Shown one piece after another: positions 1 through 64,000 of a DNA stretch of 64,000 bases. Both the position numbers and the translations under genes were made by a program. The stretch spans positions 1 to 64,000 of the forward strand of contig JAJDAD010000054.1 in assembly GCA_029262055.1 (NCBI GenBank), read 5' to 3'. Origin of the DNA: Candidatus Zhuqueibacterota bacterium (GTDB lineage: Bacteria > Zhuqueibacterota > Zhuqueibacteria > Oceanimicrobiales > Oceanimicrobiaceae). Numbering within the stretch: the stretch's first letter is position 1; every line of letters starts with the position of its first letter. Under the pieces are notes generated by a model, which saw only the letters and a list, made by a program, of their open reading frames with translations, made no database searches and was not told where the DNA came from.

Positions 1-2
1 AA

Positions 3-179
3 ACACGATGGCGCCGACAAAAACTCAAAGAGAGAAACCGCATTGAGGGTGCCATTGGAAACAGCAAATCACATTATGACCTGGGAAGAGTGCGCGCAAG
101 AACGGACAAAACCGAGAAAGCCTGGATTCAAATGGCGCTCCTGAGCAGAACTGTCACGCTCGCAGGGCAAAAATTGTAA
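3..179 (+). CDS. IS5-like transposase, C-terminal fragment (cut by window edge)
   Basis: This frame is open from the window edge to a TAA at 177-179. It reads as the last roughly 58 residues of a DDE transposase. The stretch around RNRIEGAIGNSK, followed by YDLGRVRARTDKT and a final helix, matches the conserved end of IS5/IS1182-type transposases. There the Glu of the RxxIEG motif is the third catalytic acid. The start lies outside the window, so it cannot be said whether the element is intact. The downstream terminal repeat was not identified. The family call rests on motif recognition only. Confidence 0.6.
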   Translation, partial: TRWRRQKLKERNRIEGAIGNSKSHYDLGRVRARTDKTEKAWIQMALLSRTVTLAGQKL

Positions 180-286
180 AAGAACAAAGAAAACGCAAAT
201 CAAACAAACACAAAAACAGTGAGCATCATAACAGGAACATGTTTCACTGTGAGTTTTTCAGAAGACCCTAATTAGATTCAATTACA

Positions 287-1513
287 ATGAGTTTATCGTT
301 GAGACCACCAATCCGGATTGCATCGACAGCTTTGTTGCTGGCGCCGACCGTGTCGTCTTATGCATTTGGTATAGAGGCCTTAAATGGGCAAGGTGCCGAG
401 GTCACAAATACCGACGTTGTGATGTTGATAATCTATGTGTTGCTAGCATTGGTGTTCTCATTTCTCTGTTCAGTGGCAGAAGCGGTGCTATTGAGCATGA
501 CACCCTCATATATCGAAGGGGAGAAAGAAAAGCGACCTAAGCGAGCTGCCTTGTTAAAAAGACTAAAACAAGATAATGTGGACCAGTCGCTTGCTGCTAT
601 CTTGACTTTGAACACGATTGCACATACAGTCGGTGCCATTGGCTCGGGCGCCAAAGCGACAGTTGTATTCGGAAGCGCCTGGTTTGGACTATTCTCAGGT
701 GCTATGACACTCATGATCCTTTTCCTTTCGGAAATTATTCCCAAGACCATGGGTGCCGTCTATTGGTCAAAACTCGTCATGCCAACAGCGTTTTTTGTTA
801 GAATCCTGATAGTGGCTCTCTATCCAATTGTCTGGATCTCGGAAAGGCTGACACAATTTATTTCAAGTGGAAAAGCAACACACATTTTTAGCCGGGAAGA
901 GCTTATCGGCATGACATCTGTCGGGGTGAAAGCGGGTCAGATCCGCAGTAGTGAATCAAGGATTATCAGAAACCTGCTGCGCTTCGAGTCACTGGAAGTG
1001 GCTGATATCATGACCCCACGTACCGTAGTCTCTGCACTACCTGAGGACATGAAGATAAGCGATTCATTGAAACAGATAAGCCAAACACCATTCTCGCGTC
1101 TCCCGCTCTACAGCGAGCATCTTGACAACATAACTGGCTTTGTTCTTAAGGATGATGTTTTGGTTTATTCAACGCAGAATCAAGGGAATGAGAAACTCGA
1201 ATCGTTGAAACGCAACATAATTGCGTTTCCAGGATTGGTATCGTTAACTGTTTTGTTCGAACGATTTCTTGACGAACGCCAGCATATCGCAATTGTCGTG
1301 AATGAGTATGGTGGCCTCGATGGACTGGTGACCCTCGAAGATTTAATTGAGACAATTATGGGCATGGAAATCATGGATGAGACAGACAACGTTAAGGACA
1401 TGCGTATTTTGGCGAGGAAGCAATGGGTGGAACGCGCCAGAGCTATGGGCGTCGATCCGGATGCTGTAGATAAAAGGCACTCCGATCATGCAAATTCGGC
1501 GAACCCAAAGTGA
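287..1513 (+). CDS. CNNM (DUF21) domain protein with paired CBS domains
   Basis: A 408-residue integral membrane protein of the CNNM/CorB-like group (older name: HlyC/CorC or hemolysin-related), proposed to take part in Mg2+ or other cation efflux. Residues about 45-200 form the transmembrane CNNM domain, with hydrophobic spans near 45-70, 125-150 and 160-185 and the family-typical LSEIIPKTMG stretch. Residues about 235-365 form two CBS motifs (EVADIMTPRTVV, then VVNEYGGLDGLVTLEDLIE). The C-terminal CorC/HlyC transporter-associated domain of many relatives is absent; the protein ends about 40 residues after the CBS pair with a polar tail. No strong Shine-Dalgarno site precedes the ATG. It appears to stand alone, just after the transposase fragment. 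Transport activity is inferred from the family. Confidence 0.85.
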   Translation: MSLSLRPPIRIASTALLLAPTVSSYAFGIEALNGQGAEVTNTDVVMLIIYVLLALVFSFLCSVAEAVLLSMTPSYIEGEKEKRPKRAALLKRLKQDNVDQSLAAILTLNTIAHTVGAIGSGAKATVVFGSAWFGLFSGAMTLMILFLSEIIPKTMGAVYWSKLVMPTAFFVRILIVALYPIVWISERLTQFISSGKATHIFSREELIGMTSVGVKAGQIRSSESRIIRNLLRFESLEVADIMTPRTVVSALPEDMKISDSLKQISQTPFSRLPLYSEHLDNITGFVLKDDVLVYSTQNQGNEKLESLKRNIIAFPGLVSLTVLFERFLDERQHIAIVVNEYGGLDGLVTLEDLIETIMGMEIMDETDNVKDMRILARKQWVERARAMGVDPDAVDKRHSDHANSANPK

Positions 1514-1707
1514 CATTGGTGGTCGCGGCGAGCGCCTACCCAAATCTTCAACTGTACGCTGAACATTCATAGAAAAGTGGATATATGTTTTAACAGTGTT
1601 TGCAGGTGACTCGCTTAGCGATCGTTCTTTGGAATGCTTCGAGAGTGCGTCAAAGCTTAGTTTTATTAGAATGGCCTGAATATGATACGGTGAAATGAGT
1701 CATGTAG

Positions 1708-1842
1708 CGACTGTCCAAACTGACGGTCATCGATAGGAGCAAAAACAAACTTCTGCGGATCGGCGTAGGCGTCCCGGGCACAAAACCTGAGCTGTTCGAG
1801 ATCGCAAAAGCGATTGCCAGGTTGGCGCTACCGAAGTTATGA
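1708..1842 (+). other. Intergenic region with a possible short coding remnant
   Basis: The 1514-2031 gap holds no recognisable full gene. One frame between a TAG at 1705 and a TGA at 1840-1842 reads as a plausible C-terminal helix (VGVPGTKPELFEIAKAIARL) and may be the tail of a decayed gene. It has no start codon with a ribosome site and no family was recognised. Overlapping open frames here, including one running into the next gene, look like shadows. Confidence 0.2.
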
Positions 1843-2031
1843 CCTGGGCTGACCCGCTCAAAAAGGCCTCTCCGCGCAGCAGTCCCACGATTCACACTGA
1901 GAAGTGTCACAATGTCCAGGCCAGGCCCGGAGACTTTTCCTTGCGCTCGAGATTCTGGGGTGGTTTATTCTCTTATGAAGTGAGAGATGTAGTTTGTCTA
2001 GATAAGATAAAGCAGAAGGAACGAACATTCC

Positions 2032-2814
2032 ATGAGCAAACCCCTGATAAACATTTTGCTAAACTCGACAATGGCCTTCGTGTCCGCCTTTATCTTCACC
2101 ACCTTTTTCCACGAATTTGGACACTATCTTTCCTATTCTGTATTTGGGGAAAACCCAACGTTATTTCACAACTATGTTCAGACTCCCGGGCAACAACTGG
2201 GAATAGGCGCGAAGCTGGTGTCTGCTTTGGCCGGGCCGGTTAGCAGCCTCATGCAAGGCATCGTCCTGGCGCTTGTCGTCTACAAGAAACAGGAGAACAC
2301 AGCCCGAAATTTGTTTTACCTCTGGCTTAGCTTGCTGGGTTTTGTCAATTTTTTTGGCTACCTGGTCATGACGCCGTTTTCAACTGTCGGAGATACCGGC
2401 AAAGCTGCCGAACTGATGAGGCTGGATCATTCTGTCAGAAGTGTGATCGCTTTCGTGGGATTGGTCTTGGCCATTTGGGTCATTCGCAAAGTCGGTAAGA
2501 ATTTCTCCGTTTTCATCCCCGCGGACTGCGGCGCGAAGCTCAGGACAAAATATGTCTATCACATCATGTTCTTCCCAATTATGATCGGGAGTATTTTGAA
2601 TACCCTTTTGGCTTTTCCCGTAGCGGCGTTGCTTAGTGTTATTTATCCTGCAACCAGTTCTTATGTTATCATGAGTTCCTTTGATGCAATCTTAAAAAAT
2701 GCCAGCCCGCAGCCAACAAAGCCTGAGTTTGAAGACAGACTCATGAAATCAGTCATGCTGTTGCTGTTGTCGGCAATTCTTCTAAATCGTCTCCTTACAA
2801 CCGGGGTCGGCTGA
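2032..2814 (+). CDS. M50-like integral membrane metalloprotease
   Basis: A 260-residue polytopic membrane protein with the zinc-protease motif HEFGH at residues 27-31 (H27, E28, H31) inside the first hydrophobic segment, as in site-2-protease-like M50 peptidases. Further hydrophobic spans lie near residues 60-85, 95-120, 140-155, 180-210 and 240-255. The segment STVGDTGKAAEL after the third span may supply the third zinc ligand (Asp). It is small, with no PDZ or CBS domain, so it belongs with the short, poorly characterised M50-like proteins rather than RseP. A GAAGGAA site precedes the ATG. No neighbouring substrate, such as an anti-sigma factor, is visible. Protease activity is inferred from the motif. 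Confidence 0.65.
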   Translation: MSKPLINILLNSTMAFVSAFIFTTFFHEFGHYLSYSVFGENPTLFHNYVQTPGQQLGIGAKLVSALAGPVSSLMQGIVLALVVYKKQENTARNLFYLWLSLLGFVNFFGYLVMTPFSTVGDTGKAAELMRLDHSVRSVIAFVGLVLAIWVIRKVGKNFSVFIPADCGAKLRTKYVYHIMFFPIMIGSILNTLLAFPVAALLSVIYPATSSYVIMSSFDAILKNASPQPTKPEFEDRLMKSVMLLLLSAILLNRLLTTGVG

Positions 2815-3223
2815 GTCCTGCTGGTGTCAACCACCTGAGCAAGTGCGAGTCCTGGACCTCGCAGTGTTAGCCGGATAAGGCGAAGCTGAGCAACAAGGGA
2901 ACGGACCTCACGGACTGACTGCCCTACCATGCGCAGGCTCCTTAGACTGCCTGAGGATTTTTCCTTGTTTCACACGCTGCGCCTGTTTATCTTGTAAAAG
3001 TCTCGCCTTAACGATTGTCGAACAGCCCCGGGAGGACGTGCTTGAATCCCCGATTTCGAATGTTTTTCGTACTCGCCGAAAGAACCGCCTGGCGCACCCA
3101 TACGCTGCCTCCTTAAGTCACCCACACCCGACCGGCGACCCATTTCAGATGACTCTCGTGCGTTCTTAAAGGATGGGGATGGGGCCCCCAATGACAGTCT
3201 CTCTCTACATGGAGGATGTAGCG
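2815..3223 (+). other. Intergenic region, nothing recognised
   Basis: About 400 bases between the M50-like gene and the DUF3857 gene. Only short unsupported frames occur on both strands. No tRNA, repeat or clear promoter was recognised. The end of the region contains the GGAGG (3211-3215) that probably serves the next gene. Confidence 0.4.
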
Positions 3224-5260
3224 GTGAAATCTCTAATTCTCTCAGTCTCTTTTCTTCGTCAAACCTGTTCTCTTCAGATTCCGGCTAGCAGTAGAAACCT
3301 TACACTCATTGGGTGCACATTCCTCACAGCCATTCTTGTCCTTTTCGCCCCTGTATCGCCTTTGTTTGCGCAAAAAGCGCCGATAAAGTGGGGCAAAATT
3401 GACAAGGCGATGCTGGAGATGGAGTCCTTCCCCCAGGACACAAATGCAGCGGCAGTAGTCCTGTGCGAGTTTGGGGAATCGTATATTACCGGCCAGTTTA
3501 CACTGGACTATAAAGTCCACCGGCGCATCAAGATTGTCAAAGAAGCCGGGTATGACTGGGGTACGGTGGCGATTTCATATTATGCTAAAGATCGTTCGCA
3601 AGTGGTGAAGAGCATCAAAGGCCAGACTTTCACGCTTTCACCGGACGGTGAGGTGGTCAAGCACAAATTGGACAAGAAGTCGATTTTTGAGGAAGATGTT
3701 GACGGCAAGCGCAAACGCAAGAAATTCACTTTGCCGAAATTGCAGCCTGGCGCGATAATCGAGTATCAGTATACTATTCAATCGAAGAGTCCATTGCATT
3801 TGCGCGGCTGGTCGTTCCAGAACAGCGAGCCGACCCTGATCAGCGAGTACCGGGTCTGGATTCCGGATTTTGTGCGCTATGTTTGGGTCTTCCAGGGTGA
3901 GACCAGGTTCGATGTGCAGGAGACGAATGCCGAAAACAGGTTCCAGTTGACCGGCAAGTGGAAGCGTTGGGTCAAGCGGGATGTGCCGGCGCTGCGGCGG
4001 GAGCCGTATATGACGACTCCCGAAGACTTTCGGGCCAGGGTGCGCCTGCAGCTCGCCGAGATAAATGTGCCCGGCGAGTTTACGCACAAGTACCTGACGA
4101 GCTGGGACGAGCTGGCAAAAGAGTTGATCGAGGATCGTGAGTTTGGCATGCAATGCGACAAGAAAGGACTGCTGCCGAAAGACGTGCAGGCTGATATCGA
4201 AGGCCTCGATTCAGCGCATAAGAAGATCGAAGCGGCATTCGACTATGTGCGGAAGACCATCAAGTGGGACGGAACAAACCGGTTGTTTGTCGAGGGCAGT
4301 CTAAAGGATGCCCTGAAGGCGAGAAGCGCCTCCGGCGCCGAGATGGCTTTTATGCTCATATCCATCCTGCGTGAACTCGATTTCGACGCTAATCCGGTTA
4401 TTTTGAGCACACGCGATCATGGTAGAATCGTCCACCTGTACCCGCTGGTCGACCAGTTCAACTATGTGGTGGCGCATGTTACAGTGGACGACCAAACATA
4501 CATGCTTGACGCCACAAGTCCACTCCGGCCATACAACCTTCTGCCGCCGCATGCGCTCAACAATGTCGGCTGGTTGGTGCGCAAGGACAACCCGAAGTGG
4601 CTGAAGCTGGGCACAGCCGGCAAGCTTAAGAAAAGGACCGTGGTAGCGGCACAACTGGCTGAATCCGGCAAGATAACCGGCCAGATCAATTGTGTCGACT
4701 ATGACTACAGCGCTCTGCAAAAAAGGAAGCATATTCAGGATAATGACAAAGACGCGTACGTAGAAGAATATTTCTTGTCGGATATCTTTGGCGCCGTGGC
4801 AGATTCCTTTAAGGTTTCCGAGCTGGAAAGTGAAATGAATCCGCTGGCAACCACAGTCTATTTTGGGTCCGACGAGGCTGTCCAGGTAGCGGGAGATTTC
4901 ATGTACGTGAATCCGATGTTGCTGGATCGATATGAGGAAAATCCCTTCAAGCTAGCGAAGCGTACCTTTCCGGTGGATTATTCCTACGCCAGAGATGTGG
5001 CATTCAGGATGAACCTGACACTGCCGGCGGGCTACACGGTGGTGGAGCAGCCGAAAAATGTTGCCCTGCGTTTGCCAAACAGCGGCGGCATTTTTCGCCG
5101 GGTCGTGCAGGTCAATGGCAAGACACTCAGCGTCTTGAGCATGCTCAAGATCGACAAAACCGTGTTTGCGCCCGAAGAGTATGCCGGCCTGCGGGAGTTT
5201 TACGGCCGAATGGTGTCCGCGTGCGTATTCCGGTCCAAACCTGCCACCTGTTCCGGATGA
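3224..5260 (+). CDS. DUF3857/transglutaminase-like secreted protein, 3' end replaced by IS21 insertion
   Basis: A large envelope protein with an N-terminal DUF3857 domain (about residues 60-270) followed by a transglutaminase-like fold and a C-terminal beta domain. The GTG at 3224 is preferred over the in-frame ATGs at 3173, 3179, 3191 and 3209 because GGAGG at 3211-3215 sits 8 bases before it. A hydrophobic signal segment ending in SPLFAQ follows. The transglutaminase core is degenerate compared with the downstream paralogue: SASGAE replaces GDCKAL (Cys to Ser), NYV replaces NHV (His to Tyr), while the LDATS Asp remains. Enzyme activity is therefore unlikely. Native coding stops at 5221, where the IS21 begins. 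The last 12 residues (CVFRSKPATCSG) are read from the insertion end. The original tail survives at 7808-7846. Confidence 0.8.
   Translation: MKSLILSVSFLRQTCSLQIPASSRNLTLIGCTFLTAILVLFAPVSPLFAQKAPIKWGKIDKAMLEMESFPQDTNAAAVVLCEFGESYITGQFTLDYKVHRRIKIVKEAGYDWGTVAISYYAKDRSQVVKSIKGQTFTLSPDGEVVKHKLDKKSIFEEDVDGKRKRKKFTLPKLQPGAIIEYQYTIQSKSPLHLRGWSFQNSEPTLISEYRVWIPDFVRYVWVFQGETRFDVQETNAENRFQLTGKWKRWVKRDVPALRREPYMTTPEDFRARVRLQLAEINVPGEFTHKYLTSWDELAKELIEDREFGMQCDKKGLLPKDVQADIEGLDSAHKKIEAAFDYVRKTIKWDGTNRLFVEGSLKDALKARSASGAEMAFMLISILRELDFDANPVILSTRDHGRIVHLYPLVDQFNYVVAHVTVDDQTYMLDATSPLRPYNLLPPHALNNVGWLVRKDNPKWLKLGTAGKLKKRTVVAAQLAESGKITGQINCVDYDYSALQKRKHIQDNDKDAYVEEYFLSDIFGAVADSFKVSELESEMNPLATTVYFGSDEAVQVAGDFMYVNPMLLDRYEENPFKLAKRTFPVDYSYARDVAFRMNLTLPAGYTVVEQPKNVALRLPNSGGIFRRVVQVNGKTLSVLSMLKIDKTVFAPEEYAGLREFYGRMVSACVFRSKPATCSG
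5216..5221. repeat. Left copy of IS21 target-site duplication (TCCGCG)
   Basis: TCCGCG lies directly before the left terminus of the insertion and recurs directly after the right terminus at 7802-7807. A 6-bp duplication is within the usual IS21-family range (4-8 bp) and fixes the element boundaries. Confidence 0.85.
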
Positions 5261-5319
5261 AGCCTGCCACCCATTCCGGTTAAAAACTGCCACCCATTCC
5301 GGACGAAGGCTGCCACTTT
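5228..5319 (+). repeat. Four tandem 23-bp IS21 end repeats
   Basis: Four head-to-tail copies of a 23-bp unit (5228, 5251, 5274, 5297), each starting TTCCGG and containing CTGCCAC, make up the left end. Such multiple end repeats are the expected IstA binding sites. A fifth direct-orientation copy lies at 7693-7715, overlapping the istB stop codon. Inverted copies form the right end between about 7752 and 7800. Confidence 0.85.
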
Positions 5320-5406
5320 AGTTCTCCGGTTTCATTTTTTCTAAGAACATTTCTCGACTGTTTGTTAGTATGCCTCCGTTGACAGGGTATCAAACGGAGG
5401 ACCACT

Positions 5407-6972
5407 ATGCCAATGCGGAGGATCTCGATGAACAAGGTTCGAGAAATCATACGGTTGAAACAACAATGCCATCTGAGCGAACGTGCCATATCCAGAGTTC
5501 TGAGCCTGTCACGTCCGGTGATATCACAGTATCTGCGGGATATCGCCCATACAGGGCTCAGCTATGACGAGATACAGCTTATGGACGACGACGCACTCAC
5601 CGACCTTCTGACGGGTAAGGCCAGGAAACCCGAACGATACATCCAGTTGACCAAACAGTTTGAGCACTTTGCCCGGGAACTGAAACGGACCGGCGTCACC
5701 CTGCAACGGTTGTGGCATGAATACCGGACCGAACATCCGAATGGGTACAGCTATACCCAGTTCTGTTATCATTTCCAGCTCTGGCGCAGTACGTCTGAGC
5801 TGACCATGCATCTGGACCACAAAGCAGGCGATAAAATGTTCGCCGACTTCACCGGTAAAAAGCTCTCATTCATCGACCGGCAAACCGGTGAAGTCAAAGA
5901 GACCGAAGTCTTCGTGGCCATCCTACCGGCCAGCCAACTCACCTATGTCGAAGCGGTTGAAAGTCAGAAAAAACATGACTGGCTCCAGGTCAACCAAAAC
6001 GCCTTCCATTACATCGGTGGTGTCCCAAAGGCTGTGGTGCCAGATAATCTCAAATCAGCGGTCCATAAACCGAACTTCTATGAGCCGGAGATTAACCCCG
6101 AATATGCGGACTTCGCACGGCATTACCAGACCGTCGTCTTACCGGCTCGCCCGAATCGTGCCAGGGACAAGGCCATGGTCGAAGGCGCGGTCAGAATCGT
6201 CTATGCCTGGATATTTGCCGCTCTCAGAGATCGCATCTTCTACAGCCTCAAAGAACTGAACACCGCCATCGGTGAACAACTCGAGACCTACAATGCCAAA
6301 CCCATGCAAAAGCTGAAAATCAGTCGAAGAGAACTCTTTGAACAAACCGAAAAGGATGAACTGAAACCGCTGCCGCATGAAAAATACACCCGCAAACAAT
6401 GCAAGCAGCTTAAGGTTCAATTCAACTATCATATCCAGCTCAGAGAGGACATGCATTACTACAGTGTTCCCTATCGATATCGGGGCAAACAGGTCCTGGT
6501 TATCTATACCGACGCCGTCGTCGAAATGTTCTGTAACAACCAACGGATTGCCTTACATAAACGTGACCGGACGCCAAACCACTACAGCACCGTCAAAGAA
6601 CATATGCCGTCGCATCATAAAGCCTACAGCGAATGGAGCCCGCAAAGACTCATCAACTGGGCGGAGGATATCGGTGAACATGTCAAGGCTGTCATCGAAT
6701 ATATTCTGGCGCATCGCAAACACCCGGAACAAGGTTACCGGGTTTGCCTAGGCATTCTGAATCTGACCCAGAAATATGACAAAGAACGACTCAACAAAGC
6801 CTGCCAAAAAGCGGTCTATTATCAAAACTACTCACTCAAAGGCATTGAAAACATCCTTAGAAACCGATTGGAAGACTATCAGCAGGAAAGCTTTCAGCTC
6901 CTACCTGACCACAACAATATTCGAGGAAACCAATACTATCAACAAGTAAAGGAAATCTCTCATGACCAATGA
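5407..6972 (+). CDS. istA: IS21-family transposase IstA
   Basis: A 521-residue DDE transposase that cuts and joins the element ends. An N-terminal helix-turn-helix region (about residues 14-45, ERAISRVLSLSRPVISQYL) should bind the end repeats. The rve-type catalytic core shows D147 (FADF), D213 (PDNLKSAV) and E259 (DKAMVEGAV). A C-terminal region of about 200 residues is typical of IstA. GGAGG at 5396-5400 precedes the chosen ATG; in-frame ATGs at 5413 and 5428 are alternatives. The stop codon overlaps the start of istB by 11 bases, consistent with coupled translation. Confidence 0.95.
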   Translation: MPMRRISMNKVREIIRLKQQCHLSERAISRVLSLSRPVISQYLRDIAHTGLSYDEIQLMDDDALTDLLTGKARKPERYIQLTKQFEHFARELKRTGVTLQRLWHEYRTEHPNGYSYTQFCYHFQLWRSTSELTMHLDHKAGDKMFADFTGKKLSFIDRQTGEVKETEVFVAILPASQLTYVEAVESQKKHDWLQVNQNAFHYIGGVPKAVVPDNLKSAVHKPNFYEPEINPEYADFARHYQTVVLPARPNRARDKAMVEGAVRIVYAWIFAALRDRIFYSLKELNTAIGEQLETYNAKPMQKLKISRRELFEQTEKDELKPLPHEKYTRKQCKQLKVQFNYHIQLREDMHYYSVPYRYRGKQVLVIYTDAVVEMFCNNQRIALHKRDRTPNHYSTVKEHMPSHHKAYSEWSPQRLINWAEDIGEHVKAVIEYILAHRKHPEQGYRVCLGILNLTQKYDKERLNKACQKAVYYQNYSLKGIENILRNRLEDYQQESFQLLPDHNNIRGNQYYQQVKEISHDQ

Positions 6973-7702
6973 AGCCACCTTCGAGAAAATGAAATTGATG
7001 AAGCTCCACGGCATGCTCCATGCCTTTCGCACTACCATGGAAACCGGCGGTCATCGCGATTTTACCCCCGATGAACTGGTGGCCCATCTCGTGGATGCGG
7101 AATACGAAGACCGTTACAACCGCAAACTCGCAAGACTTCTGAAAGTCGCTAACTTTCGGCTTAAAGCCACACTTGAGCAGATCGACTTCAAACCGACCCG
7201 TGCGCTCGATAAAAACCTCATCACCCGGCTTTCGACCTGCGATTGGATAACCAAGACTGAAAATGTCCTTCTCACCGGTCCCACCGGCATCGGCAAAAGC
7301 TACATCGCTTGTGCGCTCGGACACCAGGCGGCTCTGGGCAGCTTGAGAGTTCTTTACTTCAACTGCGTCAAGCTCTTTTCAAAACTCAAATATGCCAAAG
7401 CGGACGGTACTTATGTCAAAGAACTCAAGAAAATACAGAACCAGAACCTCATCATTCTCGATGATTTTGGCTTGCATCCCATAGACCAGCAAAGTAAATT
7501 AATCCTGTTGGAACTCCTGGAAGACCGATACGGCGACAAATCAACCATTATCACCTCACAACTACCGGTTAAAAGCTGGTATGATATCATCGATAACCCG
7601 ACGATCGCCGATGCGATCCTCGACAGAATCGTTCACAATGCGTATCTGATCGAAATGGATGGAGACTCCATGAGAAAAAATCCAAAGAACCGTTCCGGCT
7701 GA
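6962..7702 (+). CDS. istB: IS21-family helper ATPase IstB
   Basis: A 246-residue AAA+ ATPase that assembles on DNA and directs IstA to the target. The Walker A motif GPTGIGKS lies at about residues 106-113 and the Walker B motif LIILDDFG at about 163-170. The N-terminal helical region (MKLHGMLHAFRTTME) is the usual IstB_N domain. Length is normal for the family. It starts inside the end of istA (11-base overlap). Its stop codon falls inside one copy of the 23-bp IS end repeat at 7693-7715. Confidence 0.95.
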   Translation: MTNEATFEKMKLMKLHGMLHAFRTTMETGGHRDFTPDELVAHLVDAEYEDRYNRKLARLLKVANFRLKATLEQIDFKPTRALDKNLITRLSTCDWITKTENVLLTGPTGIGKSYIACALGHQAALGSLRVLYFNCVKLFSKLKYAKADGTYVKELKKIQNQNLIILDDFGLHPIDQQSKLILLELLEDRYGDKSTIITSQLPVKSWYDIIDNPTIADAILDRIVHNAYLIEMDGDSMRKNPKNRSG

Positions 7703-7751
7703 AAACTGCCACTTAGGTCTTTTAAATAACCAGAAATGTTCAAAGAAAAAA

Positions 7752-7801
7752 AGTGGTAAACTTTCATCCGGAATGGGTGGCAGGTTTCACCGGAATACAC
7801 A
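7752..7801 (-). repeat. IS21 right terminal inverted repeat region
   Basis: Read on the minus strand from 7801, this reproduces the left end: TGTGTATTCCGG, then an AACCTGCCACCCATTCCGG-type unit, then a second unit starting TTCCGGATGAAAG. It marks the right boundary of the element. Confidence 0.85.
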
Positions 7802-7846
7802 TCCGCGCATGCGGAGCAGGTTGTACTGAAACAGGCCAGTAACTAG
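7802..7846 (+). pseudogene. Displaced original 3' end of the first DUF3857 gene, with right target duplication
   Basis: Bases 7802-7807 repeat TCCGCG. If the IS and one duplication copy are removed, the frame of the upstream gene continues into HAEQVVLKQASN and a TAG at 7844-7846, 10 bases before the next ATG. This tail resembles the end of the paralogue (RAQIVLVRQ), which supports the reconstruction. The fragment has no start of its own. Confidence 0.85.
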
Positions 7847-7856
7847 AGAGGGCGTC

Positions 7857-9800
7857 ATGAGAAGAATGCAAGCGACCGTCCTCCTCATACTTGTCTGTGT
7901 GTTTGCCGGATTCGATTGCGGCTATTTTGGTCCTGCTTTCGCAAATGCCGGCGGGGACGAGAGTCTGGATATCAAGCGCATTGTGCCGGGTCTGCTGCTG
8001 GACGCGGACGCTGTGATTCGTCTCAACCTGCACAAGTTCGTCGTGGAAAACACCGCCCGGGCGCGCGAGTCCGTTCGTCTCGTCATCACGATTATGAATG
8101 AGAAAGGGCGGGATTTCGGGCAACACGTTATCCCGTACGATAAATTCCGTACGGTCAAGAAGGTGCAGGGCTTGATTCGTAACCCGGACGGATCGGTTTA
8201 TCGCAAACTGAAGCAGGACGAAATCGCAGACTACAGCGCGACAGCGGCCTACAGTCTTTACGATGACACTCGTATCCGGGTCGTGGAGTTGTATCACGAT
8301 CATTATCCCTACACCATCGAACTGGAATATGAGCTGGAACGTAAAGGCCTAATCAATTGGACAACCTGGTATCCGCAGCGAAACGGCCAGCCGTTGGAAA
8401 AGGGCAAGTTCGAACTGGTGCTGCCCCTGGCAATGGATTTTAGGTTTCAGCCTAGAAACCTGCAAGCCGAACCCAAGATCACCCAGATGGGCGACAAGAA
8501 GTCATATGTTTGGGAGGTCGTCAATCTCACGGGGCTGAGCTACGAGCCCTATTCGCCGCCGTGGCCCGAGCGCGTGCCAACGCTGATTGTTGCGCCAAAC
8601 AAGTTCGAGATCGAGGGTCACGCCGGCGACATGTCCAGCTGGGGTGCGTTTGCAGCCTGGTACTACCGACTGGGCGAAGGGCGTGATGCTCTGCCCCCTG
8701 CGGTCCGGCAGGAAGTGCGCGAAATCACTGCCGGTGTGCAAAGTCCGGTAGAGAGAGCAAGGAAGTTGTATGAGTATTTGCAGAAAAACACCAGGTACAC
8801 GAGCATCCAGCTCGGTATCGGTGGCTGGCAGCCGTTCGACGCGACGTACGTTTTCGAAAAAGGCTACGGAGACTGCAAAGCGCTGTCCAATTACATGCTC
8901 GCTATCCTGAAGGCTGCGGACGTGCCGGCCTTTCCGGCGCTCACGCGTCTCGGCACAAATGAAACAGACGTGCTCGCTGACTTTCCGAGCAACCAGTTTA
9001 ACCACGTGATCTTGTTCGTGCCGACGCCAGAGGATACGGTCTGGCTGGAGTGCACGAGCCAGACCATGCCGTTTGCACACATCGGCGCGGCCAATGAAGA
9101 TCGCAACGTTCTGGTGGTAACGCCGGATAGCGGAAAAATCGTCCGCACGCCGGCAAGCCTGTTTCATCGCAATCGCCAGGTGCGGCGTGCGGTGGTAACG
9201 ATCGACGCGCGTGGCAATGGGCACGCGCAAGTAACCACGACTTTTACCGGCAACCAGCAGGATCGCGTACGGCAGGCGTTGGCGCAAAGCTCCGGCAGAG
9301 ACCGTGACGCATGGCTGCGCAACAGAATCGATATCCCGCGATTCCGCCTGCTGAAGGTAGATTTTTCGGATGTGGATCGGCAGGCGACCTCGATTTCCCT
9401 GCCCATGGAGCTGGAATTGCCACGCTATGCTTCCGTCACCGGCAGCCGGCTATTCCTGGGGCCGAACCTGATGGAGCGCTGGCAACATGTGCCGGACGAG
9501 GTCGAGGAGCGAACGCAACCCGTGCATTTCGCTTACACCTATGAGGATGTTGATTCGGTGGCGTTTCATCTGCCGGCCGGCTACAAAGTCGAAGCCATGC
9601 CCGAGGACGTGCGCCTGGTAACGGATTTTGGTCTGTACGAAGCAACCATAAAGATGCCGGATGCGAACTCGCTCGTTTACCGGCGGGCGTTGCGAAAAAC
9701 AAAAGACCGGCTACCACCTGAAGAATACGCCGCCTACCGTGAATTCGTCAGCAAAATAGTGAAAGCGGATCGTGCCCAGATCGTGCTGGTGAGGCAGTGA
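7857..9800 (+). CDS. DUF3857 and transglutaminase-like domain secreted protein
   Basis: A 647-residue exported protein. A signal peptide (residues 1-30, ending near FANAGG) is followed by DUF3857 (about 35-230), a transglutaminase-like domain (about 260-420) and a beta-rich C-terminal region. The putative catalytic Cys is in GYGDCKALS and the His in FNHVILFV; the acid position reads WLECTS (Glu or neighbouring Asp). Unlike the upstream paralogue, the Cys and His are kept. Family members are envelope proteins of unknown substrate. Originally the two genes were an operon with a 10-base gap; the IS21 now separates them, so expression may depend on read-through from the IS or on a new promoter. 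Confidence 0.85.
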   Translation: MRRMQATVLLILVCVFAGFDCGYFGPAFANAGGDESLDIKRIVPGLLLDADAVIRLNLHKFVVENTARARESVRLVITIMNEKGRDFGQHVIPYDKFRTVKKVQGLIRNPDGSVYRKLKQDEIADYSATAAYSLYDDTRIRVVELYHDHYPYTIELEYELERKGLINWTTWYPQRNGQPLEKGKFELVLPLAMDFRFQPRNLQAEPKITQMGDKKSYVWEVVNLTGLSYEPYSPPWPERVPTLIVAPNKFEIEGHAGDMSSWGAFAAWYYRLGEGRDALPPAVRQEVREITAGVQSPVERARKLYEYLQKNTRYTSIQLGIGGWQPFDATYVFEKGYGDCKALSNYMLAILKAADVPAFPALTRLGTNETDVLADFPSNQFNHVILFVPTPEDTVWLECTSQTMPFAHIGAANEDRNVLVVTPDSGKIVRTPASLFHRNRQVRRAVVTIDARGNGHAQVTTTFTGNQQDRVRQALAQSSGRDRDAWLRNRIDIPRFRLLKVDFSDVDRQATSISLPMELELPRYASVTGSRLFLGPNLMERWQHVPDEVEERTQPVHFAYTYEDVDSVAFHLPAGYKVEAMPEDVRLVTDFGLYEATIKMPDANSLVYRRALRKTKDRLPPEEYAAYREFVSKIVKADRAQIVLVRQ

Positions 9801-10026
9801 GAGCAGAGGGTGCGGCACGACCCGGAAGCAGCGCACAAGTACCTGACGGTAACGGCATGAATGCTCTTCGAGGGTGCAATTGCGCTGGGCGTGTAAATTC
9901 GTGGTACAATAAAGTCAGTTCTTAGACTTAACCGCCCCCGCCCGCTGGCCACGTTCGCGGGGGGTGACGACTGACGGCCACTTCTTCAGAGCAATCCCCC
10001 CGCGAAACCAATGGCTGGCGAAATCA
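9801..10026. other. Intergenic region with an 11-bp inverted repeat
   Basis: This gap contains TTCGCGGGGGG at 9954-9964 and its complement CCCCCCGCGAA at 9996-10006, a perfect 11-bp inverted repeat with a 31-base loop. No T-run follows, so a simple intrinsic terminator is not evident. TACAAT at 9905-9910 resembles a -10 box, but no well-spaced -35 was found. A 63-codon minus-strand frame here is not recognisable. Confidence 0.4.
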
Positions 10027-10164
10027 ATTCCCTGTGCATTGCTTCCAGGTAGAGTTGGTGCTACTTGTAGATGACGGTACGAATGCCCTGCGCTGGTGAT
10101 TAGCACTAAAAAAAAAGAACAATCTGAAAGATCTCATGTATACGTGTTTACCATAGGTGATTTA
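10027..10164. repeat. Diverged direct repeat, copy 1 (before beta-lactamase-like gene)
   Basis: About 138 bases that align with 11415-11543 in the same orientation. Shared blocks include GGTACGAATGCCC, AACAATYTGAAA and ATCTCATGTATA, with scattered substitutions and small indels between. Both copies can fold GCATT (10036-10040) against AATGC (10082-10086) around an inner short hairpin. No gene family was recognised on either strand. Confidence 0.65.
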
Positions 10165-10358
10165 GAAAATCGTCAGCCTGTGATTCAATCAGATAGCACG
10201 GAATATCATGAAATTATGGATTGGTTCAAGAAGAGACCTGTGTGCACTAGAAACTGGCCGTATTCAGTTTAGGCTAAGACTTACGTGCCTAACGTAACCT
10301 TTTTGGCATAGGCCCTAACATTCGAAAGTAACGAAACATCCAACATAGGAGAATACAA

Positions 10359-11413
10359 GTGAAGATCGCAGGTCATCTTATGATCGCCTCATTGCTTCTC
10401 GGCGGTTTAACCCCAATGAAGAGCACGGCACAGCAACAAGAAAGTCATGCACAAGAAGATTACCCTTTTGCCATCAAGCTAGATGAGATCATTCCAACGC
10501 GCTTGCGAGAGAACAATGTCCCCGGTTTTGCCCTGGGCGTGATAGAGAATGGACAAGTTGCATTCACACGCGGGTATGGGTATGCCAACATGCAAACTCG
10601 GCGTCCGATGACAGATAGCACGATCCTGAATGTCGCCTCCATTTCAAAGCCTGTGACGGCTTGGGGTGTCATGCAACTCATCGAAACTCACAAGCTGGAC
10701 CTCGATGCACCAGTCGTTCCTCTCCTGTCGCGATGGACGCCTCCCGAGTCTCCCTTTGACAACAATGATGTCACGATACGGCGCCTCCTGAGCCATACTG
10801 CCGGAACCGGGCTTCAGGCGGCCCCTTTTTTCCCGGCGGACTCGACGCGTCCCAGTCTTGAAAAAGTTCTGGCGGGGCAGGCAGGTAGCCATGGCCCTTT
10901 AAGGATCGAACAGGAACCCGGAAGCAAATGGTCGTATTCTGGTGGAGGCTATACGATGTTGCAACTTTTGGTCGAGGAAGTTTCCGGCATGCCCTTTGAC
11001 GAATACATGCGTAAAACAGTCTTTGCTCCGTTGGGAATGACGAGCACGAGCTTCATACTACCGTATCTGATTTCATGCGTTTTCTGCAAGCGTACGCTAT
11101 GGAGCCCTCTCAAAAAATTATCCGTCCCACTTCCTTTACACAGTTGACCTCTCCGCACGCCCCAATCGAGTTGGAAGGTGTCGAAGGAGCGCAGTACGGG
11201 CTGGGTCACGGTGTCCACCGTAGCACTTCGGGCGACACGATTGTTTACCACAGTGGGAGCAACCCGGGAGTTGTGGCCTATTTTCTGGTGTCACTCAATC
11301 AGAAAAACGGTATGGTGGTTGTGGCTAACAGCAATAATGTGATTCCAATTCTAATGGAAACTATCCAACTTTGGGGAAAACATTATAGGATCGAGTTGCC
11401 GCCGCTTTACTGA
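10359..11413 (+). pseudogene. Serine beta-lactamase/penicillin-binding-like gene, internally deleted and frameshifted
   Basis: The first frame (10359-11147) has a signal peptide and the N-terminal part of a class C beta-lactamase/esterase-like hydrolase: SxxK motif as SISK (around residue 95), the YSGGGY second motif, then PLGMTSTSF. The frame then runs into unrelated residues. The family sequence resumes in the next frame with TTVSDFMRFLQAY (from about 11060), reaching the third motif HSG (YHSGSNPG) and a stop at 11411-11413. Relatives have roughly 60-80 residues between these parts, so a deletion rather than a single-base slip is likely. The gene is almost certainly inactive. Its exact substrate class (antibiotic, peptide or ester) cannot be told. 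Confidence 0.8.
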
Positions 11414-11414
11414 T

Positions 11415-11543
11415 ATTCCCTTTGCATTGCTTGCAGGTACTGTTGGTGCTACCCGTAGGTGTCGGTACGAATGCCCGGCGCGGGCAATTTTACCACAACA
11501 ATTTGAAAAATCTCATGTATAAGTGTTTACTACGGGTGATTTA
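11415..11543. repeat. Diverged direct repeat, copy 2 (after beta-lactamase-like gene)
   Basis: This is the partner of 10027-10164 and begins directly after the stop codon of the pseudogene. GCATT at 11424-11428 can pair with AATGC at 11470-11474, and GGTA with TACC inside. The inner stem differs in sequence from copy 1 but keeps pairing, which hints at a structured element. Confidence 0.65.
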
Positions 11544-11632
11544 TGAAATCTTGAGCGCGGGTTTTTGTTTCATGAAATAGCGGTATACGATGATTCGACC
11601 TGGAAAATTTGACTGTCGGAAAGGAGCATATT

Positions 11633-12274
11633 TTGATAACAAGACGAACCACTGGCTTATTAGCAATTTTTGTCATTGTCGCTGTCCTTACATTGCCGGC
11701 CTATACGTTTGCGCAGGACAAGGCGTTCAGTGGCCTGTATGGCGGCGTCGAACTCGGGCGGCAGAATATTATCGGCGGCTCACTCATTGACGATGTCGAT
11801 GTCCTTACACAAGACACCCGCACCGTGTTCGCCTTTCAAGGGGGCTTGCGCTATCAGTTCGACCTCGGGCTCGTCATCGGGATAGAAGGCAGTTTAGGGT
11901 TTCTGGATGGCACGCTGAGCCTTTCCGAGCCCGCAAACCAACTGGACATCACCTACGAGAACAGTAAACAGACCACGCTCGGTTTGATAGGCGGCTTCGC
12001 ATTTGGCGCGCAGAAACACTGGCTGCTTTTTGGCTATGTCACAGAAGCAACTCGCGAGTTTGACGTCACCATTAATCAGGCAGACGTAATGTTCGAGCAG
12101 CGAGACGAGCAGGGCTTCCTGCGCTATGGCATTGGTGTTGAAAAGCAGGTCTTCAGTCATCTTAACCTGCGCATAAGCGCCGGAACAGGTCGTGCGGATT
12201 TTGGCGATCGACAAACAAACATAGATGTGAAGAAGAAGCTTGAGTTCACTGTTGGTGGGGTGTTCCAACTGTAG
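11633..12274 (+). CDS. Small outer-membrane beta-barrel-like protein
   Basis: An exported protein of about 213 residues. The TTG at 11633 is preferred over the ATG at 11609 because AAGGAG (11621-11626) is 6 bases upstream of it and the result starts with a clean signal peptide ending YTFAQ. The mature part alternates short amphipathic strands (LYGGVELG, FQGGLRYQF, GLIGGFAFG, LRISAGTGRADF) and ends in a hydrophobic strand with terminal FQL, as in OmpA/OmpW-like 8-strand barrels. No specific family was recognised. It follows the repeat copy 2 and is likely a separate transcript. Confidence 0.6.
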   Translation: MITRRTTGLLAIFVIVAVLTLPAYTFAQDKAFSGLYGGVELGRQNIIGGSLIDDVDVLTQDTRTVFAFQGGLRYQFDLGLVIGIEGSLGFLDGTLSLSEPANQLDITYENSKQTTLGLIGGFAFGAQKHWLLFGYVTEATREFDVTINQADVMFEQRDEQGFLRYGIGVEKQVFSHLNLRISAGTGRADFGDRQTNIDVKKKLEFTVGGVFQL

Positions 12275-12669
12275 CCATGCGCGGGCGGGTTGGATTGACA
12301 ACTCACCGTCCCTGGTCTTGACCAACCCGGCGCACAGCCGATGGATGGGGAATATAATTCTCCATCCATTACCATTGATTAACTCGATAAGGGCTTGCGG
12401 TTAGTCGCTTTTCGTAAAAGAAATATTCTGTTTCAACTCACCGGGATTTCTTCAGCGAGCGTGGACTCGGCCTTATATGATGTTTCTGTTCTCTTCGACG
12501 GTGCCGGTGTAGGCTCTGGCCCCCGGCTTTGCTACAGGCTCCCTTCCCACAATCTTCACGACTCTGCAGTTGCCTTTCACTGGTAATTGCTGTACGTTTA
12601 GGCATACAGAGGTTTGCTTACAGGATCGCTTAGGCGGTTATGGGCTCAACACCAGCAAGGTTGTTAAAT
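12275..12669. other. Intergenic region with a possible RND-adaptor remnant on the minus strand
   Basis: No intact gene was seen. On the minus strand a frame ending at the TAA at 12473-12475 reads RVVKIVGREPVAKPGARAY followed by TGTVEEN. This resembles the first strand of RND efflux membrane-fusion proteins (the YxGTVEE segment). It lacks a signal peptide and is cut by a stop, so it would be only a relic. The end of the region (12600-12639) contains CGCTTAGGCGGTTA, which faintly recalls an integron attC right end but lacks a matching partner. Confidence 0.25.
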
Positions 12670-13164
12670 ATGAGTGAGATAGAAACGAGACATTTGCTGC
12701 TACGCTTGTGGAAGAATAGTGACAGCGATGCATTCATTCGTTACTACGCCGACGAGAAAAATGCCAAATACATTGGCGGACAAAAGAATGCTGATGAAGC
12801 GTGGCGGCATATGGCCTTACAAGTCGGGCATTGGCAACTAAAAGGCTTTGGATACTGGGCGGTCGACGAAAAGGAGAGTGGTGACTTCGTTGGCTGTATT
12901 GGTTTGTGGCAATCTCCAGGCTGGCCGGAATTGGAACTTGGCTATTGGTTGGTCAATGAGCACCAAGGAAAAGGTTACGCAATGGAGGCTGCAAGAAGGT
13001 GCATAGAATATGCGCGTGACGCACTTGAGGCTAGTTCATTGGTCAGTTATATTGACCCAGGCAATAAGCCATCTATCAAGTTGGCAGAAAGATTGGGAGC
13101 AAAGTACGAAGAGACTATTGACCTTGCGCAACATGGACCTCATCGTGTTTATCGACATTTTTGA
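12670..13164 (+). CDS. GNAT family N-acetyltransferase (RimJ/RimL-like)
   Basis: A 164-residue acetyl-CoA-dependent acetyltransferase. It starts with the family-typical ETRHLLLRLW and has the acetyl-CoA loop EHQGKGYAMEA (Q/G-x-G-x-A) preceded by the strand LELGYWLV. The end SIKLAERLGAKYEET is the usual GNAT_3 C-terminal motif. The ATG at 12670 fits the family start better than the upstream ATG at 12640, though neither has a strong ribosome site. The target (protein N-terminus, antibiotic or small molecule) is not predictable. It appears A+T-richer than its neighbours and sits in an accessory patch, which would fit acquisition. Confidence 0.8.
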   Translation: MSEIETRHLLLRLWKNSDSDAFIRYYADEKNAKYIGGQKNADEAWRHMALQVGHWQLKGFGYWAVDEKESGDFVGCIGLWQSPGWPELELGYWLVNEHQGKGYAMEAARRCIEYARDALEASSLVSYIDPGNKPSIKLAERLGAKYEETIDLAQHGPHRVYRHF

Positions 13165-13282
13165 GCGGTGAGTGCAGCACAACGCATTACCGCTAGCCGC
13201 TGAGTGCGGCGGTTTACTTGAATCGGCATGCTCAACTTAGATGGTAATTTGGCTAATCAACAATGAATCCGCCGGAGGAAAG

Positions 13283-16200
13283 ATGAAGCTTCGAATCTTG
13301 ACCGTATTTCTGTCGACTTTTGTTTTTCTTAATTCCTGGGAGTCGGTGGCAGCTCAATCGCACAGCGATACAACAAAGACCACCCAAAGCGATTCAACAA
13401 GAACCGAAAACAAGAAGTGGGACGTCAGCGCTAAGCATGGCCCTGCAAGGGACGTGGAGTTCACGACGACGGAGGGCACATGGATGAATCTCGATGTCAG
13501 TCCCGACGGCCGGGAGATCGTATTTGACCTGCTGGGAGATATCTATCTCATGCCGATTGCCGGCGGTCAGGCCAGGCTTTTGTCCGGTGGGCCTGCCTTT
13601 GAGGTGCAGCCGCGCTTCAGTCCTGACGGCAAGCGCATCAGTTACACCAGTGACCGCGACGGCGGCGACAACATCTGGGTCATGAATCGCGACGGTTCGG
13701 AGGGGCATGCTGTCACAAAAGAGGATTTTCGTCTGCTCAATAATGCGTGCTGGACGCCTGACGGGGCGTATCTCATCGCACGAAAGCATTTCACCAGCCA
13801 GCGTTCTCTCGGTGCGGGCGAGATGTGGCTCTACCATAACTCCGGCGGTGACGGCCTGCAGCTTACCAAACGTAGAAATGACCAGCAGGACGCCGGCGAG
13901 TCCTGCGTCTCACCCGATGGCCGCTACGTTTATTTCAGCGAAGACATGAGTTCGGGTGGCGGTTTTCAATATAACAAAGATCCCAATGGGCAGATTTATG
14001 TAATTCGCCGACTGGACCGCGAGACGGGCAAGCTTGAAAATACCGTCAGCGGCGCCGGTGGAGCTGTGCGGCCACAGGTTTCGCCCGACGGCAATTATCT
14101 GGCATTTGTGCGCCGGGTTCGCACAAAAAGTGTGCTGTACGTTCATGATTTACGCAGCGGCGAACAATGGCCGGTGTACGACCAACTGAGCAAAGACCAG
14201 CAGGAAACCTGGGCGATTTTTGGCGTCTACCCGAACTACGCCTGGACCCCTGACAGCAAGGAGCTTGTAGTCTGGGCCAAGGGCCACATCTGGCGCATCC
14301 ATACGGAAAGCAAAGAAGTGGCACAGATCCCATTCACGGTCAATGTCAGACAAACTATCACAGAGGCCGTCCGCTATCCACAAACAGTAAGCCCGGATTC
14401 CTTTGCAGTCAAGATGGTTCGCCATGTCATCACGTCACCGGATGGCAAATGGCTGCTGTTCAGCGCCGCCGGACATCTCTGGAAAAAGGCACTGCCGGAC
14501 GGTAATTGCCAGCGCCTGACCAACGACGACCATTTCGAACAATGGCCGTCCTTCAGTCCTGATGGCCGCTGGATCGCGTACACGACCTGGAGTGACGGCG
14601 GCCTGGGTTCGGTTTACAAGATAAGAATCGACGGCAGCAGGAAGCGCAAACTGACGCGCCGCAAGGGTTACTACCGAACCCCGGCGTTTTCACCCGACGG
14701 CGACAAAATCGTCTACAGACGCACCAGAGGCAATAGCCTGCTTGGCTTTACGCACGGCGTCAATCCCGGTTTATACTGGATGTCAGCGGACGGCGGACCG
14801 GAGCATCTCATCACTGACACGGGTCGCGAGCCACGCTTCAGTCGCAAGGGCGACCGCATCTACTACCTGTCCGGTGGCGGCTTGGAGAAGGAGTACAGGA
14901 GCATCAGACTGGATGGCGGCGATGAACGGTCGCATTTCACGCTTAAATACGCCAATCACATTGTGCCTAGCCCTGACGAAAACTGGGTCGCCTTCACGGA
15001 GCTGTTCAATGCCTATGTCGCGCCCTTTCCCAAAACCGGCAAGACGTTTGATCTGAATTCGAAAACAAAAGCCATTCCGGTTAAGAAAGTTACCCGCGAT
15101 GCCGGCACCTATTTGCATTGGTCAGGGGATAGTAAGAAACTGCATTGGACAATCGGTCCGCAGTATTTCAGCAGAGAGTTGCGGGACTCCTTCAAGTTCG
15201 TTGCTGGTGCTCCGGATAGTATTCCCCCACCTGACAGCGTGGGAACGTCAATTGGGCTGAAATTGAAAACGGATGTTCCATCAGGAAAACTGGCTTTGAC
15301 CGGGGCGCGACTTATTACCATGAATGGTGATGAGGTCATTGAGCGCGGCACAATCGTAGTCGAGCAAAATCGCATCACTGCGGCTGGTGCGGCAGATGAT
15401 GTGACGGTACCTGACGATGCCAGGGTCGTCGATCTGCAAGGCAAAACCATCATGCCCGGTCTGGTTGACGTGCACGCGCATGCCATGCATTTCGGCTCCG
15501 GATTGATTCCGCAGCAGAGCTGGGCCTACTATGCCAACCTGTCCTACGGCGTGACCACCATGCATGACCCCTCTGCCACGACAGAGACTGTGTTTACCAT
15601 GTCGGAAATGGTCAAAGCCGGCGAGATGACCGGGCCGCGGGTTTTTTCCACCGGCACGATTCTGTACGGCGCCGATGGCGATTTCAAGGCTGTCGTGAAT
15701 AGTCTGGAAGATGCCCGTTCCCATCTGAGACGCCTGCAGGCGGTCGGCGCGTTTTCGGTGAAAAGCTACAATCAGCCACGGCGCAACCAGCGCCAGCAAG
15801 TGCTGAAAGCCGCGCGGGAATTACGGATGAATGTCTATCCCGAGGGTGGATCATTTTTATACCACAACATCTCCATGGTCATCGACGGCCATTCGGGCAT
15901 CGAGCATGCAATTCCCATCGCCCCGCTGTATCAGGATGTGCTCCGGCTTTGGAGCGCCACTGACGTGGGATACACGCCGACATTGGCGGTCGCATACGGC
16001 GGCATCTGGGGAGAGAACTATTGGTACCAAACATCAAACGTCTGGGAAAAACAGAGGCTGCTCAACTTTACACCCAGGCCGATCATCGACGCGCGCTCCC
16101 GGCGCCGCATGATGATTCCGGACGACGACTTCGGCCACATCAGCATTGCAACGGCCGCCAGGAACCTGGCGGATGCCGGGGTCAAAGTTCAACTCGGCGC

Positions 16201-16597
16201 TCATGGTCAGCTACAGGGGCTTGGCGCACACTGGGAATTGTGGATGTTGGCACAGGGCGGCATGGCGCCTCTGCAGGCAATACGGGCAGCCACTCTGGAT
16301 GGCGCTTATTACCTCGGAATGGATGAAAGCCTCGGCTCCCTGCAGCCCGGCAAGCTCGCGGATCTGATTGTGATGGAAGAGAATCCGCTGCAGGATATCC
16401 GGAACACCGAGTCCATTGTCTACGTCATGAAGAACGGCCGGCTTTACGATGCCGAATCCATGAATGAAATCGGAAATCATAGTCGGAAACGCAGCCCCTT
16501 CTATTGGGAGAATCCAAAAACCAGCGACGCCTTTGTCTGGAAAGGGCCTGGCATTGGTTTCGGCGAGCTGCAGTGCGGTTGCACAGTGAGTCAGTAG
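13283..16597 (+). CDS. Secreted beta-propeller (TolB/PD40-like) and amidohydrolase fusion protein
   Basis: About 1104 residues. The ATG at 13283 is chosen because GGAGG (13274-13278) lies just upstream and a signal peptide (MKLRILTVFLSTF, cleavage near SVAAQ) follows; an upstream in-frame ATG at 13241 adds only polar residues. The first roughly 640 residues carry WD40-like PD40 repeats (FSPDGKRISYTSDRDGG, FSPDGRWIAYTT). The last roughly 420 are a metal-dependent amidohydrolase of the urease superfamily: VDVHAHAMHF (HxH), later His residues in GHSGIEHA and GAHGQLQGLGAH, and the closing LQPGKLADLIVMEENPL. Such fusions are exported hydrolases of unknown substrate, perhaps peptide- or amide-cleaving. 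No partner gene is adjacent. Confidence 0.85.
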   Translation: MKLRILTVFLSTFVFLNSWESVAAQSHSDTTKTTQSDSTRTENKKWDVSAKHGPARDVEFTTTEGTWMNLDVSPDGREIVFDLLGDIYLMPIAGGQARLLSGGPAFEVQPRFSPDGKRISYTSDRDGGDNIWVMNRDGSEGHAVTKEDFRLLNNACWTPDGAYLIARKHFTSQRSLGAGEMWLYHNSGGDGLQLTKRRNDQQDAGESCVSPDGRYVYFSEDMSSGGGFQYNKDPNGQIYVIRRLDRETGKLENTVSGAGGAVRPQVSPDGNYLAFVRRVRTKSVLYVHDLRSGEQWPVYDQLSKDQQETWAIFGVYPNYAWTPDSKELVVWAKGHIWRIHTESKEVAQIPFTVNVRQTITEAVRYPQTVSPDSFAVKMVRHVITSPDGKWLLFSAAGHLWKKALPDGNCQRLTNDDHFEQWPSFSPDGRWIAYTTWSDGGLGSVYKIRIDGSRKRKLTRRKGYYRTPAFSPDGDKIVYRRTRGNSLLGFTHGVNPGLYWMSADGGPEHLITDTGREPRFSRKGDRIYYLSGGGLEKEYRSIRLDGGDERSHFTLKYANHIVPSPDENWVAFTELFNAYVAPFPKTGKTFDLNSKTKAIPVKKVTRDAGTYLHWSGDSKKLHWTIGPQYFSRELRDSFKFVAGAPDSIPPPDSVGTSIGLKLKTDVPSGKLALTGARLITMNGDEVIERGTIVVEQNRITAAGAADDVTVPDDARVVDLQGKTIMPGLVDVHAHAMHFGSGLIPQQSWAYYANLSYGVTTMHDPSATTETVFTMSEMVKAGEMTGPRVFSTGTILYGADGDFKAVVNSLEDARSHLRRLQAVGAFSVKSYNQPRRNQRQQVLKAARELRMNVYPEGGSFLYHNISMVIDGHSGIEHAIPIAPLYQDVLRLWSATDVGYTPTLAVAYGGIWGENYWYQTSNVWEKQRLLNFTPRPIIDARSRRRMMIPDDDFGHISIATAARNLADAGVKVQLGAHGQLQGLGAHWELWMLAQGGMAPLQAIRAATLDGAYYLGMDESLGSLQPGKLADLIVMEENPLQDIRNTESIVYVMKNGRLYDAESMNEIGNHSRKRSPFYWENPKTSDAFVWKGPGIGFGELQCGCTVSQ

Positions 16598-16713
16598 ACA
16601 ACAAAGGCTGCAGCGCTTGCAGCAACTGCTCCGGATGGCCCGCTAAACTCGATGCGGGCTCATCGGGTGGCGTCAGCCTGGATCTCGCTGACCGTTCCGG
16701 CAGAGGAAACCTT

Positions 16714-16736
16714 TCTGTAAGCAGGATCGTTACAGA
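16714..16736. promoter_or_regulatory. Dyad TCTGTAA-N9-TTACAGA before rrf2-type gene
   Basis: A perfect 7-bp inverted repeat with a 9-base spacer, 21 bases upstream of the Rrf2-type gene. The same core TGTAA-N9-TTACAG occurs at 17841-17860 before the sigma-factor gene. A dyad of this form is typical of Rrf2-family operators, so autoregulation is inferred. Confidence 0.55.
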
Positions 16737-16757
16737 TCTTCAAAACGGATAACGCTT

Positions 16758-17273
16758 ATGAATACCAGTAGTAGGTTTGTTGTCGCTATTCATGTTTTGG
16801 CGGCGATGGCACTGGACAGTGACAAGCCTCTCAAATCAGAAAGACTCTCCAGGAGTGTCAACACAAATGCGGTTGTGATCCGGCGCATTCTGGGCTTGTT
16901 GCGGGCGGCAGGCCTGGTTGTTTCCCAGGCCGGACCTGACGGTGGCTTTCGCCTGGCGCGGGAATCCCGGGCAATCTCTTTGCTCGATATTTACCAGGCC
17001 GTGGAAGAGGGCGAGTTATTCCATATGCACTACTCCGAACCAAGCTGCGATTGCCCCATCGGGGCTTACGTACAGGACAGTCTGGGCCAGGTTTTTAAGG
17101 ACGCGGACACAGCCATGAAAAAGGTTCTGCGCGGCCAGACCCTGGCTACTGTCACCCGGGAAATCCTGCAGCGTTCCGGCATTTCCGAGAAGCTGGACGA
17201 AGGATGGACCATCGATGAGCTGCATCGGCACTTTAGCTTCGAATCCGGACGGCTGGTCTTAAAGAAAACCTGA
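16758..17273 (+). CDS. Rrf2 family transcriptional regulator
   Basis: A 171-residue winged-helix regulator. Residues 1-80 form the Rrf2 DNA-binding domain (AIHVLAAMALD, RRILGLLRAAGLV, then the wing GPDGGFRLAR). After this comes the usual DIYQAVEEGELF segment. The CDCPIG stretch (two Cys around residues 96-98) recalls the sensory Cys region of Rrf2 proteins, but the classic three-Cys iron-sulfur set of IscR/NsrR is not complete, so a thiol or ligand sensor is as likely. It lies 24 bases upstream of a VOC gene, probably as one operon, with a dyad operator in front. Confidence 0.85.
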   Translation: MNTSSRFVVAIHVLAAMALDSDKPLKSERLSRSVNTNAVVIRRILGLLRAAGLVVSQAGPDGGFRLARESRAISLLDIYQAVEEGELFHMHYSEPSCDCPIGAYVQDSLGQVFKDADTAMKKVLRGQTLATVTREILQRSGISEKLDEGWTIDELHRHFSFESGRLVLKKT

Positions 17274-17297
17274 CAGGTTTCATTTATCGGAGGGCAT

Positions 17298-17675
17298 ATG
17301 GCAAAAGTACTTACGATCGGCGGCGTCTTTTTTAAATCAGAAGATCCGAAAAGTCTGTGTGCCTGGTATGAAAAGTGGTTGCAGTTCAAGCTTGAACCTG
17401 ACCACAACAGTGCCGCTTTCAAAGCTGCGGGTCTGCCCGAGTCGGCTTACGCGGTCTGGGCGCCTTTTCCAAAATCAACGTTCTATTTTGCGCCGGGCGA
17501 GCAGCAATTCATGCTCAACCTGATGGTAGATGATCTCGACGGTGCACTGGCTCAGGTAGAAGAGGGCGGTGCTGAACGTGTCGGGGAGATCGAAGAATGC
17601 GAGTATGGCCGCTTTGGCTGGTTCCTCGATCCGGAAGGGAATAAGGTGGAGTTGTGGCAACTCCCGCAGCAGTAG
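17298..17675 (+). CDS. VOC (glyoxalase/dioxygenase superfamily) protein
   Basis: A 125-residue single-module vicinal-oxygen-chelate protein. It has the N-terminal strand GGVFFKSEDPKSLCAWYEKW, the central LNLMVDDLDGALAQVEEGG and the final FGWFLDPEGNKVELWQ with the metal-ligand Glu. GGAGG stands 7 bases before the ATG. It probably dimerises. Co-transcription with the Rrf2 regulator suggests a role in detoxification or stress, but the substrate is unknown. Single-module VOC proteins are often annotated as glyoxalase or bleomycin-resistance-like without evidence. Confidence 0.85.
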   Translation: MAKVLTIGGVFFKSEDPKSLCAWYEKWLQFKLEPDHNSAAFKAAGLPESAYAVWAPFPKSTFYFAPGEQQFMLNLMVDDLDGALAQVEEGGAERVGEIEECEYGRFGWFLDPEGNKVELWQLPQQ

Positions 17676-17840
17676 CAGGACTCATTCCGCAAAAGAAGGC
17701 AAGAGTGTAGAACTTCTGCAAACGTTCCCCGACAAAGAAGAGCGGCTGCTTCGGCCGGTGCTCTTACAGCGTCAAGTCTCTCCACAACTTCGGGTATATT
17801 TGGGCAAAGGAATACGGGAAGAAGTTTTTTTGAAACTATT

Positions 17841-17860
17841 TGTAACTACCGTCGTTACAG
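17841..17860. promoter_or_regulatory. Second TGTAA-N9-TTACAG dyad, upstream of sigma-factor operon
   Basis: TGTAA (17841-17845), spacer of 9, TTACAG (17855-17860). It matches the dyad before the Rrf2 gene in arm sequence and spacing. It lies about 70 bases upstream of the ECF41-type promoter, so it might act on a separate vegetative promoter feeding the sigma operon. Confidence 0.5.
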
Positions 17861-17929
17861 AAGGTCAATTAGCCTAAGCTTACTGGTTGTCATTCGGCCA
17901 GCGACGTTTCGATTGAATGTTGGGCATGA

Positions 17930-17956
17930 TGTCACAAATAGGTAGCGTCTATCGTC
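17930..17956 (+). promoter_or_regulatory. ECF41-type promoter (TGTCACA-N16-CGTC)
   Basis: TGTCACA at 17930-17936 and CGTC at 17953-17956 with exactly 16 bases between. This is the consensus described for ECF41 sigma factors, and the downstream gene encodes such a sigma factor. Transcription would start near 17963, leaving a leader of about 40 bases before the ATG at 18002. Autoregulation is inferred. Confidence 0.75.
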
Positions 17957-18001
17957 TAAGGGGTGACAATACAAATAATCACCAGCGCTAGAAGAAAGAT
18001 C

Positions 18002-18865
18002 ATGCAAGATATAGATGTATTCAGCAAAAATCGTCCCTTGATATTCTCAATCGCCTACCGCATGCTGGGGAGTGTCTCGGACGCCGAAGACATTGTCCAG
18101 GAGACTTTCCTGCGTTGGCAGGTGACCGAACAATCGAAGGTCAAATCGGAGAAGGCTTTCCTGTCAACAATCGCGACTCGACTCTGCATCGATCATCTAC
18201 GCTCCGCCAGAGTCCAGCGCGAGACCTACGTCGGCCCGTGGCTACCGGAGCCTCTCACATATTCGGATCAGACAGATCCTGAGCAAGGGGCCGAGTTGGC
18301 AGAGTCTATTTCCACTGCATTTTTGTTGCTTCTGGAGAAACTGACCCCCACCGAACGGGCGGTGTTCTTACTGCGCGAGGTCTTCGACTACGACTATGCG
18401 GACATTGCTGAAATCGTCGGTAAGAAGGAGACGAATTGCCGGCAGATTTTCGGGCGAGCCCGCCAACAGGTTGCAAGAGAAAAGCCGCGCTTCAAATCTA
18501 GTAAAAGCGATCAAGAGAGAATTATTAGACAATTCATGCAGACGTCGCTTACAGGAGATGCGGACGGGCTGATTCAACTCCTGACAGATGAAATCACATT
18601 GTGGACGGACGGAGGCGGCAAAGTCACAGCTGCCACCCGTCCGGTTCTGGGTAGTGCCAATGTCTGCAGTTTCATACTTGGGATATTGCGGAAGCATACC
18701 GGTTTTGCCAGCGAAATCGAGATGGTTAATGGCCAGCTCGGCATAGTCAATCGGGCTGACGGCAAAGTGCGGAACGTTCTAACCTTCGAGATCGCAGACA
18801 ACTTAATTCAAGCCATTTTTATTGTGGCTAACCCGGACAAATTACCGAACCAGAATTTCTATTAG
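18002..18865 (+). CDS. ECF41-family RNA polymerase sigma factor (SigJ-like)
   Basis: About 287 residues. The sigma-2 region (SIAYRMLGSVSDAEDIVQET) and sigma-4 region (LTPTERAVFLLREVFDYDY, then helix-turn-helix) are followed by a SnoaL/NTF2-like C-terminal domain. The two diagnostic ECF41 motifs are present: DGGGK (in LWTDGGGKVTAA) and NPDKL near the C-terminus. In this group the C-terminal domain regulates sigma activity in place of an anti-sigma factor. The ATG at 18002 is chosen over the GTG at 17963 because the latter coincides with the predicted transcription start. The downstream genes encode envelope export functions rather than the oxidoreductase, epimerase or decarboxylase partners usual for ECF41. 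Confidence 0.9.
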   Translation: MQDIDVFSKNRPLIFSIAYRMLGSVSDAEDIVQETFLRWQVTEQSKVKSEKAFLSTIATRLCIDHLRSARVQRETYVGPWLPEPLTYSDQTDPEQGAELAESISTAFLLLLEKLTPTERAVFLLREVFDYDYADIAEIVGKKETNCRQIFGRARQQVAREKPRFKSSKSDQERIIRQFMQTSLTGDADGLIQLLTDEITLWTDGGGKVTAATRPVLGSANVCSFILGILRKHTGFASEIEMVNGQLGIVNRADGKVRNVLTFEIADNLIQAIFIVANPDKLPNQNFY

Positions 18866-18909
18866 ATTCTTGGGAATTCTATTTGAATCTGTTCGAGAAA
18901 GGAATGTAA

Positions 18910-21273
18910 ATGAGCGAGAAGTTTGACCAAAAGGTTGTGGACCTGACCCGTTGGGTTATCAAATGGCGGTGGGCAGTTATTGTCGTAATGTTGTTGTTTG
19001 CAGGCATAATCGGTAGCGGTGGCCGGTTTCTGAGGTTTGATACAAGCTATCGAGTTTTTTTCAGCAAAGATAATCCTCAGCTAACCGCCTTCGAGGCACT
19101 GCAGGATATTTACACAAAGAACGATAACATTCTCTTCGTTTTTGAACCGGATGGTGATGATGTGTTCACTCCGGAAACTCTAAACATGATAGAGGAATTC
19201 ACGGCCGATGCATGGAAAATCCCTTACGCTATTCGCGTTGACGCCGTTACAAATTTCCAGCATACACAGGCTTTTGACGACGACCTGATGGTTGACGATT
19301 TAATCGCCAACGCCCTGACCCTGTCTTCGGCCGAGATCGAGAAAGCCAGGAGTGTTGCCATCGATGAGCCGCAGTTGCGGAGCCGGCTCATCTCACCGGA
19401 AACTCACGTAGTGGCAGTCAATGTCACGTTCCAGTTGCCCGGCAAAGACCAGGCAAAGGAAGTGCCGGAGGTAGTGACGTACGCGCGCAATCTCGCCAAC
19501 AGCTACCGCGATGCAAACCCATCGGTCAACATTTATGAAACCGGGGTTGTGATGTTGAACAACGCTTTTTCAGAAGCGGCTTTGACCGACATGAGTTCTT
19601 TGATTCCAGCCATGTACCTGGTCATGATCCTGGTGATGTTTGTCGTCCTGCGGACCGTGAGTGGAACTTTGGCGACCGTATTGGTAATCTTCCTTTCCAG
19701 CTTGACCGCTATGGGCGCTGCCGGCTGGTTACACACCGGGTTGACCGCTCCATCCTCGATTGCCCCAACCATGATTATGACACTCGCGATTGCCGACAGC
19801 CTGCACATCTTGATTACGATGCTGCGCGAGATGAGGCGCGGCCTGGGCAAGAGGGAGGCGATAGTAGAAAGCATACGGCTCAATATGACGCCGGTTTTTC
19901 TAACGAGTCTGACGACCGCCATCGGTTTTCTGAGCATGAATTTCAGCGATGCGCCCCCCATGTGGCATTTGGGGAATATAACCTCAGTTGGTGTGATCGC
20001 AGCTTTCTTGTACTCGGTCTTGCTGCTGCCTGCCCTCATGGCAGTTCTACCTCTTAAGGCCCGGTCGCGCAAGAGTACGAAAGAGGCTGTAATCGATCGC
20101 TTTGCCGAATTCGTAATAGCACGCCGAAGGGTGCTGCTTTGGGGGACCGGACTCACGATCCTGCTGATAGCTTTCGCCATTCCGCAGAATGCTCTCAATG
20201 ACCAATTTGTGAAGTACTTCGATGAATCGGTGCAATTTCGACGCGACACCGACTTCATGGTTGAAAACTTGTCCGGCATCTACCAGGTGGAATTCTCTTT
20301 GGCCGCCGGCGAAAGTGGTGGTATCAGCAATCCAGAGTACTTGACCGAACTAGAGCGTTTTGCCGCGTGGTTGCACACGCAACCCGAGGTTGTGCACGTC
20401 AACTCTTTCAGCGAGGTCATGAAACGGGTAAATAGGAGCATGCACGGCGATGACGAGAATTGGTATCGCGTTCCCGAGAGTCGCGAATTGGCGGCGCAAT
20501 ACCTGCTGCTTTACGAACTGTCCCTGCCCTACGGACTCGATTTGAACAATCAGATCAATGTGGACAAATCGGCTACGCGCTTCTCAGTCACTCTCGATGA
20601 TCTCTCCTCTACGGAATTACGAGAATTTACCGAGCGAACTCAGGATTGGCTGCGGTCCAATGTTCCAGACTATATGTTTTCGTATGGCGTCGGACCGGCA
20701 GTCATGTTCGCGTACATTTCGGATCGCAATATCATCAGCATGCTGAAAAGCACGACCGCCGCCTTGATTTTGATTTCGTTCTCACTTATGTTGGCTCTGC
20801 GCAGCACCAAGTTTGGCTTGCTCAGTTTATTGCCAAACCTCGTGCCGGCAACCTTGGCTTTTGGCGCCTGGGGCTTGACAGTCGGAGAAATCAACATGGC
20901 GACTTCGGTGGTGGCCGGCATGACTTTAGGGATAATCGTCGACGATACGGTTCATTTTCTGTCAAAATACTTAAGAGCGCGACGCGAAAAAGGCATGGAT
21001 TCTAAAGATGCCGTTCGCTATGCCTTCTCCACGGTCGGGGTCGCATTAGTCGTCACATCCGTCATTCTTGTGGCGGGATTTGTCATTCTCAGTTTTTCCG
21101 CCTTTACCATGAACTCGGGCATGGGCAAACTCACCGCGCTCACAATTGTGTTTGCCCTGCTGGCTGATTTCCTGTTCTTGCCACCGCTTTTGATGCGAAT
21201 CGACAAAGGGGAAAGCCAAAAGACCGCAGAACCGGATTTAGTAGAAGATGCTGCAGTGCTGGTTAACAACTGA
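18910..21273 (+). CDS. RND superfamily (MMPL/SSD-like) exporter
   Basis: A 787-residue inner-membrane protein with two repeated halves. Each half has one N-terminal membrane span, a large periplasmic loop and five further spans (spans near residues 20-40, 230-370, 410-430 and 620-765). MMPL-type features include PTMIMTLAIADSLHILI in the first half and MATSVVAGMTLGIIVDDTVH in the second, which carries the proton-relay acids. Relatives export lipids, hopanoids or other hydrophobic molecules. The adjacent LolA-like and porin-like genes suggest transfer of a lipophilic cargo to the outer membrane. It starts 44 bases after the sigma gene with AAAGGAA before the ATG. Confidence 0.88.
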   Translation: MSEKFDQKVVDLTRWVIKWRWAVIVVMLLFAGIIGSGGRFLRFDTSYRVFFSKDNPQLTAFEALQDIYTKNDNILFVFEPDGDDVFTPETLNMIEEFTADAWKIPYAIRVDAVTNFQHTQAFDDDLMVDDLIANALTLSSAEIEKARSVAIDEPQLRSRLISPETHVVAVNVTFQLPGKDQAKEVPEVVTYARNLANSYRDANPSVNIYETGVVMLNNAFSEAALTDMSSLIPAMYLVMILVMFVVLRTVSGTLATVLVIFLSSLTAMGAAGWLHTGLTAPSSIAPTMIMTLAIADSLHILITMLREMRRGLGKREAIVESIRLNMTPVFLTSLTTAIGFLSMNFSDAPPMWHLGNITSVGVIAAFLYSVLLLPALMAVLPLKARSRKSTKEAVIDRFAEFVIARRRVLLWGTGLTILLIAFAIPQNALNDQFVKYFDESVQFRRDTDFMVENLSGIYQVEFSLAAGESGGISNPEYLTELERFAAWLHTQPEVVHVNSFSEVMKRVNRSMHGDDENWYRVPESRELAAQYLLLYELSLPYGLDLNNQINVDKSATRFSVTLDDLSSTELREFTERTQDWLRSNVPDYMFSYGVGPAVMFAYISDRNIISMLKSTTAALILISFSLMLALRSTKFGLLSLLPNLVPATLAFGAWGLTVGEINMATSVVAGMTLGIIVDDTVHFLSKYLRARREKGMDSKDAVRYAFSTVGVALVVTSVILVAGFVILSFSAFTMNSGMGKLTALTIVFALLADFLFLPPLLMRIDKGESQKTAEPDLVEDAAVLVNN

Positions 21274-21310
21274 TATGCCAGCTAAGGAAGATACTTAAAG
21301 GAGATTCCCA

Positions 21311-22105
21311 ATGTTTAAGAAGATTGTACTCACATTGGCAGTGGCTGTTTGCTTCGGTTCCGTTTCCGCGGGCAGCGAAGAGAGTGCCGCAGTCGAGCGT
21401 GGCCTGGAAATAGCTATTGAAGCCGATAGAAGAGACACAGGATTTGAAGATTTCCAGGCCGATCTAATAATGCTCTTGCGCAACCGGCACGGCCAGGAAA
21501 GCACCCGAGACATCAGTAACCGTACGTTGGAAGTGGCCGATGACGGCGACAAGTCCCTGATCATCTTCAATAAGCCGCGCGATGTGAAGGGCACCGCTTT
21601 CCTTTCTTATAGTCATAAAACCGGCGCCGACGATCAGTGGCTTTATTTGCCGGCCCTGAAGCGCGTGAAGCGCATCGCGTCCAACAATAGGTCGGGGCCG
21701 TTCATGGGTAGCGAGTTTGCCTACGAAGACATCTCCTCTCAGGAGGTCGAAAAATACACGTACAAATATCTGCGGGATGAAGTTTATGAAGGGATGGACT
21801 GCCATGTCGTAGAGCGCTACCCGGTAGACAAAAAATCGGGATACACCCGGCAGGTGGTCTGGTTTGACCAGGCGGAATACCGTCCGCAGAAGCTGGACTT
21901 TTATGATCGCAAGAATGACCTGCTCAAGACTTTGACCTACCATAGCTACAAGCCCTACCTGGAAAAGTACTGGCGGGCGGATGAGATGCTTATGATAAAC
22001 CACCTGACCGGCAAAAGCACAAAGCTGATCTGGTCGAACTACAAGTTCGGCAACGACTTCAAGGAACGCGACTTTGACCGCAACTCGTTGAAACGGGCGC
22101 GCTAA
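21311..22105 (+). CDS. LolA-like outer-membrane lipoprotein-sorting family protein
   Basis: A 264-residue periplasmic protein with a signal peptide (first 20 residues, cleavage near SVSAGS). It belongs to the LolA-like family often found next to MMPL-type RND exporters. Recognisable segments are FEDFQADLIMLLRNRHGQ, ADDQWLYLPALKRVKRI, GSEFAYEDIS and VVWFDQAEYRPQKLDFYDRK. It is expected to form an open half-barrel that carries a lipid or acyl group across the periplasm. AAAGGAG precedes the ATG by 8 bases. It is 37 bases downstream of the exporter and its stop almost touches the next gene. Confidence 0.85.
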   Translation: MFKKIVLTLAVAVCFGSVSAGSEESAAVERGLEIAIEADRRDTGFEDFQADLIMLLRNRHGQESTRDISNRTLEVADDGDKSLIIFNKPRDVKGTAFLSYSHKTGADDQWLYLPALKRVKRIASNNRSGPFMGSEFAYEDISSQEVEKYTYKYLRDEVYEGMDCHVVERYPVDKKSGYTRQVVWFDQAEYRPQKLDFYDRKNDLLKTLTYHSYKPYLEKYWRADEMLMINHLTGKSTKLIWSNYKFGNDFKERDFDRNSLKRAR

Positions 22106-22107
22106 TC

Positions 22108-23322
22108 TTGTCGGCGATGCAGCATCGGGGTTGGCTTTGGTGCACGATCCTGCTCAGCTTGTTCTTTGCTGTTGCAGCTCTGCCGCAGACGGCGGAACTG
22201 AGCGGCTACGTTGCAATCGAAGCACGGGCATTTCCGCAAGCGCCTTTGCTGCCGGAGCAATTTTCCGGCGGTAACCTTGCCTTTTCGCTGCAGCCGGAGT
22301 TCTACTACGAATCGGGGAATGGCAGCGACAGAATTCTGTTTGTGCCGTTTATGCGCGCCGATCAGCACGATGGCAATCGGACACACTTTGATATTCGCGA
22401 GCTTTACTGGCAGCATGTGGCGGACTGGTGGGAACTAAGCCTCGGGATGCGCAAGATCTTTTGGGGGGTCGCCGAGTCCCAGCACCTGGTCGACATCATT
22501 AATCAAACCGATCAGTTGGAAAACCTCGACACGGAAGATAAGCTGGGCCAGCCGATGGCCCACCTTTCTATCGCGCGCAATTGGGGCATCCTCGATCTGT
22601 TCATCTTACCTTATTTCAGAGAAAGAAGCTTCCTGGCGCATGATGCCAGGCTGAGACTGCCGGTGCCCATCGCCAGGAACCGCACCAGGTATGAATCAGA
22701 TGATGAGGAGTGGCATTTGGACTGGGCCGCGCGCTGGTTTCACTCCATCAGTATTTTTGACGTCGGTCTCTCTCATTTCTCCGGTACCTCAAGAGAAGCT
22801 GTGGTCGAGGTCGGCGCGGGCGCGGGCGGTGAGTTATTTTTGGCTCCGTTTTATCCCATCATCGGCCAGACAGGTTTGGACATGCAGGCAACGACCGGCG
22901 CCTGGCTTTTGAAATTGGAAGCAATTCGCCGAACCGGCCAGGGCGATGCTTTCTTCGCGAGCACCACCGGGTTCGAATATACATTCAATAACATCAAAAA
23001 CACGGGCGCGGATATCGGCGTGTTGCTTGAGTATCACTACGATGAACGGGGTAAAGATGCGTCTTCCCCTTTTGATGACGATATCTTTGTCGGGTCCCGC
23101 CTGGCACTCAACGATGTGCAAAGCACCGACCTGCTGGCCGGTTTCATCGTCGACCGCGACAACGGCGCAACTTTTCTGAACCTGGAAGCCAGCCGGCGCA
23201 TCCGCGACCGCTACAGAATGGAGGTAGAATTTCGCAGTTTCCTCAACGCCGAGGAAACCGACCTGTTCTTTGGGTTGCGGAAGGATCATTATTTTCAGGT
23301 AGAGTTTTCGCGGTTTTTTTAG
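22108..23322 (+). CDS. Porin-like outer-membrane protein of the exporter operon
   Basis: About 400 residues. The start is either the TTG at 22108, 2 bases after the previous stop, or the ATG at 22117; coupling to the upstream gene is likely as no strong ribosome site is visible. A signal peptide (ILLSLFFAVAALPQT) is followed by strand-rich sequence with alternating aromatic residues. The end is the typical outer-membrane signature FFGLRKDHYFQVEFSRFF, with a C-terminal Phe. It probably forms a beta-barrel related to the proteins that accompany RND/LolA-like pairs. It would be the outer-membrane end of the export route; the exact family was not fixed. Confidence 0.7.
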   Translation: MSAMQHRGWLWCTILLSLFFAVAALPQTAELSGYVAIEARAFPQAPLLPEQFSGGNLAFSLQPEFYYESGNGSDRILFVPFMRADQHDGNRTHFDIRELYWQHVADWWELSLGMRKIFWGVAESQHLVDIINQTDQLENLDTEDKLGQPMAHLSIARNWGILDLFILPYFRERSFLAHDARLRLPVPIARNRTRYESDDEEWHLDWAARWFHSISIFDVGLSHFSGTSREAVVEVGAGAGGELFLAPFYPIIGQTGLDMQATTGAWLLKLEAIRRTGQGDAFFASTTGFEYTFNNIKNTGADIGVLLEYHYDERGKDASSPFDDDIFVGSRLALNDVQSTDLLAGFIVDRDNGATFLNLEASRRIRDRYRMEVEFRSFLNAEETDLFFGLRKDHYFQVEFSRFF

Positions 23323-23389
23323 CCGGACCTATTCCAAGAAGGATTCCTCCTGAATGACTGTGGTTGCCTGGTGTGCCCAATACGCAGAT

Positions 23390-24049
23390 TCATGAATTAT
23401 CCAGGCGAGCCAATCGCTTACAAATAGTCACAGCAGTTCCGGCATCTTCAGCGTAAGCATCGGAGCCTATTTCATGCGCGAAATGTTCCGTAACCGGGGC
23501 TCCTCCCACGATCACCTTAACTCCTTCCCGCAGGTTGCTTTTCTGCAGGCTTTCAATGACCTGTCTCATAGCAGGCATGGTGGTAGTGAGAAATGCAGAC
23601 ATACCTAAGATATGGGGCTGATGCTGTTGAACCGCAGAAATGAAAGTCTCCGTAGCCACATTGATCCCCAGGTCAAGCACCGTAAAACCAGTTCCCTCCA
23701 ACATATAAATCACAATGTTTTTGCCAATATCATGCAGGTCTCCTGCGACCGTACCGATAACAACTTTTCCGGCAGGCTTAATGTCAGATTTTGATAATTC
23801 GGGTTTCAATAATTCCATTCCTGCTTTCATGGCGCGCGCGGCCAGCAGGACTTCAGGCAGGAACATGTCACCATCCCGAAACCGGGCTCCCACAACATCC
23901 ATTCCGGGGATCAAGCCAAAGTCCAGGAACTCTTTTGCAGTAATCCCGTTAGCAAGCGCTTCCTGAGTTAGTTGCGCCGCGTCCTCGTCATTGCCTCTGA
24001 TAACGGAATTAGATGCGAGTTCAAAATTTATTTTCTTGTCGAATGACAT
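23390..24049 (-). CDS. Corrinoid (B12-binding) protein of a methyltransferase system
   Basis: A 219-residue corrinoid shuttle protein of the MtbC/MttC/MtgC type. It has an N-terminal helical cap (DVVGARFRDGDMFLPEVLLA) and a Rossmann B12-binding domain with the lower-ligand motif DLHDIGKN (DxHxxG), followed by MSAFLTTTM (SxL) and VGGAPVT (GG). It accepts a methyl group from the substrate-specific methyltransferase and passes it on. GAGGAAGACA precedes the ATG. The gene overlaps the end of the reactivation-like gene by 29 bases, so the three genes form one operon. It ends about 70 bases from the convergent porin-like gene. Confidence 0.9.
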   Translation of the reverse strand: MSFDKKINFELASNSVIRGNDEDAAQLTQEALANGITAKEFLDFGLIPGMDVVGARFRDGDMFLPEVLLAARAMKAGMELLKPELSKSDIKPAGKVVIGTVAGDLHDIGKNIVIYMLEGTGFTVLDLGINVATETFISAVQQHQPHILGMSAFLTTTMPAMRQVIESLQKSNLREGVKVIVGGAPVTEHFAHEIGSDAYAEDAGTAVTICKRLARLDNS

Positions 24050-24788
24050 TGTCTTCCTCAGTCATAGTCTGTTTCGCAAGCACTCGTAGATTTTTCATCC
24101 GTTGCAGACAGGAATAAGTTGTGCAGGGCTCGCAAAAATCCCAGTGAGGTTCAAAGTAATTGATTTCCCTCGCACCGGCAACTAAAACACCGGATACGGA
24201 CTTGATGGGGTGCATTAAGCAGTTGTCATTTAGCTCAATTCCAACCCGTTCCGGCTTGAGAAGCTGAAAAAGTTTCTTTTGCCCAGTAACATGCCAGCCA
24301 CAGTATCCCGGACTGTACGCCAGGACACAAGTGTCGTGAATTGTCGGTTGTTTCTTGGCTATGAGATTGTAGAAAAATTGTTCGCAGAATTCGGAGCCGT
24401 TATCTGCAGCCACGGAGGCCGCCGCGTCGAGTGCGCCGCCCAGGGCAACATCGCCTGAATTACAAAGACCTGCAATTTTTCCGCTGATTTTCTCGCCCAG
24501 GGTCAAAGCATAAACGGCCAAACGTCTGGCTTGCGGGAAGATATGTTCCAAAGGCGTATCCCTGGCATTGCATCCTTCGCCTGCATAAACAATCGTAAAC
24601 TGCTTTTCACTGATTTCCGTCATAACGCCCGCCGGGGCCGCATATTGGGACAAAATCTCGATCGCATTTTCCACGAGGCTTTGGACTGCGCTGGAAACCG
24701 CCGCCCGCCTCGGTACCCCCATCTGCATGAGGACCGATTCGGGTTTCGGCATAACCTCCGTTATAGTCAATGGAACGATTCGTGACAT
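24021..24788 (-). CDS. Methionine-synthase activation-domain-like protein (putative corrinoid reactivation)
   Basis: About 255 residues. The ATG at 24788 is chosen because it stands 1 base after the stop of the upstream methyltransferase gene; the longer frame only reads back into that gene. It resembles the B12-dependent methionine synthase activation region: EHIFPQARRLAVYALTLGEK, GGALDAAASVAADN, and the SAM-binding-type motif YSPGYCGW. The C-terminal part has several Cys (WDFCEPCTTYSC), suggesting a redox or metal site. In MetH the domain methylates cob(II)alamin with SAM after reduction, so reactivation of the neighbouring corrinoid protein is the likely role. This stand-alone form is inferred, not proven. 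Confidence 0.7.
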   Translation of the reverse strand: MSRIVPLTITEVMPKPESVLMQMGVPRRAAVSSAVQSLVENAIEILSQYAAPAGVMTEISEKQFTIVYAGEGCNARDTPLEHIFPQARRLAVYALTLGEKISGKIAGLCNSGDVALGGALDAAASVAADNGSEFCEQFFYNLIAKKQPTIHDTCVLAYSPGYCGWHVTGQKKLFQLLKPERVGIELNDNCLMHPIKSVSGVLVAGAREINYFEPHWDFCEPCTTYSCLQRMKNLRVLAKQTMTEEDNVIRQENKF

Positions 24789-24789
24789 A

Positions 24790-26211
24790 TCACTGCAAAT
24801 CATGAATATATGCCTCACCCTTCTCAAGCAATTCGTCATGGTCTTCAGGAGGTCTGAGGTCTGCCATAACGTCCATGACATGTTTCCTGAGCAAGTCTAT
24901 TGCTTTAGGAGATGCTTCCGCCTGCCACTTGTCCAGGGAGAACCCCGGCCAAATCTGACTGTGCTGATCATGCATCTCACGATAAAGGGCGAGGGTCTGT
25001 TCGGACATGAGAAAATTCCCGCCCGGCCCGACTGAGTCGATCTCAGCCAGTCCCACAGCGGCATGGTCCAGGGTGAATCCACGCGAGAAAAGCCGTACCT
25101 GCCGGATGATCTCATCGGAATAGACCACCGTTGCCGGGGAGAACGCCAGTGAGTCGAAGTTACCACCCACGAAGGGCGCCAATCCCACCTTGCCAAGACA
25201 GCTCGTTAGATGGTTCATCCACAAAGTTCCGCTGGCCAACAGGTCAGGTCCCCAGCCGGTACCGCTACCCGAGGTTCCGCAGTGGGGGATTCCATAATGA
25301 GCCATCATCTCGGCGCACGCCAGGTTCAATAACATCGTTTGCGGGGCGTAGGCGGAAATCATGCTCTTCATTTCAAAAACAGATGGCAGGCTGCCCAATA
25401 TCACCGGCGTTCCTTCTTTGACGAGCTGCGAAAACACCAGGCCGGCCAAAAGTTCCGCGTTTAGCATAACCAGGGTGCCGCCGGGCGTAATAGGTGCAGT
25501 TGCTCCCGACATACCATAACTCGAATAGATAAGCGGCAGCCCCTGCTCGATAGTCAAGATCATTTTGTCCGAAGTATCTTCATTCAGAGCAAGAGGCGTT
25601 ACCGGATTAAAGTAAGGAATGACAAAAGGATGGTCCGCCAGATCGCCGTGCAGGTGTTGCAGGAGTTTCAGGGCATGTTTAAATTGGGTCGTGCTGGAAA
25701 TCAGCAGGACCAGCGGTTTTGTTGTGTTTGCCACCATTTCCAGCGCTGCGTAAACTTCGGCTTGTTCACTGGAAATATCTTGAATGACTCCGGGAGTTGA
25801 GACTATCTCGAAGTTCATCAGAGTCTCGGCCAGTCGGGTGGAGATTTTCATATGCTCCCGGCTAAAAGGCGAAACCTCATCCGTTTGGGGGTCCTGGTAC
25901 CAGAGGTTTGTAACGCCTATGCCGAAAATTGTTTCCGTGTCTTTCGAGTCCAGGCAAAATGCGGAATCGCCGGTACGGTTGAATACCTCGATTGATGAAG
26001 GCGCTGACTTTAAAGCCTGTTCCACCAGGTCGGCTGGAATGCGAACTCTGTCTCCGTCCTGAGAACCTCCAATAGCTCCGGAGAAAATATCTCTCGCCCG
26101 CTCTGAATCAACGCGAATTCCTGTGGTTGCAAGCAAACTAAGTGAGTAGGCGTGAACCTGCTCTATCTGGTCTAGCGTCATGAGGGTAATTCGAGCTTGC
26201 GCGTTGTTCAT
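24790..26211 (-). CDS. MttB-superfamily (trimethylamine methyltransferase-like) corrinoid methyltransferase
   Basis: About 473 residues from the ATG at 26211, preceded by GAGGTG; the longer frame to 26304 lacks a ribosome site. The TIM-barrel MttB fold is recognisable from YSSYGMSGATAPITPGG, then AELLAGLVFSQL, and GTSGSGTGWGPDLLASG. No in-frame amber codon is present, so it belongs to the non-pyrrolysine branch, in which known members demethylate quaternary amines such as glycine betaine, proline betaine, carnitine or gamma-butyrobetaine. The substrate here is unknown. The operon order is methyltransferase, reactivation-like protein, corrinoid protein. No separate methylcorrinoid:tetrahydrofolate methyltransferase is visible. 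Confidence 0.85.
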   Translation of the reverse strand: MNNAQARITLMTLDQIEQVHAYSLSLLATTGIRVDSERARDIFSGAIGGSQDGDRVRIPADLVEQALKSAPSSIEVFNRTGDSAFCLDSKDTETIFGIGVTNLWYQDPQTDEVSPFSREHMKISTRLAETLMNFEIVSTPGVIQDISSEQAEVYAALEMVANTTKPLVLLISSTTQFKHALKLLQHLHGDLADHPFVIPYFNPVTPLALNEDTSDKMILTIEQGLPLIYSSYGMSGATAPITPGGTLVMLNAELLAGLVFSQLVKEGTPVILGSLPSVFEMKSMISAYAPQTMLLNLACAEMMAHYGIPHCGTSGSGTGWGPDLLASGTLWMNHLTSCLGKVGLAPFVGGNFDSLAFSPATVVYSDEIIRQVRLFSRGFTLDHAAVGLAEIDSVGPGGNFLMSEQTLALYREMHDQHSQIWPGFSLDKWQAEASPKAIDLLRKHVMDVMADLRPPEDHDELLEKGEAYIHDLQ

Positions 26212-26368
26212 TGATTGCACCTCATTCGTTGGCATTGAAAGCATTGCTCCGGTCGTCAAGAAGCTAACGCCAAAATCGGCTGACTTTTTTGGGTTCCGCT
26301 GCATTTGAATGCTATACTTTGTTTTGAGGATGGTTCCGGACCGACGCTATTTTGACTACTTGGTGATG

Positions 26369-26448
26369 GACCGAAAACTCGCTCATTTCTGTCATTCCGG
26401 TGATCTCAACGCCATGCCCGGAAATGACAGCTAAGTCCGTTTTCGGTC
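26369..26448. repeat. Nested palindromic element upstream of the mttB-like operon
   Basis: The outer arms GACCGAAAAC (26369-26378) and GTTTTCGGTC (26439-26448) are perfect complements. The inner arms CTGTCATTCCGG (26389-26400) and CCGGAAATGACAG (26418-26430) pair with one bulge. The whole 80-base unit can form a long cruciform or RNA hairpin. It lies between the formamidase-like gene and the mttB-like gene, both on the minus strand. It may be a REP/MITE-type element, a terminator without T-run, or a leader structure. Confidence 0.55.
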
Positions 26449-26453
26449 TGGCA

Positions 26454-27425
26454 CTACTCAGGCAAATATTTCTTCGGAAACTTGGCGACCACCGTGTATT
26501 GCGGGTCCACTATGTTGGCGACCGTGGATTGCGCGACCTGGGCCAGCACCTGGTAGGCCTCCCAACGGTCGAAATCATAGTCCTCTTCCAGCCACTCGAT
26601 CAGCTCCACATGCGCCAGCCGAAACGCGTCGATCAGGGGGCGCGCACTGCCGGCGACCATGATGAACTCGTCGTCCTCAATTCGAGGCCAATCAATGGGT
26701 TTGTTTTTGATTAAATCGAATTGCAGAATGACATCCATTGTGGCTTCCAGCCCTGTGCCGGCGATTTCTCCCTCTCCCTGTAGCGCGTGGCCGTCACCAA
26801 AATAGAAATACGCCCCTTCATGAAAAATTGGAAGGTAGACGGTGGCGCCTTCACGGATCTCCGGAGCATCCATGTTGCCGCCAAAGTCTCCGGGCCAGAG
26901 TCCGGGGAAAGATTCTTCGCCTTTGGGTGCGACTGCTACGCGTCCGAGCAAAGGTTGCAGCGGAACTTCGATTTTTCCCAAGCGGCTTCTCGGCAGATCA
27001 AGCAATGCCGTGTTTTTTTCGTGATCCAACCGCCAGAGAAAACGTTCCGTGGGGATGTCCGGGTTCAGCAGTCTCAGTCTTGAATCAGCAGCCAGTCCAC
27101 CGAATCCGGGTCGAATCCGGGCCGGGCCATAAGGCCCGTTTGGCTGCAGTTTGATGATTTTGACGACCAGTTGATCTTCCGGCGTTGCTCCCTCAATGTA
27201 GATTGGCCCTACTTCTCCGGGCCAGTCTCCCCCTTCTTTGGTGTGGTATCCACCCTCGAGTGTCTCGCTCACCAGAACCGCCCCCGGCTTGAGCCGCAAT
27301 ACCGGCTCACGGACTTTGAAAGCCTGGTATCCGAGGGTAGGAGTAAACCGGGTTGTATCCTGGCCGGCAACCGACCCGCAAATAAGAAAAATACTGCTTA
27401 CACACAGCGCAAGTTTGAGTGCCAT
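26454..27425 (-). CDS. Acetamidase/formamidase family protein, probably exported
   Basis: A 323-residue member of the FmdA/AmdA family, which hydrolyses formamide or small amides to ammonia. Family segments seen are GGDWPGEVGPIYIEGATPED, FPGLWPGDFGGNMD, and FYFGDGHALQGEGEIAGT with the conserved acidic and His residues. An N-terminal hydrophobic stretch ending SVAGQ suggests a signal peptide, unusual for the cytosolic founding members but common in relatives from environmental bacteria. GAGGC precedes the ATG. It lies upstream of the mttB-like operon on the same strand, with the palindromic element between. A link in amine or amide use is possible but not shown. Confidence 0.85.
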   Translation of the reverse strand: MALKLALCVSSIFLICGSVAGQDTTRFTPTLGYQAFKVREPVLRLKPGAVLVSETLEGGYHTKEGGDWPGEVGPIYIEGATPEDQLVVKIIKLQPNGPYGPARIRPGFGGLAADSRLRLLNPDIPTERFLWRLDHEKNTALLDLPRSRLGKIEVPLQPLLGRVAVAPKGEESFPGLWPGDFGGNMDAPEIREGATVYLPIFHEGAYFYFGDGHALQGEGEIAGTGLEATMDVILQFDLIKNKPIDWPRIEDDEFIMVAGSARPLIDAFRLAHVELIEWLEEDYDFDRWEAYQVLAQVAQSTVANIVDPQYTVVAKFPKKYLPE

Positions 27426-27909
27426 TTTGCCTCATCGGTTATGTTAAGTGAATTAGACTAGTCCAATCAAAGGTAAAGTAGGTTCAAGATCAAGAGATTC
27501 ATTGCTTGCTCAGGCGCAATAGTGTGATTTGGACTGGCGCCGCTGAATTGCAGCAATCTTGCCAGGAGTACCCACCTTTGAAGTCACACAATAGTGGGAG
27601 CGTCCCGGTGTGTCGGCGAGATAGACACAGGCTGAAAACTGTGCCACGCAGTTTGTTCTGGCCATCCGTCGTCGAGACTTGAAAAGTGTACCGTGCGTTC
27701 AGTGTCATGCCCGGAGTCTTACCCGCTTAAATCATGCGGGCACAAGTTTGATCGGGCATGCAGAAAAGAGGTAGATGGCCCCTGCTGAAAACAAGGAGGG
27801 ATGACATTCGGACTTGATGTACTATTACTAAATTGCTTCAGATTCGCTGTCGTAAAATCTCGACCGGACGCTCATGATCTGAAATTCTGAACCTTCGTTC
27901 CGGTCTCTT
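27426..27909. other. Intergenic region, no recognised gene
   Basis: About 480 bases between the formamidase-like gene and the toxin gene. A 69-codon minus-strand frame (27499-27708) has no recognisable family or ribosome site. CCCGC and GCGGG around 27720-27742 make a short weak hairpin. No RNA gene was recognised. Confidence 0.35.
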
Positions 27910-27937
27910 TTGGCTTGGATTGTATTGCTTATATAAT
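27910..27937 (+). promoter_or_regulatory. Promoter of the brnT-brnA operon
   Basis: TTGGCT (27910-27915), a 16-base spacer and TATAAT (27932-27937) stand just before the toxin gene. The predicted start of transcription falls only about 6 bases before the ATG at 27950, so the message may be nearly leaderless. The -10 box lies in the palindrome TATAATTATA (27932-27941), a plausible site for autorepression by the antitoxin. Confidence 0.55.
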
Positions 27938-27949
27938 TATATTACATTT

Positions 27950-28240
27950 ATGAATAGCCTACGCTTTGAATGGGACGAGGACAAGAATCGTGCTAACGAA
28001 AGAAAGCATAAAGTCTCTTTTGATGAAGCTAAGACAGTCTTTTATGACGAAAACGCTCGTTTGATTCCAGACCCAGATCATTCCGAAAAAGAAGAACGGT
28101 TTATCATTATGGGATTGTCCAGTTATCTGCGTGTGTTGGTTGTCGTACATTGCTTTAGAGAAAATGATGGAATTATCCGAATTATTTCAGCACGAAAAGC
28201 AACACGCAATGAACAAGAATATCATAATAGGAGAAAGTGA
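27950..28240 (+). CDS. brnT: BrnT-family type II toxin (ribonuclease)
   Basis: A 96-residue RelE-like toxin. The family start LRFEWDEDKNRANERKHKVSF is followed by DEAKTVFYDE, the ERFIIMGLSS strand, RVLVVVHCF, and the typical end IRIISARKATRNEQEYHN. The longer frame from 27920 adds residues that overlap the promoter and is rejected. No Shine-Dalgarno site is seen, consistent with a near-leaderless message. It is followed after one base by the antitoxin. BrnT degrades mRNA during stress and is neutralised by BrnA. Confidence 0.92.
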   Translation: MNSLRFEWDEDKNRANERKHKVSFDEAKTVFYDENARLIPDPDHSEKEERFIIMGLSSYLRVLVVVHCFRENDGIIRIISARKATRNEQEYHNRRK

Positions 28241-28241
28241 A

Positions 28242-28490
28242 ATGCGTAAAGAATACGATTTTTCGAAATCAATAAATAATCCATATGCAAAGAAACTCAA
28301 AACACAAATTACAATCCGCTTAGATAGCGAGACTATTGCTTATTTTAAAAAACTCGCCGAAGAAACTGATATTCCGTATCAGAAGCTCATTAACCTCTTT
28401 CTGCGAGACTGCGCACAGAATAAGTCAAGACCGTCAATTAAGTGGTCGAACCTTCCTCCTGAACAAACTCCACGCTCACAGGGGCTTTAG
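28242..28490 (+). CDS. brnA: BrnA-like antitoxin with CopG/ribbon-helix-helix domain
   Basis: An 82-residue protein. The KSINNPYAKKLKTQITIRLD start and the following helix ETIAYFKKLAEET, then PYQKLINLFLRDCA, match BrnA antitoxins, which bind BrnT and, through a ribbon-helix-helix dimer, the operon promoter. AGGAG (28229-28233) inside the end of brnT serves the ATG at 28242. Longer upstream frames are shadows of the toxin. Confidence 0.88.
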   Translation: MRKEYDFSKSINNPYAKKLKTQITIRLDSETIAYFKKLAEETDIPYQKLINLFLRDCAQNKSRPSIKWSNLPPEQTPRSQGL

Positions 28491-28526
28491 GCCGCCGTTT
28501 CCAATGACCATCGAATCCCGTGTAGA

Positions 28527-29135
28527 TCAATGCGCAGGGGATATCACTCTCCTCCTGAAGCAGAATATGGCCGCGACCTGAAGTTGATCATGTTTTTTCT
28601 TGAAATCGGCCGGCAGTGGTGGCAAGGGTGCTGCGAATTCGACTGCCAGTAGACTCGTTTCTGCCAATAACGGATGCCCTTCGTATGAAACAAGCTTCAA
28701 GTCAGCGAGCTCACCGCCAGGCAAGATTGTGAATTGCCGCAATGACTTGCCCTCGATTGCTCCCAGTCTGGTGAACTTTCTTGGTGGGTATATTTCCGAT
28801 CTGATTTTCTTTGATAGAGTGGCAAGATAGGGTTCATAATCCCAATCATAGGAGTCTAAAATGACCACTCCAGCGTTGGAACAGTCTCCGACCTTGGGGA
28901 AGTCATCGATGCGCTTGTTGGCTTCGCTGAGCAAGGGATGTTCAGACTCCAGCACTTTTAGATCGCGGCCAATTGGCCTCAGTGTCACCCCACTCTTCGT
29001 AATAACAGGCGCCCACCGCGGCTGCTTCTTTGCTCGGGTTTTTTCTCCCGCCTGGCTATGCAACCCACATGAGCAGCATGCGAGTATCGTGAATGTAAGT
29101 GCAATCCGGGTTGCTGCATTGCTTTTCACAGCCAT
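28527..29135 (-). CDS. Secreted or lipid-anchored TonB C-terminal-like protein
   Basis: About 202 residues. The ATG at 29135 directly follows AGGAGG; the longer frame to 29198 reads through a repeat and is rejected. The N-terminus (RIALTFTILACCSCG) looks like a lipoprotein or ordinary signal peptide. Residues about 95-195 resemble the TonB C-terminal domain: YLATLSKKIRSEIYPPRK, the FTILPGGELADLKLV strand, and LLAETSLLAVEFAAPLPPLP. There is no N-terminal TonB membrane anchor or long Pro-rich linker, so it is not a standard energy transducer. Its role is unknown. Confidence 0.6.
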   Translation of the reverse strand: MAVKSNAATRIALTFTILACCSCGLHSQAGEKTRAKKQPRWAPVITKSGVTLRPIGRDLKVLESEHPLLSEANKRIDDFPKVGDCSNAGVVILDSYDWDYEPYLATLSKKIRSEIYPPRKFTRLGAIEGKSLRQFTILPGGELADLKLVSYEGHPLLAETSLLAVEFAAPLPPLPADFKKKHDQLQVAAIFCFRRRVISPAH

Positions 29136-29157
29136 CGCCTCCTGGTACCCACGGTCA

Positions 29158-29179
29158 GGCACAGGCTTCAGCCTGTGCC
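29158..29179. repeat. REP-like palindrome GGCACAGGCT/AGCCTGTGCC
   Basis: A 10-bp perfect inverted repeat with a 2-base centre (GGCACAGGCT TC AGCCTGTGCC). Short palindromes of this kind are often dispersed repeats. It sits just upstream of the TonB-C-like gene on the minus strand and could also affect the transcript leader. Only this copy was noticed here. Confidence 0.45.
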
Positions 29180-29230
29180 ACCCAATTTTCTTTCTCATGT
29201 GCTGGCCACCCGTCCGCCCATCCGTTGACT

Positions 29231-30232
29231 TCAGAACGCAGGTACTATCTTAACACTATCAGGCAAAATCTCTCTTAACATCTCAAAAGTATTGCCCTGC
29301 CCCGAATCATCGCATCCAAGGCGTCTGAGCTGAGTTAGTCGACCTAGAGTCGCAAGATTCTCTATCTGACCGACAGAGAGAGATAGCTTTTCAAGGTTGG
29401 CCAGCTGTAGCAAGTTGCGATCAATCCCGTTCACATTAATTCGTACGATATCAAGTTCCCTCAGACGAGTCAAGCCCCAAACAGTCTCAGGGATATAGTT
29501 AACCTTGATTCCGTGTAAGTCTAATATCTGTAAATTCCTGAGCTTGTCGAATTTGTCTGGTAGTTCGGGATTTTTGAAATACACTGAGTGGAGGCTCAAC
29601 TCCTCGAGGTTCTCAAGTTCGAAGATTACTTTCGGGAAGTCGTTAAAGTGGTTCAGGCCTAGTCGTAGTTTGCGTAGCTTCTGGCACTTTGCGAGTTCTT
29701 TCGGTAGTGCCTGCAGATAATTGATGCTTAGATCAAGTTCCTCAAGATTTGTGAGTTCTCCTACAAGTGGTGGCAGTTCAGTGAACCCACATTCATATAG
29801 GTCAAGGGTCCTAAGAGCCTTGAGGTGGGAAAATTCTTGCGGAAGAGAGGAAACGCTGCTCCAAGACAAGTTCAAGTGCTGAAGATTCGTTAGTAGGCCT
29901 ATCTCTCCAGGAATATTCTTCAGCGGGCTGCCTCCCAAATGATGGTACTCATCCAAATTGCAGAAAACGGCCAATTCCTGCACTTTTCTGAGTTGTCCTA
30001 TTGTCTTTGGTAAGACGAAACCCAATTTCTCAGCCTGCAATGCCAGTCGATAGACGGTATCCGGCTCCGCCAAGGCATCGGAGAGTGTCTTGAATACTCT
30101 CTGTCTCGCCAGGGATTCACTATCCAGCGGCTCTTTGGCATCGAGTCTCTGACCATTCCGGTTTGAGTAGTCACAGCCGATGAGTACAAGCAGCGAAAGT
30201 AGGTATGGAAGCGCCAGTATTATTTGCAGCAT
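29231..30232 (-). CDS. Leucine-rich-repeat lipoprotein
   Basis: A 333-residue protein. The signal peptide ends in the lipobox LVLIGC (Cys at about residue 20), so it is probably lipid-anchored in the envelope. Residues about 90-320 contain roughly ten leucine-rich repeats of the LxxLxxLxLxxNxLxxLP type (for example LTNLEELDLSINYLQALP). LRR proteins act in protein binding; no enzymatic domain is visible. Its start overlaps the end of the preceding lipoprotein gene by 13 bases, so the two are probably co-transcribed. Confidence 0.8.
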   Translation of the reverse strand: MLQIILALPYLLSLLVLIGCDYSNRNGQRLDAKEPLDSESLARQRVFKTLSDALAEPDTVYRLALQAEKLGFVLPKTIGQLRKVQELAVFCNLDEYHHLGGSPLKNIPGEIGLLTNLQHLNLSWSSVSSLPQEFSHLKALRTLDLYECGFTELPPLVGELTNLEELDLSINYLQALPKELAKCQKLRKLRLGLNHFNDFPKVIFELENLEELSLHSVYFKNPELPDKFDKLRNLQILDLHGIKVNYIPETVWGLTRLRELDIVRINVNGIDRNLLQLANLEKLSLSVGQIENLATLGRLTQLRRLGCDDSGQGNTFEMLREILPDSVKIVPAF

Positions 30233-30984
30233 CCTGGATATGTCCCTATGAATTTAATGGGTAATTTGTATTTCTCGAACTTTACCAAATGATTGGGTTG
30301 TATTTCTGCATCACAGGATTCAAAAATATGCTCGAAGTTATACTCAACGGTGACAAAAATTGTATCTTGTGCGATGTGAATTGATTTTACTGAACGTCTT
30401 TTCTGACTACAACCCGATGCAATAGGTCCCCAAAACACACCTACTACTACAGAATCTTCGAAACCAATACCGGGAGGAGGACATGGCGTTCCTTCTATAG
30501 TCGTACAATTGACATGTTCATACCAGAAAGAGTCCCATTCGTCAAGAACCTGAAACACTTTCGTTTGTGCAGTAAACACATCCAGGGTTGCATGTGCATT
30601 CCTGTCTAAATCTTCAAATACTAAAGTGTCAAAACCCAAAACGCTGAATTGGATTTCAGCCTGATCTTCACCACCATTTGCATCAGACACTCTACAAATC
30701 AGAGGATAAGATGCGCTTTCGGAAGGTGCAATCCACTTGATTGTTGAACCTTTGCCAAAAATGGAACTGTCAATTGAAGTCCACTCATAAACTATTTCAT
30801 CACCGTCCAGGTCAAGTGCTGAGCATTCTACCCTGGTTGTGTCAAGTACTCTCAAAACATAGTTTTCAGCCCTCAAGGATAGAATCGTCGGTTCGCTATT
30901 TGCTCTTACAATATCTTCATCTGAACATGAATAGACTAACAGGCTCAATAGTGTGCTCGAGAAGCACCAAAAAACTAACTGCAT
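30220..30984 (-). CDS. Lipoprotein with PKD/Ig-like domain, function unknown
   Basis: About 254 residues from the ATG at 30984. This start gives a clean signal peptide with lipobox LLVYSC; the longer frame to 31164 adds unrelated residues. Residues about 30-130 look like a PKD or Ig-like fold (CSALDLDGDEIVYEWTSID, PLICRVSDANGGED). A second half with several Cys (CTTIEGTPCPPP, GCSQKRR, ESCDAE) may form disulfides. No family was recognised for that half. No good ribosome site is visible. It is translationally coupled to the LRR lipoprotein downstream. Confidence 0.55.
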   Translation of the reverse strand: MQLVFWCFSSTLLSLLVYSCSDEDIVRANSEPTILSLRAENYVLRVLDTTRVECSALDLDGDEIVYEWTSIDSSIFGKGSTIKWIAPSESASYPLICRVSDANGGEDQAEIQFSVLGFDTLVFEDLDRNAHATLDVFTAQTKVFQVLDEWDSFWYEHVNCTTIEGTPCPPPGIGFEDSVVVGVFWGPIASGCSQKRRSVKSIHIAQDTIFVTVEYNFEHIFESCDAEIQPNHLVKFEKYKLPIKFIGTYPGCCK

Positions 30985-31220
30985 GCTACTCGGGAAAAAG
31001 GAGTATGAGGATCTGGCATAACACACCAGCAGCGACCACGCACGCGAAATAGACCGAATAAGCCCTTCCACGGACCCAAACAGACTGAAGGGCGGAGGAG
31101 CATGGCGTTCGATTAAGTGAAGGAGAGCTTCGATTTGCAGGTCCTCTTTCGTCAACACAACCAATGCGAACAGGAAGCAATTCTAAGATAAGCGGCCCCG
31201 GTGTGGGAAGCAATGAAAAA

Positions 31221-34200
31221 TCACCGCAGCACCGCAAACTTGCCGGTTGTACTTTTCCCGTCTGCCTTAACGTGAAAAATGTAAATGCCCGAAGCGACCA
31301 TTGCGCCCATTCGGTCACGCAGGTTCCAGTCTACGCCACCATTGCCGTCGGTTTCGCGCAGGGTGCGCAGCAGTCTGCCCGAAGCATCCAGAATACGTAC
31401 AACCGCAGCAACCGGCAATCCCGCGATGGTGACGAAGTCGCGTCCCGTGTCTGCTCGAAACGGGTTGGGATAAGCAAAAACATGGTCGAGATCCTGGCTG
31501 GCAAAGACCAGCGCCATTGTGTCACCATTGCCGAACCGGATGGGAATGCCGTCGCGACTTTTGACATTCCTGACCCGGACAAGGTACTCGATTCCAAACG
31601 GGCCGATGGGAGTGCGCGCATCGATGGTCAGGAACACCAGCCTGCCATCTGCAGGCGACGGCTCCGCCAGGGTTACGGCGGCTCGCGGTTCGATTTCATA
31701 GTTGCTTGTTGTGGCGGCGCTAGCAGCGTCCATGGCCTGGCTGAATTCCAGTCGTAACTTATTCGCAGCGATCAGTTGCACGGAGACGAGGTAAGGCTCG
31801 GCAAGGACTTCCTGCACCATGAACTCTGCTGAGTTGTTGCCGATGTCCAGCGGCGTGCCCCGCAAATCGGTAACATTGCTCACCAGCACTTCATGCCTGC
31901 CCGGAGGGAGCTTCTCCGGCATTGTGAGGGTAGCTTTCCGGCCCGCCTGATGCACGATTGCCGAGACCGGCGCGACACCGGATATTTTGTAGTTGTTTTG
32001 GTCGGCAACCGAACTTGCCATTTCTGCACTAAACTCGATTTCGATTTGGCCGCCGTTTACCGCATGCGCTTGCTTGACGAACGGTTTGGGTCCGGGAGTG
32101 ACACGCCTGGTCTCGGTCGGGCGGCTAGCGCTCGGCGACAGGGATGGGTCGAGAGCCGTGACTGAATAAAAGTAGGTGCTGTCAGCGACGACGCTGCTGT
32201 CGAGAAAAGTGAAGGTTCGTACCTGGGCAAGCGGGGACATCTTGTCCGGTAAAGTGCCTCTCGCCACTGAGAAACCGCCGGGAGCGCCGGGGTGCAGCCA
32301 CGCCAGGCGTACCAGGTTGGTATCCAGCGGAACCGCGCTAAAACCGGTTGGGGTCAATGGCCCGGAGAAATCGGACAGGACCCGGCGGCTCTGCACGCGG
32401 ATACCTGAATTCACGTAGAATTCATTCTTCCCGTCCTGGTCGAAATCGACTACCAGCGTGGCATTGCTGCGTGCCGGCATACTGTGCCAGACGGTCTGAT
32501 ACTCGCCTGCGCTCTCGTCAAAATCCACGATGTAAAAATCCGGAAACAGGTTGAGTAAAACCTCCGGCGTGCCGTCATTGTCGACGTCACCCGAAGAAAC
32601 GCCGCTGTCAAAATTGGCCGGTGAGGCGACACCGAAGAAGGCCTGCTCCCAGACCGGGACGTATGAATTGTCAGCACTGCGTTTGAAAATCCGATAAAGC
32701 CAGCGCTGGCTATCGAAGGTACTCTCGTTGTTCAAATCCTGACCCGTGTGACAGCCGACGACGAATTCCGGCAGACCGTCGCCGTCGTAATCTCCCTGCG
32801 ACAGGTAGTCGATGGTGTCCATCAGCGGCATGCGCGTCGACCAGGTCTGTTGAACTCGATCGTCAGCAACTGATTCGTAAATGTAGACGTCACCGTCGCT
32901 GTCTCCCAGCAGGACTTCAAGCAGACTGTCGCCGTCAAAATCCGCCACCGCCGCACGCGGCACGCCGGTTGAGTTTTGTCCGTCAGTCGGATTTGGCAGA
33001 GACGCGACTTCCGCATAAGAGTTGTCGCCGGTGTTTTCCAGCAGGATAAACAGGTCGTCGCGGCGTGCGAGGATTTCTACTTTCTGGTCGCGGTCCAGGT
33101 CGGTGAACCTGGCGGCCCATAGTTCCGTTTCCTGCCAGGCAATCTGTTCGGGGATTTGACCCGGCGCAGCCGCTTCAAATATGAAACTCCGTCCGCCGCG
33201 CCCGGCAAGTATTTCCTGCAGGCCGTCGCCGTCGGAGTCGCCGGCGTCTCTCGGGATGAAAACGCTATCGGTGGCCGCCAGTTCAATAAAACTGGCAGCC
33301 GAGTATTCCAGGATCTTCATGGCGGTGAAATTGAAACGGCTGTCGTATTCATTGATGATAACTTCCCGCAAGCCATTGTTGTTGAGGTCCGTGGTTTTCT
33401 CAAGCAAAAACGCCGGCGCAAAATTCACGACCAGGTCCTGGATCGGAATGCCCCCGACCGGCGCCTGGCTCAAGTCAGCGCTGAAGAAATCGCCATCATT
33501 GTCGTTTGTGGCAAGCAGGCCAGCCCGGTTCCGGGCTTCGAGGTAGTACTGCAATCGTCCGGTAAACAGGCCCTGGGTAAAATTGAAGCGGTGCGTCTTG
33601 GTGTTGAACCGAAGCGGTGTTCTCTGGAAGTCAGTATCGCCGCCCTCGGGCCGGAAAAGGATGCTCGCATCAGTGATATCGTCGGTATCGAATTCAACCA
33701 GAAAGCTTTGCTTGTCGCCATCCAGCGTGGGGATTTGGCGAACGTCGAGAAATTCCGGTGGCGAGCGATCCACAAAGAACTGTAGCTTGTCTTCAATGGT
33801 GCTATTGTCGGAATTACGAACCACCAGGTGCAAAACATAGACGCCGTCAGCAAAATTGTCGACATTGAGATCGAACAAGTGTTGGTCGATGACCTGGCGT
33901 TTCTTCCCAGTCACCAGTTCCACCAATTCGTCCGTCTCGCTGCTCCCGATCAAGAGAGAATAGCTCTGCAGGAATGTGCCGGCAGCAGTCCCGAATATTG
34001 AAATGGGACCGTCGGCAAAACCGCTGTCCAGCTCAGGCCCGGTTATCTGAGCGAAAGAGAAGTAGGGCGATTGCAGGGCCTTTTCGGCGTTTATCCTGCC
34101 GGCGGAAAAAAGGTCATCCCAACCCGCCGGGCCCAGATCGTCCGTCGATGATACCAGCAATCCTTTTACCGCGTCCGGAGACAGCTCCGGCGTTCTGGAC

Positions 34201-35420
34201 AGGAGGAGCGCGGCCAGAGCTGAAACGTAGGGCGCAGAAGCGGATGTCCCGCCAAATTTGCGATACTTGTTTCCCTGAAAAGTCGTTAAGACGTCCACGC
34301 CCGGCGCCACCAGGTCCACGAAATTGCCGAAATTAGAAAATGGCGCGATTTCATCTTGAGCGGTAGATGCACCGACTGAGATGGTTTGTTTGAATCCTGA
34401 TGGGAAATGGATTTCGTCAGTTGCGGCGTTGCCGGCGGAAGCCACCAGCACACAGTCGCGCGCGTAGGCGTACGCCATAACATCACGAAGCAGCGGTGAT
34501 GCGACCGTGTCTCCGAAACTCATGTTGACGATGCGCGCGCCGTTGTTGACTGCGTAGACCAGGGCGGCTGCGACATCATCCTCTTCCAGTAACCCGAGTG
34601 CGGTTCCGGCGCGCAGAGGCATTATTCTGCAACCGTAAGCCAGGCCCGCGATGCCTTTGCCATTATCTCCGGTGGCTCCGATGAGGCCGGAAACGGATGT
34701 GCCATGGCCATTTTCATCCGCCGGATCGTTGTCTCGTTCAAAAAAGTCACCACCGTCCGGGAAGGTGGGCGCATCGGTAAAGTCCCAGCCGCGCAGGTCG
34801 TCGGTGAAGCCGTTGCCATCGTCATCCAGACCGTTGAAATCACTCGAATCGACGCGTCCGTTGCCATCGAGATCCTCACCCGGGTTGACCCAAACTGCAT
34901 CCGCAAGGTCTTCATGCAAATAATCGATGCCGGTATCGATCACGCCGACAATTATCTCCGGGGAGGCCAGTTGCAGGTCCCAGGCTTGTTCCGCCCGCAC
35001 GACTTGCAGAGCAACCTGATCTGTGAAAAGCGGGTCGTTCGGCGCTGCATCGAGCTGGTGGATGTAGTTAGGCTGGACATATTCCACGTTCGGATCACGC
35101 CGGTAAATCGCGCTAATCTCTTCCGGGCTGGCGCCGTCAGGCAAGGTCAGTTTAAAGATATTGTGCAGTTGTGCTGCTGAGCGGTTTTTTGGGTTGGAAT
35201 CCGGAAACAGGGTTTCGATCCGATCAATTGCAAATGCGCGCGGCGCTTGCTTTGAAATCCGGACAATTGTCTGCCGGGCGGCGCGGGGTGTCGTCGCGGC
35301 CGGGTCCGCGCGCAGCTTGATGATTAGTGCATTTGCCGCAAAGCGTGGCGTTTGCGGCAAACTGGTGGAGCTGAGAACTAGGGAGAAGCAAGCACAGAGA
35401 ATCTGTGGTAGAAACTTCAA
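31221..35420 (-). CDS. Secreted subtilisin-like (S8) protease with FG-GAP repeats and FlgD/T9SS-like tail
   Basis: A 1399-residue exported protease; the start is a TTG at 35420, followed by a signal peptide. An inhibitor-I9-like propeptide (about 30-120) precedes the subtilase domain with D162 (VIDTGIDY), H239 (NGHGTSVSG), oxyanion N331 (SAGN) and S393 (GTSASAPYV). The insert at about 180-210 carries Asp-rich, Ca-binding-like loops (DLDGNGRVDSSDFNG). Residues about 680-1010 hold FG-GAP/VCBS-type repeats (DFDGDSLLEVLLGDSDGD, DGDGLPEFVVG). Then follow fibronectin-like and Ig-like modules. The C-terminal YPNPFRADTG-LDASGRLLRTL-SGIYIFHV region is a FlgD-like/type IX sorting-like tail. It lies 34 bases downstream of the flavoprotein gene. 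Confidence 0.9.
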   Translation of the reverse strand: MKFLPQILCACFSLVLSSTSLPQTPRFAANALIIKLRADPAATTPRAARQTIVRISKQAPRAFAIDRIETLFPDSNPKNRSAAQLHNIFKLTLPDGASPEEISAIYRRDPNVEYVQPNYIHQLDAAPNDPLFTDQVALQVVRAEQAWDLQLASPEIIVGVIDTGIDYLHEDLADAVWVNPGEDLDGNGRVDSSDFNGLDDDGNGFTDDLRGWDFTDAPTFPDGGDFFERDNDPADENGHGTSVSGLIGATGDNGKGIAGLAYGCRIMPLRAGTALGLLEEDDVAAALVYAVNNGARIVNMSFGDTVASPLLRDVMAYAYARDCVLVASAGNAATDEIHFPSGFKQTISVGASTAQDEIAPFSNFGNFVDLVAPGVDVLTTFQGNKYRKFGGTSASAPYVSALAALLLSRTPELSPDAVKGLLVSSTDDLGPAGWDDLFSAGRINAEKALQSPYFSFAQITGPELDSGFADGPISIFGTAAGTFLQSYSLLIGSSETDELVELVTGKKRQVIDQHLFDLNVDNFADGVYVLHLVVRNSDNSTIEDKLQFFVDRSPPEFLDVRQIPTLDGDKQSFLVEFDTDDITDASILFRPEGGDTDFQRTPLRFNTKTHRFNFTQGLFTGRLQYYLEARNRAGLLATNDNDGDFFSADLSQAPVGGIPIQDLVVNFAPAFLLEKTTDLNNNGLREVIINEYDSRFNFTAMKILEYSAASFIELAATDSVFIPRDAGDSDGDGLQEILAGRGGRSFIFEAAAPGQIPEQIAWQETELWAARFTDLDRDQKVEILARRDDLFILLENTGDNSYAEVASLPNPTDGQNSTGVPRAAVADFDGDSLLEVLLGDSDGDVYIYESVADDRVQQTWSTRMPLMDTIDYLSQGDYDGDGLPEFVVGCHTGQDLNNESTFDSQRWLYRIFKRSADNSYVPVWEQAFFGVASPANFDSGVSSGDVDNDGTPEVLLNLFPDFYIVDFDESAGEYQTVWHSMPARSNATLVVDFDQDGKNEFYVNSGIRVQSRRVLSDFSGPLTPTGFSAVPLDTNLVRLAWLHPGAPGGFSVARGTLPDKMSPLAQVRTFTFLDSSVVADSTYFYSVTALDPSLSPSASRPTETRRVTPGPKPFVKQAHAVNGGQIEIEFSAEMASSVADQNNYKISGVAPVSAIVHQAGRKATLTMPEKLPPGRHEVLVSNVTDLRGTPLDIGNNSAEFMVQEVLAEPYLVSVQLIAANKLRLEFSQAMDAASAATTSNYEIEPRAAVTLAEPSPADGRLVFLTIDARTPIGPFGIEYLVRVRNVKSRDGIPIRFGNGDTMALVFASQDLDHVFAYPNPFRADTGRDFVTIAGLPVAAVVRILDASGRLLRTLRETDGNGGVDWNLRDRMGAMVASGIYIFHVKADGKSTTGKFAVLR

Positions 35421-35454
35421 AATGATCGAGCCTGCTTTTTTCGCGTCCGAGCTG

Positions 35455-36381
35455 TTAGGCGATGTCCTGCTTTCTTAAGTGTTGGTCGATCATGATCGCT
35501 GCAATATTGCCCGTTCCCATCGCAACCGACACCTGCTGTGTCATCGGCCGCAAGTCGCCTGCGATCCAGACCCCAGGAACGTTGGTGTCTCCTCGCTGGC
35601 TTTGGGGTTGCGCGTGATTACCGGTCGCAGCCATTTCCACACCGAGTTGCTGGGCAAGGTCGGTGCGCCCGCGAACCGGACTGGAAACAAAGAACGCTTC
35701 CGCTTGCAGGACAGAGCCGTCGGTCAGGGCCAGTTCGGAGAGTATGCCTTTCTTGCCGTGCAGCGCTTGCAGTTGTCCGCGGATAGTCTGGATATTTTTG
35801 GCCGTCAGTTTCTCTCTGCGATCGTCGGAAAGCTCGCTGTCACTTGTCAACAGAATCCGCAGCCGATCGGTGTATCTGGACAACCCCAGGGCCATGCCTG
35901 CCGCTCCGTTGGCGGAAGCGGTCCCAATAACGATGGTATCCTTATCTTTGATTTCCGGCGCTTCGCAATCCGGGCAGTAGAACATATTGCCTTTGCCTGC
36001 ATATGCAAAACAAGGCTTGTAGTCGCCGTCAACCGTCGGATGGTAGCGCGCCATACCAGTTGCCAGCAGCAGCGTTTTGGCGGACCAGACTTTTCCGCTT
36101 TCGCAGGTAATGGAAAAGTTGCCTTCCGTGCCTGTGGCAGACGTCACGTTGTCCTTCACGACTTCTGCGCCGAGCTCGACCGCCTGCTCTTTCAGTTGTT
36201 TCTGTATTTGAATGCCTTTCGTTGCCGGCATCCCGGGCACGTTATAAAGTTTTTCCAGCGTGAAGAAAAGTGGTCCGGTTTTGCGGTCAATGACCAGTGC
36301 AGCTCGGTTATGCCAGGCCAAATGAATCGCTGCGGACAGGCCGGCCGGCCCACCTCCAATAATAATTGTATCGTAAAGCAT
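35455..36381 (-). CDS. Thioredoxin-reductase-like FAD/NAD(P) oxidoreductase
   Basis: A 308-residue flavoprotein with the FAD motif IIIGGGPAGLSAAIHL at the N-terminus, a CPDC redox pair (YCPDCEAPE, about residues 134-137) at the position of the thioredoxin reductase CATC, and the C-terminal FAD motif GVWIAGDLRPMTQQVSVAMG. The NAD(P) segment reads TIVIGTASANGAAGMALGLS, which departs from the classic GGGxxA core. It may therefore be a thioredoxin/bacilliredoxin reductase or a related disulfide oxidoreductase. GAGGATC precedes the ATG. The subtilase gene follows after 34 bases on the same strand; no thioredoxin gene is near. Confidence 0.8.
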   Translation of the reverse strand: MLYDTIIIGGGPAGLSAAIHLAWHNRAALVIDRKTGPLFFTLEKLYNVPGMPATKGIQIQKQLKEQAVELGAEVVKDNVTSATGTEGNFSITCESGKVWSAKTLLLATGMARYHPTVDGDYKPCFAYAGKGNMFYCPDCEAPEIKDKDTIVIGTASANGAAGMALGLSRYTDRLRILLTSDSELSDDRREKLTAKNIQTIRGQLQALHGKKGILSELALTDGSVLQAEAFFVSSPVRGRTDLAQQLGVEMAATGNHAQPQSQRGDTNVPGVWIAGDLRPMTQQVSVAMGTGNIAAIMIDQHLRKQDIA

Positions 36382-36455
36382 GGGGGATCCTCAAGTATTG
36401 AGTCAATTCAAGCTGAAAGATAGTCTGAAACAAGCAGTTTGTCAACCACCGTTTG

Positions 36456-36491
36456 CGCCTCATCCAGGATCTTTTTGTCCAGGATGAGGCG
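36456..36491. repeat. Inverted repeat CGCCTCATCC / GGATGAGGCG
   Basis: 10-bp perfect arms (36456-36465, 36482-36491) with a 16-base loop. It lies between the divergent flavoprotein and STAS genes. It may be an operator or a remnant repeat; no proper T-run makes it a weak terminator candidate. Confidence 0.4.
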
Positions 36492-36594
36492 AGGTTTTAG
36501 CCTTGATGATTCTTGAATTGTCCAGGTTAGAGAAAGAAAAGTTGCTGCCCACAAGAAAAAATGCTCCTTCCATCCCGCACATCAATGCTGTTGT

Positions 36595-37095
36595 ATGTAT
36601 AGAAAAAGGTTAAGAGCAACTGTGGAACAACATCTCGCTAATCACATCATCATGCCTCTGCCTAATTCAACTGTGGGAAAAAACGGCCAAGCTGTTCGGC
36701 CGCACCCCCCTTCCTCCGCGGAAGTTTCAGTTATCCGCATCAAGGGTCATCTCGACTCATTTACTTCTGATGAACTCGACCGTACCATTCAGTCCTTAAT
36801 AAAAGCGTCACGCTGCAAGATCGTTGTGGACCTGTACGCCATCGAGTACATTAGCAGCATGGGCTGGGGTGTTTTTCTCAGCCATCTCAAGGCGGCGCGC
36901 GGCGGCGGCGGTGACCTTAAACTCGCCAGAATGCAGCCGGATGTTTACCAGGTTTACAAAGTGCTCGAGTTTGAATGGTTCCTGAAATCGTACGACACCC
37001 TCGAAGAGGCGCTCGATTCATTTGAACGCCCCCAAAATGGCCAGCAAAACGGCAATTCCGGCACTCCTGCCAGCAACGCTGTCTCACACAAGTAA
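36595..37095 (+). CDS. STAS-domain protein (anti-sigma factor antagonist-like)
   Basis: Up to 166 residues; the ATG at 36652 is an alternative start that removes a polar extension. The STAS fold covers about residues 40-140 (VSVIRIKGHLDSFTSDELD, then VVDLYAIEYISSMGWGVFL). The SSMG Ser is the usual phosphorylation site in SpoIIAA-like antagonists. The C-terminal tail is low-complexity (Gln/Asn/Gly). It would bind an anti-sigma kinase or phosphatase (SpoIIE/RsbU-type) switch, but no partner gene is nearby. It is likely a single-gene unit; a strong palindrome lies just downstream. Confidence 0.82.
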   Translation: MYRKRLRATVEQHLANHIIMPLPNSTVGKNGQAVRPHPPSSAEVSVIRIKGHLDSFTSDELDRTIQSLIKASRCKIVVDLYAIEYISSMGWGVFLSHLKAARGGGGDLKLARMQPDVYQVYKVLEFEWFLKSYDTLEEALDSFERPQNGQQNGNSGTPASNAVSHK

Positions 37096-37108
37096 GTCTC
37101 TATCAAAA

Positions 37109-37125
37109 TGTCCCAAATTGGGACA
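37109..37125. promoter_or_regulatory. 17-bp palindrome TGTCCCAA-A-TTGGGACA
   Basis: A perfect 8-bp dyad around one central base, 14 bases after the STAS gene and about 300 upstream of the transglycosylase ATG. The size and symmetry fit an operator for a dimeric regulator (such as a Fis-type response regulator) better than a terminator, as no T-run follows. Confidence 0.45.
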
Positions 37126-37417
37126 CGTTGTCTATTCATCGGACAATCCGCATCCTGACACTCTCGAACGTCTTTTCCACCTATTTTCTTAATAATTAAT
37201 ATCCTAAGACGAACATCTGCCGTGCGGATATTTTGTGGAATGTCTTTTGCTGATGGACTGACGACTCTACATTTGGTTGTCACGGAATGACAGCATCCAG
37301 GACCCCACCTTTGCGTCTTTCCATGCTCATAGATTTTGGGATTCCGTATGTTCGTGGCATTTTGAAGCGCCAGGGCAGGCAAATAACAAGGCAAGGTCCA
37401 GAGACATCGAGGAAGTT

Positions 37418-38074
37418 ATGAAACTGATTTTGTTATCAATGTGTGCAGGAATGCTATCGCTCAATTTATTTTCCGCAAGTGTGGTGCCGGAAAGTGAGCG
37501 ATATGCACAAGTTGCTTCTTTGTTGAGCTACACAAGTGCAGTTAGCCAGGCAGACCAGGCACGTCAGAAAGCGTGCGACAAGATAGAGCGAATTATCGTT
37601 AGATTTAATCCGGCGATGGCCAGGCATCTGAGGAATGAGATCGTGAACCTGGTTTACGAAATGAGCATCAAATATCCCAATATTGATGTTGATTTGATCT
37701 GCGCCACCATTACGCACGAAAGCGGCCGAACCTGGGACCCGAAAGCACTCTCCAAAGCCGGTGCGATGGGCCTCATGCAGATCATGCCGGCAACAGGCAA
37801 GTGGTTGGCGCAGTTTGAGGGCATCGAATGGACAAATGCCGAAGAAATTCTCTATGATCCGGTATTGAATATCCGGCTGGGGACGCGCTACTTGTCTGCC
37901 CTGGTGGAGACGTATGACATCGAGGGTGGTTTGGCCGCTTACAATGGCGGTAGCAGGCGAGCCAGAATGTGGCTATCAAAAAACAAAGCGCCCGGGATTT
38001 TGTGGGCAGAAACCAGGTCTTACATTCCGTATGTCATGAAACTGTATGATGAATTTCGAGCGCTGCCTCTGTGA
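37418..38074 (+). CDS. Lytic transglycosylase (SLT domain)
   Basis: About 218 residues. The ATG at 37418 follows GAGGAAG and gives a signal peptide (MKLILLSMCAGMLSLNLFSA); the longer frame from 37277 is rejected. The SLT domain has the catalytic Glu in ATITHESGRTWDP, the SKAGAMGLMQIMPATG motif, and later NIRLGTRYLSALVE and AAYNGGSRRAR. Such enzymes cleave peptidoglycan glycan strands to 1,6-anhydro products in the periplasm. The N-terminal roughly 70 residues are helical. It is convergent with the DUF58 gene. Confidence 0.9.
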   Translation: MKLILLSMCAGMLSLNLFSASVVPESERYAQVASLLSYTSAVSQADQARQKACDKIERIIVRFNPAMARHLRNEIVNLVYEMSIKYPNIDVDLICATITHESGRTWDPKALSKAGAMGLMQIMPATGKWLAQFEGIEWTNAEEILYDPVLNIRLGTRYLSALVETYDIEGGLAAYNGGSRRARMWLSKNKAPGILWAETRSYIPYVMKLYDEFRALPL

Positions 38075-38131
38075 TGCAGCCGAAATCCATCTGATATAAA
38101 GATATCTTCATTTTCGCGTTGGGGTTTTCTA

Positions 38132-38233
38132 CTACCCCATTGCGTGCCTTCAAGGGTGTCGCTTAGAAAGAGGCAGTTCAGCGCTTTACTGGGGTAGCTT
38201 CTATGAGCTTTTTTCTTGCGACACCCTTTTTTT
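38132..38233 (+). terminator. Terminator-like structure with interlocked inverted repeats
   Basis: AAGGGTGTCGC (38152-38162) and GCGACACCCTT (38218-38228) are perfect 11-bp complements, followed by a 7-T run (38227-38233), as in an intrinsic terminator for the plus strand. A second pair, CTACCCCA (38132-38139) and TGGGGTAG (38190-38197), crosses the first, so an RNA could form a pseudoknot. It lies between two convergent genes. Confidence 0.5.
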
Positions 38234-38255
38234 ATCCTCGCCACACATAACAGAC

Positions 38256-39164
38256 TCAACCACCAATTCTCTTCCGTTTGAGCAAATATTCGAGCAGGGC
38301 GCGGTCATAGTCCTGCTGTGTGTTTATGGAGATAAACTCGATCTGTTGTTCACGGCAGAATCTGCGGTAAGTTTGATTGAATGCCTGGATCTTCTCCTGA
38401 TAGTCGCTGCGGATGTGCCATGGTTGCGTGTTGATTTCTTCATTTGACTCCATGTCCTTGAAGACCGCATCGTGCTGGAAGTCAAAAGTAAGCTCAAGCG
38501 GATCCAGGATTTGAAAGACGATCACTTCGTGATTCTTATGCCGGAAATGCTTCAATGCGTTGATGACTTGCTGTTGATTGTCCAGAAGGTCGGAAAAAAG
38601 TACGACCAGTCCTCGCCGCTTGATGCGTTCCGCCATGCTGTGCAGAGCGCCCGCGACATTGGTTTTGGCTGTACTTTTCGCGTTTTCCAGTTCAATGAGA
38701 ATCTGATTCAAATAAGTAGTGACCGAACGCGGCGGCAGGTAGCGCCGGATGACTTCATCAAAAGTGACCAGGCCGACGGCGTCGCGTTGCCTGATCATCA
38801 GGAAAGCCAGGGCGGCCGCCAGGTAAGAGGCGTACTGTAGCTTCGTGACACCGCCGGAAGAAAAGCCCATGGAGGCGGAGGAGTCCAGCAGCAGGTACGC
38901 CTTCATGTTTGTTTCTTCTTCAAATTGCTTGACGTAAAACCGGTCGGTCTTGCCGTATACTTTCCAGTCAACGTGTTTTATGTCATCGCCGGGCATGTAC
39001 TGCCGGTGTTCGGCAAACTCCACACTGAAGCCGTGGTAGGGACTTTTGTGCAATCCTGTTATGAAGCCTTCCACTACCAGCCGGGCCCGCAAGTCCATGG
39101 AGCGCAGCTTGGAGAGCACTTCGGGATTGAGATATTTTCTGTAGTCCGGGGTCAAGTCAGCCAA
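38256..39164 (-). CDS. DUF58 domain protein
   Basis: A 302-residue cytosolic protein of the DUF58 group, which pairs with MoxR ATPases. The GFSVEFAEHRQYMPGDDIKHV segment, then DWKVYGKTDRFYVKQFEEE, is the DUF58 signature. The following LLLDSSASMGFSS is a vWA-like MIDAS motif (DxSxS), and the rest is a vWA-type fold. The start overlaps the end of the MoxR gene by 8 bases. These pairs are thought to act as chaperone-like modules for metal-centre insertion or protein assembly. The transmembrane partners (BatA-like) common elsewhere are not present here. Confidence 0.9.
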   Translation of the reverse strand: MADLTPDYRKYLNPEVLSKLRSMDLRARLVVEGFITGLHKSPYHGFSVEFAEHRQYMPGDDIKHVDWKVYGKTDRFYVKQFEEETNMKAYLLLDSSASMGFSSGGVTKLQYASYLAAALAFLMIRQRDAVGLVTFDEVIRRYLPPRSVTTYLNQILIELENAKSTAKTNVAGALHSMAERIKRRGLVVLFSDLLDNQQQVINALKHFRHKNHEVIVFQILDPLELTFDFQHDAVFKDMESNEEINTQPWHIRSDYQEKIQAFNQTYRRFCREQQIEFISINTQQDYDRALLEYLLKRKRIGG

Positions 39165-40164
39165 TGTTAGTCTCCTGGATGACTTTCTTGATGATCTCCA
39201 CGGTCCCGACGCCTTCTGCTTCGGCGTTGAAATTGGTCACTAGGCGGTGACGTAGAACAGGTTCTGCGATAGCCACCACGTCGGCGATTTCGGGGGTTGA
39301 TTGGCCGTACAGAATTGCCCTGGTTTTAGCCGCCAGGATTAGGTACTGTGAAGCGCGCGGTCCGGCGCCCCAACTGATCCAGTCCTTTACGAAAGCCGGA
39401 GCATCTTCGTACACCGGCCTGGTTTTGCGAACCAGCTCGACGGCAAAGTCCACGACCTGGTCTGCTACCGGCACTTTCCTGACCAGTTGCTGCAATCTTT
39501 GAATCTCCTCCGCCCGCAGGATTGTGTCGAGATCGGCCTGGTAGGCGCTGGTAGTCGACTTGACGATTTCCTTTTCTTCGTCAGCAGTAGGGTAATCAAC
39601 CCAGAGATTGAACATGAAGCGGTCGAGCTGAGCTTCCGGTAACGGGTAGGTTCCCTCTTGTTCGATGGGGTTTTGTGTGGCCAGGACAAAGAAGGGTTCG
39701 TCGAGTTTGTAAGTCGTGCCGGCCGCGGTCACTTCGTGCTCCTGCATTGCCTGCAGCAGGGCAGCCTGAGTCTTGGGCGGTGTGCGATTGATTTCATCTG
39801 CGAGAAGAATATTCGCAAACACTGGCCCCTTGACAAACTTGAATTGCTTTTGCCCGGTGGAGGTGTCTTCTTCGATTATCTCGGTGCCGGTTATATCTGA
39901 GGGCATCAAGTCCGGCGTAAACTGAATCCGGTTGAATTTCAGTTCGAGGACTCTTGCCAGCGTGCTGATCAACAGCGTTTTTGCCAATCCCGGCACGCCG
40001 ACCAGAAGGCAGTGCCCTCGCGCCAGCAGCGAGATGAGCAATTGTTCGATGATTTTTTCCTGACCCACGATGATCTTTCCGATCTCCCGGGTCAATAATT
40101 TGCTGGCTTCTTCGAGGTTTTTTACAGCCTCTATGTCGCTGTCCTTGGCGATAGGTGCGGTCAT
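39157..40164 (-). CDS. MoxR-family AAA+ ATPase
   Basis: A 335-residue AAA+ ATPase. Walker A is LLVGVPGLAKTLL (around residues 56-65) and Walker B is NILLADEINRTPPKTQAALL. Sensor-type residues are in FFVLATQNPIEQEGTYPLPE and the C-terminal lid is of AAA_lid_2 type. AAAGGAGA lies 6 bases upstream of the ATG. It overlaps the DUF58 gene, so the two are a translationally coupled pair. Confidence 0.92.
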   Translation of the reverse strand: MTAPIAKDSDIEAVKNLEEASKLLTREIGKIIVGQEKIIEQLLISLLARGHCLLVGVPGLAKTLLISTLARVLELKFNRIQFTPDLMPSDITGTEIIEEDTSTGQKQFKFVKGPVFANILLADEINRTPPKTQAALLQAMQEHEVTAAGTTYKLDEPFFVLATQNPIEQEGTYPLPEAQLDRFMFNLWVDYPTADEEKEIVKSTTSAYQADLDTILRAEEIQRLQQLVRKVPVADQVVDFAVELVRKTRPVYEDAPAFVKDWISWGAGPRASQYLILAAKTRAILYGQSTPEIADVVAIAEPVLRHRLVTNFNAEAEGVGTVEIIKKVIQETNIG

Positions 40165-40262
40165 ATTGTCTCCTTTGGATTGCCTGGTGTTATCGTTATC
40201 TTACTGGGATCTCTAACTTTGGTTCATTTCATTGTTTACGAACATTTCTAACTTTGATGTAA

Positions 40263-40415
40263 GGTCATTCTGAGTGTGCGGTGATGGATTTCGAAGTCAC
40301 GGAAACCATGGCAGCGCGAAGAGTCTTCGACGGGCTGGGGAGATTCTGCGCACACTTTCGTTTCCTGGCAGGAATGCAGAATTCAGGAGTGCGTGCTCAG
40401 GGTGACATCTAAGTG
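40263..40415. repeat. Degenerate dispersed-repeat-like element
   Basis: The 40165-40613 gap has no gene. Within it, GGTCATTCTGAGTGTGCG (40263-40280) faces an inverted, diverged partner around 40390-40410 (GCGTGCTCAGGGTGAC), and CGCACAC at 40349-40355 can pair with GTGTGCG at 40274-40280. The GTCATTCTGAG...GCGAAGAGTCTTCG wording is like small noncoding repeats scattered in many environmental genomes. Only one copy was noticed here. Confidence 0.35.
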
Positions 40416-40613
40416 ATTGCCTAAAGAGTCGATAGGCGAGTTGGAAATGTCAGTCATTCAAGTAATATCTGCTAAGTTGACAACTTTACATCACGGCTCC
40501 GCAGTCACAACGCCGGAAGAAATAGTAGGGATTCCGGCATCAAATGTCAAACCTGCATTTGCCGCGCTTTGTGCTCATCTTGGTTTGCCCTTCCCGAGGG
40601 CGGTTGCCGTCTG

Positions 40614-41903
40614 TCAGCCGTCCGGGAGCCGGATGAAGGGCTCAGTCGGAGAAATGTCGGAACAGCCGAGCCGCCCCAGGCGCTTAGTCAGTGCTATCCA
40701 AACTGAAACAGACAGAACAATGACACCGCTGATCCAATTGTAGTTTAACTCTTCCACCGGTTGGTTTGACTTGGCAAACCAAAGGAAGAGTGCCAGGGCC
40801 CCCAGGCCCTCTGCCAGGCGCTGCACCGTCCCATCGACCACGGTCTTGGCGATGTCGCGGTATTTGCTACTGATGGGCAGATAGGTTTGCTCCCAGATTG
40901 AACGGTAGATTGAGGCCTTGAGACCACCCTCCAAAACGCGCATGATCGTGCGGCCCTGGTAGACAGTCCAAAGCGAAAACAGTCCGGTGCCCCCCAGCAG
41001 GATTGAGGGTACCAGCAAGAGTACACCGGTGATACCGAGTTTCTCCTGTAACTTCGGCGCCAGGAATGTCTGAACAACCAACGCCGCCAGATTGAGCATG
41101 ATATAGAAATTGGCAAAAAACTGCACATTGGTATTGCCGGAAATGCTGGCCCCCGCGTAAAACTGGAAATCGATATACAGGGCTGCCGTAGTTGCCAGGA
41201 CACTGATCCCAATCAGCGTACGAGTGTAAGGTTGCCGGACCAGTATTGCTTGCGTGGCCGCAAGCCCGGAATTTTCCTCATCCGCAGGCTGTGCATTGAC
41301 TATGGAACGATAGTTCTGTGCCGGATTCTTGCGATGTGCAAATGCAACCAATCCTCCTGTCGCCAGCAGCAAGGCCGACCCACCGGCAATGAACCCCCCA
41401 GGGCCCAATATTTCGTTCCCGACCTTGCAGAGGAGTCCGCCAATAATACCACCTAGCATCGAAGCGGCGCCGATTCGAGCGTAGGTACGCCGCAAAATGT
41501 TAGAATCTGCACCTTCCAGCAGATCGGCTGCGAGCAGCCAGGCACCTGCAAACACAGCGGAAAACACGATGGGCACGGACACAAATAACATGAGCATGGC
41601 CATTCTGTTACCCGGCTCTGCGAAGGGCGCGAACAGCAGGAAGATGAGGGCAGCCGCATAGAACGAACGCGTGCGTGTCTTGCGGGCGCCCCATTTGTCG
41701 AGTAAACCTAAATGTAGCATCGCTGCCGGGATAGAAGCCAAAGCGATCCACAGGTACGCTTCGGGTAGCTGCCGTAACCCACCGCGCTCAAAAAAGACCG
41801 CATCACGGCCCGTTTTGATCATGATAAAACCAACCATCGAGAGAGCAACGGCCAGGATCGGATACCGTGAAAGGGAGCGATAATTCAGTGCGTGCAATGC
41901 CAT
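40614..41903 (-). CDS. MFS/NTT-like membrane transporter
   Basis: About 429 residues with 10-12 hydrophobic spans. The ATG at 41903 (MALHALNYRS) is chosen because it lies 4 bases after the kinase stop; the longer frame reads back into the kinase gene. It resembles the ADP/ATP-translocase-like (NTT/TlcA-related) branch of the major facilitator fold (MIKTGRDAVFF near the first span, WLLAADLLEGADSNILRRTY, LEGGLKASIYRSIWEQTYLP). Free-living bacteria carry such distant relatives with unknown substrates. It is the last gene of the set porin, binding protein, kinase, transporter. Confidence 0.65.
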   Translation of the reverse strand: MALHALNYRSLSRYPILAVALSMVGFIMIKTGRDAVFFERGGLRQLPEAYLWIALASIPAAMLHLGLLDKWGARKTRTRSFYAAALIFLLFAPFAEPGNRMAMLMLFVSVPIVFSAVFAGAWLLAADLLEGADSNILRRTYARIGAASMLGGIIGGLLCKVGNEILGPGGFIAGGSALLLATGGLVAFAHRKNPAQNYRSIVNAQPADEENSGLAATQAILVRQPYTRTLIGISVLATTAALYIDFQFYAGASISGNTNVQFFANFYIMLNLAALVVQTFLAPKLQEKLGITGVLLLVPSILLGGTGLFSLWTVYQGRTIMRVLEGGLKASIYRSIWEQTYLPISSKYRDIAKTVVDGTVQRLAEGLGALALFLWFAKSNQPVEELNYNWISGVIVLSVSVWIALTKRLGRLGCSDISPTEPFIRLPDG

Positions 41904-41907
41904 TCCA

Positions 41908-43548
41908 CTAATCGGCCGGGAGTGTAATGGAGACCTTCGTCCCCTTGCCAACTTCGCTGCTTACTTTGATATCGCCGTCGTGCTTCTCGATGATGTTGTA
42001 GGCGGAGGTTAGGCCGGAGGTCATTTTTACTCTACCACCTGTTCCGGAGAATCCAAAGTCAAATAGCTTCTCGAGCTTTTCTTGCGGAATTCCTCTCCCG
42101 TTGTCGGAGATCTGGACATAGATTTTTTTGTCGCCGCTAAAGGTCTTGATATGGATCTGGCCGTTCTGCTCAATTGCCGCGGCAGCGTTTTTAAGCAAAC
42201 TTAGCATGACCTGGTTCAGTGCACCCGGGTAGCATAAGAGAAGGGGGAGGTCACCGTACTCCGCCTTCACAGTGATTTTCCCCTGAAATTCGTTTCGTAA
42301 CAAAGTCAGAGTGCTCTTGATGCCTTCATTGATGTCGGCTTTTTGGTAGTGCGCTTCATCCAGGCGCGCGAAATTCTTCAGGCTCTTGACCAGGGTTGTA
42401 ATGCGTTGGCCCGCCGCCAACGTGGTTTTCAAGTTTTGATCCAAAAGCTTGAACGCTTTGACCATCTCCGGTCTGGCAAGTTGGTCTTCAGTAGCGTCGC
42501 CAGCGACCAGGAGCGCCCGGATTTTTTCGGCGCAGCGGCTGGAAACATCAACCGAGCTATTGACAACGCCGATGGGGCCATTAATCTCGTGTGCGACGCC
42601 GGCAACCAGATCGCCCAGAGAAGCCATCTTCTCGCTTAGCAACAGCTGTTGCTGTGTTTCGCGCAGTTCTCGCAAAGTACGTACAAGCTCCTTGTTCTGT
42701 GCCCTGAGTTTTTGCGCCTGACTTTCGGTTCGTGCTTTAGCCCTGGCAAGAGATTCTGTCATTTTATTAAACGATTCTGCGAGCTTTCCTATTTCATCCC
42801 GGCCACTGACGCGAGATCTGACCTCAAGATCGCCTTGCGATATGTGGTGCGCGGCCCGCTCCAGTTCTTTGACCGGGATCGTGATCAGTCTGACCAGAGC
42901 CGCTGCGATTACGATTGCAAGGAACAGCGTCGCAAAAAACCAGGCGCGGGTAAATCTTCGCGTCGAGCGAAAGGTGTTTTCTACCCGATGGCCGGCTGCC
43001 AGCGCGTCGCCTCGATTAACCTCGATCAGGTTGCGCAGATCTGAGGTGAAATCATCGAAGAGCCGGCGTGCTTCTCCATTCAAGAGTTGTACTGCCTGCT
43101 GATTTTCACCTTCGCTCGTGAGTTGAAAAAAGATTAGACTTAAATCCTGGTATTCCTCCCACTTGCCGTCAAATGCCGCGTACAGCGTGCGCTCACGCCC
43201 GGAGTAGAGGTTACGTTCTTCAGAGTCAGTTTTCAGGTGTTCATAAGCATCGATGTTTTCATTGATCTTGTCGATGAGCGCGATCATTTTTCCCGCATTC
43301 TCGATTTGCGTCGCTTTGTCCCCGGCGTAGGCGTGCTGTAACTGGCTGAGTCTGAGATTGGCGATGTTGACATTGATCTCTGCAATCGCCAGGGCGCGCG
43401 GCAACCAATTCGTGGTCACTTCGTCGATCTCACCCTTGATCGCTGCCATTTTCTGGATGGAAAAGAAGTTGACGCCGGCCATGATGGACAAGACGATGCC
43501 AAAGGCAACCAATTGCTTGGTGGCAAGATTTAAGTTCTTGAATCCCAT
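41908..43548 (-). CDS. Sensor histidine kinase with periplasmic four-helix domain and HAMP
   Basis: A 546-residue membrane kinase. The first membrane span (about 14-32), a helical 4HB/CHASE3-like periplasmic domain (about 33-200), the second span (about 205-222) and HAMP (ITIPVKELERAAHHIS) lead into a coiled coil and the transmitter. The H-box SLGDLVAGVAHEINGPIG (His about 321) is of the type found in complex-stress kinases. The HATPase_c domain shows SLLKNAAAAIEQ (N-box), VQISDNGRGIP (G1) and TSGLTSAYNIIEKHDG (G2). No response regulator is adjacent. It lies downstream of the small binding protein and may sense the same ligand. Confidence 0.92.
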   Translation of the reverse strand: MGFKNLNLATKQLVAFGIVLSIMAGVNFFSIQKMAAIKGEIDEVTTNWLPRALAIAEINVNIANLRLSQLQHAYAGDKATQIENAGKMIALIDKINENIDAYEHLKTDSEERNLYSGRERTLYAAFDGKWEEYQDLSLIFFQLTSEGENQQAVQLLNGEARRLFDDFTSDLRNLIEVNRGDALAAGHRVENTFRSTRRFTRAWFFATLFLAIVIAAALVRLITIPVKELERAAHHISQGDLEVRSRVSGRDEIGKLAESFNKMTESLARAKARTESQAQKLRAQNKELVRTLRELRETQQQLLLSEKMASLGDLVAGVAHEINGPIGVVNSSVDVSSRCAEKIRALLVAGDATEDQLARPEMVKAFKLLDQNLKTTLAAGQRITTLVKSLKNFARLDEAHYQKADINEGIKSTLTLLRNEFQGKITVKAEYGDLPLLLCYPGALNQVMLSLLKNAAAAIEQNGQIHIKTFSGDKKIYVQISDNGRGIPQEKLEKLFDFGFSGTGGRVKMTSGLTSAYNIIEKHDGDIKVSSEVGKGTKVSITLPAD

Positions 43549-43644
43549 TATTTCTTAGAGAGTTGTTGGGTCTGCGCGAAAAGCCGCGACATGCATGACT
43601 AGGCTGCGGGTTATGCGAAACTCATCTGAAATGCTCATTCACCA

Positions 43645-43782
43645 CGAAGTTCACGAAGGACACGACGAAAAAACATGGATTTTTCAATAATGGGTTGTCC
43701 TTCGGGGTTTCATATTTAAGAAGATTCCAGAAGCATGATACACAAGATTTCAAACAGCTGTTCGCCTCCTTCGTGAACTTCG
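43645..43782. repeat. 16-bp inverted repeat CGAAGTTCACGAAGGA, MITE-like
   Basis: The 363-base gap between the kinase and binding-protein genes has perfect 16-bp inverted arms at 43645-43660 and 43767-43782, about 106 bases apart. Each arm is extended by further CACGAAG-type repeats. No open frame lies inside. Similar CACGAAG...CACGAAGGA units occur as dispersed repeats in many genomes. Confidence 0.5.
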
Positions 43783-43911
43783 CGTGCTTCGTGTTTAAGA
43801 ACTAAGTTCCGAATTGCATACTCTTGCATGCCGCTGGTTCTAAAGGGAATAACCGCAACTCCTCGCAAGTTCACAAATTTTTCAGGCTAGTACAAAACAG
43901 ACTGGAACTTG

Positions 43912-44331
43912 CTACTCATCGATGACAAGCAGCGTCTTGACGTTCGGCGTGAGTTTGGACTGGCTTACAAATCCGATTGCGCCAGGTGAGTTGGCGACGG
44001 AATTGATCATGACCTCTTCCGATTCTAAAGCTTCCGGAGGATCTCCTTCACCGGAAAGCAGTTTTTTTAACCAAATGGATTTCATCCGGGACGAGCTTTT
44101 ACCAATAAATTTGTAGAACGCTTTCTTAGTGGGTCCTTTCGGTTTAAGGTCTTTTACCAATACCGCAGCCCCGTTGCCCCATTCCCGAATGTCGCCGGTA
44201 TAGATGTTTATTAGCTCGACTTTTTTGAGCGAATCGAGAGGGACCGATTTATTGGCAATAACCGCTACTTGCGAGAAACCCGGACCGGCCTGGAATAACA
44301 TCAAGATAATTGTAGGTAGTAACAGCTTCAT
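43912..44331 (-). CDS. Small phosphate-binding (PstS/PBP-like) periplasmic protein
   Basis: A 139-residue exported protein with a signal peptide ending GPGFSQ. It matches the shortened PBP-like family annotated as phosphate ABC transporter substrate-binding protein: VELINIYTGDIREWGNGAAV, KKAFYKFIGKSSSRMKSIW and NSPGAIGFVSQSKL. At half the PstS length it lacks one lobe, so it is more likely a sensor-associated or scavenging protein than a true ABC receptor. No Pst permease is present. It follows a porin gene by 16 bases and precedes the kinase. Confidence 0.8.
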   Translation of the reverse strand: MKLLLPTIILMLFQAGPGFSQVAVIANKSVPLDSLKKVELINIYTGDIREWGNGAAVLVKDLKPKGPTKKAFYKFIGKSSSRMKSIWLKKLLSGEGDPPEALESEEVMINSVANSPGAIGFVSQSKLTPNVKTLLVIDE

Positions 44332-44347
44332 GAATTATGGACCAACC

Positions 44348-45601
44348 TTAGAAGCGCACCGATACGGCAGTTGCAAAAAAGTTGAACTTATTTGTCGCCC
44401 GGAAAAGAGCAGCCTCGGTGCCCGCCGCGTTAACTCTGACTTCAGTTCCCTCGAGATCGCCGGATGCATATTGTGCCTTCAAGAGAATACGATCGTTGAC
44501 ACGATACGAAAATCCGACCGTGGGTATCTTGAAGTCTGCCGTCGCCAGATCCAGGTCAAACAACTCAGTTTTGTCGTCGGTTTTCCAATAACTGCCATAA
44601 ATGAAAATCTCATCCGTCACTTCATAGCCGATGGTGGCGTAGTAAAAGCTTCTTTCTATATCAAGTTCAGATTCATTTTGGACCTTGAAGCTTACGGTTT
44701 CTGCTTCAACAGAAAGACCGTGCCAATAATAGGAAAGGTCAAAGCCGAGTCGGGTGCGCGGCACTTCCCTGAAGCGGCTTGCGGACGCATTGCCGGGATC
44801 GCGGCCGCTGGTAAGGAAAGCCAGTTGACGTAAGTCCGGGTTGTCAAATGCCCCGTCGAGCTGGTTGTCGTTTTCGCGCGTCACAGATACGCCCGTTTTC
44901 AGCTCACCATAACGAATGCCCAAACGGGCGCCGACCAGGAAAGTGTCGGTGGAATCCGTGCCGGATTGCCCCTCCTGCTCAAGGGTTCGCACGTTGGGGC
45001 TATTGCCCAGGTACGCGGCGTAATCCAGGTTGAGGGTGCCCGCGGGCAGAAAGCCATAGGCCTGCACGAAAGCGCGCTGTGGCGTGTAGTCCTCGACCGC
45101 GATAAACTCGCGAAACGCAGTTTCATAGATCAGCGGTCTAATTATGTAGGGCAGCAGTGGCGTGCGGTTCTTGATTTCATTTAGATTGTTGAACGTGGGT
45201 AGCAAGAGGCCGAGCTTCAGATTGAAAGTACTATTTGCACGGTAGCGGATCCAGGCCTCTTCCAGGCTTGCATTTCCCTGCTGGCGGCTTGATGAGAAAT
45301 TATTCAGGAATTCAAAATTGACAAAGGCGCGCCACTTTGGATCGATGTCTTTCTGGAAAAAGAGATTCAGTTGTTGTGCAGTGAACGAATTCTCCGAGTT
45401 GTCCCAATTATCGACGAAAACTCCGTCGATAAACCGGTCTTGCGACTCCGTTTGATGTTGAAATGTGTTCTGAAAATAACCGAAGATTCGCAGCGGTTTC
45501 TCACCTGCCTGCGCATTCACATCCGTAACCGGGCAGGTTAAGCAAAGCAGAAAGAGGATGGTAATGAGGCCGCGACTTCCAAGATCCTGACTACCGGCCA
45601 T
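44348..45601 (-). CDS. OprO/OprP-like outer-membrane porin
   Basis: About 417 residues from the ATG at 45601 (the TTG at 45628 is an alternative). A signal peptide (LITILFLLCL, cleavage near VNAQ) precedes a strand-rich barrel with an N-terminal FGYFQNTFQHQ segment, FFQKDIDPKWRAFVNFEF and SLEEAWIRYRANSTFNLKLGLLLP, typical of phosphate/pyrophosphate-selective-porin-like proteins. The end FNFFATAVSVRF has the terminal Phe used by the BAM machinery. It is transcribed with the small phosphate-binding-like gene 16 bases downstream, which suggests anion uptake or sensing. Confidence 0.82.
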   Translation of the reverse strand: MAGSQDLGSRGLITILFLLCLTCPVTDVNAQAGEKPLRIFGYFQNTFQHQTESQDRFIDGVFVDNWDNSENSFTAQQLNLFFQKDIDPKWRAFVNFEFLNNFSSSRQQGNASLEEAWIRYRANSTFNLKLGLLLPTFNNLNEIKNRTPLLPYIIRPLIYETAFREFIAVEDYTPQRAFVQAYGFLPAGTLNLDYAAYLGNSPNVRTLEQEGQSGTDSTDTFLVGARLGIRYGELKTGVSVTRENDNQLDGAFDNPDLRQLAFLTSGRDPGNASASRFREVPRTRLGFDLSYYWHGLSVEAETVSFKVQNESELDIERSFYYATIGYEVTDEIFIYGSYWKTDDKTELFDLDLATADFKIPTVGFSYRVNDRILLKAQYASGDLEGTEVRVNAAGTEAALFRATNKFNFFATAVSVRF

Positions 45602-45807
45602 TCGATGTCCCGTCAACGATTTTTGCAATTTGATTTTGCCCCCGAAAGTTCTAAAAAGATCATCAATCGTTACAAGTTTGTCAAGTCAAAACTGCTTGTT
45701 TTGTGCTGCAATCGTAACTTCGGTACGCTTGACAACGTTCGTCAGGATTTATACTTTCAATTTCGCCGGAGCGAGTGGCGGTCAAACTGTTAGTAACGGA
45801 GGAGCAA

Positions 45808-46695
45808 ATGTCGCTGGAGAGTATCTACAACCTTTTCAAAACCGTTTTTCAGTTCCCGATCTTTACCATCAAGCAGACGACGGTGACCCTGGCTTCGGTT
45901 GCTTTGGTGGTTGTACTGATGGTCGGAATTGCCATTCTGTCCCGGGTTGTGACCAGGGTACTCCTGAGAAGCATACTGAGCCGGACAAGTCTGGAGGAAG
46001 GCACGCAATACACGCTGGGCCGAATAACGCATTATCTGTTTCTGGTCATGGGGGCGATGATCGCATTTCAGTTCGTAGGCATCGACCTGAGCGGTCTGGT
46101 GGTTATGTTCGGCTTCTTGTCGGTCGGTATCGGGTTTGGCTTGCAGAATATTACTTCGAACTTCATTTCCGGTTTGATACTTTTGCTCGAACGTCCGATC
46201 ACGGTCGGAGACCGGGTTGTGGTCGGCGACACCGAGGGGGATGTTAAAGAGATTCACATTCGCTCCACCATTGTCCGTACGCAGAACAATGTTTCGATCA
46301 TCGTACCCAACTCAGAATTCATTTCTTCGAACGTGATTAACTGGTCACATTCCGACCCCAAGCTACGACTCGACGTTAATGTCGGCGTGTCCTACGGATC
46401 TGACCTTGATTTGGTCATGCAGACCCTGACGGAAATTGCTCAGGCGGAACCCGAGGCCCTGGGAAATCCCAAGCCGGAAGTGCTACTGCTGGCATTCGGG
46501 GATTCGGCCTGGGACATGGAGCTGCGCGTTTGGATAGAAAACCCCAAGCGGCACTGGCAAGTTCGTTCCTCAATCAATTGCGCCATCGTTCGGAAGTTCC
46601 GGGAGCATGATATTGAAATTCCATTTCCACAACAGGACCTGCACGTCCGGTCGCCGTTGCCGGTTCCTGTCAGTAGTAGGGACTCACAGGATTGA
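45808..46695 (+). CDS. MscS-family mechanosensitive channel
   Basis: About 295 residues. The ATG at 45808 is preceded by GGAGGA. Three hydrophobic spans (about 27-52, 75-95, 100-125) precede the pore helix LSVGIGFGLQNITSNFISG and the beta domain starting LLLERPITVGDRVVVGDTEGDV. The C-terminal alpha/beta domain (LDVNVGVSYGSDLDLV) follows, ending in the family motif EIPFPQQDLHV. It releases osmolytes on hypo-osmotic shock. It stands alone, divergent from the porin gene. Confidence 0.92.
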   Translation: MSLESIYNLFKTVFQFPIFTIKQTTVTLASVALVVVLMVGIAILSRVVTRVLLRSILSRTSLEEGTQYTLGRITHYLFLVMGAMIAFQFVGIDLSGLVVMFGFLSVGIGFGLQNITSNFISGLILLLERPITVGDRVVVGDTEGDVKEIHIRSTIVRTQNNVSIIVPNSEFISSNVINWSHSDPKLRLDVNVGVSYGSDLDLVMQTLTEIAQAEPEALGNPKPEVLLLAFGDSAWDMELRVWIENPKRHWQVRSSINCAIVRKFREHDIEIPFPQQDLHVRSPLPVPVSSRDSQD

Positions 46696-46842
46696 AGGTG
46701 CCCTGCCGTCCGTTGCCCCATGGCTCCGCTGAGCTGCGGTGACGGCCCGGCCCGGCAAGGAATGGTTTGAAATCGTAATGGGTTCTCGGCTATTTAACAG
46801 CGCCTTTTCCCGCGAATATTATCCGAATGCAAGGAGTCACAT

Positions 46843-49077
46843 TTGGCAAATAGAAAATCAAGAGCCGGACACGGCTTTGGAACCGCCCCCGTATTCCTAG
46901 CCGGGATTAGCACAATCCTGGGTGCGATTCTATTCTTGCGCTTTGGATACGCAGTCGGACACACCGGACTCCTGGGCTCCATCCTGATCATCCTGATCGG
47001 GCATGCCATCACGATTCCCACTGCCATGGCCATCGCCGAGATCGCCACCAATCTAAAGGTCGAAGGCGGCGGAGAGTATTTCATTATCAGCCGGTCCTTC
47101 GGCTCGATGGTGGGCGGCACGATCGGTATCTCACTCTATTTCTCACAGGCGATCTCCGTGGCGTTTTACATGATCGCCTTTGCAGAGGCGTTTACGCCGG
47201 CGTTCGAGTGGCTGGCTCTTTATCTCGGTTTTACGCCGGAGACCTGGATGATCAGCATCCCGGGGACTTTACTTTTGATTGTCCTGATTATCACGAAGGG
47301 CGCGGACCTTGGTGTGAGCGTGCTTTGGGTTGTAGCCACCATCCTGGCGGCGTCGCTGGTAATGTTTTTTCTAGGGCGGCCCGAGAATGTGCCTGCCGGC
47401 ATCGACCTTTTGGCAAAGGTGGAGAATCCGGACGAGTTCTTCGTAGTGTTTGCGATCATATTTCCCGCCTTTACCGGAATGACCGCCGGGGTCGGACTAT
47501 CCGGCGATTTGAGAAATCCGCGCAAATCGATCCCGCTGGGCACGATGCTGGCCACCGTTGTGGGCATGATTATCTACGTTTGCGTGGTCATCAAATTTGC
47601 GCTTAGCCTGTCGGTGGACGAACTTGCGGAGGGTCAGTTTGCCATGAGCAAGATCGCCATCTGGGGTCCGATTATTCCGATTGGGCTGGGTGCAGCTTCT
47701 CTCTCATCGGCCATCGGTTCGATCATGATTGCCCCGCGTACCATGCAAGCGCTCGCTCTGGACCAGATCTTTCCGGTTGCGGCGATAAATAGCTTTCTAA
47801 GGAAGGGCAAGGGTGAATCCAACGAGCCGTTCAATTCAACTTTGATCACCGCGATTATCGTCATGGTCTTTGTGGTCATGGGCAGCGTCAACTTTGTGGC
47901 GCAAATCATCAGCATGTTCTTCATGATCACCTACGGGTCGCTTTGTCTGGTAAGCTTTCTGGAGCATTTTGCCGGCAATCCATCCTACCGGCCAACCTTT
48001 CGTTCTAAATGGTATCTGTCCTTGTTGGGTGCGCTGGCTTGTTTTATCATGATGTTTCAGATGGCGCCGATTTATGCCCTGGTGGCGCTGGTGGCCATCA
48101 CTGCAATTTATCTGAGCCTGAAGCGGGGCAGGGAGGAAGAGGATGATCTGTCCGCCATGGTGAAAGGCGTCTTGTTTCAACTGACGCGCAAGTTGCAGGT
48201 GCTGATGCAACGGAAGCAGTCCGAGGTAGTGCTGACCAACTGGCGTCCTTCGTTCATCGCGATTTCAGCTAATTCTCTCACGCGCCTGGCGCCGTTTGAT
48301 CTGCTGCGCTGGATTTCGCATTACTACGGCTTCGGGACCTTTATTCATTATATTCAGGGGCCGCTCGATGAGAAGACCCAGGTTGAGTCAAAGGAAAAGC
48401 TCGATCAGCTTATTCAGCAGGGCAGCGACAGTGACGCCGGCATTTACGTCGACACGATTATTTCCCCGAGCTTTAAGACGGCGGTGGCGCAGATTGTGCA
48501 AATCCCCGGTATCTCGGGACTGGAGAACAACAGCGTCTTATTTGAATTTCACGAGGACGACCCGAAGGGTATATCGAGAATTATCGACGGATGTGATTTC
48601 GCGGCAGTGGTTGATTTCAATCAGTGCGTGCTGCGCTCTTCGTCGCGACACTTCGGTTACAAGAAGCGAATCGACATTTGGCTTACGCCGGGCGATTATC
48701 GCAATGCCAACCTGATGATCTTGCTCGCCTACATTTTGAAAGGTCACCCCGAGTGGCATGAGTGTGAAATCGAACTGTTCGCCGCCTTTGAAGAAGCGCA
48801 AATGACCAAGAGCGTTAACAGCCTGAACAAGCTCATCGACGCCGGACGCATCCCGATCTCGCACAAAAATGTCCGCAAGATGCCGTGGAACAACAAGGCG
48901 AAATCGTACGAGAACCTAGTCTGCGAAAACTCCGTGGATGCCGATCTGGTCATCATGGGTTTTTCGCTTTCCAAAATACGCCAGGAACAGGGCGAATTTT
49001 TCAAGAAGTTTTCGAACATCCAGGATGTTTTGTTTGTCCGGGCCGGACAGAAGATTGTGATTAGTGAGACGGATTAG
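46843..49077 (+). CDS. APC/SLC12-like permease with cytosolic C-terminal domain
   Basis: A 744-residue transporter starting at TTG 46843 with AAGGAG upstream. The first roughly 430 residues have 12 spans of the amino acid-polyamine-organocation fold (STILGAILFLRFGYAVGHTG, GGGEYFIISRSFGSMVGGTI, FPAFTGMTAGVGLSGDLRNP), close to the SLC12 Na-K-Cl cotransporter branch. The remaining roughly 300 residues form a hydrophilic domain with SLC12 C-terminal/universal-stress-like character (IDIWLTPGDYRNANLMILLA, VDADLVIMGFSLSK). It may move K+/Cl- or amino acids; the ion is not predictable. It is 45 bases upstream of rlmN. Confidence 0.85.
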   Translation: MANRKSRAGHGFGTAPVFLAGISTILGAILFLRFGYAVGHTGLLGSILIILIGHAITIPTAMAIAEIATNLKVEGGGEYFIISRSFGSMVGGTIGISLYFSQAISVAFYMIAFAEAFTPAFEWLALYLGFTPETWMISIPGTLLLIVLIITKGADLGVSVLWVVATILAASLVMFFLGRPENVPAGIDLLAKVENPDEFFVVFAIIFPAFTGMTAGVGLSGDLRNPRKSIPLGTMLATVVGMIIYVCVVIKFALSLSVDELAEGQFAMSKIAIWGPIIPIGLGAASLSSAIGSIMIAPRTMQALALDQIFPVAAINSFLRKGKGESNEPFNSTLITAIIVMVFVVMGSVNFVAQIISMFFMITYGSLCLVSFLEHFAGNPSYRPTFRSKWYLSLLGALACFIMMFQMAPIYALVALVAITAIYLSLKRGREEEDDLSAMVKGVLFQLTRKLQVLMQRKQSEVVLTNWRPSFIAISANSLTRLAPFDLLRWISHYYGFGTFIHYIQGPLDEKTQVESKEKLDQLIQQGSDSDAGIYVDTIISPSFKTAVAQIVQIPGISGLENNSVLFEFHEDDPKGISRIIDGCDFAAVVDFNQCVLRSSSRHFGYKKRIDIWLTPGDYRNANLMILLAYILKGHPEWHECEIELFAAFEEAQMTKSVNSLNKLIDAGRIPISHKNVRKMPWNNKAKSYENLVCENSVDADLVIMGFSLSKIRQEQGEFFKKFSNIQDVLFVRAGQKIVISETD

Positions 49078-49122
49078 GGTCAATCCCGACGGACTGATTG
49101 TCTTAGAGTCAGTGTTTAAATC

Positions 49123-50154
49123 ATGAGTAAAACCGACCTAAAGGGACTGAGTCAAAACGAGCTCGAGGATCTGGTCCGCCGGATGGACGAGCCGCGGTTC
49201 CGCTCCGCTCAGATTTTTTCCTGGATCTATGGCAAGCGGGTAGACTCGTTCGACGAGATGACGAATCTATCCAAAGAGTTTCGGGAGAGGCTGGCAAAGT
49301 CAGCCACAATTGGACAACTTGCGCTGCAAGCGAGTGAAACATCGGGGAAGGATTCATCCACCAAGTATTTGTTTAAACTGCAGGACGGACTGGCGGTCGA
49401 GTCGGTCCTCATGCCCGAAGACGGCCACGCCACCTTGTGTGTTTCTACCCAGGTGGGTTGCGCCATCGACTGTAAGTTTTGCGCGACCGGGAAAATGGGT
49501 TTGCAACGGAACCTGAGCGCCGGGGAAATATTAGACCAGGTCTTGCGGGCCGAGGAATTGTCGGGCCAACCGGTTCGAAACCTGGTATTTATGGGAATGG
49601 GCGAGCCTTTTCATAATTACGATAATCTTCTGAAAGCGTGCGAAATTTTGACCGACGAGTCCGGCCCCAATCTGTCCAGTCGCAAACTGGTCATTTCCAC
49701 CAGTGGGATTCTTCCCAAGATTCTTCAGTATGCGGATGAGGGGCACAAGTACCGGTTGGCGATCTCTTTGAACGCCACCACCGACGAGCAACGCACCGCC
49801 CTGATGCCGCTCAACAAGAAGTGGCCTATTGCGGAAGTGATACGGGCGGTCAAATATTATACGGAAAAATCCAACCAGAGAGTGACCTTCGAATATGTCC
49901 TGCTGAACTCAGTGAACGATTCTGTCGACGACGCCCGTCGCCTGCGAAAGTTAGTCGAGGGTCTGCGATGCAAGATCAATCTGATTCCCTACAATCCAGC
50001 GGTCGGACCCTACTCCCGATCTCCCAATGAGAGGATTCAGGCCTTTTACGAGCAACTGGCAGGCTTGAAAGTGCCGGTGATGATTCGCTGGAGCAAGGGG
50101 GATGACATTGCGGCGGGCTGCGGTCAATTGGCGGTTGCTGAGAAGGGGCGTTAG
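49123..50154 (+). CDS. rlmN: 23S rRNA (A2503-C2)/tRNA (A37-C2) methyltransferase RlmN
   Basis: A 343-residue radical SAM enzyme. It has the N-terminal accessory domain (FRSAQIFSWIYGKRVDSFDE), the cluster motif CAIDCKFC (CxxxCxxC) followed by ATGKMGLQRNLSAGEI, the MGMGEPFHNYDNL SAM-binding segment, and the C-terminal methyl-carrying Cys in DIAAGCGQLAV. Length is normal for RlmN. There is no Cfr-specific sign. The gene ends 4 bases into the convergent TPR gene. Confidence 0.95.
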   Translation: MSKTDLKGLSQNELEDLVRRMDEPRFRSAQIFSWIYGKRVDSFDEMTNLSKEFRERLAKSATIGQLALQASETSGKDSSTKYLFKLQDGLAVESVLMPEDGHATLCVSTQVGCAIDCKFCATGKMGLQRNLSAGEILDQVLRAEELSGQPVRNLVFMGMGEPFHNYDNLLKACEILTDESGPNLSSRKLVISTSGILPKILQYADEGHKYRLAISLNATTDEQRTALMPLNKKWPIAEVIRAVKYYTEKSNQRVTFEYVLLNSVNDSVDDARRLRKLVEGLRCKINLIPYNPAVGPYSRSPNERIQAFYEQLAGLKVPVMIRWSKGDDIAAGCGQLAVAEKGR

Positions 50155-51188
50155 TTTGTCCTGCCGATAAGCACTTCCCGGCATTCCTGGCACGTTGTTA
50201 TCATCTGTTGCAGCTCTTTCTTGTAGCGCTCGTCGGACACACTCTGCTGCTGGAATCTCTCGAGGTTCCGGCATTCTTGTTTAGCCCGGTCATGGTGACC
50301 AAGTTTCAAGGAAAGCTGGGAGATGTTCTTTCGGCAGACCAGTTCATTGTACGGCGACAGGACTTGATCCTCGGTCAGCGAAGAAAGGATCTTTTGATAA
50401 TAGGCAAGCGACTTTTGCCAGTCGCCCAGTTTCTTGTTTAGCTTTGCCGCGCACCACAAAAAGACACGGCTATCAGGGAATTCGACCAGCACGCTTTCGA
50501 CAAGCTGCAAGCCACGCTCGTATTCACCTTCATCCAGTAAGATCCAGCACATGCTGTTGAGCGCGCTGTAGCGGGAATAGCGACTGCCGGTCAGTGCTTT
50601 CATGATCATCTGTTTGCCGTCCTCGCGTTCATCACGGATAAAAGGAAGCCACGAAAGACGGTGGCTGAGTTTGCTGCGGTAGTATTTATACCAACCGAGG
50701 CCCAGGTAAGCATCGTGGAATGTGCTGTCCTTGCTGACCGCTACCTGCAACGATTCAGCACTTCTTTTTGCATGTCGCAACGCTTGCCAGTATTTTCCCT
50801 GCCTGGAAAAGTGCAGCGAGAGGTACCCGTGGCTGCTGCCGAGATAGAAGTACGCCGCGGGATCTTTGTGGTCGTTCTTGATCTGTTTCTTGGCCCGTTC
50901 GAGGGCACTGTCCACCAGGGAGATAAAGTGCCCATCATCATCATAGACTTCGTAGTCCATCATCTGGGTTTGCAGGACAGCCGCATGGAAAAAATAACCG
51001 ATTGGACTTTCGGGCATCTCATTCTTTAGCTGTTCGAAAACAGCCGTCGCATCCGGGTAGTTCTGTTGAATGCTCAGTCGAATGCCGGTCCTGATCAGGG
51101 TGTCTGTTTTGGCGCTCGGGCCTCCGTACGCCATTGTCGCCAGCAGTAAGCTGAGCACCATCGAAATGGGAGAGTGTGCCATCATCAT
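50151..51188 (-). CDS. Exported TPR-containing protein, function unknown
   Basis: A 345-residue protein starting with several Met codons after AAGGATG. The signal peptide (MAHSPISMVLSLLLATMAYG) precedes a mainly helical protein with TPR-like repeats (AYFYLGSSHGYLSLHFSRQG, FHDAYLGLGWYKYYRSKL, SRVFLWCAAKLNKKLGDWQK). It resembles the outer-membrane-associated tetratricopeptide proteins of FCB bacteria. No enzymatic domain is visible. The stop overlaps the rlmN stop by 4 bases. Confidence 0.65.
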   Translation of the reverse strand: MMMAHSPISMVLSLLLATMAYGGPSAKTDTLIRTGIRLSIQQNYPDATAVFEQLKNEMPESPIGYFFHAAVLQTQMMDYEVYDDDGHFISLVDSALERAKKQIKNDHKDPAAYFYLGSSHGYLSLHFSRQGKYWQALRHAKRSAESLQVAVSKDSTFHDAYLGLGWYKYYRSKLSHRLSWLPFIRDEREDGKQMIMKALTGSRYSRYSALNSMCWILLDEGEYERGLQLVESVLVEFPDSRVFLWCAAKLNKKLGDWQKSLAYYQKILSSLTEDQVLSPYNELVCRKNISQLSLKLGHHDRAKQECRNLERFQQQSVSDERYKKELQQMITTCQECREVLIGRTN

Positions 51189-51322
51189 CCTTAATTATAG
51201 TAAGATCTATTGGCGGGACTTCCATGTTGCTTTGCTGGGGTGTGCTTTGCCCTTCTTACCTAAACGGCCAACGGACGGGAAATGTCCGCTTATCACAAAA
51301 AGTAAATGCTGCCCCTGAGGAC

Positions 51323-51946
51323 TTAAGTCCGGAACTGCCGGTCACCTGCATCGCCGAGTCCGGGCAAGATGTAGCCGTTTTCGTTCAGCGTGCGGTCTAA
51401 AGCGGCTGTGAAAATTTCTACGTCAGGGTGGCTTTTTGCAAGCGTCTGTACGCCTTCAGGCGCCGAAACCAGGGTGACACATTTGATGTGCCGGGCATGA
51501 TTCTCTTTGAGCAGCGCGACTGCTGCTGCCAGGCTGCCGCCGGTGGCCAGCATTGGGTCGAGCAAAATCGTGACACTGTTGGAGAGGTTTTGCGGAAGCT
51601 TGGAGTAGTAGAAGACCGGTTCCAGTGTTTCCTCGTTGCGGTAGAGGCCAATGTGCCCAACCTTCGACTCCGGTGCCAGGTGTAGAAACGCATCCTGCAT
51701 TCCGAGACCTGCCCGCAGAATCGAAACGAAAACCAGGTCGCAACCTAATTCATCGCAATTGGTGGTTTCGAGTGGCGTCTCGACTTCCGTGGGTTTGGTG
51801 GGCAGGCCCTTTGTAACTTCAAAGGTCATCAATTTGCAGACCAGAGCAAGCCTGTGCCGGAATTCTGTTTCACCGATACCTGCGTTTCGCAAGCGCGCCA
51901 GATGGTGCTGGATTAATGGATGCGCAACTACAGTCAGTTCCTTCAT
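51323..51946 (-). CDS. upp: Uracil phosphoribosyltransferase
   Basis: About 207 residues from the ATG at 51946, after AAAGGAAA; the longer frame to 52006 is not needed. It catalyses uracil + PRPP to UMP. The N-terminal VVAHPLIQHHLARLRN, the VSILRAGLGMQDAFL segment, the PRPP loop TILLDPMLATGGSLAAAV and the C-terminal GYILPGLGDAGDRQFRT (uracil-binding) are all present. It is a single-gene salvage unit. Confidence 0.95.
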   Translation of the reverse strand: MKELTVVAHPLIQHHLARLRNAGIGETEFRHRLALVCKLMTFEVTKGLPTKPTEVETPLETTNCDELGCDLVFVSILRAGLGMQDAFLHLAPESKVGHIGLYRNEETLEPVFYYSKLPQNLSNSVTILLDPMLATGGSLAAAVALLKENHARHIKCVTLVSAPEGVQTLAKSHPDVEIFTAALDRTLNENGYILPGLGDAGDRQFRT

Positions 51947-52117
51947 GATTTCCTTTTTTGTTTGAATAGAATTCGGTAAAGATAATGTTTTGCGTGAAAA
52001 AAACAAGCCATTGTCCGGGAACAGCTCTTTCTGGTGGCTATTTTGCCGTAAAACAGCAATTTCGACAGACAGATATTAAGACAATTTCACAAATCATACC
52101 AATTGGTTATTTTTTTC

Positions 52118-52146
52118 TTGACAAAGTAGTGTCCATTTCATAAATT
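52118..52146 (+). promoter_or_regulatory. Sigma-70-type promoter before the M23 peptidase gene
   Basis: TTGACA (52118-52123), a 17-base spacer and TAAATT (52141-52146). The palindrome ACCAATTGGT (52098-52107) lies just upstream and might be a regulator site. The transcript would have a leader of about 170 bases before the ATG at 52323. Confidence 0.7.
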
Positions 52147-52322
52147 TGTCCCATTCTGATTGCTTCAGATGCCTACCGCATTGAGGAAACGTTTAAACTA
52201 AAATCTTTCGCTTCTTAGAGTTGCTGAAAAGCTTTTTTGGCACTGTACTTTATTCTTTCGAGAGATACTTCTGGTTTTCGTTGATTTCGTTCCGCGCTAT
52301 TTGGAGAGAAGGACTGACTTTC

Positions 52323-53237
52323 ATGCATGACAAGAAGGTTAAGATTATATATTTTTCAGTTGGTGAGTCGGGTTCTAATGAGATAGAGTTGACTTGGCGG
52401 AAATTCTCTTGGATTTTGTCGAGTGTGTTTGTGCTGCTGTTGTTCCTGGTTGGGACTTCTCTTGCCCTCTTTACGGACTTCTACCAAAATCTGCATATAT
52501 CCTCATTATCAAAGACCAATTCACAACTGCAGGCCCAGCTCGTTGACATAGGCGGCAAGATCGAAACGATTACGGGTAGGGTTGACAATCTGGAAGAAGA
52601 TGACGACCACCTTCGGATTATCGCTGACTTACCTAAGATCGACGAGGACACGCGGACTGTTGGCGTTGGAGGCGCTCTGGACGCAGCGACATACGTTTCC
52701 TCAAGCGAGCTGGTTGAGCAGATTTATGACTATCAGAGCACTCTTGCACAAATGGAGCGCCGCCTGGAGCTCAGCGAGTACAGCCGCATAGAGGTTCAAA
52801 AGAAACTTGAAGAAAACAAGAACCTCATGAAGCACATGCCATCCATCCGGCCACTGACGGGGGGGCGGATCAGCGACAGATTCGGATTCCGGCTCCATCC
52901 GGTAATCGATAAAATACGTCGCCACCCGGGAGTCGACATAGCTGCAGAGCGTGGCACAGAGGTGTTTGCCACTGCCGCAGGTACTGTTGAGAAGGTCGTA
53001 ACAAAATATCAAAGAAACAAAAGCTGGGGAAAGTACGTGCTCATAAACCACGGTTTTGGGCATAAGACACTTTATGGGCATTTGTCCAAAGTGCTTGTTC
53101 GGCAGGGTCAAAAAATTGACAGATGGAACCCTGTCGGGCTTGTTGGGGCTACGGGTTTGGCGACGGGACCTCATTTGCACTATGAGGTGCGCAAGGACGG
53201 CACTCCTCTCGATCCGCAAACATACATTCTCAATTAG
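52323..53237 (+). CDS. M23 family metallopeptidase (LytM-like), membrane-anchored
   Basis: About 304 residues; the ATG at 52323 (MHDKKVKIIYFSV) is typical for this protein type in FCB bacteria. A single membrane span (about residues 28-50) is followed by a coiled coil (about 55-180) and the C-terminal peptidase domain. The zinc ligands are H (FRLHPVIDKIRRHPGVDIAA, with HPGVD) and the HLH of GPHLHYEV, with the second catalytic His in LINHGFGHKTLYGHL. It cleaves or regulates cleavage of peptidoglycan cross-links. A strong terminator follows. Confidence 0.9.
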   Translation: MHDKKVKIIYFSVGESGSNEIELTWRKFSWILSSVFVLLLFLVGTSLALFTDFYQNLHISSLSKTNSQLQAQLVDIGGKIETITGRVDNLEEDDDHLRIIADLPKIDEDTRTVGVGGALDAATYVSSSELVEQIYDYQSTLAQMERRLELSEYSRIEVQKKLEENKNLMKHMPSIRPLTGGRISDRFGFRLHPVIDKIRRHPGVDIAAERGTEVFATAAGTVEKVVTKYQRNKSWGKYVLINHGFGHKTLYGHLSKVLVRQGQKIDRWNPVGLVGATGLATGPHLHYEVRKDGTPLDPQTYILN

Positions 53238-53264
53238 TCTCAACTTCTAAATCTCGATAAAGAT

Positions 53265-53298
53265 GCCTTGGTTGCTACAAACAACCAAGGCGGTTTTC
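53265..53298 (+). terminator. Intrinsic terminator after the M23 gene
   Basis: GCCTTGGTTG (53265-53274), a 7-base loop and CAACCAAGGC (53282-53291) form a perfect 10-bp stem, followed by GGTTTTCATTTT. Confidence 0.85.
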
Positions 53299-53412
53299 AT
53301 TTTGGCAGTATGGTTCCCGGGCCGGGGCTATTCATGACGACATGATTCCGCGCTTTAATCAACGAATTGAATTCTGAAGCAGGCCGCATCCCATGCGGAG
53401 ATTTAGAGTCAG

Positions 53413-55167
53413 ATGATCGTGGACGTGAAATTATACGTGGGCCGGGTGGCTTTTTCCCTGCTCTTCTTAGTATCGGTGAGTTTCGGGGCCTGCGGCGTGA
53501 AGGCACAAGTCGTGCTTTCCGAAGTGATGTTTGACGCCAGCGGCAACGAGTCGCACGATGAGTTTATTGAGATAGCTAATCTGTCAACCAGCGACCCCGC
53601 AGATTTGAGCGGCTGGCAGGTGAGCGACGGCTCCGGCAGCGATAAACTGCAGGCTGTTGATGCCGGCCTGATACTTATGCCGGGACAATTCGGCATCATA
53701 CTCGACCAATCCTATTTTGATAATTCCACTTTGTATGACTCTCGTATTCCTCCGGAGAGCTTGATCCTCACAATCGATAATGGGACGTTCGGCAGCCGCG
53801 GTCTGTCCAATTCAACCGCTGAGACCATCGCACTCCTCAATGCCGATGGGCTGGTATTGTCTGAGTACACCTACTCTCTTGGCAATCCACCCGGATTCTC
53901 AGATGAAAAGATTGATCTAAACGGCCCTAATGTACCAGGCAACTGGGCTGATAGCAAGATCGCGTTAGGAACGCCGGGCGCCAGGAATAGTGTTTCGCCA
54001 CTGTCCTTTGACCTTGCTGTTTCGTCGGAGGACTTTCGGTTTAGTCCGCAGCGGGTGGCTGCGGGCGAACAAGTCGAGATCAGTTTGCAAGTCCGAAACA
54101 TCGGCCTCGCCTCTGTAACCGCGTTCCGGGTGCAACCGTTCCTGGATGCAGATAGGGACTCCTCTCTGAGTGCTGGCGAAGAAATAGGCGCCGGATTTGA
54201 CTTTGCGGGTGTGCTTGCAGCGGGGGATTCCGCGACCTTCTCATTCCATTTTGCCGGTGCGACTTCAGGTTCATTTGTGATCGGACTGATCGTGACCTAC
54301 GCTCCTGACCAGAACCCGAGTAACAATCTGGCGGTACGGGCGTTCGCGATTGGGGCCACTCCATTGACTGTCAGAATAAATGAAATCATGTATTCCCCGG
54401 TCAGCGGTCAGTCCGAGTGGGTCGAACTGGCCAATCGTTCAACTGCAACGCTTGGCCTGCAAGGGTGGGCGATTTCCGATGACAATGCCACCACGCGGGC
54501 CGTTATCAGCGCGGCGGTAACCCTCGGGCCGGATCAGTTTGTCGTTCTCGCTAAGGACTCATCGCTGGCGCTGAGTTTGGGTTTGTCGCAGGCTGATGTG
54601 GTTGTTCTCCCTGACTTCCCGGCCTTAAACAACGACTCCGACGCCGCTGTCCTGTACGACCTGACCGATGCAACCATCGACAGAGTTGACTACCGCAGTG
54701 ATTGGGGTGGAGACACTGGTGTTTCTCTGGAGAAAGTCAATCCCGATCTACCCGCCAATGATGCCGCAAACTGGAGTTCCTCGGTAAGTGGTGCGGGTAG
54801 TACGGCGGCCCGGCGAAACAGTATTTTTGTTGAGTCGCTGCCCGGTGAGGCCAGTCTCTCGCTCGCGCCTAATCCCTTTTCGCCTGACGGCGACGGGGTT
54901 GATGATTTTGTTTTGATCAACTACAGTCTGCCTGTAACGACGGCAGCAGTGAATGTCAAAATCTACGATCTGCGCGGACGCCTGATTCGTTTTTTGCTGA
55001 ACAACCAAGCTTCAGGTTCGCAAAGCACGGTGGTTTGGGATGGAAAGAACGAGACTGGCGAACTTGCGCGAATGGGGATCTATGTTGTCTTTCTACAAGC
55101 CCTCAATGCAGAAGCCGGCTTGCTGGAAACTGAGAAGACAACCGTCGTGCTGGCCGGAAAGCTCTAA
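53413..55167 (+). CDS. Secreted lamin-tail-domain protein with FlgD-like C-terminus
   Basis: A 584-residue exported protein. The signal peptide ends near GVKAQ. Two lamin-tail (LTD) domains (about 30-195, starting VVLSEVMFDASG; about 315-460, starting VRINEIMYSPVSG) flank a CARDB/Ig-like domain (about 200-310). The C-terminus (LAPNPFSPDGDGVDDFVLIN, VKIYDLRGRLIRFLL, GIYVVFLQ) is a FlgD-like/T9SS-like tail, as in the subtilase at 31221-35420. It probably stays at the cell surface or in the matrix. A GGAG lies about a dozen bases before the ATG. Confidence 0.82.
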   Translation: MIVDVKLYVGRVAFSLLFLVSVSFGACGVKAQVVLSEVMFDASGNESHDEFIEIANLSTSDPADLSGWQVSDGSGSDKLQAVDAGLILMPGQFGIILDQSYFDNSTLYDSRIPPESLILTIDNGTFGSRGLSNSTAETIALLNADGLVLSEYTYSLGNPPGFSDEKIDLNGPNVPGNWADSKIALGTPGARNSVSPLSFDLAVSSEDFRFSPQRVAAGEQVEISLQVRNIGLASVTAFRVQPFLDADRDSSLSAGEEIGAGFDFAGVLAAGDSATFSFHFAGATSGSFVIGLIVTYAPDQNPSNNLAVRAFAIGATPLTVRINEIMYSPVSGQSEWVELANRSTATLGLQGWAISDDNATTRAVISAAVTLGPDQFVVLAKDSSLALSLGLSQADVVVLPDFPALNNDSDAAVLYDLTDATIDRVDYRSDWGGDTGVSLEKVNPDLPANDAANWSSSVSGAGSTAARRNSIFVESLPGEASLSLAPNPFSPDGDGVDDFVLINYSLPVTTAAVNVKIYDLRGRLIRFLLNNQASGSQSTVVWDGKNETGELARMGIYVVFLQALNAEAGLLETEKTTVVLAGKL

Positions 55168-55342
55168 GAAGATGATGATTTTTCGACTTTGTATGGATAG
55201 AATCTATGCGTTAACCTGCCCGCCCGTGCTCCGCTGCCTTCCTCAAATTTGTGCCTGCCCTTGAAGAAGCGTTTCTCCCACGCGTAGTTTTTCATTGATT
55301 TTGTATTGTGGCGCCTGTATATTTGTTACTTTTGCATTTCAG

Positions 55343-56032
55343 ATGTCAGTGACTGAAAACATAAAGAATGTCCGTCAGAGACTTGAGCGCGTCTGTACTC
55401 AGGCAGGCCGGAATCCCTCTGAAATCGAGCTGATTGCAGTCAGCAAGACGGTTGGCGTCGCGCAGATTGCTGAGGCATCGGCGTGCGGCATAAAGGTTGT
55501 CGGTGAGAATAGAGTTCAGGAGGCGTGGCAAAAGTTCCAAACTACGAAAGTCGATGTCAAGTGGCACATGGTTGGCCATTTGCAGAGCAACAAAGTGCGC
55601 CGTGTGCTGCAGTTTTGTGAGATGATTCAGTCGGTCGATAGCTTGAGCCTGGCTGAAGAGATCAACCGGCAGGCTTGTAAACTCGATCGCCGGATGGCAG
55701 TTTTGATTCAGGTCAACTGCTCTGGTGAGGCGAGCAAGTTCGGATTTGCTCCAAGCGAAGCTATCGATGCAGTAGAGAGGATCTCCGAACTGGATCACGT
55801 TACCGTCGAGGGATTGATGACTATTGGAGCTTACTCAAAGCAAACGTCCGAGGTGCGGGCATCGTTTCGTAAGCTGCGTGACCTGCGAGAGAAGATAGAA
55901 GAAAAGGCTTTCCCCGGTGTTAGAATGCGGGAGCTGTCCATGGGGATGACCAATGATTTTGAAATCGCAGTTGAAGAAGGTTCGACAATGCTCAGGATCG
56001 GCAGGTCCATTTTTGGCGAACGACTAAATTGA
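55343..56032 (+). CDS. PLP homeostasis protein (YggS/PLPBP/YlmE family)
   Basis: About 229 residues from the ATG at 55343; the longer frame adds an unlikely hydrophobic leader. PLP-binding Lys35 lies in ELIAVSKTVG. Other family motifs are VGENRVQEAWQK, WHMVGHLQSNKVR, LIQVNCSGEASKFGF and the phosphate-binding LSMGMTNDFEIAVEEGSTMLRIG. It carries and balances pyridoxal phosphate in the cytosol. It heads a run of genes resembling the ylmE-ylmG-divIVA region of Firmicutes; the next gene follows after 10 bases. Confidence 0.93.
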   Translation: MSVTENIKNVRQRLERVCTQAGRNPSEIELIAVSKTVGVAQIAEASACGIKVVGENRVQEAWQKFQTTKVDVKWHMVGHLQSNKVRRVLQFCEMIQSVDSLSLAEEINRQACKLDRRMAVLIQVNCSGEASKFGFAPSEAIDAVERISELDHVTVEGLMTIGAYSKQTSEVRASFRKLRDLREKIEEKAFPGVRMRELSMGMTNDFEIAVEEGSTMLRIGRSIFGERLN

Positions 56033-56042
56033 GGACTGAAGC

Positions 56043-56273
56043 ATGGGGCTTCTAAGAACACTTATTGACCTTTACATTTGGATTGTGATCATCAGGGTGC
56101 TGCTGTCATGGTTTGATGTCGATCAGAGAAATCAAATCGTCCGTTTTCTGATCGATGCCACCGAACCCGTGTTGAGTAAAATCCGTTCTGTTGTACCGGA
56201 TCTTGGCGGGCTCGATTTGTCGCCACTGGTCCTGATTCTGATTCTAAGTCTTGTTCGCAATATGCTGCACTAG
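56043..56273 (+). CDS. YggT (YlmG) family membrane protein
   Basis: A 76-residue protein with two hydrophobic spans (about 5-20 and 55-74). Between them is the family core VLLSWFDVDQRNQIVRFLID and TEPVLSKIRSVVPDLGG. YggT proteins are linked to envelope integrity, osmotic tolerance and, in plastids, nucleoid/division organisation. It lies directly after the PLPBP gene. Confidence 0.88.
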   Translation: MGLLRTLIDLYIWIVIIRVLLSWFDVDQRNQIVRFLIDATEPVLSKIRSVVPDLGGLDLSPLVLILILSLVRNMLH

Positions 56274-56318
56274 TTGACACTTGATAGATAATAAACGTTT
56301 TTGCGGGAGGTGTTTACT

Positions 56319-57062
56319 TTGAAGCTCACGCCATTAGACATAAAACGACAAGAATTCAATAAAAGCCTGCGCGGCTATGATCCGGTAGAAGTTGATGCAT
56401 TTCTGGACATGCTGGCTGATGAACTGGAGCAGTTGCTTCGTGACCAAAAGCAGTTCAAGGATGAAGCGAGCGAGTTGCGGATCCAGCTTCACGGATATCA
56501 GGAGGTCGAGGCAACGCTTAAGGATACTTTGGTTAACGCGCAGGAGTCCATTAAGGAATCCCGGGAAAATTCGAACCGGGAAGCGGAACTGATGATTCAC
56601 GATGCTGAACTGCGAGCAGAAAAAATTGTTGAGAATGCGAAGCTGCGACTTGCGGAAATGAAGAATGAGCTTGTCGTGGTAAAGGCACAGAAAGATTCGT
56701 TTGCCCGGCGCTTGCGTCACCTGCTGGAGTCACAGTTAGAGTTGATTGAAGTGCTTGGACTCGACGACCTTGGTTTTGAGCAGTACGATGAAAAAGAAAG
56801 CAAGCCTGCGAAAGAAAAACCTATTTCTGTTTTCAGACAGGAAAAGATCGAGTTTGAAGGGATAGAGGACGTCCTCGGGGACGAACCGTCTGCTCAGGAT
56901 GAGCAAGCGGACCAAGTCCAAACTGTCGGTGACGCCGCTCAGGATGATGATCCACATAGCATAAACTGGGGCATGCGCGAGCAGACCGAAATGCCCGCCA
57001 AAGATGCGTCGCGCGACGATGATGAGTCGCAATCACGTATGTCTGACCGCCTGATTCTCTAA
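56319..57062 (+). CDS. DivIVA-domain protein
   Basis: About 247 residues. The TTG at 56319 is chosen because GGGAGG (56305-56310) lies 8 bases upstream and the product begins (M)KLTPLDIKRQEFNKSLRGYD, the standard DivIVA start. The N-terminal lipid-binding domain includes DPVEVDAFLDMLADELE. A long coiled coil runs to about residue 150 and an acidic, disordered tail follows. DivIVA binds curved membrane at poles and septa and recruits division or growth proteins. It is best known from Gram-positives; here it follows YggT by about 45 bases. Confidence 0.88.
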   Translation: MKLTPLDIKRQEFNKSLRGYDPVEVDAFLDMLADELEQLLRDQKQFKDEASELRIQLHGYQEVEATLKDTLVNAQESIKESRENSNREAELMIHDAELRAEKIVENAKLRLAEMKNELVVVKAQKDSFARRLRHLLESQLELIEVLGLDDLGFEQYDEKESKPAKEKPISVFRQEKIEFEGIEDVLGDEPSAQDEQADQVQTVGDAAQDDDPHSINWGMREQTEMPAKDASRDDDESQSRMSDRLIL

Positions 57063-57097
57063 TTCTTGCCGCGGCTATTCTAATTCGAGATAAATTT

Positions 57098-57922
57098 GTG
57101 CAAAATCTAAGCAAGCAGATTGATGACGCCCGCTCCTTTTTGGCGGAAAAAACGATGTTGCAGCCGAGAGTCGGGATCATTCTTGGGACCGGACTCGGAG
57201 CCCTGGCAAATGAGATCGAAGCCGAAGCCACGATTTCTTATGAGGAGATCCCACATTTCCCTCTATCCACGGTTGAAAGTCATGCCGGCAGACTTATTTT
57301 TGGGAAAATCGGGACGCAGCCGGTCATGGCCATGCAGGGCCGGTTTCATTTTTACGAAGGCTACTCCATGCAGCAGTTGACCTTTCCCGTCAGGGTCATG
57401 AAGAGTATGGGGACTGACACCCTTATGGTTTCAAATGCATGTGGCGGGATGAACCCGCAGTATTCGGCGGGCGACATAATGATAATTTCCGACCACATCA
57501 ATTTACTGGGTGGCAACCCGCTTATTGGTCGTAATGATGACGCACTGGGTCCGCGGTTCCCGGATATGTCGGAGCCGTATTGCCAGGAGCTTATCGCGGT
57601 CGCTGAGAAAATCGCTCTCGAAGAGAAGATAAAAGTACAGAAGGGTGTTTATGTAGCTGTGTCTGGTCCCTGTCTTGAGACACGTGCAGAGTATCGTTTC
57701 CTGCGAGGCATCGGTGCGGATGTCGTTGGTATGTCAACCATCCCGGAGGTCATTGTGGCCGTGCACAGCTCTATGAGAGTTCTCGGTCTTTCGGTGGTGA
57801 CGGATGCGTGCTTCCCCGATGCGCTTGCACCCGTGGACATCGCGGAAATTCTCAAAGTTGCCGGTGAAGCCGAACCCAAGCTGACGTTACTCATGAAGAG
57901 AGTTGTAGAGCAACTGGATTAG
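57098..57922 (+). CDS. Purine-nucleoside phosphorylase
   Basis: A 274-residue enzyme starting at GTG 57098. It splits purine nucleosides with phosphate to base and ribose-1-phosphate. The trimeric PNP family motifs are LGTGLGALANEIE, HAGRLIFG, MQGRFHFYEGYSMQQ, VSNACGGMNPQYSAGDIMII, SGPCLETRAEYRFLR and GMSTIPEVIVAVH with VVTDACFPDAL. It precedes ileS by 2 bases, an insertion relative to the Firmicute gene order. Confidence 0.93.
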   Translation: MQNLSKQIDDARSFLAEKTMLQPRVGIILGTGLGALANEIEAEATISYEEIPHFPLSTVESHAGRLIFGKIGTQPVMAMQGRFHFYEGYSMQQLTFPVRVMKSMGTDTLMVSNACGGMNPQYSAGDIMIISDHINLLGGNPLIGRNDDALGPRFPDMSEPYCQELIAVAEKIALEEKIKVQKGVYVAVSGPCLETRAEYRFLRGIGADVVGMSTIPEVIVAVHSSMRVLGLSVVTDACFPDALAPVDIAEILKVAGEAEPKLTLLMKRVVEQLD

Positions 57923-57924
57923 AT

Positions 57925-60900
57925 ATGTACAGAGAATTAGGTTCACAACTCAATTTTGCCGAGCTGGAGAAGGAGATTCTGGCCTACTGGCAAAATGCAG
58001 GGATCTTCGAAAAAAGCATCGAGTCCCGGCCGGCGGATAAGCCCTTCATCTTTTACGAAGGACCGCCGACAGCGAACGGCATGCCCGGAATACACCATGT
58101 TATTTCGCGTGCAGTCAAGGACCTGGTTTGCCGTGTCAAGACCATGCAGGGCTACCGGGTTGAGCGCAAGGCCGGATGGGATACGCACGGCCTGCCGGTG
58201 GAAATCGCTGTCGAGAAGGAGCTTGGTTTTACCAACAAGGAGCAGATCGATGCGTACGGCGTCGATAAGTTTAACCAAAAATGCCGCGAAAGTGTCTGGA
58301 AGTATAAGAAGGAGTGGGATGAATTAACCGAGCGGATTGGTTTTTGGGTGGATCTGGAGAATCCGTACGTCACATACGAGAACGACTACATCGAGTCCGT
58401 CTGGTGGATCCTCAGTGAGTTCTGGAAGAAAGAGCTGCTCTACCAGGGATACAAGATCACGCCTTACTGCCCTCGCTGTGGCACACCGCTTTCCAGTCAC
58501 GAAGTATCGCTGGGCTATCAGGATGTCGAAGACCCATCAGTCTACGTTCGCATGCCGCTACGGGACGAACCGGACACTTCCTTTCTGGTTTGGACCACCA
58601 CGCCGTGGACGTTGATTTCAAACGTAGCCCTGGCACTGAATTCCGACGTAAAGTACGTAAAAGTAAAGACTGGGGACGAGCACTTGATCCTGGCCGAGTC
58701 CCGGCTTTCTGTTTTGACCGATGACTACGAGGTGGTTCAGGAGTACGTTGGGCGGGACCTGCTAGGTATTGACTATGTGCCGCTTTTCACATTTTGTCAC
58801 AGCGACAAGAAGATACACTTTACAGTCGCCGGTGACTTTGTTTCCACAGAGGACGGTTCGGGTATCGTGCACTTGGCGCCCGCCTTTGGGGAAGATGATT
58901 TTAAGGCCGGCCAGAAGTATGACCTGCCGGTTTTGCAGCCGGTGGATAAGACAGGTTGTTTTACACCTGAGGTCACGCCCTACAGCGGTCTTTTTGTTAA
59001 AGACGCCGACCCCACAATTGTTGCCGACCTGGAAGAGTCCGGGAGACTTTATAAACACGAAAAATATCTGCATAGCTATCCGCATTGCTGGCGCTGTAGT
59101 TCACCGTTGCTGTATTACGCCAAGCAGTCGTGGTTTGTGCGCACCACTTCCCTGAAGGATAGATTCATTGAACTTAATAACGCCATCGACTGGTATCCAA
59201 AGGAAGTTGGAGAAGGGCGCTTTGGCGAGTGGCTGGCCAATAATGTCGACTGGTCGTTGTCACGTGATCGCTTTTGGGGTACGCCGCTGCCTATCTGGAC
59301 CTGCACTGAGTGTGGTGACAGTCATTGTGTCGGCAGCGTTGCTGAACTGAAGGAACGTTCCGGAGTTGCCGATGTCGAGGACTTGCACAAACCGCATATC
59401 GACCGCATTGAGCTTGTGTGTGAAGAATGTAGCGGCAAAATGCGGCGCGTGCCGGAGGTAATCGATGTTTGGTTTGACTCGGGAAGCATGCCGATCGCGC
59501 AATGGCACTATCCGTTTGAAAATAAAGAGAAATTCGAGAATTCTTTTCCTGCTGACTTTATTTCTGAAGGGGTCGATCAGACCCGGGGCTGGTTCTACTC
59601 TCTGCTCGCGATCGCCGGAATTCTGTTTGACCAACCTTGCTACAAGTCCTGTGTATCTGTTGACTTAATCCTCGACAAAAACGGCAAGAAGATGTCAAAG
59701 TCCAAGGGGAATGCGGTCGCGCCGGCATCTATCCTGGAAGAATATGGCGCGGACTCCTTACGCTGGTATTTGTTGACCGTGAGCCCGCCCTGGGTGCCGA
59801 CACGTTTCGATCCGGAAGGTGTCAAAGAGGTCTTGCGCAAGTTCTTCGGGACACTGACAAACGTCTATTCGTTTTTTGCCATCTACGCCAACGTAGATGG
59901 CTTCAAGTACGATAAAGCTCAAGTTGCATTCGAAGACCGGGCTGAAATTGATCGCTGGCTGCTGAGTTCGCTGAATGCTCTGGTGGGGAAAGTGAATGAC
60001 CATCTTGGACGATACGATCTGACCAAAGCCGCGCGCGCGATATCCAGTTTTGTGGTCGACGAGCTGTCCAACTGGTATGTGCGGCGCTGCCGTCGGCGTT
60101 TTTGGAAGTCGGAGATGGGCGAGGACAAGCTCGCGGCGTATGAGACTTTGTACGAGGTTTTGCTCACGGTAACCAAGCTGATGGCTCCGTACGCCCCGTT
60201 TATTTCTGACGCCCTTTACCTTAATTTAGCCAACGGACGGGACCGGGGCGAAAGCGTACACCTGAGCACATTCCCGCAAACGAGCGATAAGCAGCATCAA
60301 TTCATGCAGCCGGAATTACTGGCCCGGATGGATCTGGTCCGCCGCGTTGTCTTCCTCGGACGAACCCTGCGCAACGAGTCGGGGGTTAAGGTCCGACAAC
60401 CATTACAAAGGGTGATTGTTGTTTCAAATGATGCCGGCCAGCAGGAAAGCATGGAGGCGATGAGCGGCCTGATTCTGGAGGAGTTGAACATTAAGGAAAT
60501 AGATTTCGCGGCCGATAAGGATGAGTTAGTCGCGAAGCGAGCCGTCCCGAATTTTAAGAAACTTGGTCCGCGGTTTGGCAAAAAAGTCAATTCGGTTGCC
60601 GGCCGGATTCGTGAGTTAACGCCGGTTGAAGTAGATGTCCTGGAGGCTGAAGGGGAATTCCAGATTCAGGACAACGGCGATTCGTATTCGGTGCACTTGG
60701 AGGATATTGACATTGTTTCCGAAAGTTCTGCAGGGCTGGTTGTGCACAGTGAGGGCGACCTCACTGTCGGACTCGACATAAGTATCAGCGAGGAGCTGCA
60801 GCTTGAAGGGCTAGCACGCGAGTTTGTGAACCGTGTCCAAAATATGAGGAAGAATTCAGGATTTGCTGTTGTTGATCGGATAAATATTTACTATTCTGGG

Positions 60901-61059
60901 TCCGATGATATCTTCAAAGCTGTAACCAGAGAAGCCGACTATGTCAGCAGCGAAACGCTGGCTGAGTCGATTTCTACTTCACTCAAGCCGGATCTTGCCG
61001 TCGAGGAGTGGCGCATCAATGGTTCCACGCTGACTATTGCGATCGAGAAGGTTGCCTAG
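57925..61059 (+). CDS. ileS: Isoleucyl-tRNA synthetase, type 2 (IleRS2), with altered GXHH motif
   Basis: A 1044-residue class I synthetase. The first signature motif reads GIHH at residues 55-58 (NGMPGIHHVIS), that is GXHH instead of HXGH. KMSKS is intact at residues 589-593. The editing domain has TTTPWTLISNVALAL and GSGIVHLAPAFGEDDF with the conserved Asp. WDTHGLPVEI and overall length mark the eukaryote-like type 2. Cys pairs CPRC, CTEC and CEEC lie in the zinc-knuckle-like inserts. Type 2 IleRS is intrinsically less sensitive to mupirocin. The swapped motif has been linked in the literature, as I recall, to hyper-resistance. No other ileS is visible here. Confidence 0.95.
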   Translation: MYRELGSQLNFAELEKEILAYWQNAGIFEKSIESRPADKPFIFYEGPPTANGMPGIHHVISRAVKDLVCRVKTMQGYRVERKAGWDTHGLPVEIAVEKELGFTNKEQIDAYGVDKFNQKCRESVWKYKKEWDELTERIGFWVDLENPYVTYENDYIESVWWILSEFWKKELLYQGYKITPYCPRCGTPLSSHEVSLGYQDVEDPSVYVRMPLRDEPDTSFLVWTTTPWTLISNVALALNSDVKYVKVKTGDEHLILAESRLSVLTDDYEVVQEYVGRDLLGIDYVPLFTFCHSDKKIHFTVAGDFVSTEDGSGIVHLAPAFGEDDFKAGQKYDLPVLQPVDKTGCFTPEVTPYSGLFVKDADPTIVADLEESGRLYKHEKYLHSYPHCWRCSSPLLYYAKQSWFVRTTSLKDRFIELNNAIDWYPKEVGEGRFGEWLANNVDWSLSRDRFWGTPLPIWTCTECGDSHCVGSVAELKERSGVADVEDLHKPHIDRIELVCEECSGKMRRVPEVIDVWFDSGSMPIAQWHYPFENKEKFENSFPADFISEGVDQTRGWFYSLLAIAGILFDQPCYKSCVSVDLILDKNGKKMSKSKGNAVAPASILEEYGADSLRWYLLTVSPPWVPTRFDPEGVKEVLRKFFGTLTNVYSFFAIYANVDGFKYDKAQVAFEDRAEIDRWLLSSLNALVGKVNDHLGRYDLTKAARAISSFVVDELSNWYVRRCRRRFWKSEMGEDKLAAYETLYEVLLTVTKLMAPYAPFISDALYLNLANGRDRGESVHLSTFPQTSDKQHQFMQPELLARMDLVRRVVFLGRTLRNESGVKVRQPLQRVIVVSNDAGQQESMEAMSGLILEELNIKEIDFAADKDELVAKRAVPNFKKLGPRFGKKVNSVAGRIRELTPVEVDVLEAEGEFQIQDNGDSYSVHLEDIDIVSESSAGLVVHSEGDLTVGLDISISEELQLEGLAREFVNRVQNMRKNSGFAVVDRINIYYSGSDDIFKAVTREADYVSSETLAESISTSLKPDLAVEEWRINGSTLTIAIEKVA

Positions 61060-61114
61060 CGCAGCCTCTGCAGAACGTTTGGAGTAAATCATGTTGGTTG
61101 AACGGAGGTAAAGG

Positions 61115-61516
61115 ATGACAAAGAAAGAGTTGGCCGAATTCAAGGAACTCCTGATTGGAAAGCGAAACACATTGCTGAAGGACTTGGGCCAATTTAAGGA
61201 TCGTGAAGTTGCGTCCAAACTGAAAGATTCTTCAGCAGAAAACTCTGCCTATTCTTTTCACATGGCGGATGTTGGTACCGACAACCAGGAGCGCGAAAAA
61301 GCATATTTCTTTGCAACTCGAGAGGGGAAGTACGTATCGTTGATTGAAGAGGCCTTGCAGCGAGTCGAGAAGGGGACTTACGGCATTTGTATGGATTGTG
61401 TCGAAGAGAAGCAGGACTTGTGTCCGACCTGTCCAGAGATTCCCCGGGAACGCCTGTTGGCAGTGCCGACAGCCACTCGCTGCGTTCCCTGCAAAGAGCG
61501 CGCAGAAAAGTCGTAA
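61115..61516 (+). CDS. TraR/DksA family zinc-finger protein
   Basis: A 133-residue protein. The N-terminal coiled coil (KKELAEFKELLIGKRNTLLK) is followed by DVGTDNQEREKAYFFATREGK and the C4 zinc finger CMDC...CVPC (GTYGICMDCVEE and TRCVPCKER). It is similar to DksA-like or YlyA/YteA proteins that bind the RNA polymerase secondary channel and modulate transcription. AACGGAGG lies before the ATG. It sits between ileS and lspA, exactly where Firmicutes have ylyA. Confidence 0.88.
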   Translation: MTKKELAEFKELLIGKRNTLLKDLGQFKDREVASKLKDSSAENSAYSFHMADVGTDNQEREKAYFFATREGKYVSLIEEALQRVEKGTYGICMDCVEEKQDLCPTCPEIPRERLLAVPTATRCVPCKERAEKS

Positions 61517-61546
61517 TCGCACTGCCTGACAGCAGACGCTCTTAGC

Positions 61547-62029
61547 TTGCGAGTCCTAATCTTATCCCTGGGTGTCATTCTGCTAGACCAGGTGACGAAG
61601 CTTACGGTTCGCTTTTCCTTCGCGTACGGCATACCTCACAATATCGTCGGGGACTTCATCAGGCTGACCTATATTGAAAATCCCGGCATGGCCTTCGGAA
61701 TCCGTTTTGCTAATCAGACATTCTTTGTCATATTTGCGTCCCTGGCAACCGTTATTGTTTTCGTCTATATTGTTCGGGCTCAAAATGAGCGGTTGCTGTT
61801 ACGCGCGGCGCTTGCTCTCATCTTTGGCGGCGCGGTTGGCAACCTTATCGACCGCTTGCTGTATGGCAAAGTTGTCGATTTTATTGATGTCGGAATTGGC
61901 GCTACCAGGTGGCCGATATTTAATCTGGCAGATAGCGCCGTCACAATCGGGATGTGCATTATTGTGGTCTTCGCCCTGTTTGTCAGGGGACCGGGTCAGG
62001 GCGAGACGGATGCTGAGAGCACGGCCTGA
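61547..62029 (+). CDS. lspA: Lipoprotein signal peptidase (signal peptidase II)
   Basis: A 160-residue membrane aspartic protease starting at TTG 61547. Four spans are seen. The catalytic motifs are FGGAVGNLIDRLLYGKVVDF (Asp of NxxDR) and WPIFNLADSAVTIG (Asp of FNxAD). The N-terminal LDQVTKLTVRFSF and NPGMAFGI also fit. It removes signal peptides from prolipoproteins, including the lipobox proteins in this window. Confidence 0.92.
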   Translation: MRVLILSLGVILLDQVTKLTVRFSFAYGIPHNIVGDFIRLTYIENPGMAFGIRFANQTFFVIFASLATVIVFVYIVRAQNERLLLRAALALIFGGAVGNLIDRLLYGKVVDFIDVGIGATRWPIFNLADSAVTIGMCIIVVFALFVRGPGQGETDAESTA

Positions 62030-62069
62030 TATGGCCTTACTCCTGCTTCCGTGTTAAGGATTGAGAAGC

Positions 62070-63062
62070 TTGGAGCACCAGGAGCACATTTTTTCGGTCG
62101 TCGTACCCCCGAACCAGACGCGTGAACGCCTGGATAAGTTTCTGGCGCGGTTCATCGGATCTGTGTCCCGCGCGCGTCTGCAAAAGGCGATTGCTGAAGA
62201 CCTGGTGTTGGTGGACGGTACTCCCGCAAAAGCCAGTCACCAGGTTGCGCCGCAACAGCAGATTGTCGTATGCATTCCAAAGCCGCAACCGGTTGACATC
62301 CATCCTGAAAACATACCTCTCGACATAGTCTGCGAAGATGAACATCTTCTGGTGGTCAACAAGGCTGCGGGGATGGTCGTGCATCCGGCGTTTGCAAACT
62401 ATACCGGCACACTGGTAAATGCGTTAATGCACCATTGCGGGAACCTCTCGTCGGTTGGCGGCAGGCAGAGGCCGGGCATTGTTCATCGCATCGACAAGGA
62501 CACATCCGGTCTCTTGGTTGTTGCCAAAAATGATGTCACGCATCAGGGTCTGTCCGCACAGTTTAGAGCGAAAAGTGCAGAGAGACTGTATGAAGCCATC
62601 TGCTGGCACAAGTTTGACAAGAAGAGTGGCAGAGTGGAGAACTACATTGCCCGGAGTCCGAAAGACCGGAAACGCATGACAGTCCAGAAAACCGGTAAGA
62701 TTGCAGCAACCAACTATCAGGTCGTTGAGAGTTTTGATGTTTTTTCCTTGCTGCAACTTCGCCTCGAGACCGGCCGGACCCACCAGATCCGAGTCCATCT
62801 TTCCTACCTTGGCCACCCCATCCTGGGCGACGGTGAGTATGGCGGTCGCAACCGGCAACTGGGAGGATTGAGCAAGAGCCATTTCCAATTCGCTGCCGTT
62901 ATTCTGGAGGCTATGCCCCGTCAAGCACTACACGCGAAGGTGCTTGGCTTTGTGCATCCGGTTACAAAAGAAAAGCTTCGGTTTGAAACAAACCTGCCGG
63001 AAGACATGAGCCTGGTGCTGGAAAAGTTACGCCTTCCAACCCGTGATTCTTTGCCAATTTAA
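62070..63062 (+). CDS. RluA/RluD-family 23S rRNA pseudouridine synthase
   Basis: About 330 residues. The start is probably TTG 62070, about 9 bases after AAGGA; TTG 62061 is the alternative. An S4 RNA-binding domain (about 10-60, RERLDKFLARFIGSVSRARL) precedes the catalytic domain, which has the Asp in GIVHRIDKDTSGLLVVAKN, then LETGRTHQIRVHLSYLGHPI and the final GFVHPVTKEKLRFE. It most likely makes Psi1911/1915/1917 in helix 69 (RluD-like), but RluA/C-type specificity is not excluded. It closes the ileS-lspA run, as ylyB does in Firmicutes. Confidence 0.9.
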   Translation: MEHQEHIFSVVVPPNQTRERLDKFLARFIGSVSRARLQKAIAEDLVLVDGTPAKASHQVAPQQQIVVCIPKPQPVDIHPENIPLDIVCEDEHLLVVNKAAGMVVHPAFANYTGTLVNALMHHCGNLSSVGGRQRPGIVHRIDKDTSGLLVVAKNDVTHQGLSAQFRAKSAERLYEAICWHKFDKKSGRVENYIARSPKDRKRMTVQKTGKIAATNYQVVESFDVFSLLQLRLETGRTHQIRVHLSYLGHPILGDGEYGGRNRQLGGLSKSHFQFAAVILEAMPRQALHAKVLGFVHPVTKEKLRFETNLPEDMSLVLEKLRLPTRDSLPI

Positions 63063-63517
63063 TCCCGCGCAGTCTTGCGAAAAACCACTTGTTTGTGTGC
63101 CCGGCGTGGCCGGCGGCTCAGGTCATTGGAGCCGCGCATAAACCAAAAACGGCGGAACTGAGTTCCGCCGCTTCGGGAAAGGAGGGGTGGATGGAGATTC
63201 TTTTATGTGAAACAAGGGTCGCAACCCTTGTTATTCGCAGGAGTTTGCTCGATTGATAACAATTTTCATGCCAGTGGCAGGAAAATTGCTTCATGGCGCT
63301 ATGGCAGGATGTCGGAAGTCATGTAGAAACAACGTGATGGTCCTGTTGCTGCGGTCCCGTTATTTTTCGTAAGAATTCAGTCTGAATCGCCTGAACTGTT
63401 TCAGCGTGAAACATAGGTTGGCCGGGTGAATCAATGAATTAAGGCGGGACAAGCGCTGCAATTTAGCTTGATTTTGGCGGCAGTCATCAATAGAATGTAA
63501 AAACAACCGGAGGAACC
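63063..63517. other. Intergenic region with two strong hairpins
   Basis: No gene was recognised. CGGCGGAAC (63150-63158) pairs with GTTCCGCCG (63162-63170). On the minus strand this stem is followed by TTTTT, so it resembles a minus-strand terminator. AACAAGGGT (63211-63219) pairs with ACCCTTGTT (63224-63232) without a T-run. Either may end the plus-strand rluD transcript. Confidence 0.45.
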
Positions 63518-63748
63518 GTGTCGGATATTTTGTGTTCAAAATGTAATGAAACCAAGCCGGGGCTGACAGAGGCTCCTTTTCCCAACGAGATGGGGCAAGC
63601 AGTACTTGCAAAAACCTGTGAAGATTGTTGGCAGGCGTGGGTCGGGCAGCAGTTGATGCTCATGAATGAATATCGTTTGGATCCAATGGATGATGAACAT
63701 AGCAGTTTCCTGGATCGCGAGATGATCAAGTTCTTGTGCCTGCACTAG
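63518..63748 (+). CDS. Fe(2+)-trafficking (YggX-like) protein with extra Cys pairs
   Basis: A 76-residue protein starting at GTG 63518, after GGAGGA. It follows the YggX pattern (PFPNEMGQAVLAKTC, W at CWQAWVGQQLMLMNEYRLDP, LDREMIKFLCLH). Family members protect iron-sulfur proteins and handle labile iron. Unlike the enterobacterial form, which has a single conserved Cys, it has CSKC near the N-terminus and CEDC in the middle, which could bind zinc or iron. It is followed after about 25 bases by an aldehyde dehydrogenase gene. Confidence 0.8.
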   Translation: MSDILCSKCNETKPGLTEAPFPNEMGQAVLAKTCEDCWQAWVGQQLMLMNEYRLDPMDDEHSSFLDREMIKFLCLH

Positions 63749-63773
63749 TCCCGAAAGCAAATATGTAGATCAA

Positions 63774-64000
63774 ATGACTGCTCACATCAACTCCAGAACC
63801 CCTCCCGTTGCCGCTGATTCCGGTAAATCGGTCGCGGGCTTTACCCCCACCAGCCCGGAGGACTTGCCCGAGATCATAGGGTCTGCGGAGAATGCCCTGC
63901 AGGAGTGGTCCGCCTTGTCCCTGGCTGACCGCAAGGCCTGCTTGCGCAGGGCTTATCACGAGTTCCACAATGCCAAAGATGAAGTGGCGGAACTTGTTTC
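63774..64000 (+). CDS. Aldehyde dehydrogenase family protein, N-terminal part (cut by window edge)
   Basis: The ATG at 63774 opens a frame that runs off the window (75 codons seen). The segment AENALQEWSALSLADRKACL and the following helix LRRAYHEFHNAKDEVAELV are the normal N-terminal helix pair of NAD(P)-dependent aldehyde dehydrogenases. The catalytic Cys/Glu part lies outside, so the substrate cannot be named. It may be co-transcribed with the YggX-like gene. Confidence 0.7.
   Translation, partial: MTAHINSRTPPVAADSGKSVAGFTPTSPEDLPEIIGSAENALQEWSALSLADRKACLRRAYHEFHNAKDEVAELV

Follow-up and report, generated by a model that had tools for sequence, protein, structure and literature searches.

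Does a sigma factor gene at the head of an envelope export cassette mark a conserved system, or is it a local addition to an exporter that occurs elsewhere without it? The question is raised by a stretch of 64,000 nucleotides from Candidatus Zhuqueibacterota bacterium (contig JAJDAD010000054.1; the whole stretch is called the window here), in which an ECF41 sigma gene is followed closely by genes for an MMPL-type RND pump, a LolA-like carrier and an outer-membrane barrel. The run belongs together with an upstream rrf2 gene and two operator-like dyads (16714 and 17839), all left unmentioned in a preliminary description of the locus. All of its genes are on the + strand, with gaps of 44 bp (ECF41–MMPL), 37 bp (MMPL–LolA-like) and 2 bp (LolA-like–barrel). 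The features of the locus are as follows.

16714..16736, + strand: operator-like dyad O1, TCTGTAAGCAGGATCGTTACAGA, 3 mismatches to TTTGTAAC-N7-GTTACAAA, 21 bp before rrf2
16758..17273, + strand: Rrf2-family regulator gene rrf2 (PF02082, E 9.7e-31)
17298..17675, + strand: VOC/glyoxalase-like protein (PF18029), between rrf2 and the exporter operon
17839..17861, + strand: operator-like dyad O2, TTTGTAACTACCGTCGTTACAGA, 1 mismatch, inside a 34-bp block common with G001
17930..17956, + strand: ECF41-type promoter motif TGTCACA-N16-CGTC (consensus in PMC3426412)
18002..18865, + strand: ECF41 sigma factor with C-terminal regulatory extension (TIGR02957, 375 bits)
18910..21273, + strand: MMPL/HAE3-like RND inner-membrane exporter (PF03176, E 3.1e-36)
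21311..22105, + strand: LolA-like periplasmic carrier (PF17131, E 2.3e-64; DUF1329, E 2.6e-9)
22108..23322, + strand: putative outer-membrane beta-barrel, distant DUF1302-like (alignment; hhalign to related-cassette barrels)

The VOC protein gene has another position or is absent in the relatives examined. Directly 5′ of rrf2, positions 13241-16597 encode an 1118-aa protein in which WD40-like PD40 repeats are joined to an amidohydrolase domain. At its other end, the exporter operon is adjoined on the opposite strand by a gene group (23390-26304, − strand) whose products are a corrinoid protein, a methionine-synthase-activation-domain-like protein and an MTTB-family methyltransferase. The frame of the methyltransferase is uninterrupted, with no in-frame TAG.

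The sigma gene and its promoter

The sigma factor, with sigma2-sigma4 and a C-terminal extension, scored 375 bits against TIGR02957 (SigX4; cut-off 323) and 347 bits against the SigJ model (cut-off 271). It carries the WLPEP linker (as GPWLPEP) and, towards the C-terminus, DGGGK and NPDKL; WLPEP and conserved C-terminal motifs have been described for ECF41 (PMC3426412). Judged by these hallmarks, the ECF41 identity proposed in the preliminary description is secure. The open reading frame as listed spans 17963-18865 and begins with a GTG at 17963. Because homologues start at M14 of this frame, the ATG at 18002 is probably the real start. The GC content of the gene (51.2%, compared with 51.6% for the window) does not mark it as foreign.

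The published ECF41 promoter consists of TGTCACA and CGTC separated by 16±1 nucleotides (PMC3426412). When the 64 kb were scanned for TGTCACA-N14..19-CGTC, for which 0.22 exact matches are expected by chance, the sole exact match was found at 17930-17956, with a spacer of 16, as published. The preliminary description had seen no second promoter of this type inside the run, and the scan bears this out. The motif ends 45 bp 5′ of ATG 18002, so the transcript would be expected to start near 17963, and the promoter is predicted to be autoregulatory. Co-transcription of the four genes, also proposed earlier, is likely given their short gaps and common strand. A simple scan of 18865-18910, covering only the E. 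coli-type consensus, from which this phylum may differ, detected neither a sigma-70 promoter nor a terminator.

The sigma gene might nevertheless be a passenger, lying between promoter and operon and reading through into genes with which it has no functional link, its true target being elsewhere. ECF41 genes often stand alone (126, 34%), and a COE gene is lacking beside about 1/3 of them (PMC3426412). None is found beside the window sigma gene, whose neighbors encode the VOC protein and the MMPL pump. Our literature search, for which subscription journals were mostly outside reach, also returned no paper linking ECF41 with MMPL or RND pumps. However, the promoter pattern shows no excess over control in the whole genome of this organism (4 matches versus 11 in the reversed control), and the one other N16-spaced match falls inside a glmU-like gene. 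The sigma gene has kept an intact frame and its motifs, and the exporter lies behind the one good promoter that it has. We therefore consider a passenger role unlikely.

The exporter cassette and the distribution of ECF41

The preliminary description had placed an envelope-spanning cassette behind the sigma gene, and PF03176, PF17131 and barrel-profile evidence agree with this. The best NCBIfam model for the pump was HAE3 (TIGR00921), at 168 bits and below its cut-off of 352. Its best PDB matches by sequence were MmpL4 chains, with AcrB-type pumps behind. An identity as the hopanoid transporter HpnN was rejected, the pump scoring 92 bits against the HpnN cut-off of 752. The LolA-like protein matched PF17131 with 217 bits and DUF1329 with 37 bits (cut-off 23), and it matched PDB entry 3bk5 with an E-value of 3.7e-92. 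The open reading frame at 22108-23322 gave no match in a Pfam search, and a PDB profile search found nothing. Its AlphaFold model, computed with four homologues, reached a pLDDT of 37, too poor to use. We assign it as a predicted outer-membrane beta-barrel from its signal peptide, its C-terminal F and its profile similarity to the barrels of related cassettes. Compared by hhalign with an alignment of more distant cassette barrels, one of which matches DUF1302, it gave 93.6% and an E-value of 2e-7.

Three genomes of the same family (G001, G002 and G003) have the MMPL-LolA-barrel cassette without the sigma gene, and their MMPL proteins are 68%, 66% and 60% identical, respectively, to that of the window. 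The MMPL gene is preceded by an unrelated open reading frame in G001, by rrf2 and then a short-chain dehydrogenase gene in G002, and by feoB/feoA-like genes and a NifU-like gene in G003 (assigned by eye from translations). In G002, a metallo-beta-lactamase-like gene lies between the LolA and barrel genes. Marine Gammaproteobacteria have cassettes whose MMPL is 45-47% identical to the window pump and in which the carrier is named an outer membrane lipoprotein-sorting protein. A Photobacterium plasmid (L217) has the MMPL-LolA-barrel order of the window and differs by a TetR gene upstream; a Pseudoalteromonas plasmid (L216) has the MMPL-LolA order. Neither ECF41 nor Rrf2 was seen with these two cassettes. 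A more distant LolA-barrel-MMPL version in G005 (L030) is accompanied by an AraC gene. As judged from gene neighborhoods, local regulators vary between copies of the exporter (TetR in Photobacterium, AraC in G005).

The MMPL-LolA pair of the Pseudoalteromonas plasmid (NZ_CP118497.1, 24 kb) stands directly 5′ of a gamma-mobile-trio recombinase gene, which suggests that the cassette can be mobile. In G007, the LolA-like and barrel genes are kept without the pump (L231, G007:C195, 3984-6173), and a close MMPL was not found in that genome. The window's own genome has two more LolA_like genes, on C16 (L032 7661-11707) and C77 (L033 5416-10384). Their neighbors encode FtsX-type permeases, an ABC ATPase and, apparently, a porin-like protein, so that the carrier family is coupled there to an ABC exporter rather than an RND pump.

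ECF41 itself is rare in the phylum. A model search of 82 genomes gave a single one over the cut-off, that of the window. We then turned to 85 loci elsewhere that encode close relatives of ECF41, 80 of them taken from the genome collection and 5 from plasmids. Their flanks, of up to 6 kb, were searched with profiles by which the cassette is recovered in its relatives, and none contained an MMPL, LolA-like or barrel gene. The ECF41 promoter motif is present at 40 of these loci, and the annotated relatives have the usual oxidoreductase or carboxymuconolactone decarboxylase neighbor. In a tree, the window sigma factor is sister to cyanobacterial ECF41 (support 95/81). This branching, the rarity in the phylum, the absence of the pairing elsewhere and the conservation of the cassette without sigma point to a horizontal gain of ECF41 in this lineage.

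The order ECF41-MMPL-LolA-barrel had been expected to be conserved, and the preliminary description had named its absence from relatives as grounds for refutation. The cassette is conserved, in G001-G003, but the sigma gene is not, so that for the sigma gene these grounds apply. If ECF41 were a dedicated, evolved regulator within a conserved ECF41-RND-LolA-barrel system, the tight same-strand spacing and the sole ECF41 promoter at the front would be readily explained. The pairing is nevertheless found in 0/3 cassette relatives, 1/82 phylum genomes and 0/85 ECF41 relatives, by which such a system is largely refuted in this set, and we regard it as very improbable. A further point in its favor is a one-strand run in G006, of the same family (L092, G006:C125, 230-5736), whose first gene encodes another kind of ECF sigma, extended at the C-terminus and weakly matching SnoaL_2, and which ends in a 1072-aa MMPL; pairing of this sort may recur. 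It was rejected as a second case: the sigma is another one, the MMPL is unrelated, and SRPBCC-like and DinB-like genes lie between.

The Rrf2 regulator and the operator-like dyads

The regulator encoded at 16758 matches PF02082 with 107 bits (cut-off 30) and is 65-66% identical to the Rrf2 encoded upstream of the G002 cassette. The dyad TTTGTAAC-N7-GTTACAAA is found ahead of rrf2 in the window, in G002 and in G007, and ahead of the exporter operon in G001 and G002; in the window, the corresponding site stands before the ECF41 gene. The G001 dyad, TTTGTAACTTACTTCGTTACAAA, is perfect, and no gene separates it from MMPL downstream. The dyads of G002 (L028) are at 7757 before rrf2 (3 mismatches) and at 8324 (2 mismatches) and 8404 (3 mismatches) before the dehydrogenase-MMPL operon. 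That of G007, where rrf2 occurs together with LolA and barrel genes, is at 284 in L195 (1 mismatch). No dyad within 4 mismatches was found near the G003 cassette. In G001, a 94%-complete draft, no Rrf2 was found at E<=1e-15, though the dyad and the cassette are present. Both results, like the lack of a close MMPL in G007, weigh against Rrf2 acting on the dyad as the ancestral control.

Six intergenic regions were shuffled 1000 times each. The observed best dyad was reached in 0/1000 shuffles in five of them and in 2/1000 in the sixth, upstream of rrf2 in G002. With at most one mismatch, the dyad occurs once in the 5.7 Mb of the window's own genome, at 17839. Sites with two mismatches, considered by themselves, occur across the genome about as often as a reversed control, which counts against the reading. 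A dyad placed before both a regulator gene and an operon is what is usually seen with a repressor that controls its own gene, and Rrf2 is for this reason the natural candidate to bind it. We infer that it does so, and it is probably the repressor of its own gene and of the exporter operon. A literature search, again with most subscription journals outside reach, gave no paper joining Rrf2 and MMPL.

The region 5′ of the window ECF41 gene, including the dyad at 17839, aligns with the region 5′ of the G001 MMPL gene over a block of 34 positions, 30 of which are identical. Its local score of 46 was not reached in any of 500 shuffles, the best of which gave 29. Between the 44-bp ECF41–MMPL gap and the region 5′ of the G001 MMPL gene, by comparison, the match was not significant (110/500 shuffles as good). 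These comparisons bear on the possibility that the exporter genes have a promoter of their own in the 3′ end of the ECF41 gene or in the gap, the sigma gene being merely upstream. The phylum may use a promoter consensus other than the E. coli type covered by our scan. Against this, the scan gave neither promoter nor terminator there, and the conserved ancestral upstream block is absent from the gap and is found before ECF41 instead. A separate exporter promoter thus appears quite unlikely.

Proposed history and comparison with known systems

Because the block that lies 5′ of ECF41 directly precedes MMPL in G001, the sigma gene appears to have entered behind an ancestral operator and promoter. 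In the reading that we prefer, with a probability of roughly 70%, a horizontally acquired ECF41 gene, bringing its own TGTCACA-N16-CGTC promoter, landed between the ancestral Rrf2 operator/promoter and the exporter, and leads the operon as an autoregulated second promoter. The unusual part of the locus is this added layer of control, in which an acquired sigma promoter that would activate itself is stacked behind the ancestral Rrf2 dyad.

In such a system, the RND pump, driven by the proton motive force, would take a hydrophobic molecule from the inner membrane, and the LolA-like shuttle would pass it through the periplasm to the outer-membrane barrel. The ancestral control in the family would be exerted by Rrf2, which would occupy dyads in front of rrf2 and at the promoter of the operon and hold both low. 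A signal that inactivates Rrf2 would free the ancestral promoter and yield a low-level transcript for sigma factor, pump, carrier and barrel. ECF41, with its C-terminal domain in the active state, would then recognize the promoter at 17930 and raise expression of its own operon. It is possible, and we propose it tentatively, that the self-activating sigma factor has turned a repressor switch into a two-stage positive-feedback switch, in which its C-terminal domain senses the molecule that is exported or a compound derived from it.

Little is known about the ligands of the C-terminal domains of ECF41 factors. A sigma factor leading a likely hydrophobe exporter would offer a testable ligand class for these domains, and the locus would illustrate clearly how a sigma gene gained by horizontal transfer can be tied into an operon already under repressor control. 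From the Rrf2 dyad, a control site is also predicted for a family of exporters that is widespread but has been little studied.

The window sigma factor resembles the ECF41 factors Ecf41Bli, Ecf41Rsp and SigJ in domain order, WLPEP and C-terminal motifs, promoter motif and spacing (PMC3426412). It differs in its partners, which for known ECF41 factors are usually carboxymuconolactone decarboxylase, oxidoreductase or epimerase genes and here form an exporter operon. The window Rrf2 is like known Rrf2-family repressors in sequence and in having a dyad before its own gene and the neighboring operon, whereas the dyad TTTGTAAC-N7-GTTACAAA itself is unmatched to a described Rrf2 motif.

For the exporter, TOL_3187/TOL_3188 of Thalassolituus oleivorans, which are induced on a long-chain alkane, are similar by description, combining MMPL and LolA-like parts with a porin-like neighbor; unlike in the window, MMPL and a LolA-like domain are reported in one protein (PMC6304351). 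The characterized relative is AmeABCD of Castellaniella defragrans, in which one gene cluster encodes an HAE3-type RND pump of 787 aa, a LolA-superfamily protein and a DUF1302-type outer-membrane protein; when it is deleted, apolar monoterpenes are tolerated less well and more Nile Red accumulates (PMC6394551). The window has a pump of the same length, with HAE3 as its best model but below the cut-off, a LolA-superfamily periplasmic protein and a predicted outer-membrane barrel distantly like DUF1302, and its genes are likewise clustered. AmeABCD differs in a fourth protein, AmeC (COG4447), in gene order and in a larger LolA protein (DUF1329, 451 aa); it sits in a monoterpene island, and no ECF41 is reported with it (PMC6394551). 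No AmeC-like protein (COG4447) was found among the open reading frames of 16758-24049. We do not count the window exporter as a member of AmeABCD, since it lacks AmeC and its pump stays below the HAE3 cut-off. By analogy, it most likely works in the same way, and our best guess for its substrate class is a hydrophobic or amphiphilic compound. The genes, promoter and cassette of the export system first described thus stand, but not its standing as an undescribed ECF41 system. The exporter is of a known, ordinary kind, and its association with sigma is, from the sequences of the genomes examined, a lineage-specific regulatory variant of it.

Follow-up and report, generated by a model that had tools for sequence, protein, structure and literature searches.

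The ileS gene analysed here very probably encodes the sole housekeeping isoleucyl-tRNA synthetase (IleRS) of its organism, an enzyme that belongs to the GxHH branch of bacterial type 2 IleRS (IleRS2) and that is predicted to be hyper-resistant to mupirocin. It is carried by the window, i.e. the whole stretch of 64,000 nucleotides that was analysed (contig JAJDAD010000054.1 of a Candidatus Zhuqueibacterota bacterium). The HxGH signature of class I synthetases is a near-invariant motif. As far as can be judged from sequence, what this analysis adds to the known picture is that GxHH is fixed across a whole phylum. The occurrence of an essential single-copy enzyme devoid of HxGH across a lineage indicates that a rearranged active site can be tolerated over long evolutionary times.

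A full-length type 2 IleRS with a swapped signature motif

The ileS gene (57925..61059, + strand) is a full-length ORF encoding a protein of 1044 amino acids. In a profile search, this protein scores 994.6 bits against TIGR00392 (curated cut-off 621.4), which identifies it as an isoleucyl-tRNA synthetase. PF00133, Anticodon_1 and a C-terminal PF19302 (DUF5915) domain covering residues 849-1043 were also detected. Since DUF5915 is found in the Thermus, Deinobacterium and Corynebacterium control genomes and is absent from those of E. coli and B. subtilis, its presence is in keeping with a type 2 enzyme. Compared with solved chains, the window protein scores 1010-1026 bits with the IleRS2 of P. 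megaterium and at most 392 bits with any IleRS1, the top-scoring PDB chain by sequence being 8c8w (1026 bits), a GVHH mutant of P. megaterium IleRS2. Furthermore, the closest PDB folds to its AlphaFold model (mean pLDDT 88, pTM 0.79) are four P. megaterium IleRS2 structures, including 8c9d, 8c8v and 8c8w, with TM scores of 0.85-0.86. An earlier note on this DNA had assigned the enzyme to type 2 and had proposed an alignment with IleRS1 and IleRS2 references; the scores, the nearest structures and the C-terminal domain all bear this assignment out.

The translation reads GIHH at residues 55-58, in place of HxGH, as the earlier note had described for a segment (58081-58110) that includes the four codons concerned (58087..58098, + strand; GGA ATA CAC CAT, i.e. 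GGAATACACCAT). In the alignment, GIHH falls exactly over the HVGH of the P. megaterium (8c8v) and T. thermophilus (1ile) IleRS2, and the motif columns line up across all 147 IleRS that cover the signature region. In the AlphaFold model, it sits at its usual place, the N-terminal tip of helix 56-74 (alpha-1). A normal HxGH elsewhere in the Rossmann fold, which would have spoken against a swap, was looked for by alignment to the IleRS2 chains, and the N-terminal Rossmann region holds none.

The remainder of the enzyme is intact, as had been claimed. The second class I motif is a canonical KMSKS (residues 589-593; 59689..59703, + strand), of which K589, M590 and K592 do not vary and S591 hardly varies among major-clade relatives. 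The editing-domain signature VWTTTPWTL (residues 222-230; 58588..58614, + strand) includes positions W223-T226, P227, W228 and T229, which are invariant in alignment A1. WDTHGLPVE is also kept, together with the editing signatures WTTTPWTL and GSGIVHLAPAFGEDDF.

Apart from the oddity of the motif, nothing favours the idea that GIHH arose from HIGH by decay or by a sequencing error, the latter having been named as a counter-argument in the earlier note. The changes from His to Gly and from Gly to His need two substitutions each, the ORF is full-length, there is no other ileS in the genome, and the motif was found independently in 77 genomes of the phylum, with 0 HxGH. Chance, sequencing error and decay can hence be excluded, their probability being practically nil.

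A single ileS gene in a conserved operon

A profile search of the 5.7 Mb assembly, which is 97%-complete, retrieved only one ileS above the TIGR00392 cut-off. The absence of a second copy, first noticed within the window, is thereby extended to the genome. A second ileS elsewhere was rejected: the remaining matches are far under the cut-off, and the next three are a ValRS, a LeuRS and a MetRS by sequence. These display normal signatures (HMGH, HVGH and HIGH, respectively), and the swap is therefore specific to IleRS. The earlier suggestion that this organism may depend on the swapped enzyme is supported by the single ileS; its emphasis on this particular organism does not stand, the swap being phylum-wide and also common in other phyla.

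The genes around ileS are arranged in the order yggS-divIVA-PNP-ileS-dksA-lspA-rluD, all on the + strand. Upstream lie the conserved neighbours encoding a YggS/PLPBP-type PLP-binding protein (55295..56032, PF01168) and DivIVA (56301..57062, PF05103), both placed by synteny, followed directly before ileS by a gene of the purine nucleoside phosphorylase family (57098..57922, PF01048), also syntenic. Downstream are a gene for a DksA/TraR-like C4 zinc-finger protein (61115..61516), named from its ORF and sequence features as well as from an annotated record of Riemerella in which the genes follow the same order, lspA encoding signal peptidase II (61547..62029, PF01252) and a gene for an RluD-type pseudouridine synthase (62061..63062, PF00849 and S4). 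The yggS-rluD order recurs in Ignavibacteria-type loci, completely in four of them (L039, L040, L042 and L043) and partly in three (L037, L038 and L041). An RNA regulator such as a T-box was ruled out at the operon, the region 52000-64000 being without any Rfam match. From these sequence features, we infer that the window IleRS would be an ordinary housekeeping enzyme, competent for aminoacylation.

Relation to characterized G/AxHH enzymes and predicted mupirocin resistance

The motif class was described as G/AxHH in IleRS2 by Brkic et al. 2023 (PMC10485003), in a sample of 379 IleRS. The earlier note had referred to published work on swapped IleRS2 enzymes showing extreme mupirocin resistance; this work is real and matches exactly. 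In the IleRS2 that were tested, the swapped motif raises the Ki for mupirocin up to 1000-fold (PMC10485003). Natural enzymes with measurements are those of D. radiodurans (ALHH) and S. griseus. For instance, the D. radiodurans IleRS2 has a Ki of 6.6 mM, which drops 823-fold upon reversion to HVGH, and the introduction of GVHH into the T. thermophilus and P. megaterium IleRS2 increases Ki about 200- to 430-fold (PMC10485003). In these enzymes, the effect was ascribed to a shifted helix tip that lets the third His replace the first, the same His clashing with mupirocin (PMC10485003). The ability of IleRS2 to serve as the sole housekeeping enzyme was already stated in the same study.

In all features accessible to sequence analysis, the window IleRS agrees with this description. 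By analogy with the published enzymes, His57 would take over the catalytic role of the first His of the motif (PMC10485003). This bulky residue would clash with mupirocin and a Ki in the mM range can be predicted; hyper-resistance is therefore to be expected. Like the S. griseus and D. radiodurans IleRS2, the window enzyme is a housekeeping type 2 IleRS in which motif positions 1 and 3 are exchanged, but unlike them it carries Asp580, and its resistance is a prediction. It shares its whole-length fold with the wild-type P. megaterium IleRS2 (8c8u/8c8v; TM 0.85, 43-44% identity). However, that enzyme has HVGH and is encoded by a second gene beside IleRS1, whereas the window GIHH enzyme is the only copy. 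The 8c8w GVHH mutant carries the same swap, but as an engineered change, whereas GIHH is natural. Among the inspected PDB entries for IleRS, 8c8w was the sole chain with GxHH.

The MupA and MupB enzymes encoded by plasmids of staphylococci are also of IleRS2 type and are 42% identical to the window IleRS. However, staphylococcal mupA (L195) has a canonical HTGH and is an acquired second copy, in contrast to the GIHH of the window gene. The window protein scores 957.5 and 945.7 bits against the NCBIfam exception profiles for MupA and MupB, far from their cut-offs of 1900. An acquired MupA/MupB-like resistance gene is excluded by this low score, by the single copy and by the conserved operon.

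GxHH as a phylum-wide and probably old variant

We surveyed 82 genomes of the phylum with DNA patterns for each form of the IleRS motif. The pattern EGPPTANGxPGxHH was matched in 65 of them and DGPITANNxMGVHH, which corresponds to a second IleRS clade, in 12, one genome (G043) matching both. One further GxHH genome (G045) carries DGPPTANGRPGIHH (DGPP..PGIHH), bringing the total to 77 of the 82 genomes. The HxGH pattern was matched in none of the 82 genomes. The motif was not recovered in five genomes, two of which (G062 and G080) have ileS fragments lacking the motif and three of which (G037, G066 and G081) have no strong ileS match.

The 147 non-redundant IleRS covering the region comprise 110 major-clade GxHH, 13 MGVHH and 24 HxGH sequences, and among them GxHH is common in phyla besides that of the window. 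A FastTree tree of these 147 IleRS, from which the motif region was left out, places the window enzyme in a 90-row branch in which every row is GxHH and which takes in Ignavibacteria, Cloacimonadota, Rhodothermia and others. The fewest motif changes required are four on this tree and five on a second tree obtained with IQ-TREE on a thinned set, the two trees disagreeing at deep forks that are weakly supported. In the major clade, x is I, V, T, L or S. Polar residues at this position (GTHH in L055 and L197, GSHH in L079) are outside the Ile/Val/Leu/Met/Tyr list given in the Fig. 1 legend of PMC10485003.

Since the trait is phylum-wide, vertical descent of an ancient active-site variant is the better explanation for GxHH, rather than an adaptation of this one organism. 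Alternatively, mupirocin or a comparable natural product that inhibits IleRS could have selected the swap in the lineage, where it would be kept for the resistance that it confers. The up to 1000-fold rise in Ki is in line with such selection, as is a plasmid-borne ileS of Rhodococcus opacus which encodes GTHH and lies among NRPS-type genes, as a self-resistance copy would. However, the trait is fixed both in the phylum and in the wider tree branch described above, with none of the patchy distribution that selection by an antibiotic should produce, and a domain search of the window ileS operon revealed no genes for inhibitor biosynthesis. Selection by an inhibitor thus appears rather unlikely, and fixation across the phylum speaks for inheritance from an old ancestor rather than for recent selection by an antibiotic. 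Under old inheritance, the presence of GxHH would not be evidence that an organism meets mupirocin, and its phylum-wide occurrence predicts intrinsic mupirocin resistance throughout the phylum.

The R. opacus gene (L197:4971-8126, plasmid NZ_CP095404.2) adjoins genes encoding condensation-domain and phosphopantetheine-binding proteins and looks like a self-resistance copy against an IleRS-targeting compound.

Residue 580 next to the presumed adenine-stacking position

Another feature of the window enzyme is Asp580 (59662..59664, + strand), which is located in the strand before KMSKS, beside the presumed adenine-stacking position 581; by alignment, positions 580 and 581 match Gly581 and His582 of P. 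megaterium. Since this residue differs from that of the structurally studied enzymes, details of ATP binding may also differ. An acidic residue at position 580 might orient or charge the displaced His57, a variation on the published arrangement confined to this part of the GxHH branch. In line with such a role, G occupies position 580 in 23 of the 24 HxGH IleRS versus E or D in 78 of the 109 major-clade GxHH enzymes, and one of these two acidic residues is present in nearly all major-clade IleRS of the window's phylum. However, 31 GxHH enzymes keep G580, one HxGH enzyme (L083) has E580, and the rows are related, so that the correlation between this residue and the motif may be phylogenetic. 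A role as acidic partner of His57 is accordingly doubtful. Because the rows are related and exceptions exist, we consider the co-variation as a lead only.

A divergent IleRS with alterations in both class I motifs

Four families of the same class (f4, f9, f11 and f13) harbor an IleRS about 36% identical to that of the window, with MGVHH and EMHKS as signature motifs. Such divergent enzymes are encoded at L117-L126, L128 and L186, the KMSKS region being outside the L128 fragment, and they occur in 12 genomes (G010, G015, G020, G022, G025, G028, G031, G034, G040, G043, G046 and G079). Their TIGR00392 scores of 746-776 bits (767 for L125) are above the cut-off of 621.4. Like the window IleRS, the divergent clade (L117-L126 and L186) has the GxHH swap and is the sole ileS in most carriers; unlike it, KMSKS is replaced by EMHKS, WDTHGLPVE by FDCQGLWVE and W131 by Q.

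With the exception of G043, the divergent gene is the only strong ileS match in the carrier genomes, which include assemblies of 95-100% completeness (G010, G015 and G025). In three carriers (G020, G015 and G031; loci L212, L213 and L215), divIVA-PNP-dksA-lspA-rluD is kept without ileS, and the spacing between the PNP and dksA matches in these ileS-less operons is 44-543 bases. The divergent ileS of G015, G031 and G025 (L200-L202) is located elsewhere, without the yggS-rluD neighbours. It looks as if one GxHH IleRS2 had been displaced by another. On balance, it is fairly probable that within this class the GxHH IleRS2 was replaced by the MGVHH/EMHKS one while the operon was otherwise kept, leaving the altered enzyme as the sole IleRS. 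This would mean that a class I synthetase is able to sustain a whole cell with neither motif in its canonical form. The existence of a sole IleRS with both motifs altered in neighbouring lineages makes the drift of a class I active site directly testable.

A literature search on the motif string EMHKS returned no matching paper. The divergent clade might be identical to the minor one of Brkic et al. Both GxHH clades are also represented side by side in a Chloroflexi bacterium (L078, JAAYXE010000048.1), in which two ileS genes, one per clade, are arranged head to tail (2373-5885 and 6001-9171). The divergent ileS of this pair encodes PMHKS in place of KMSKS.
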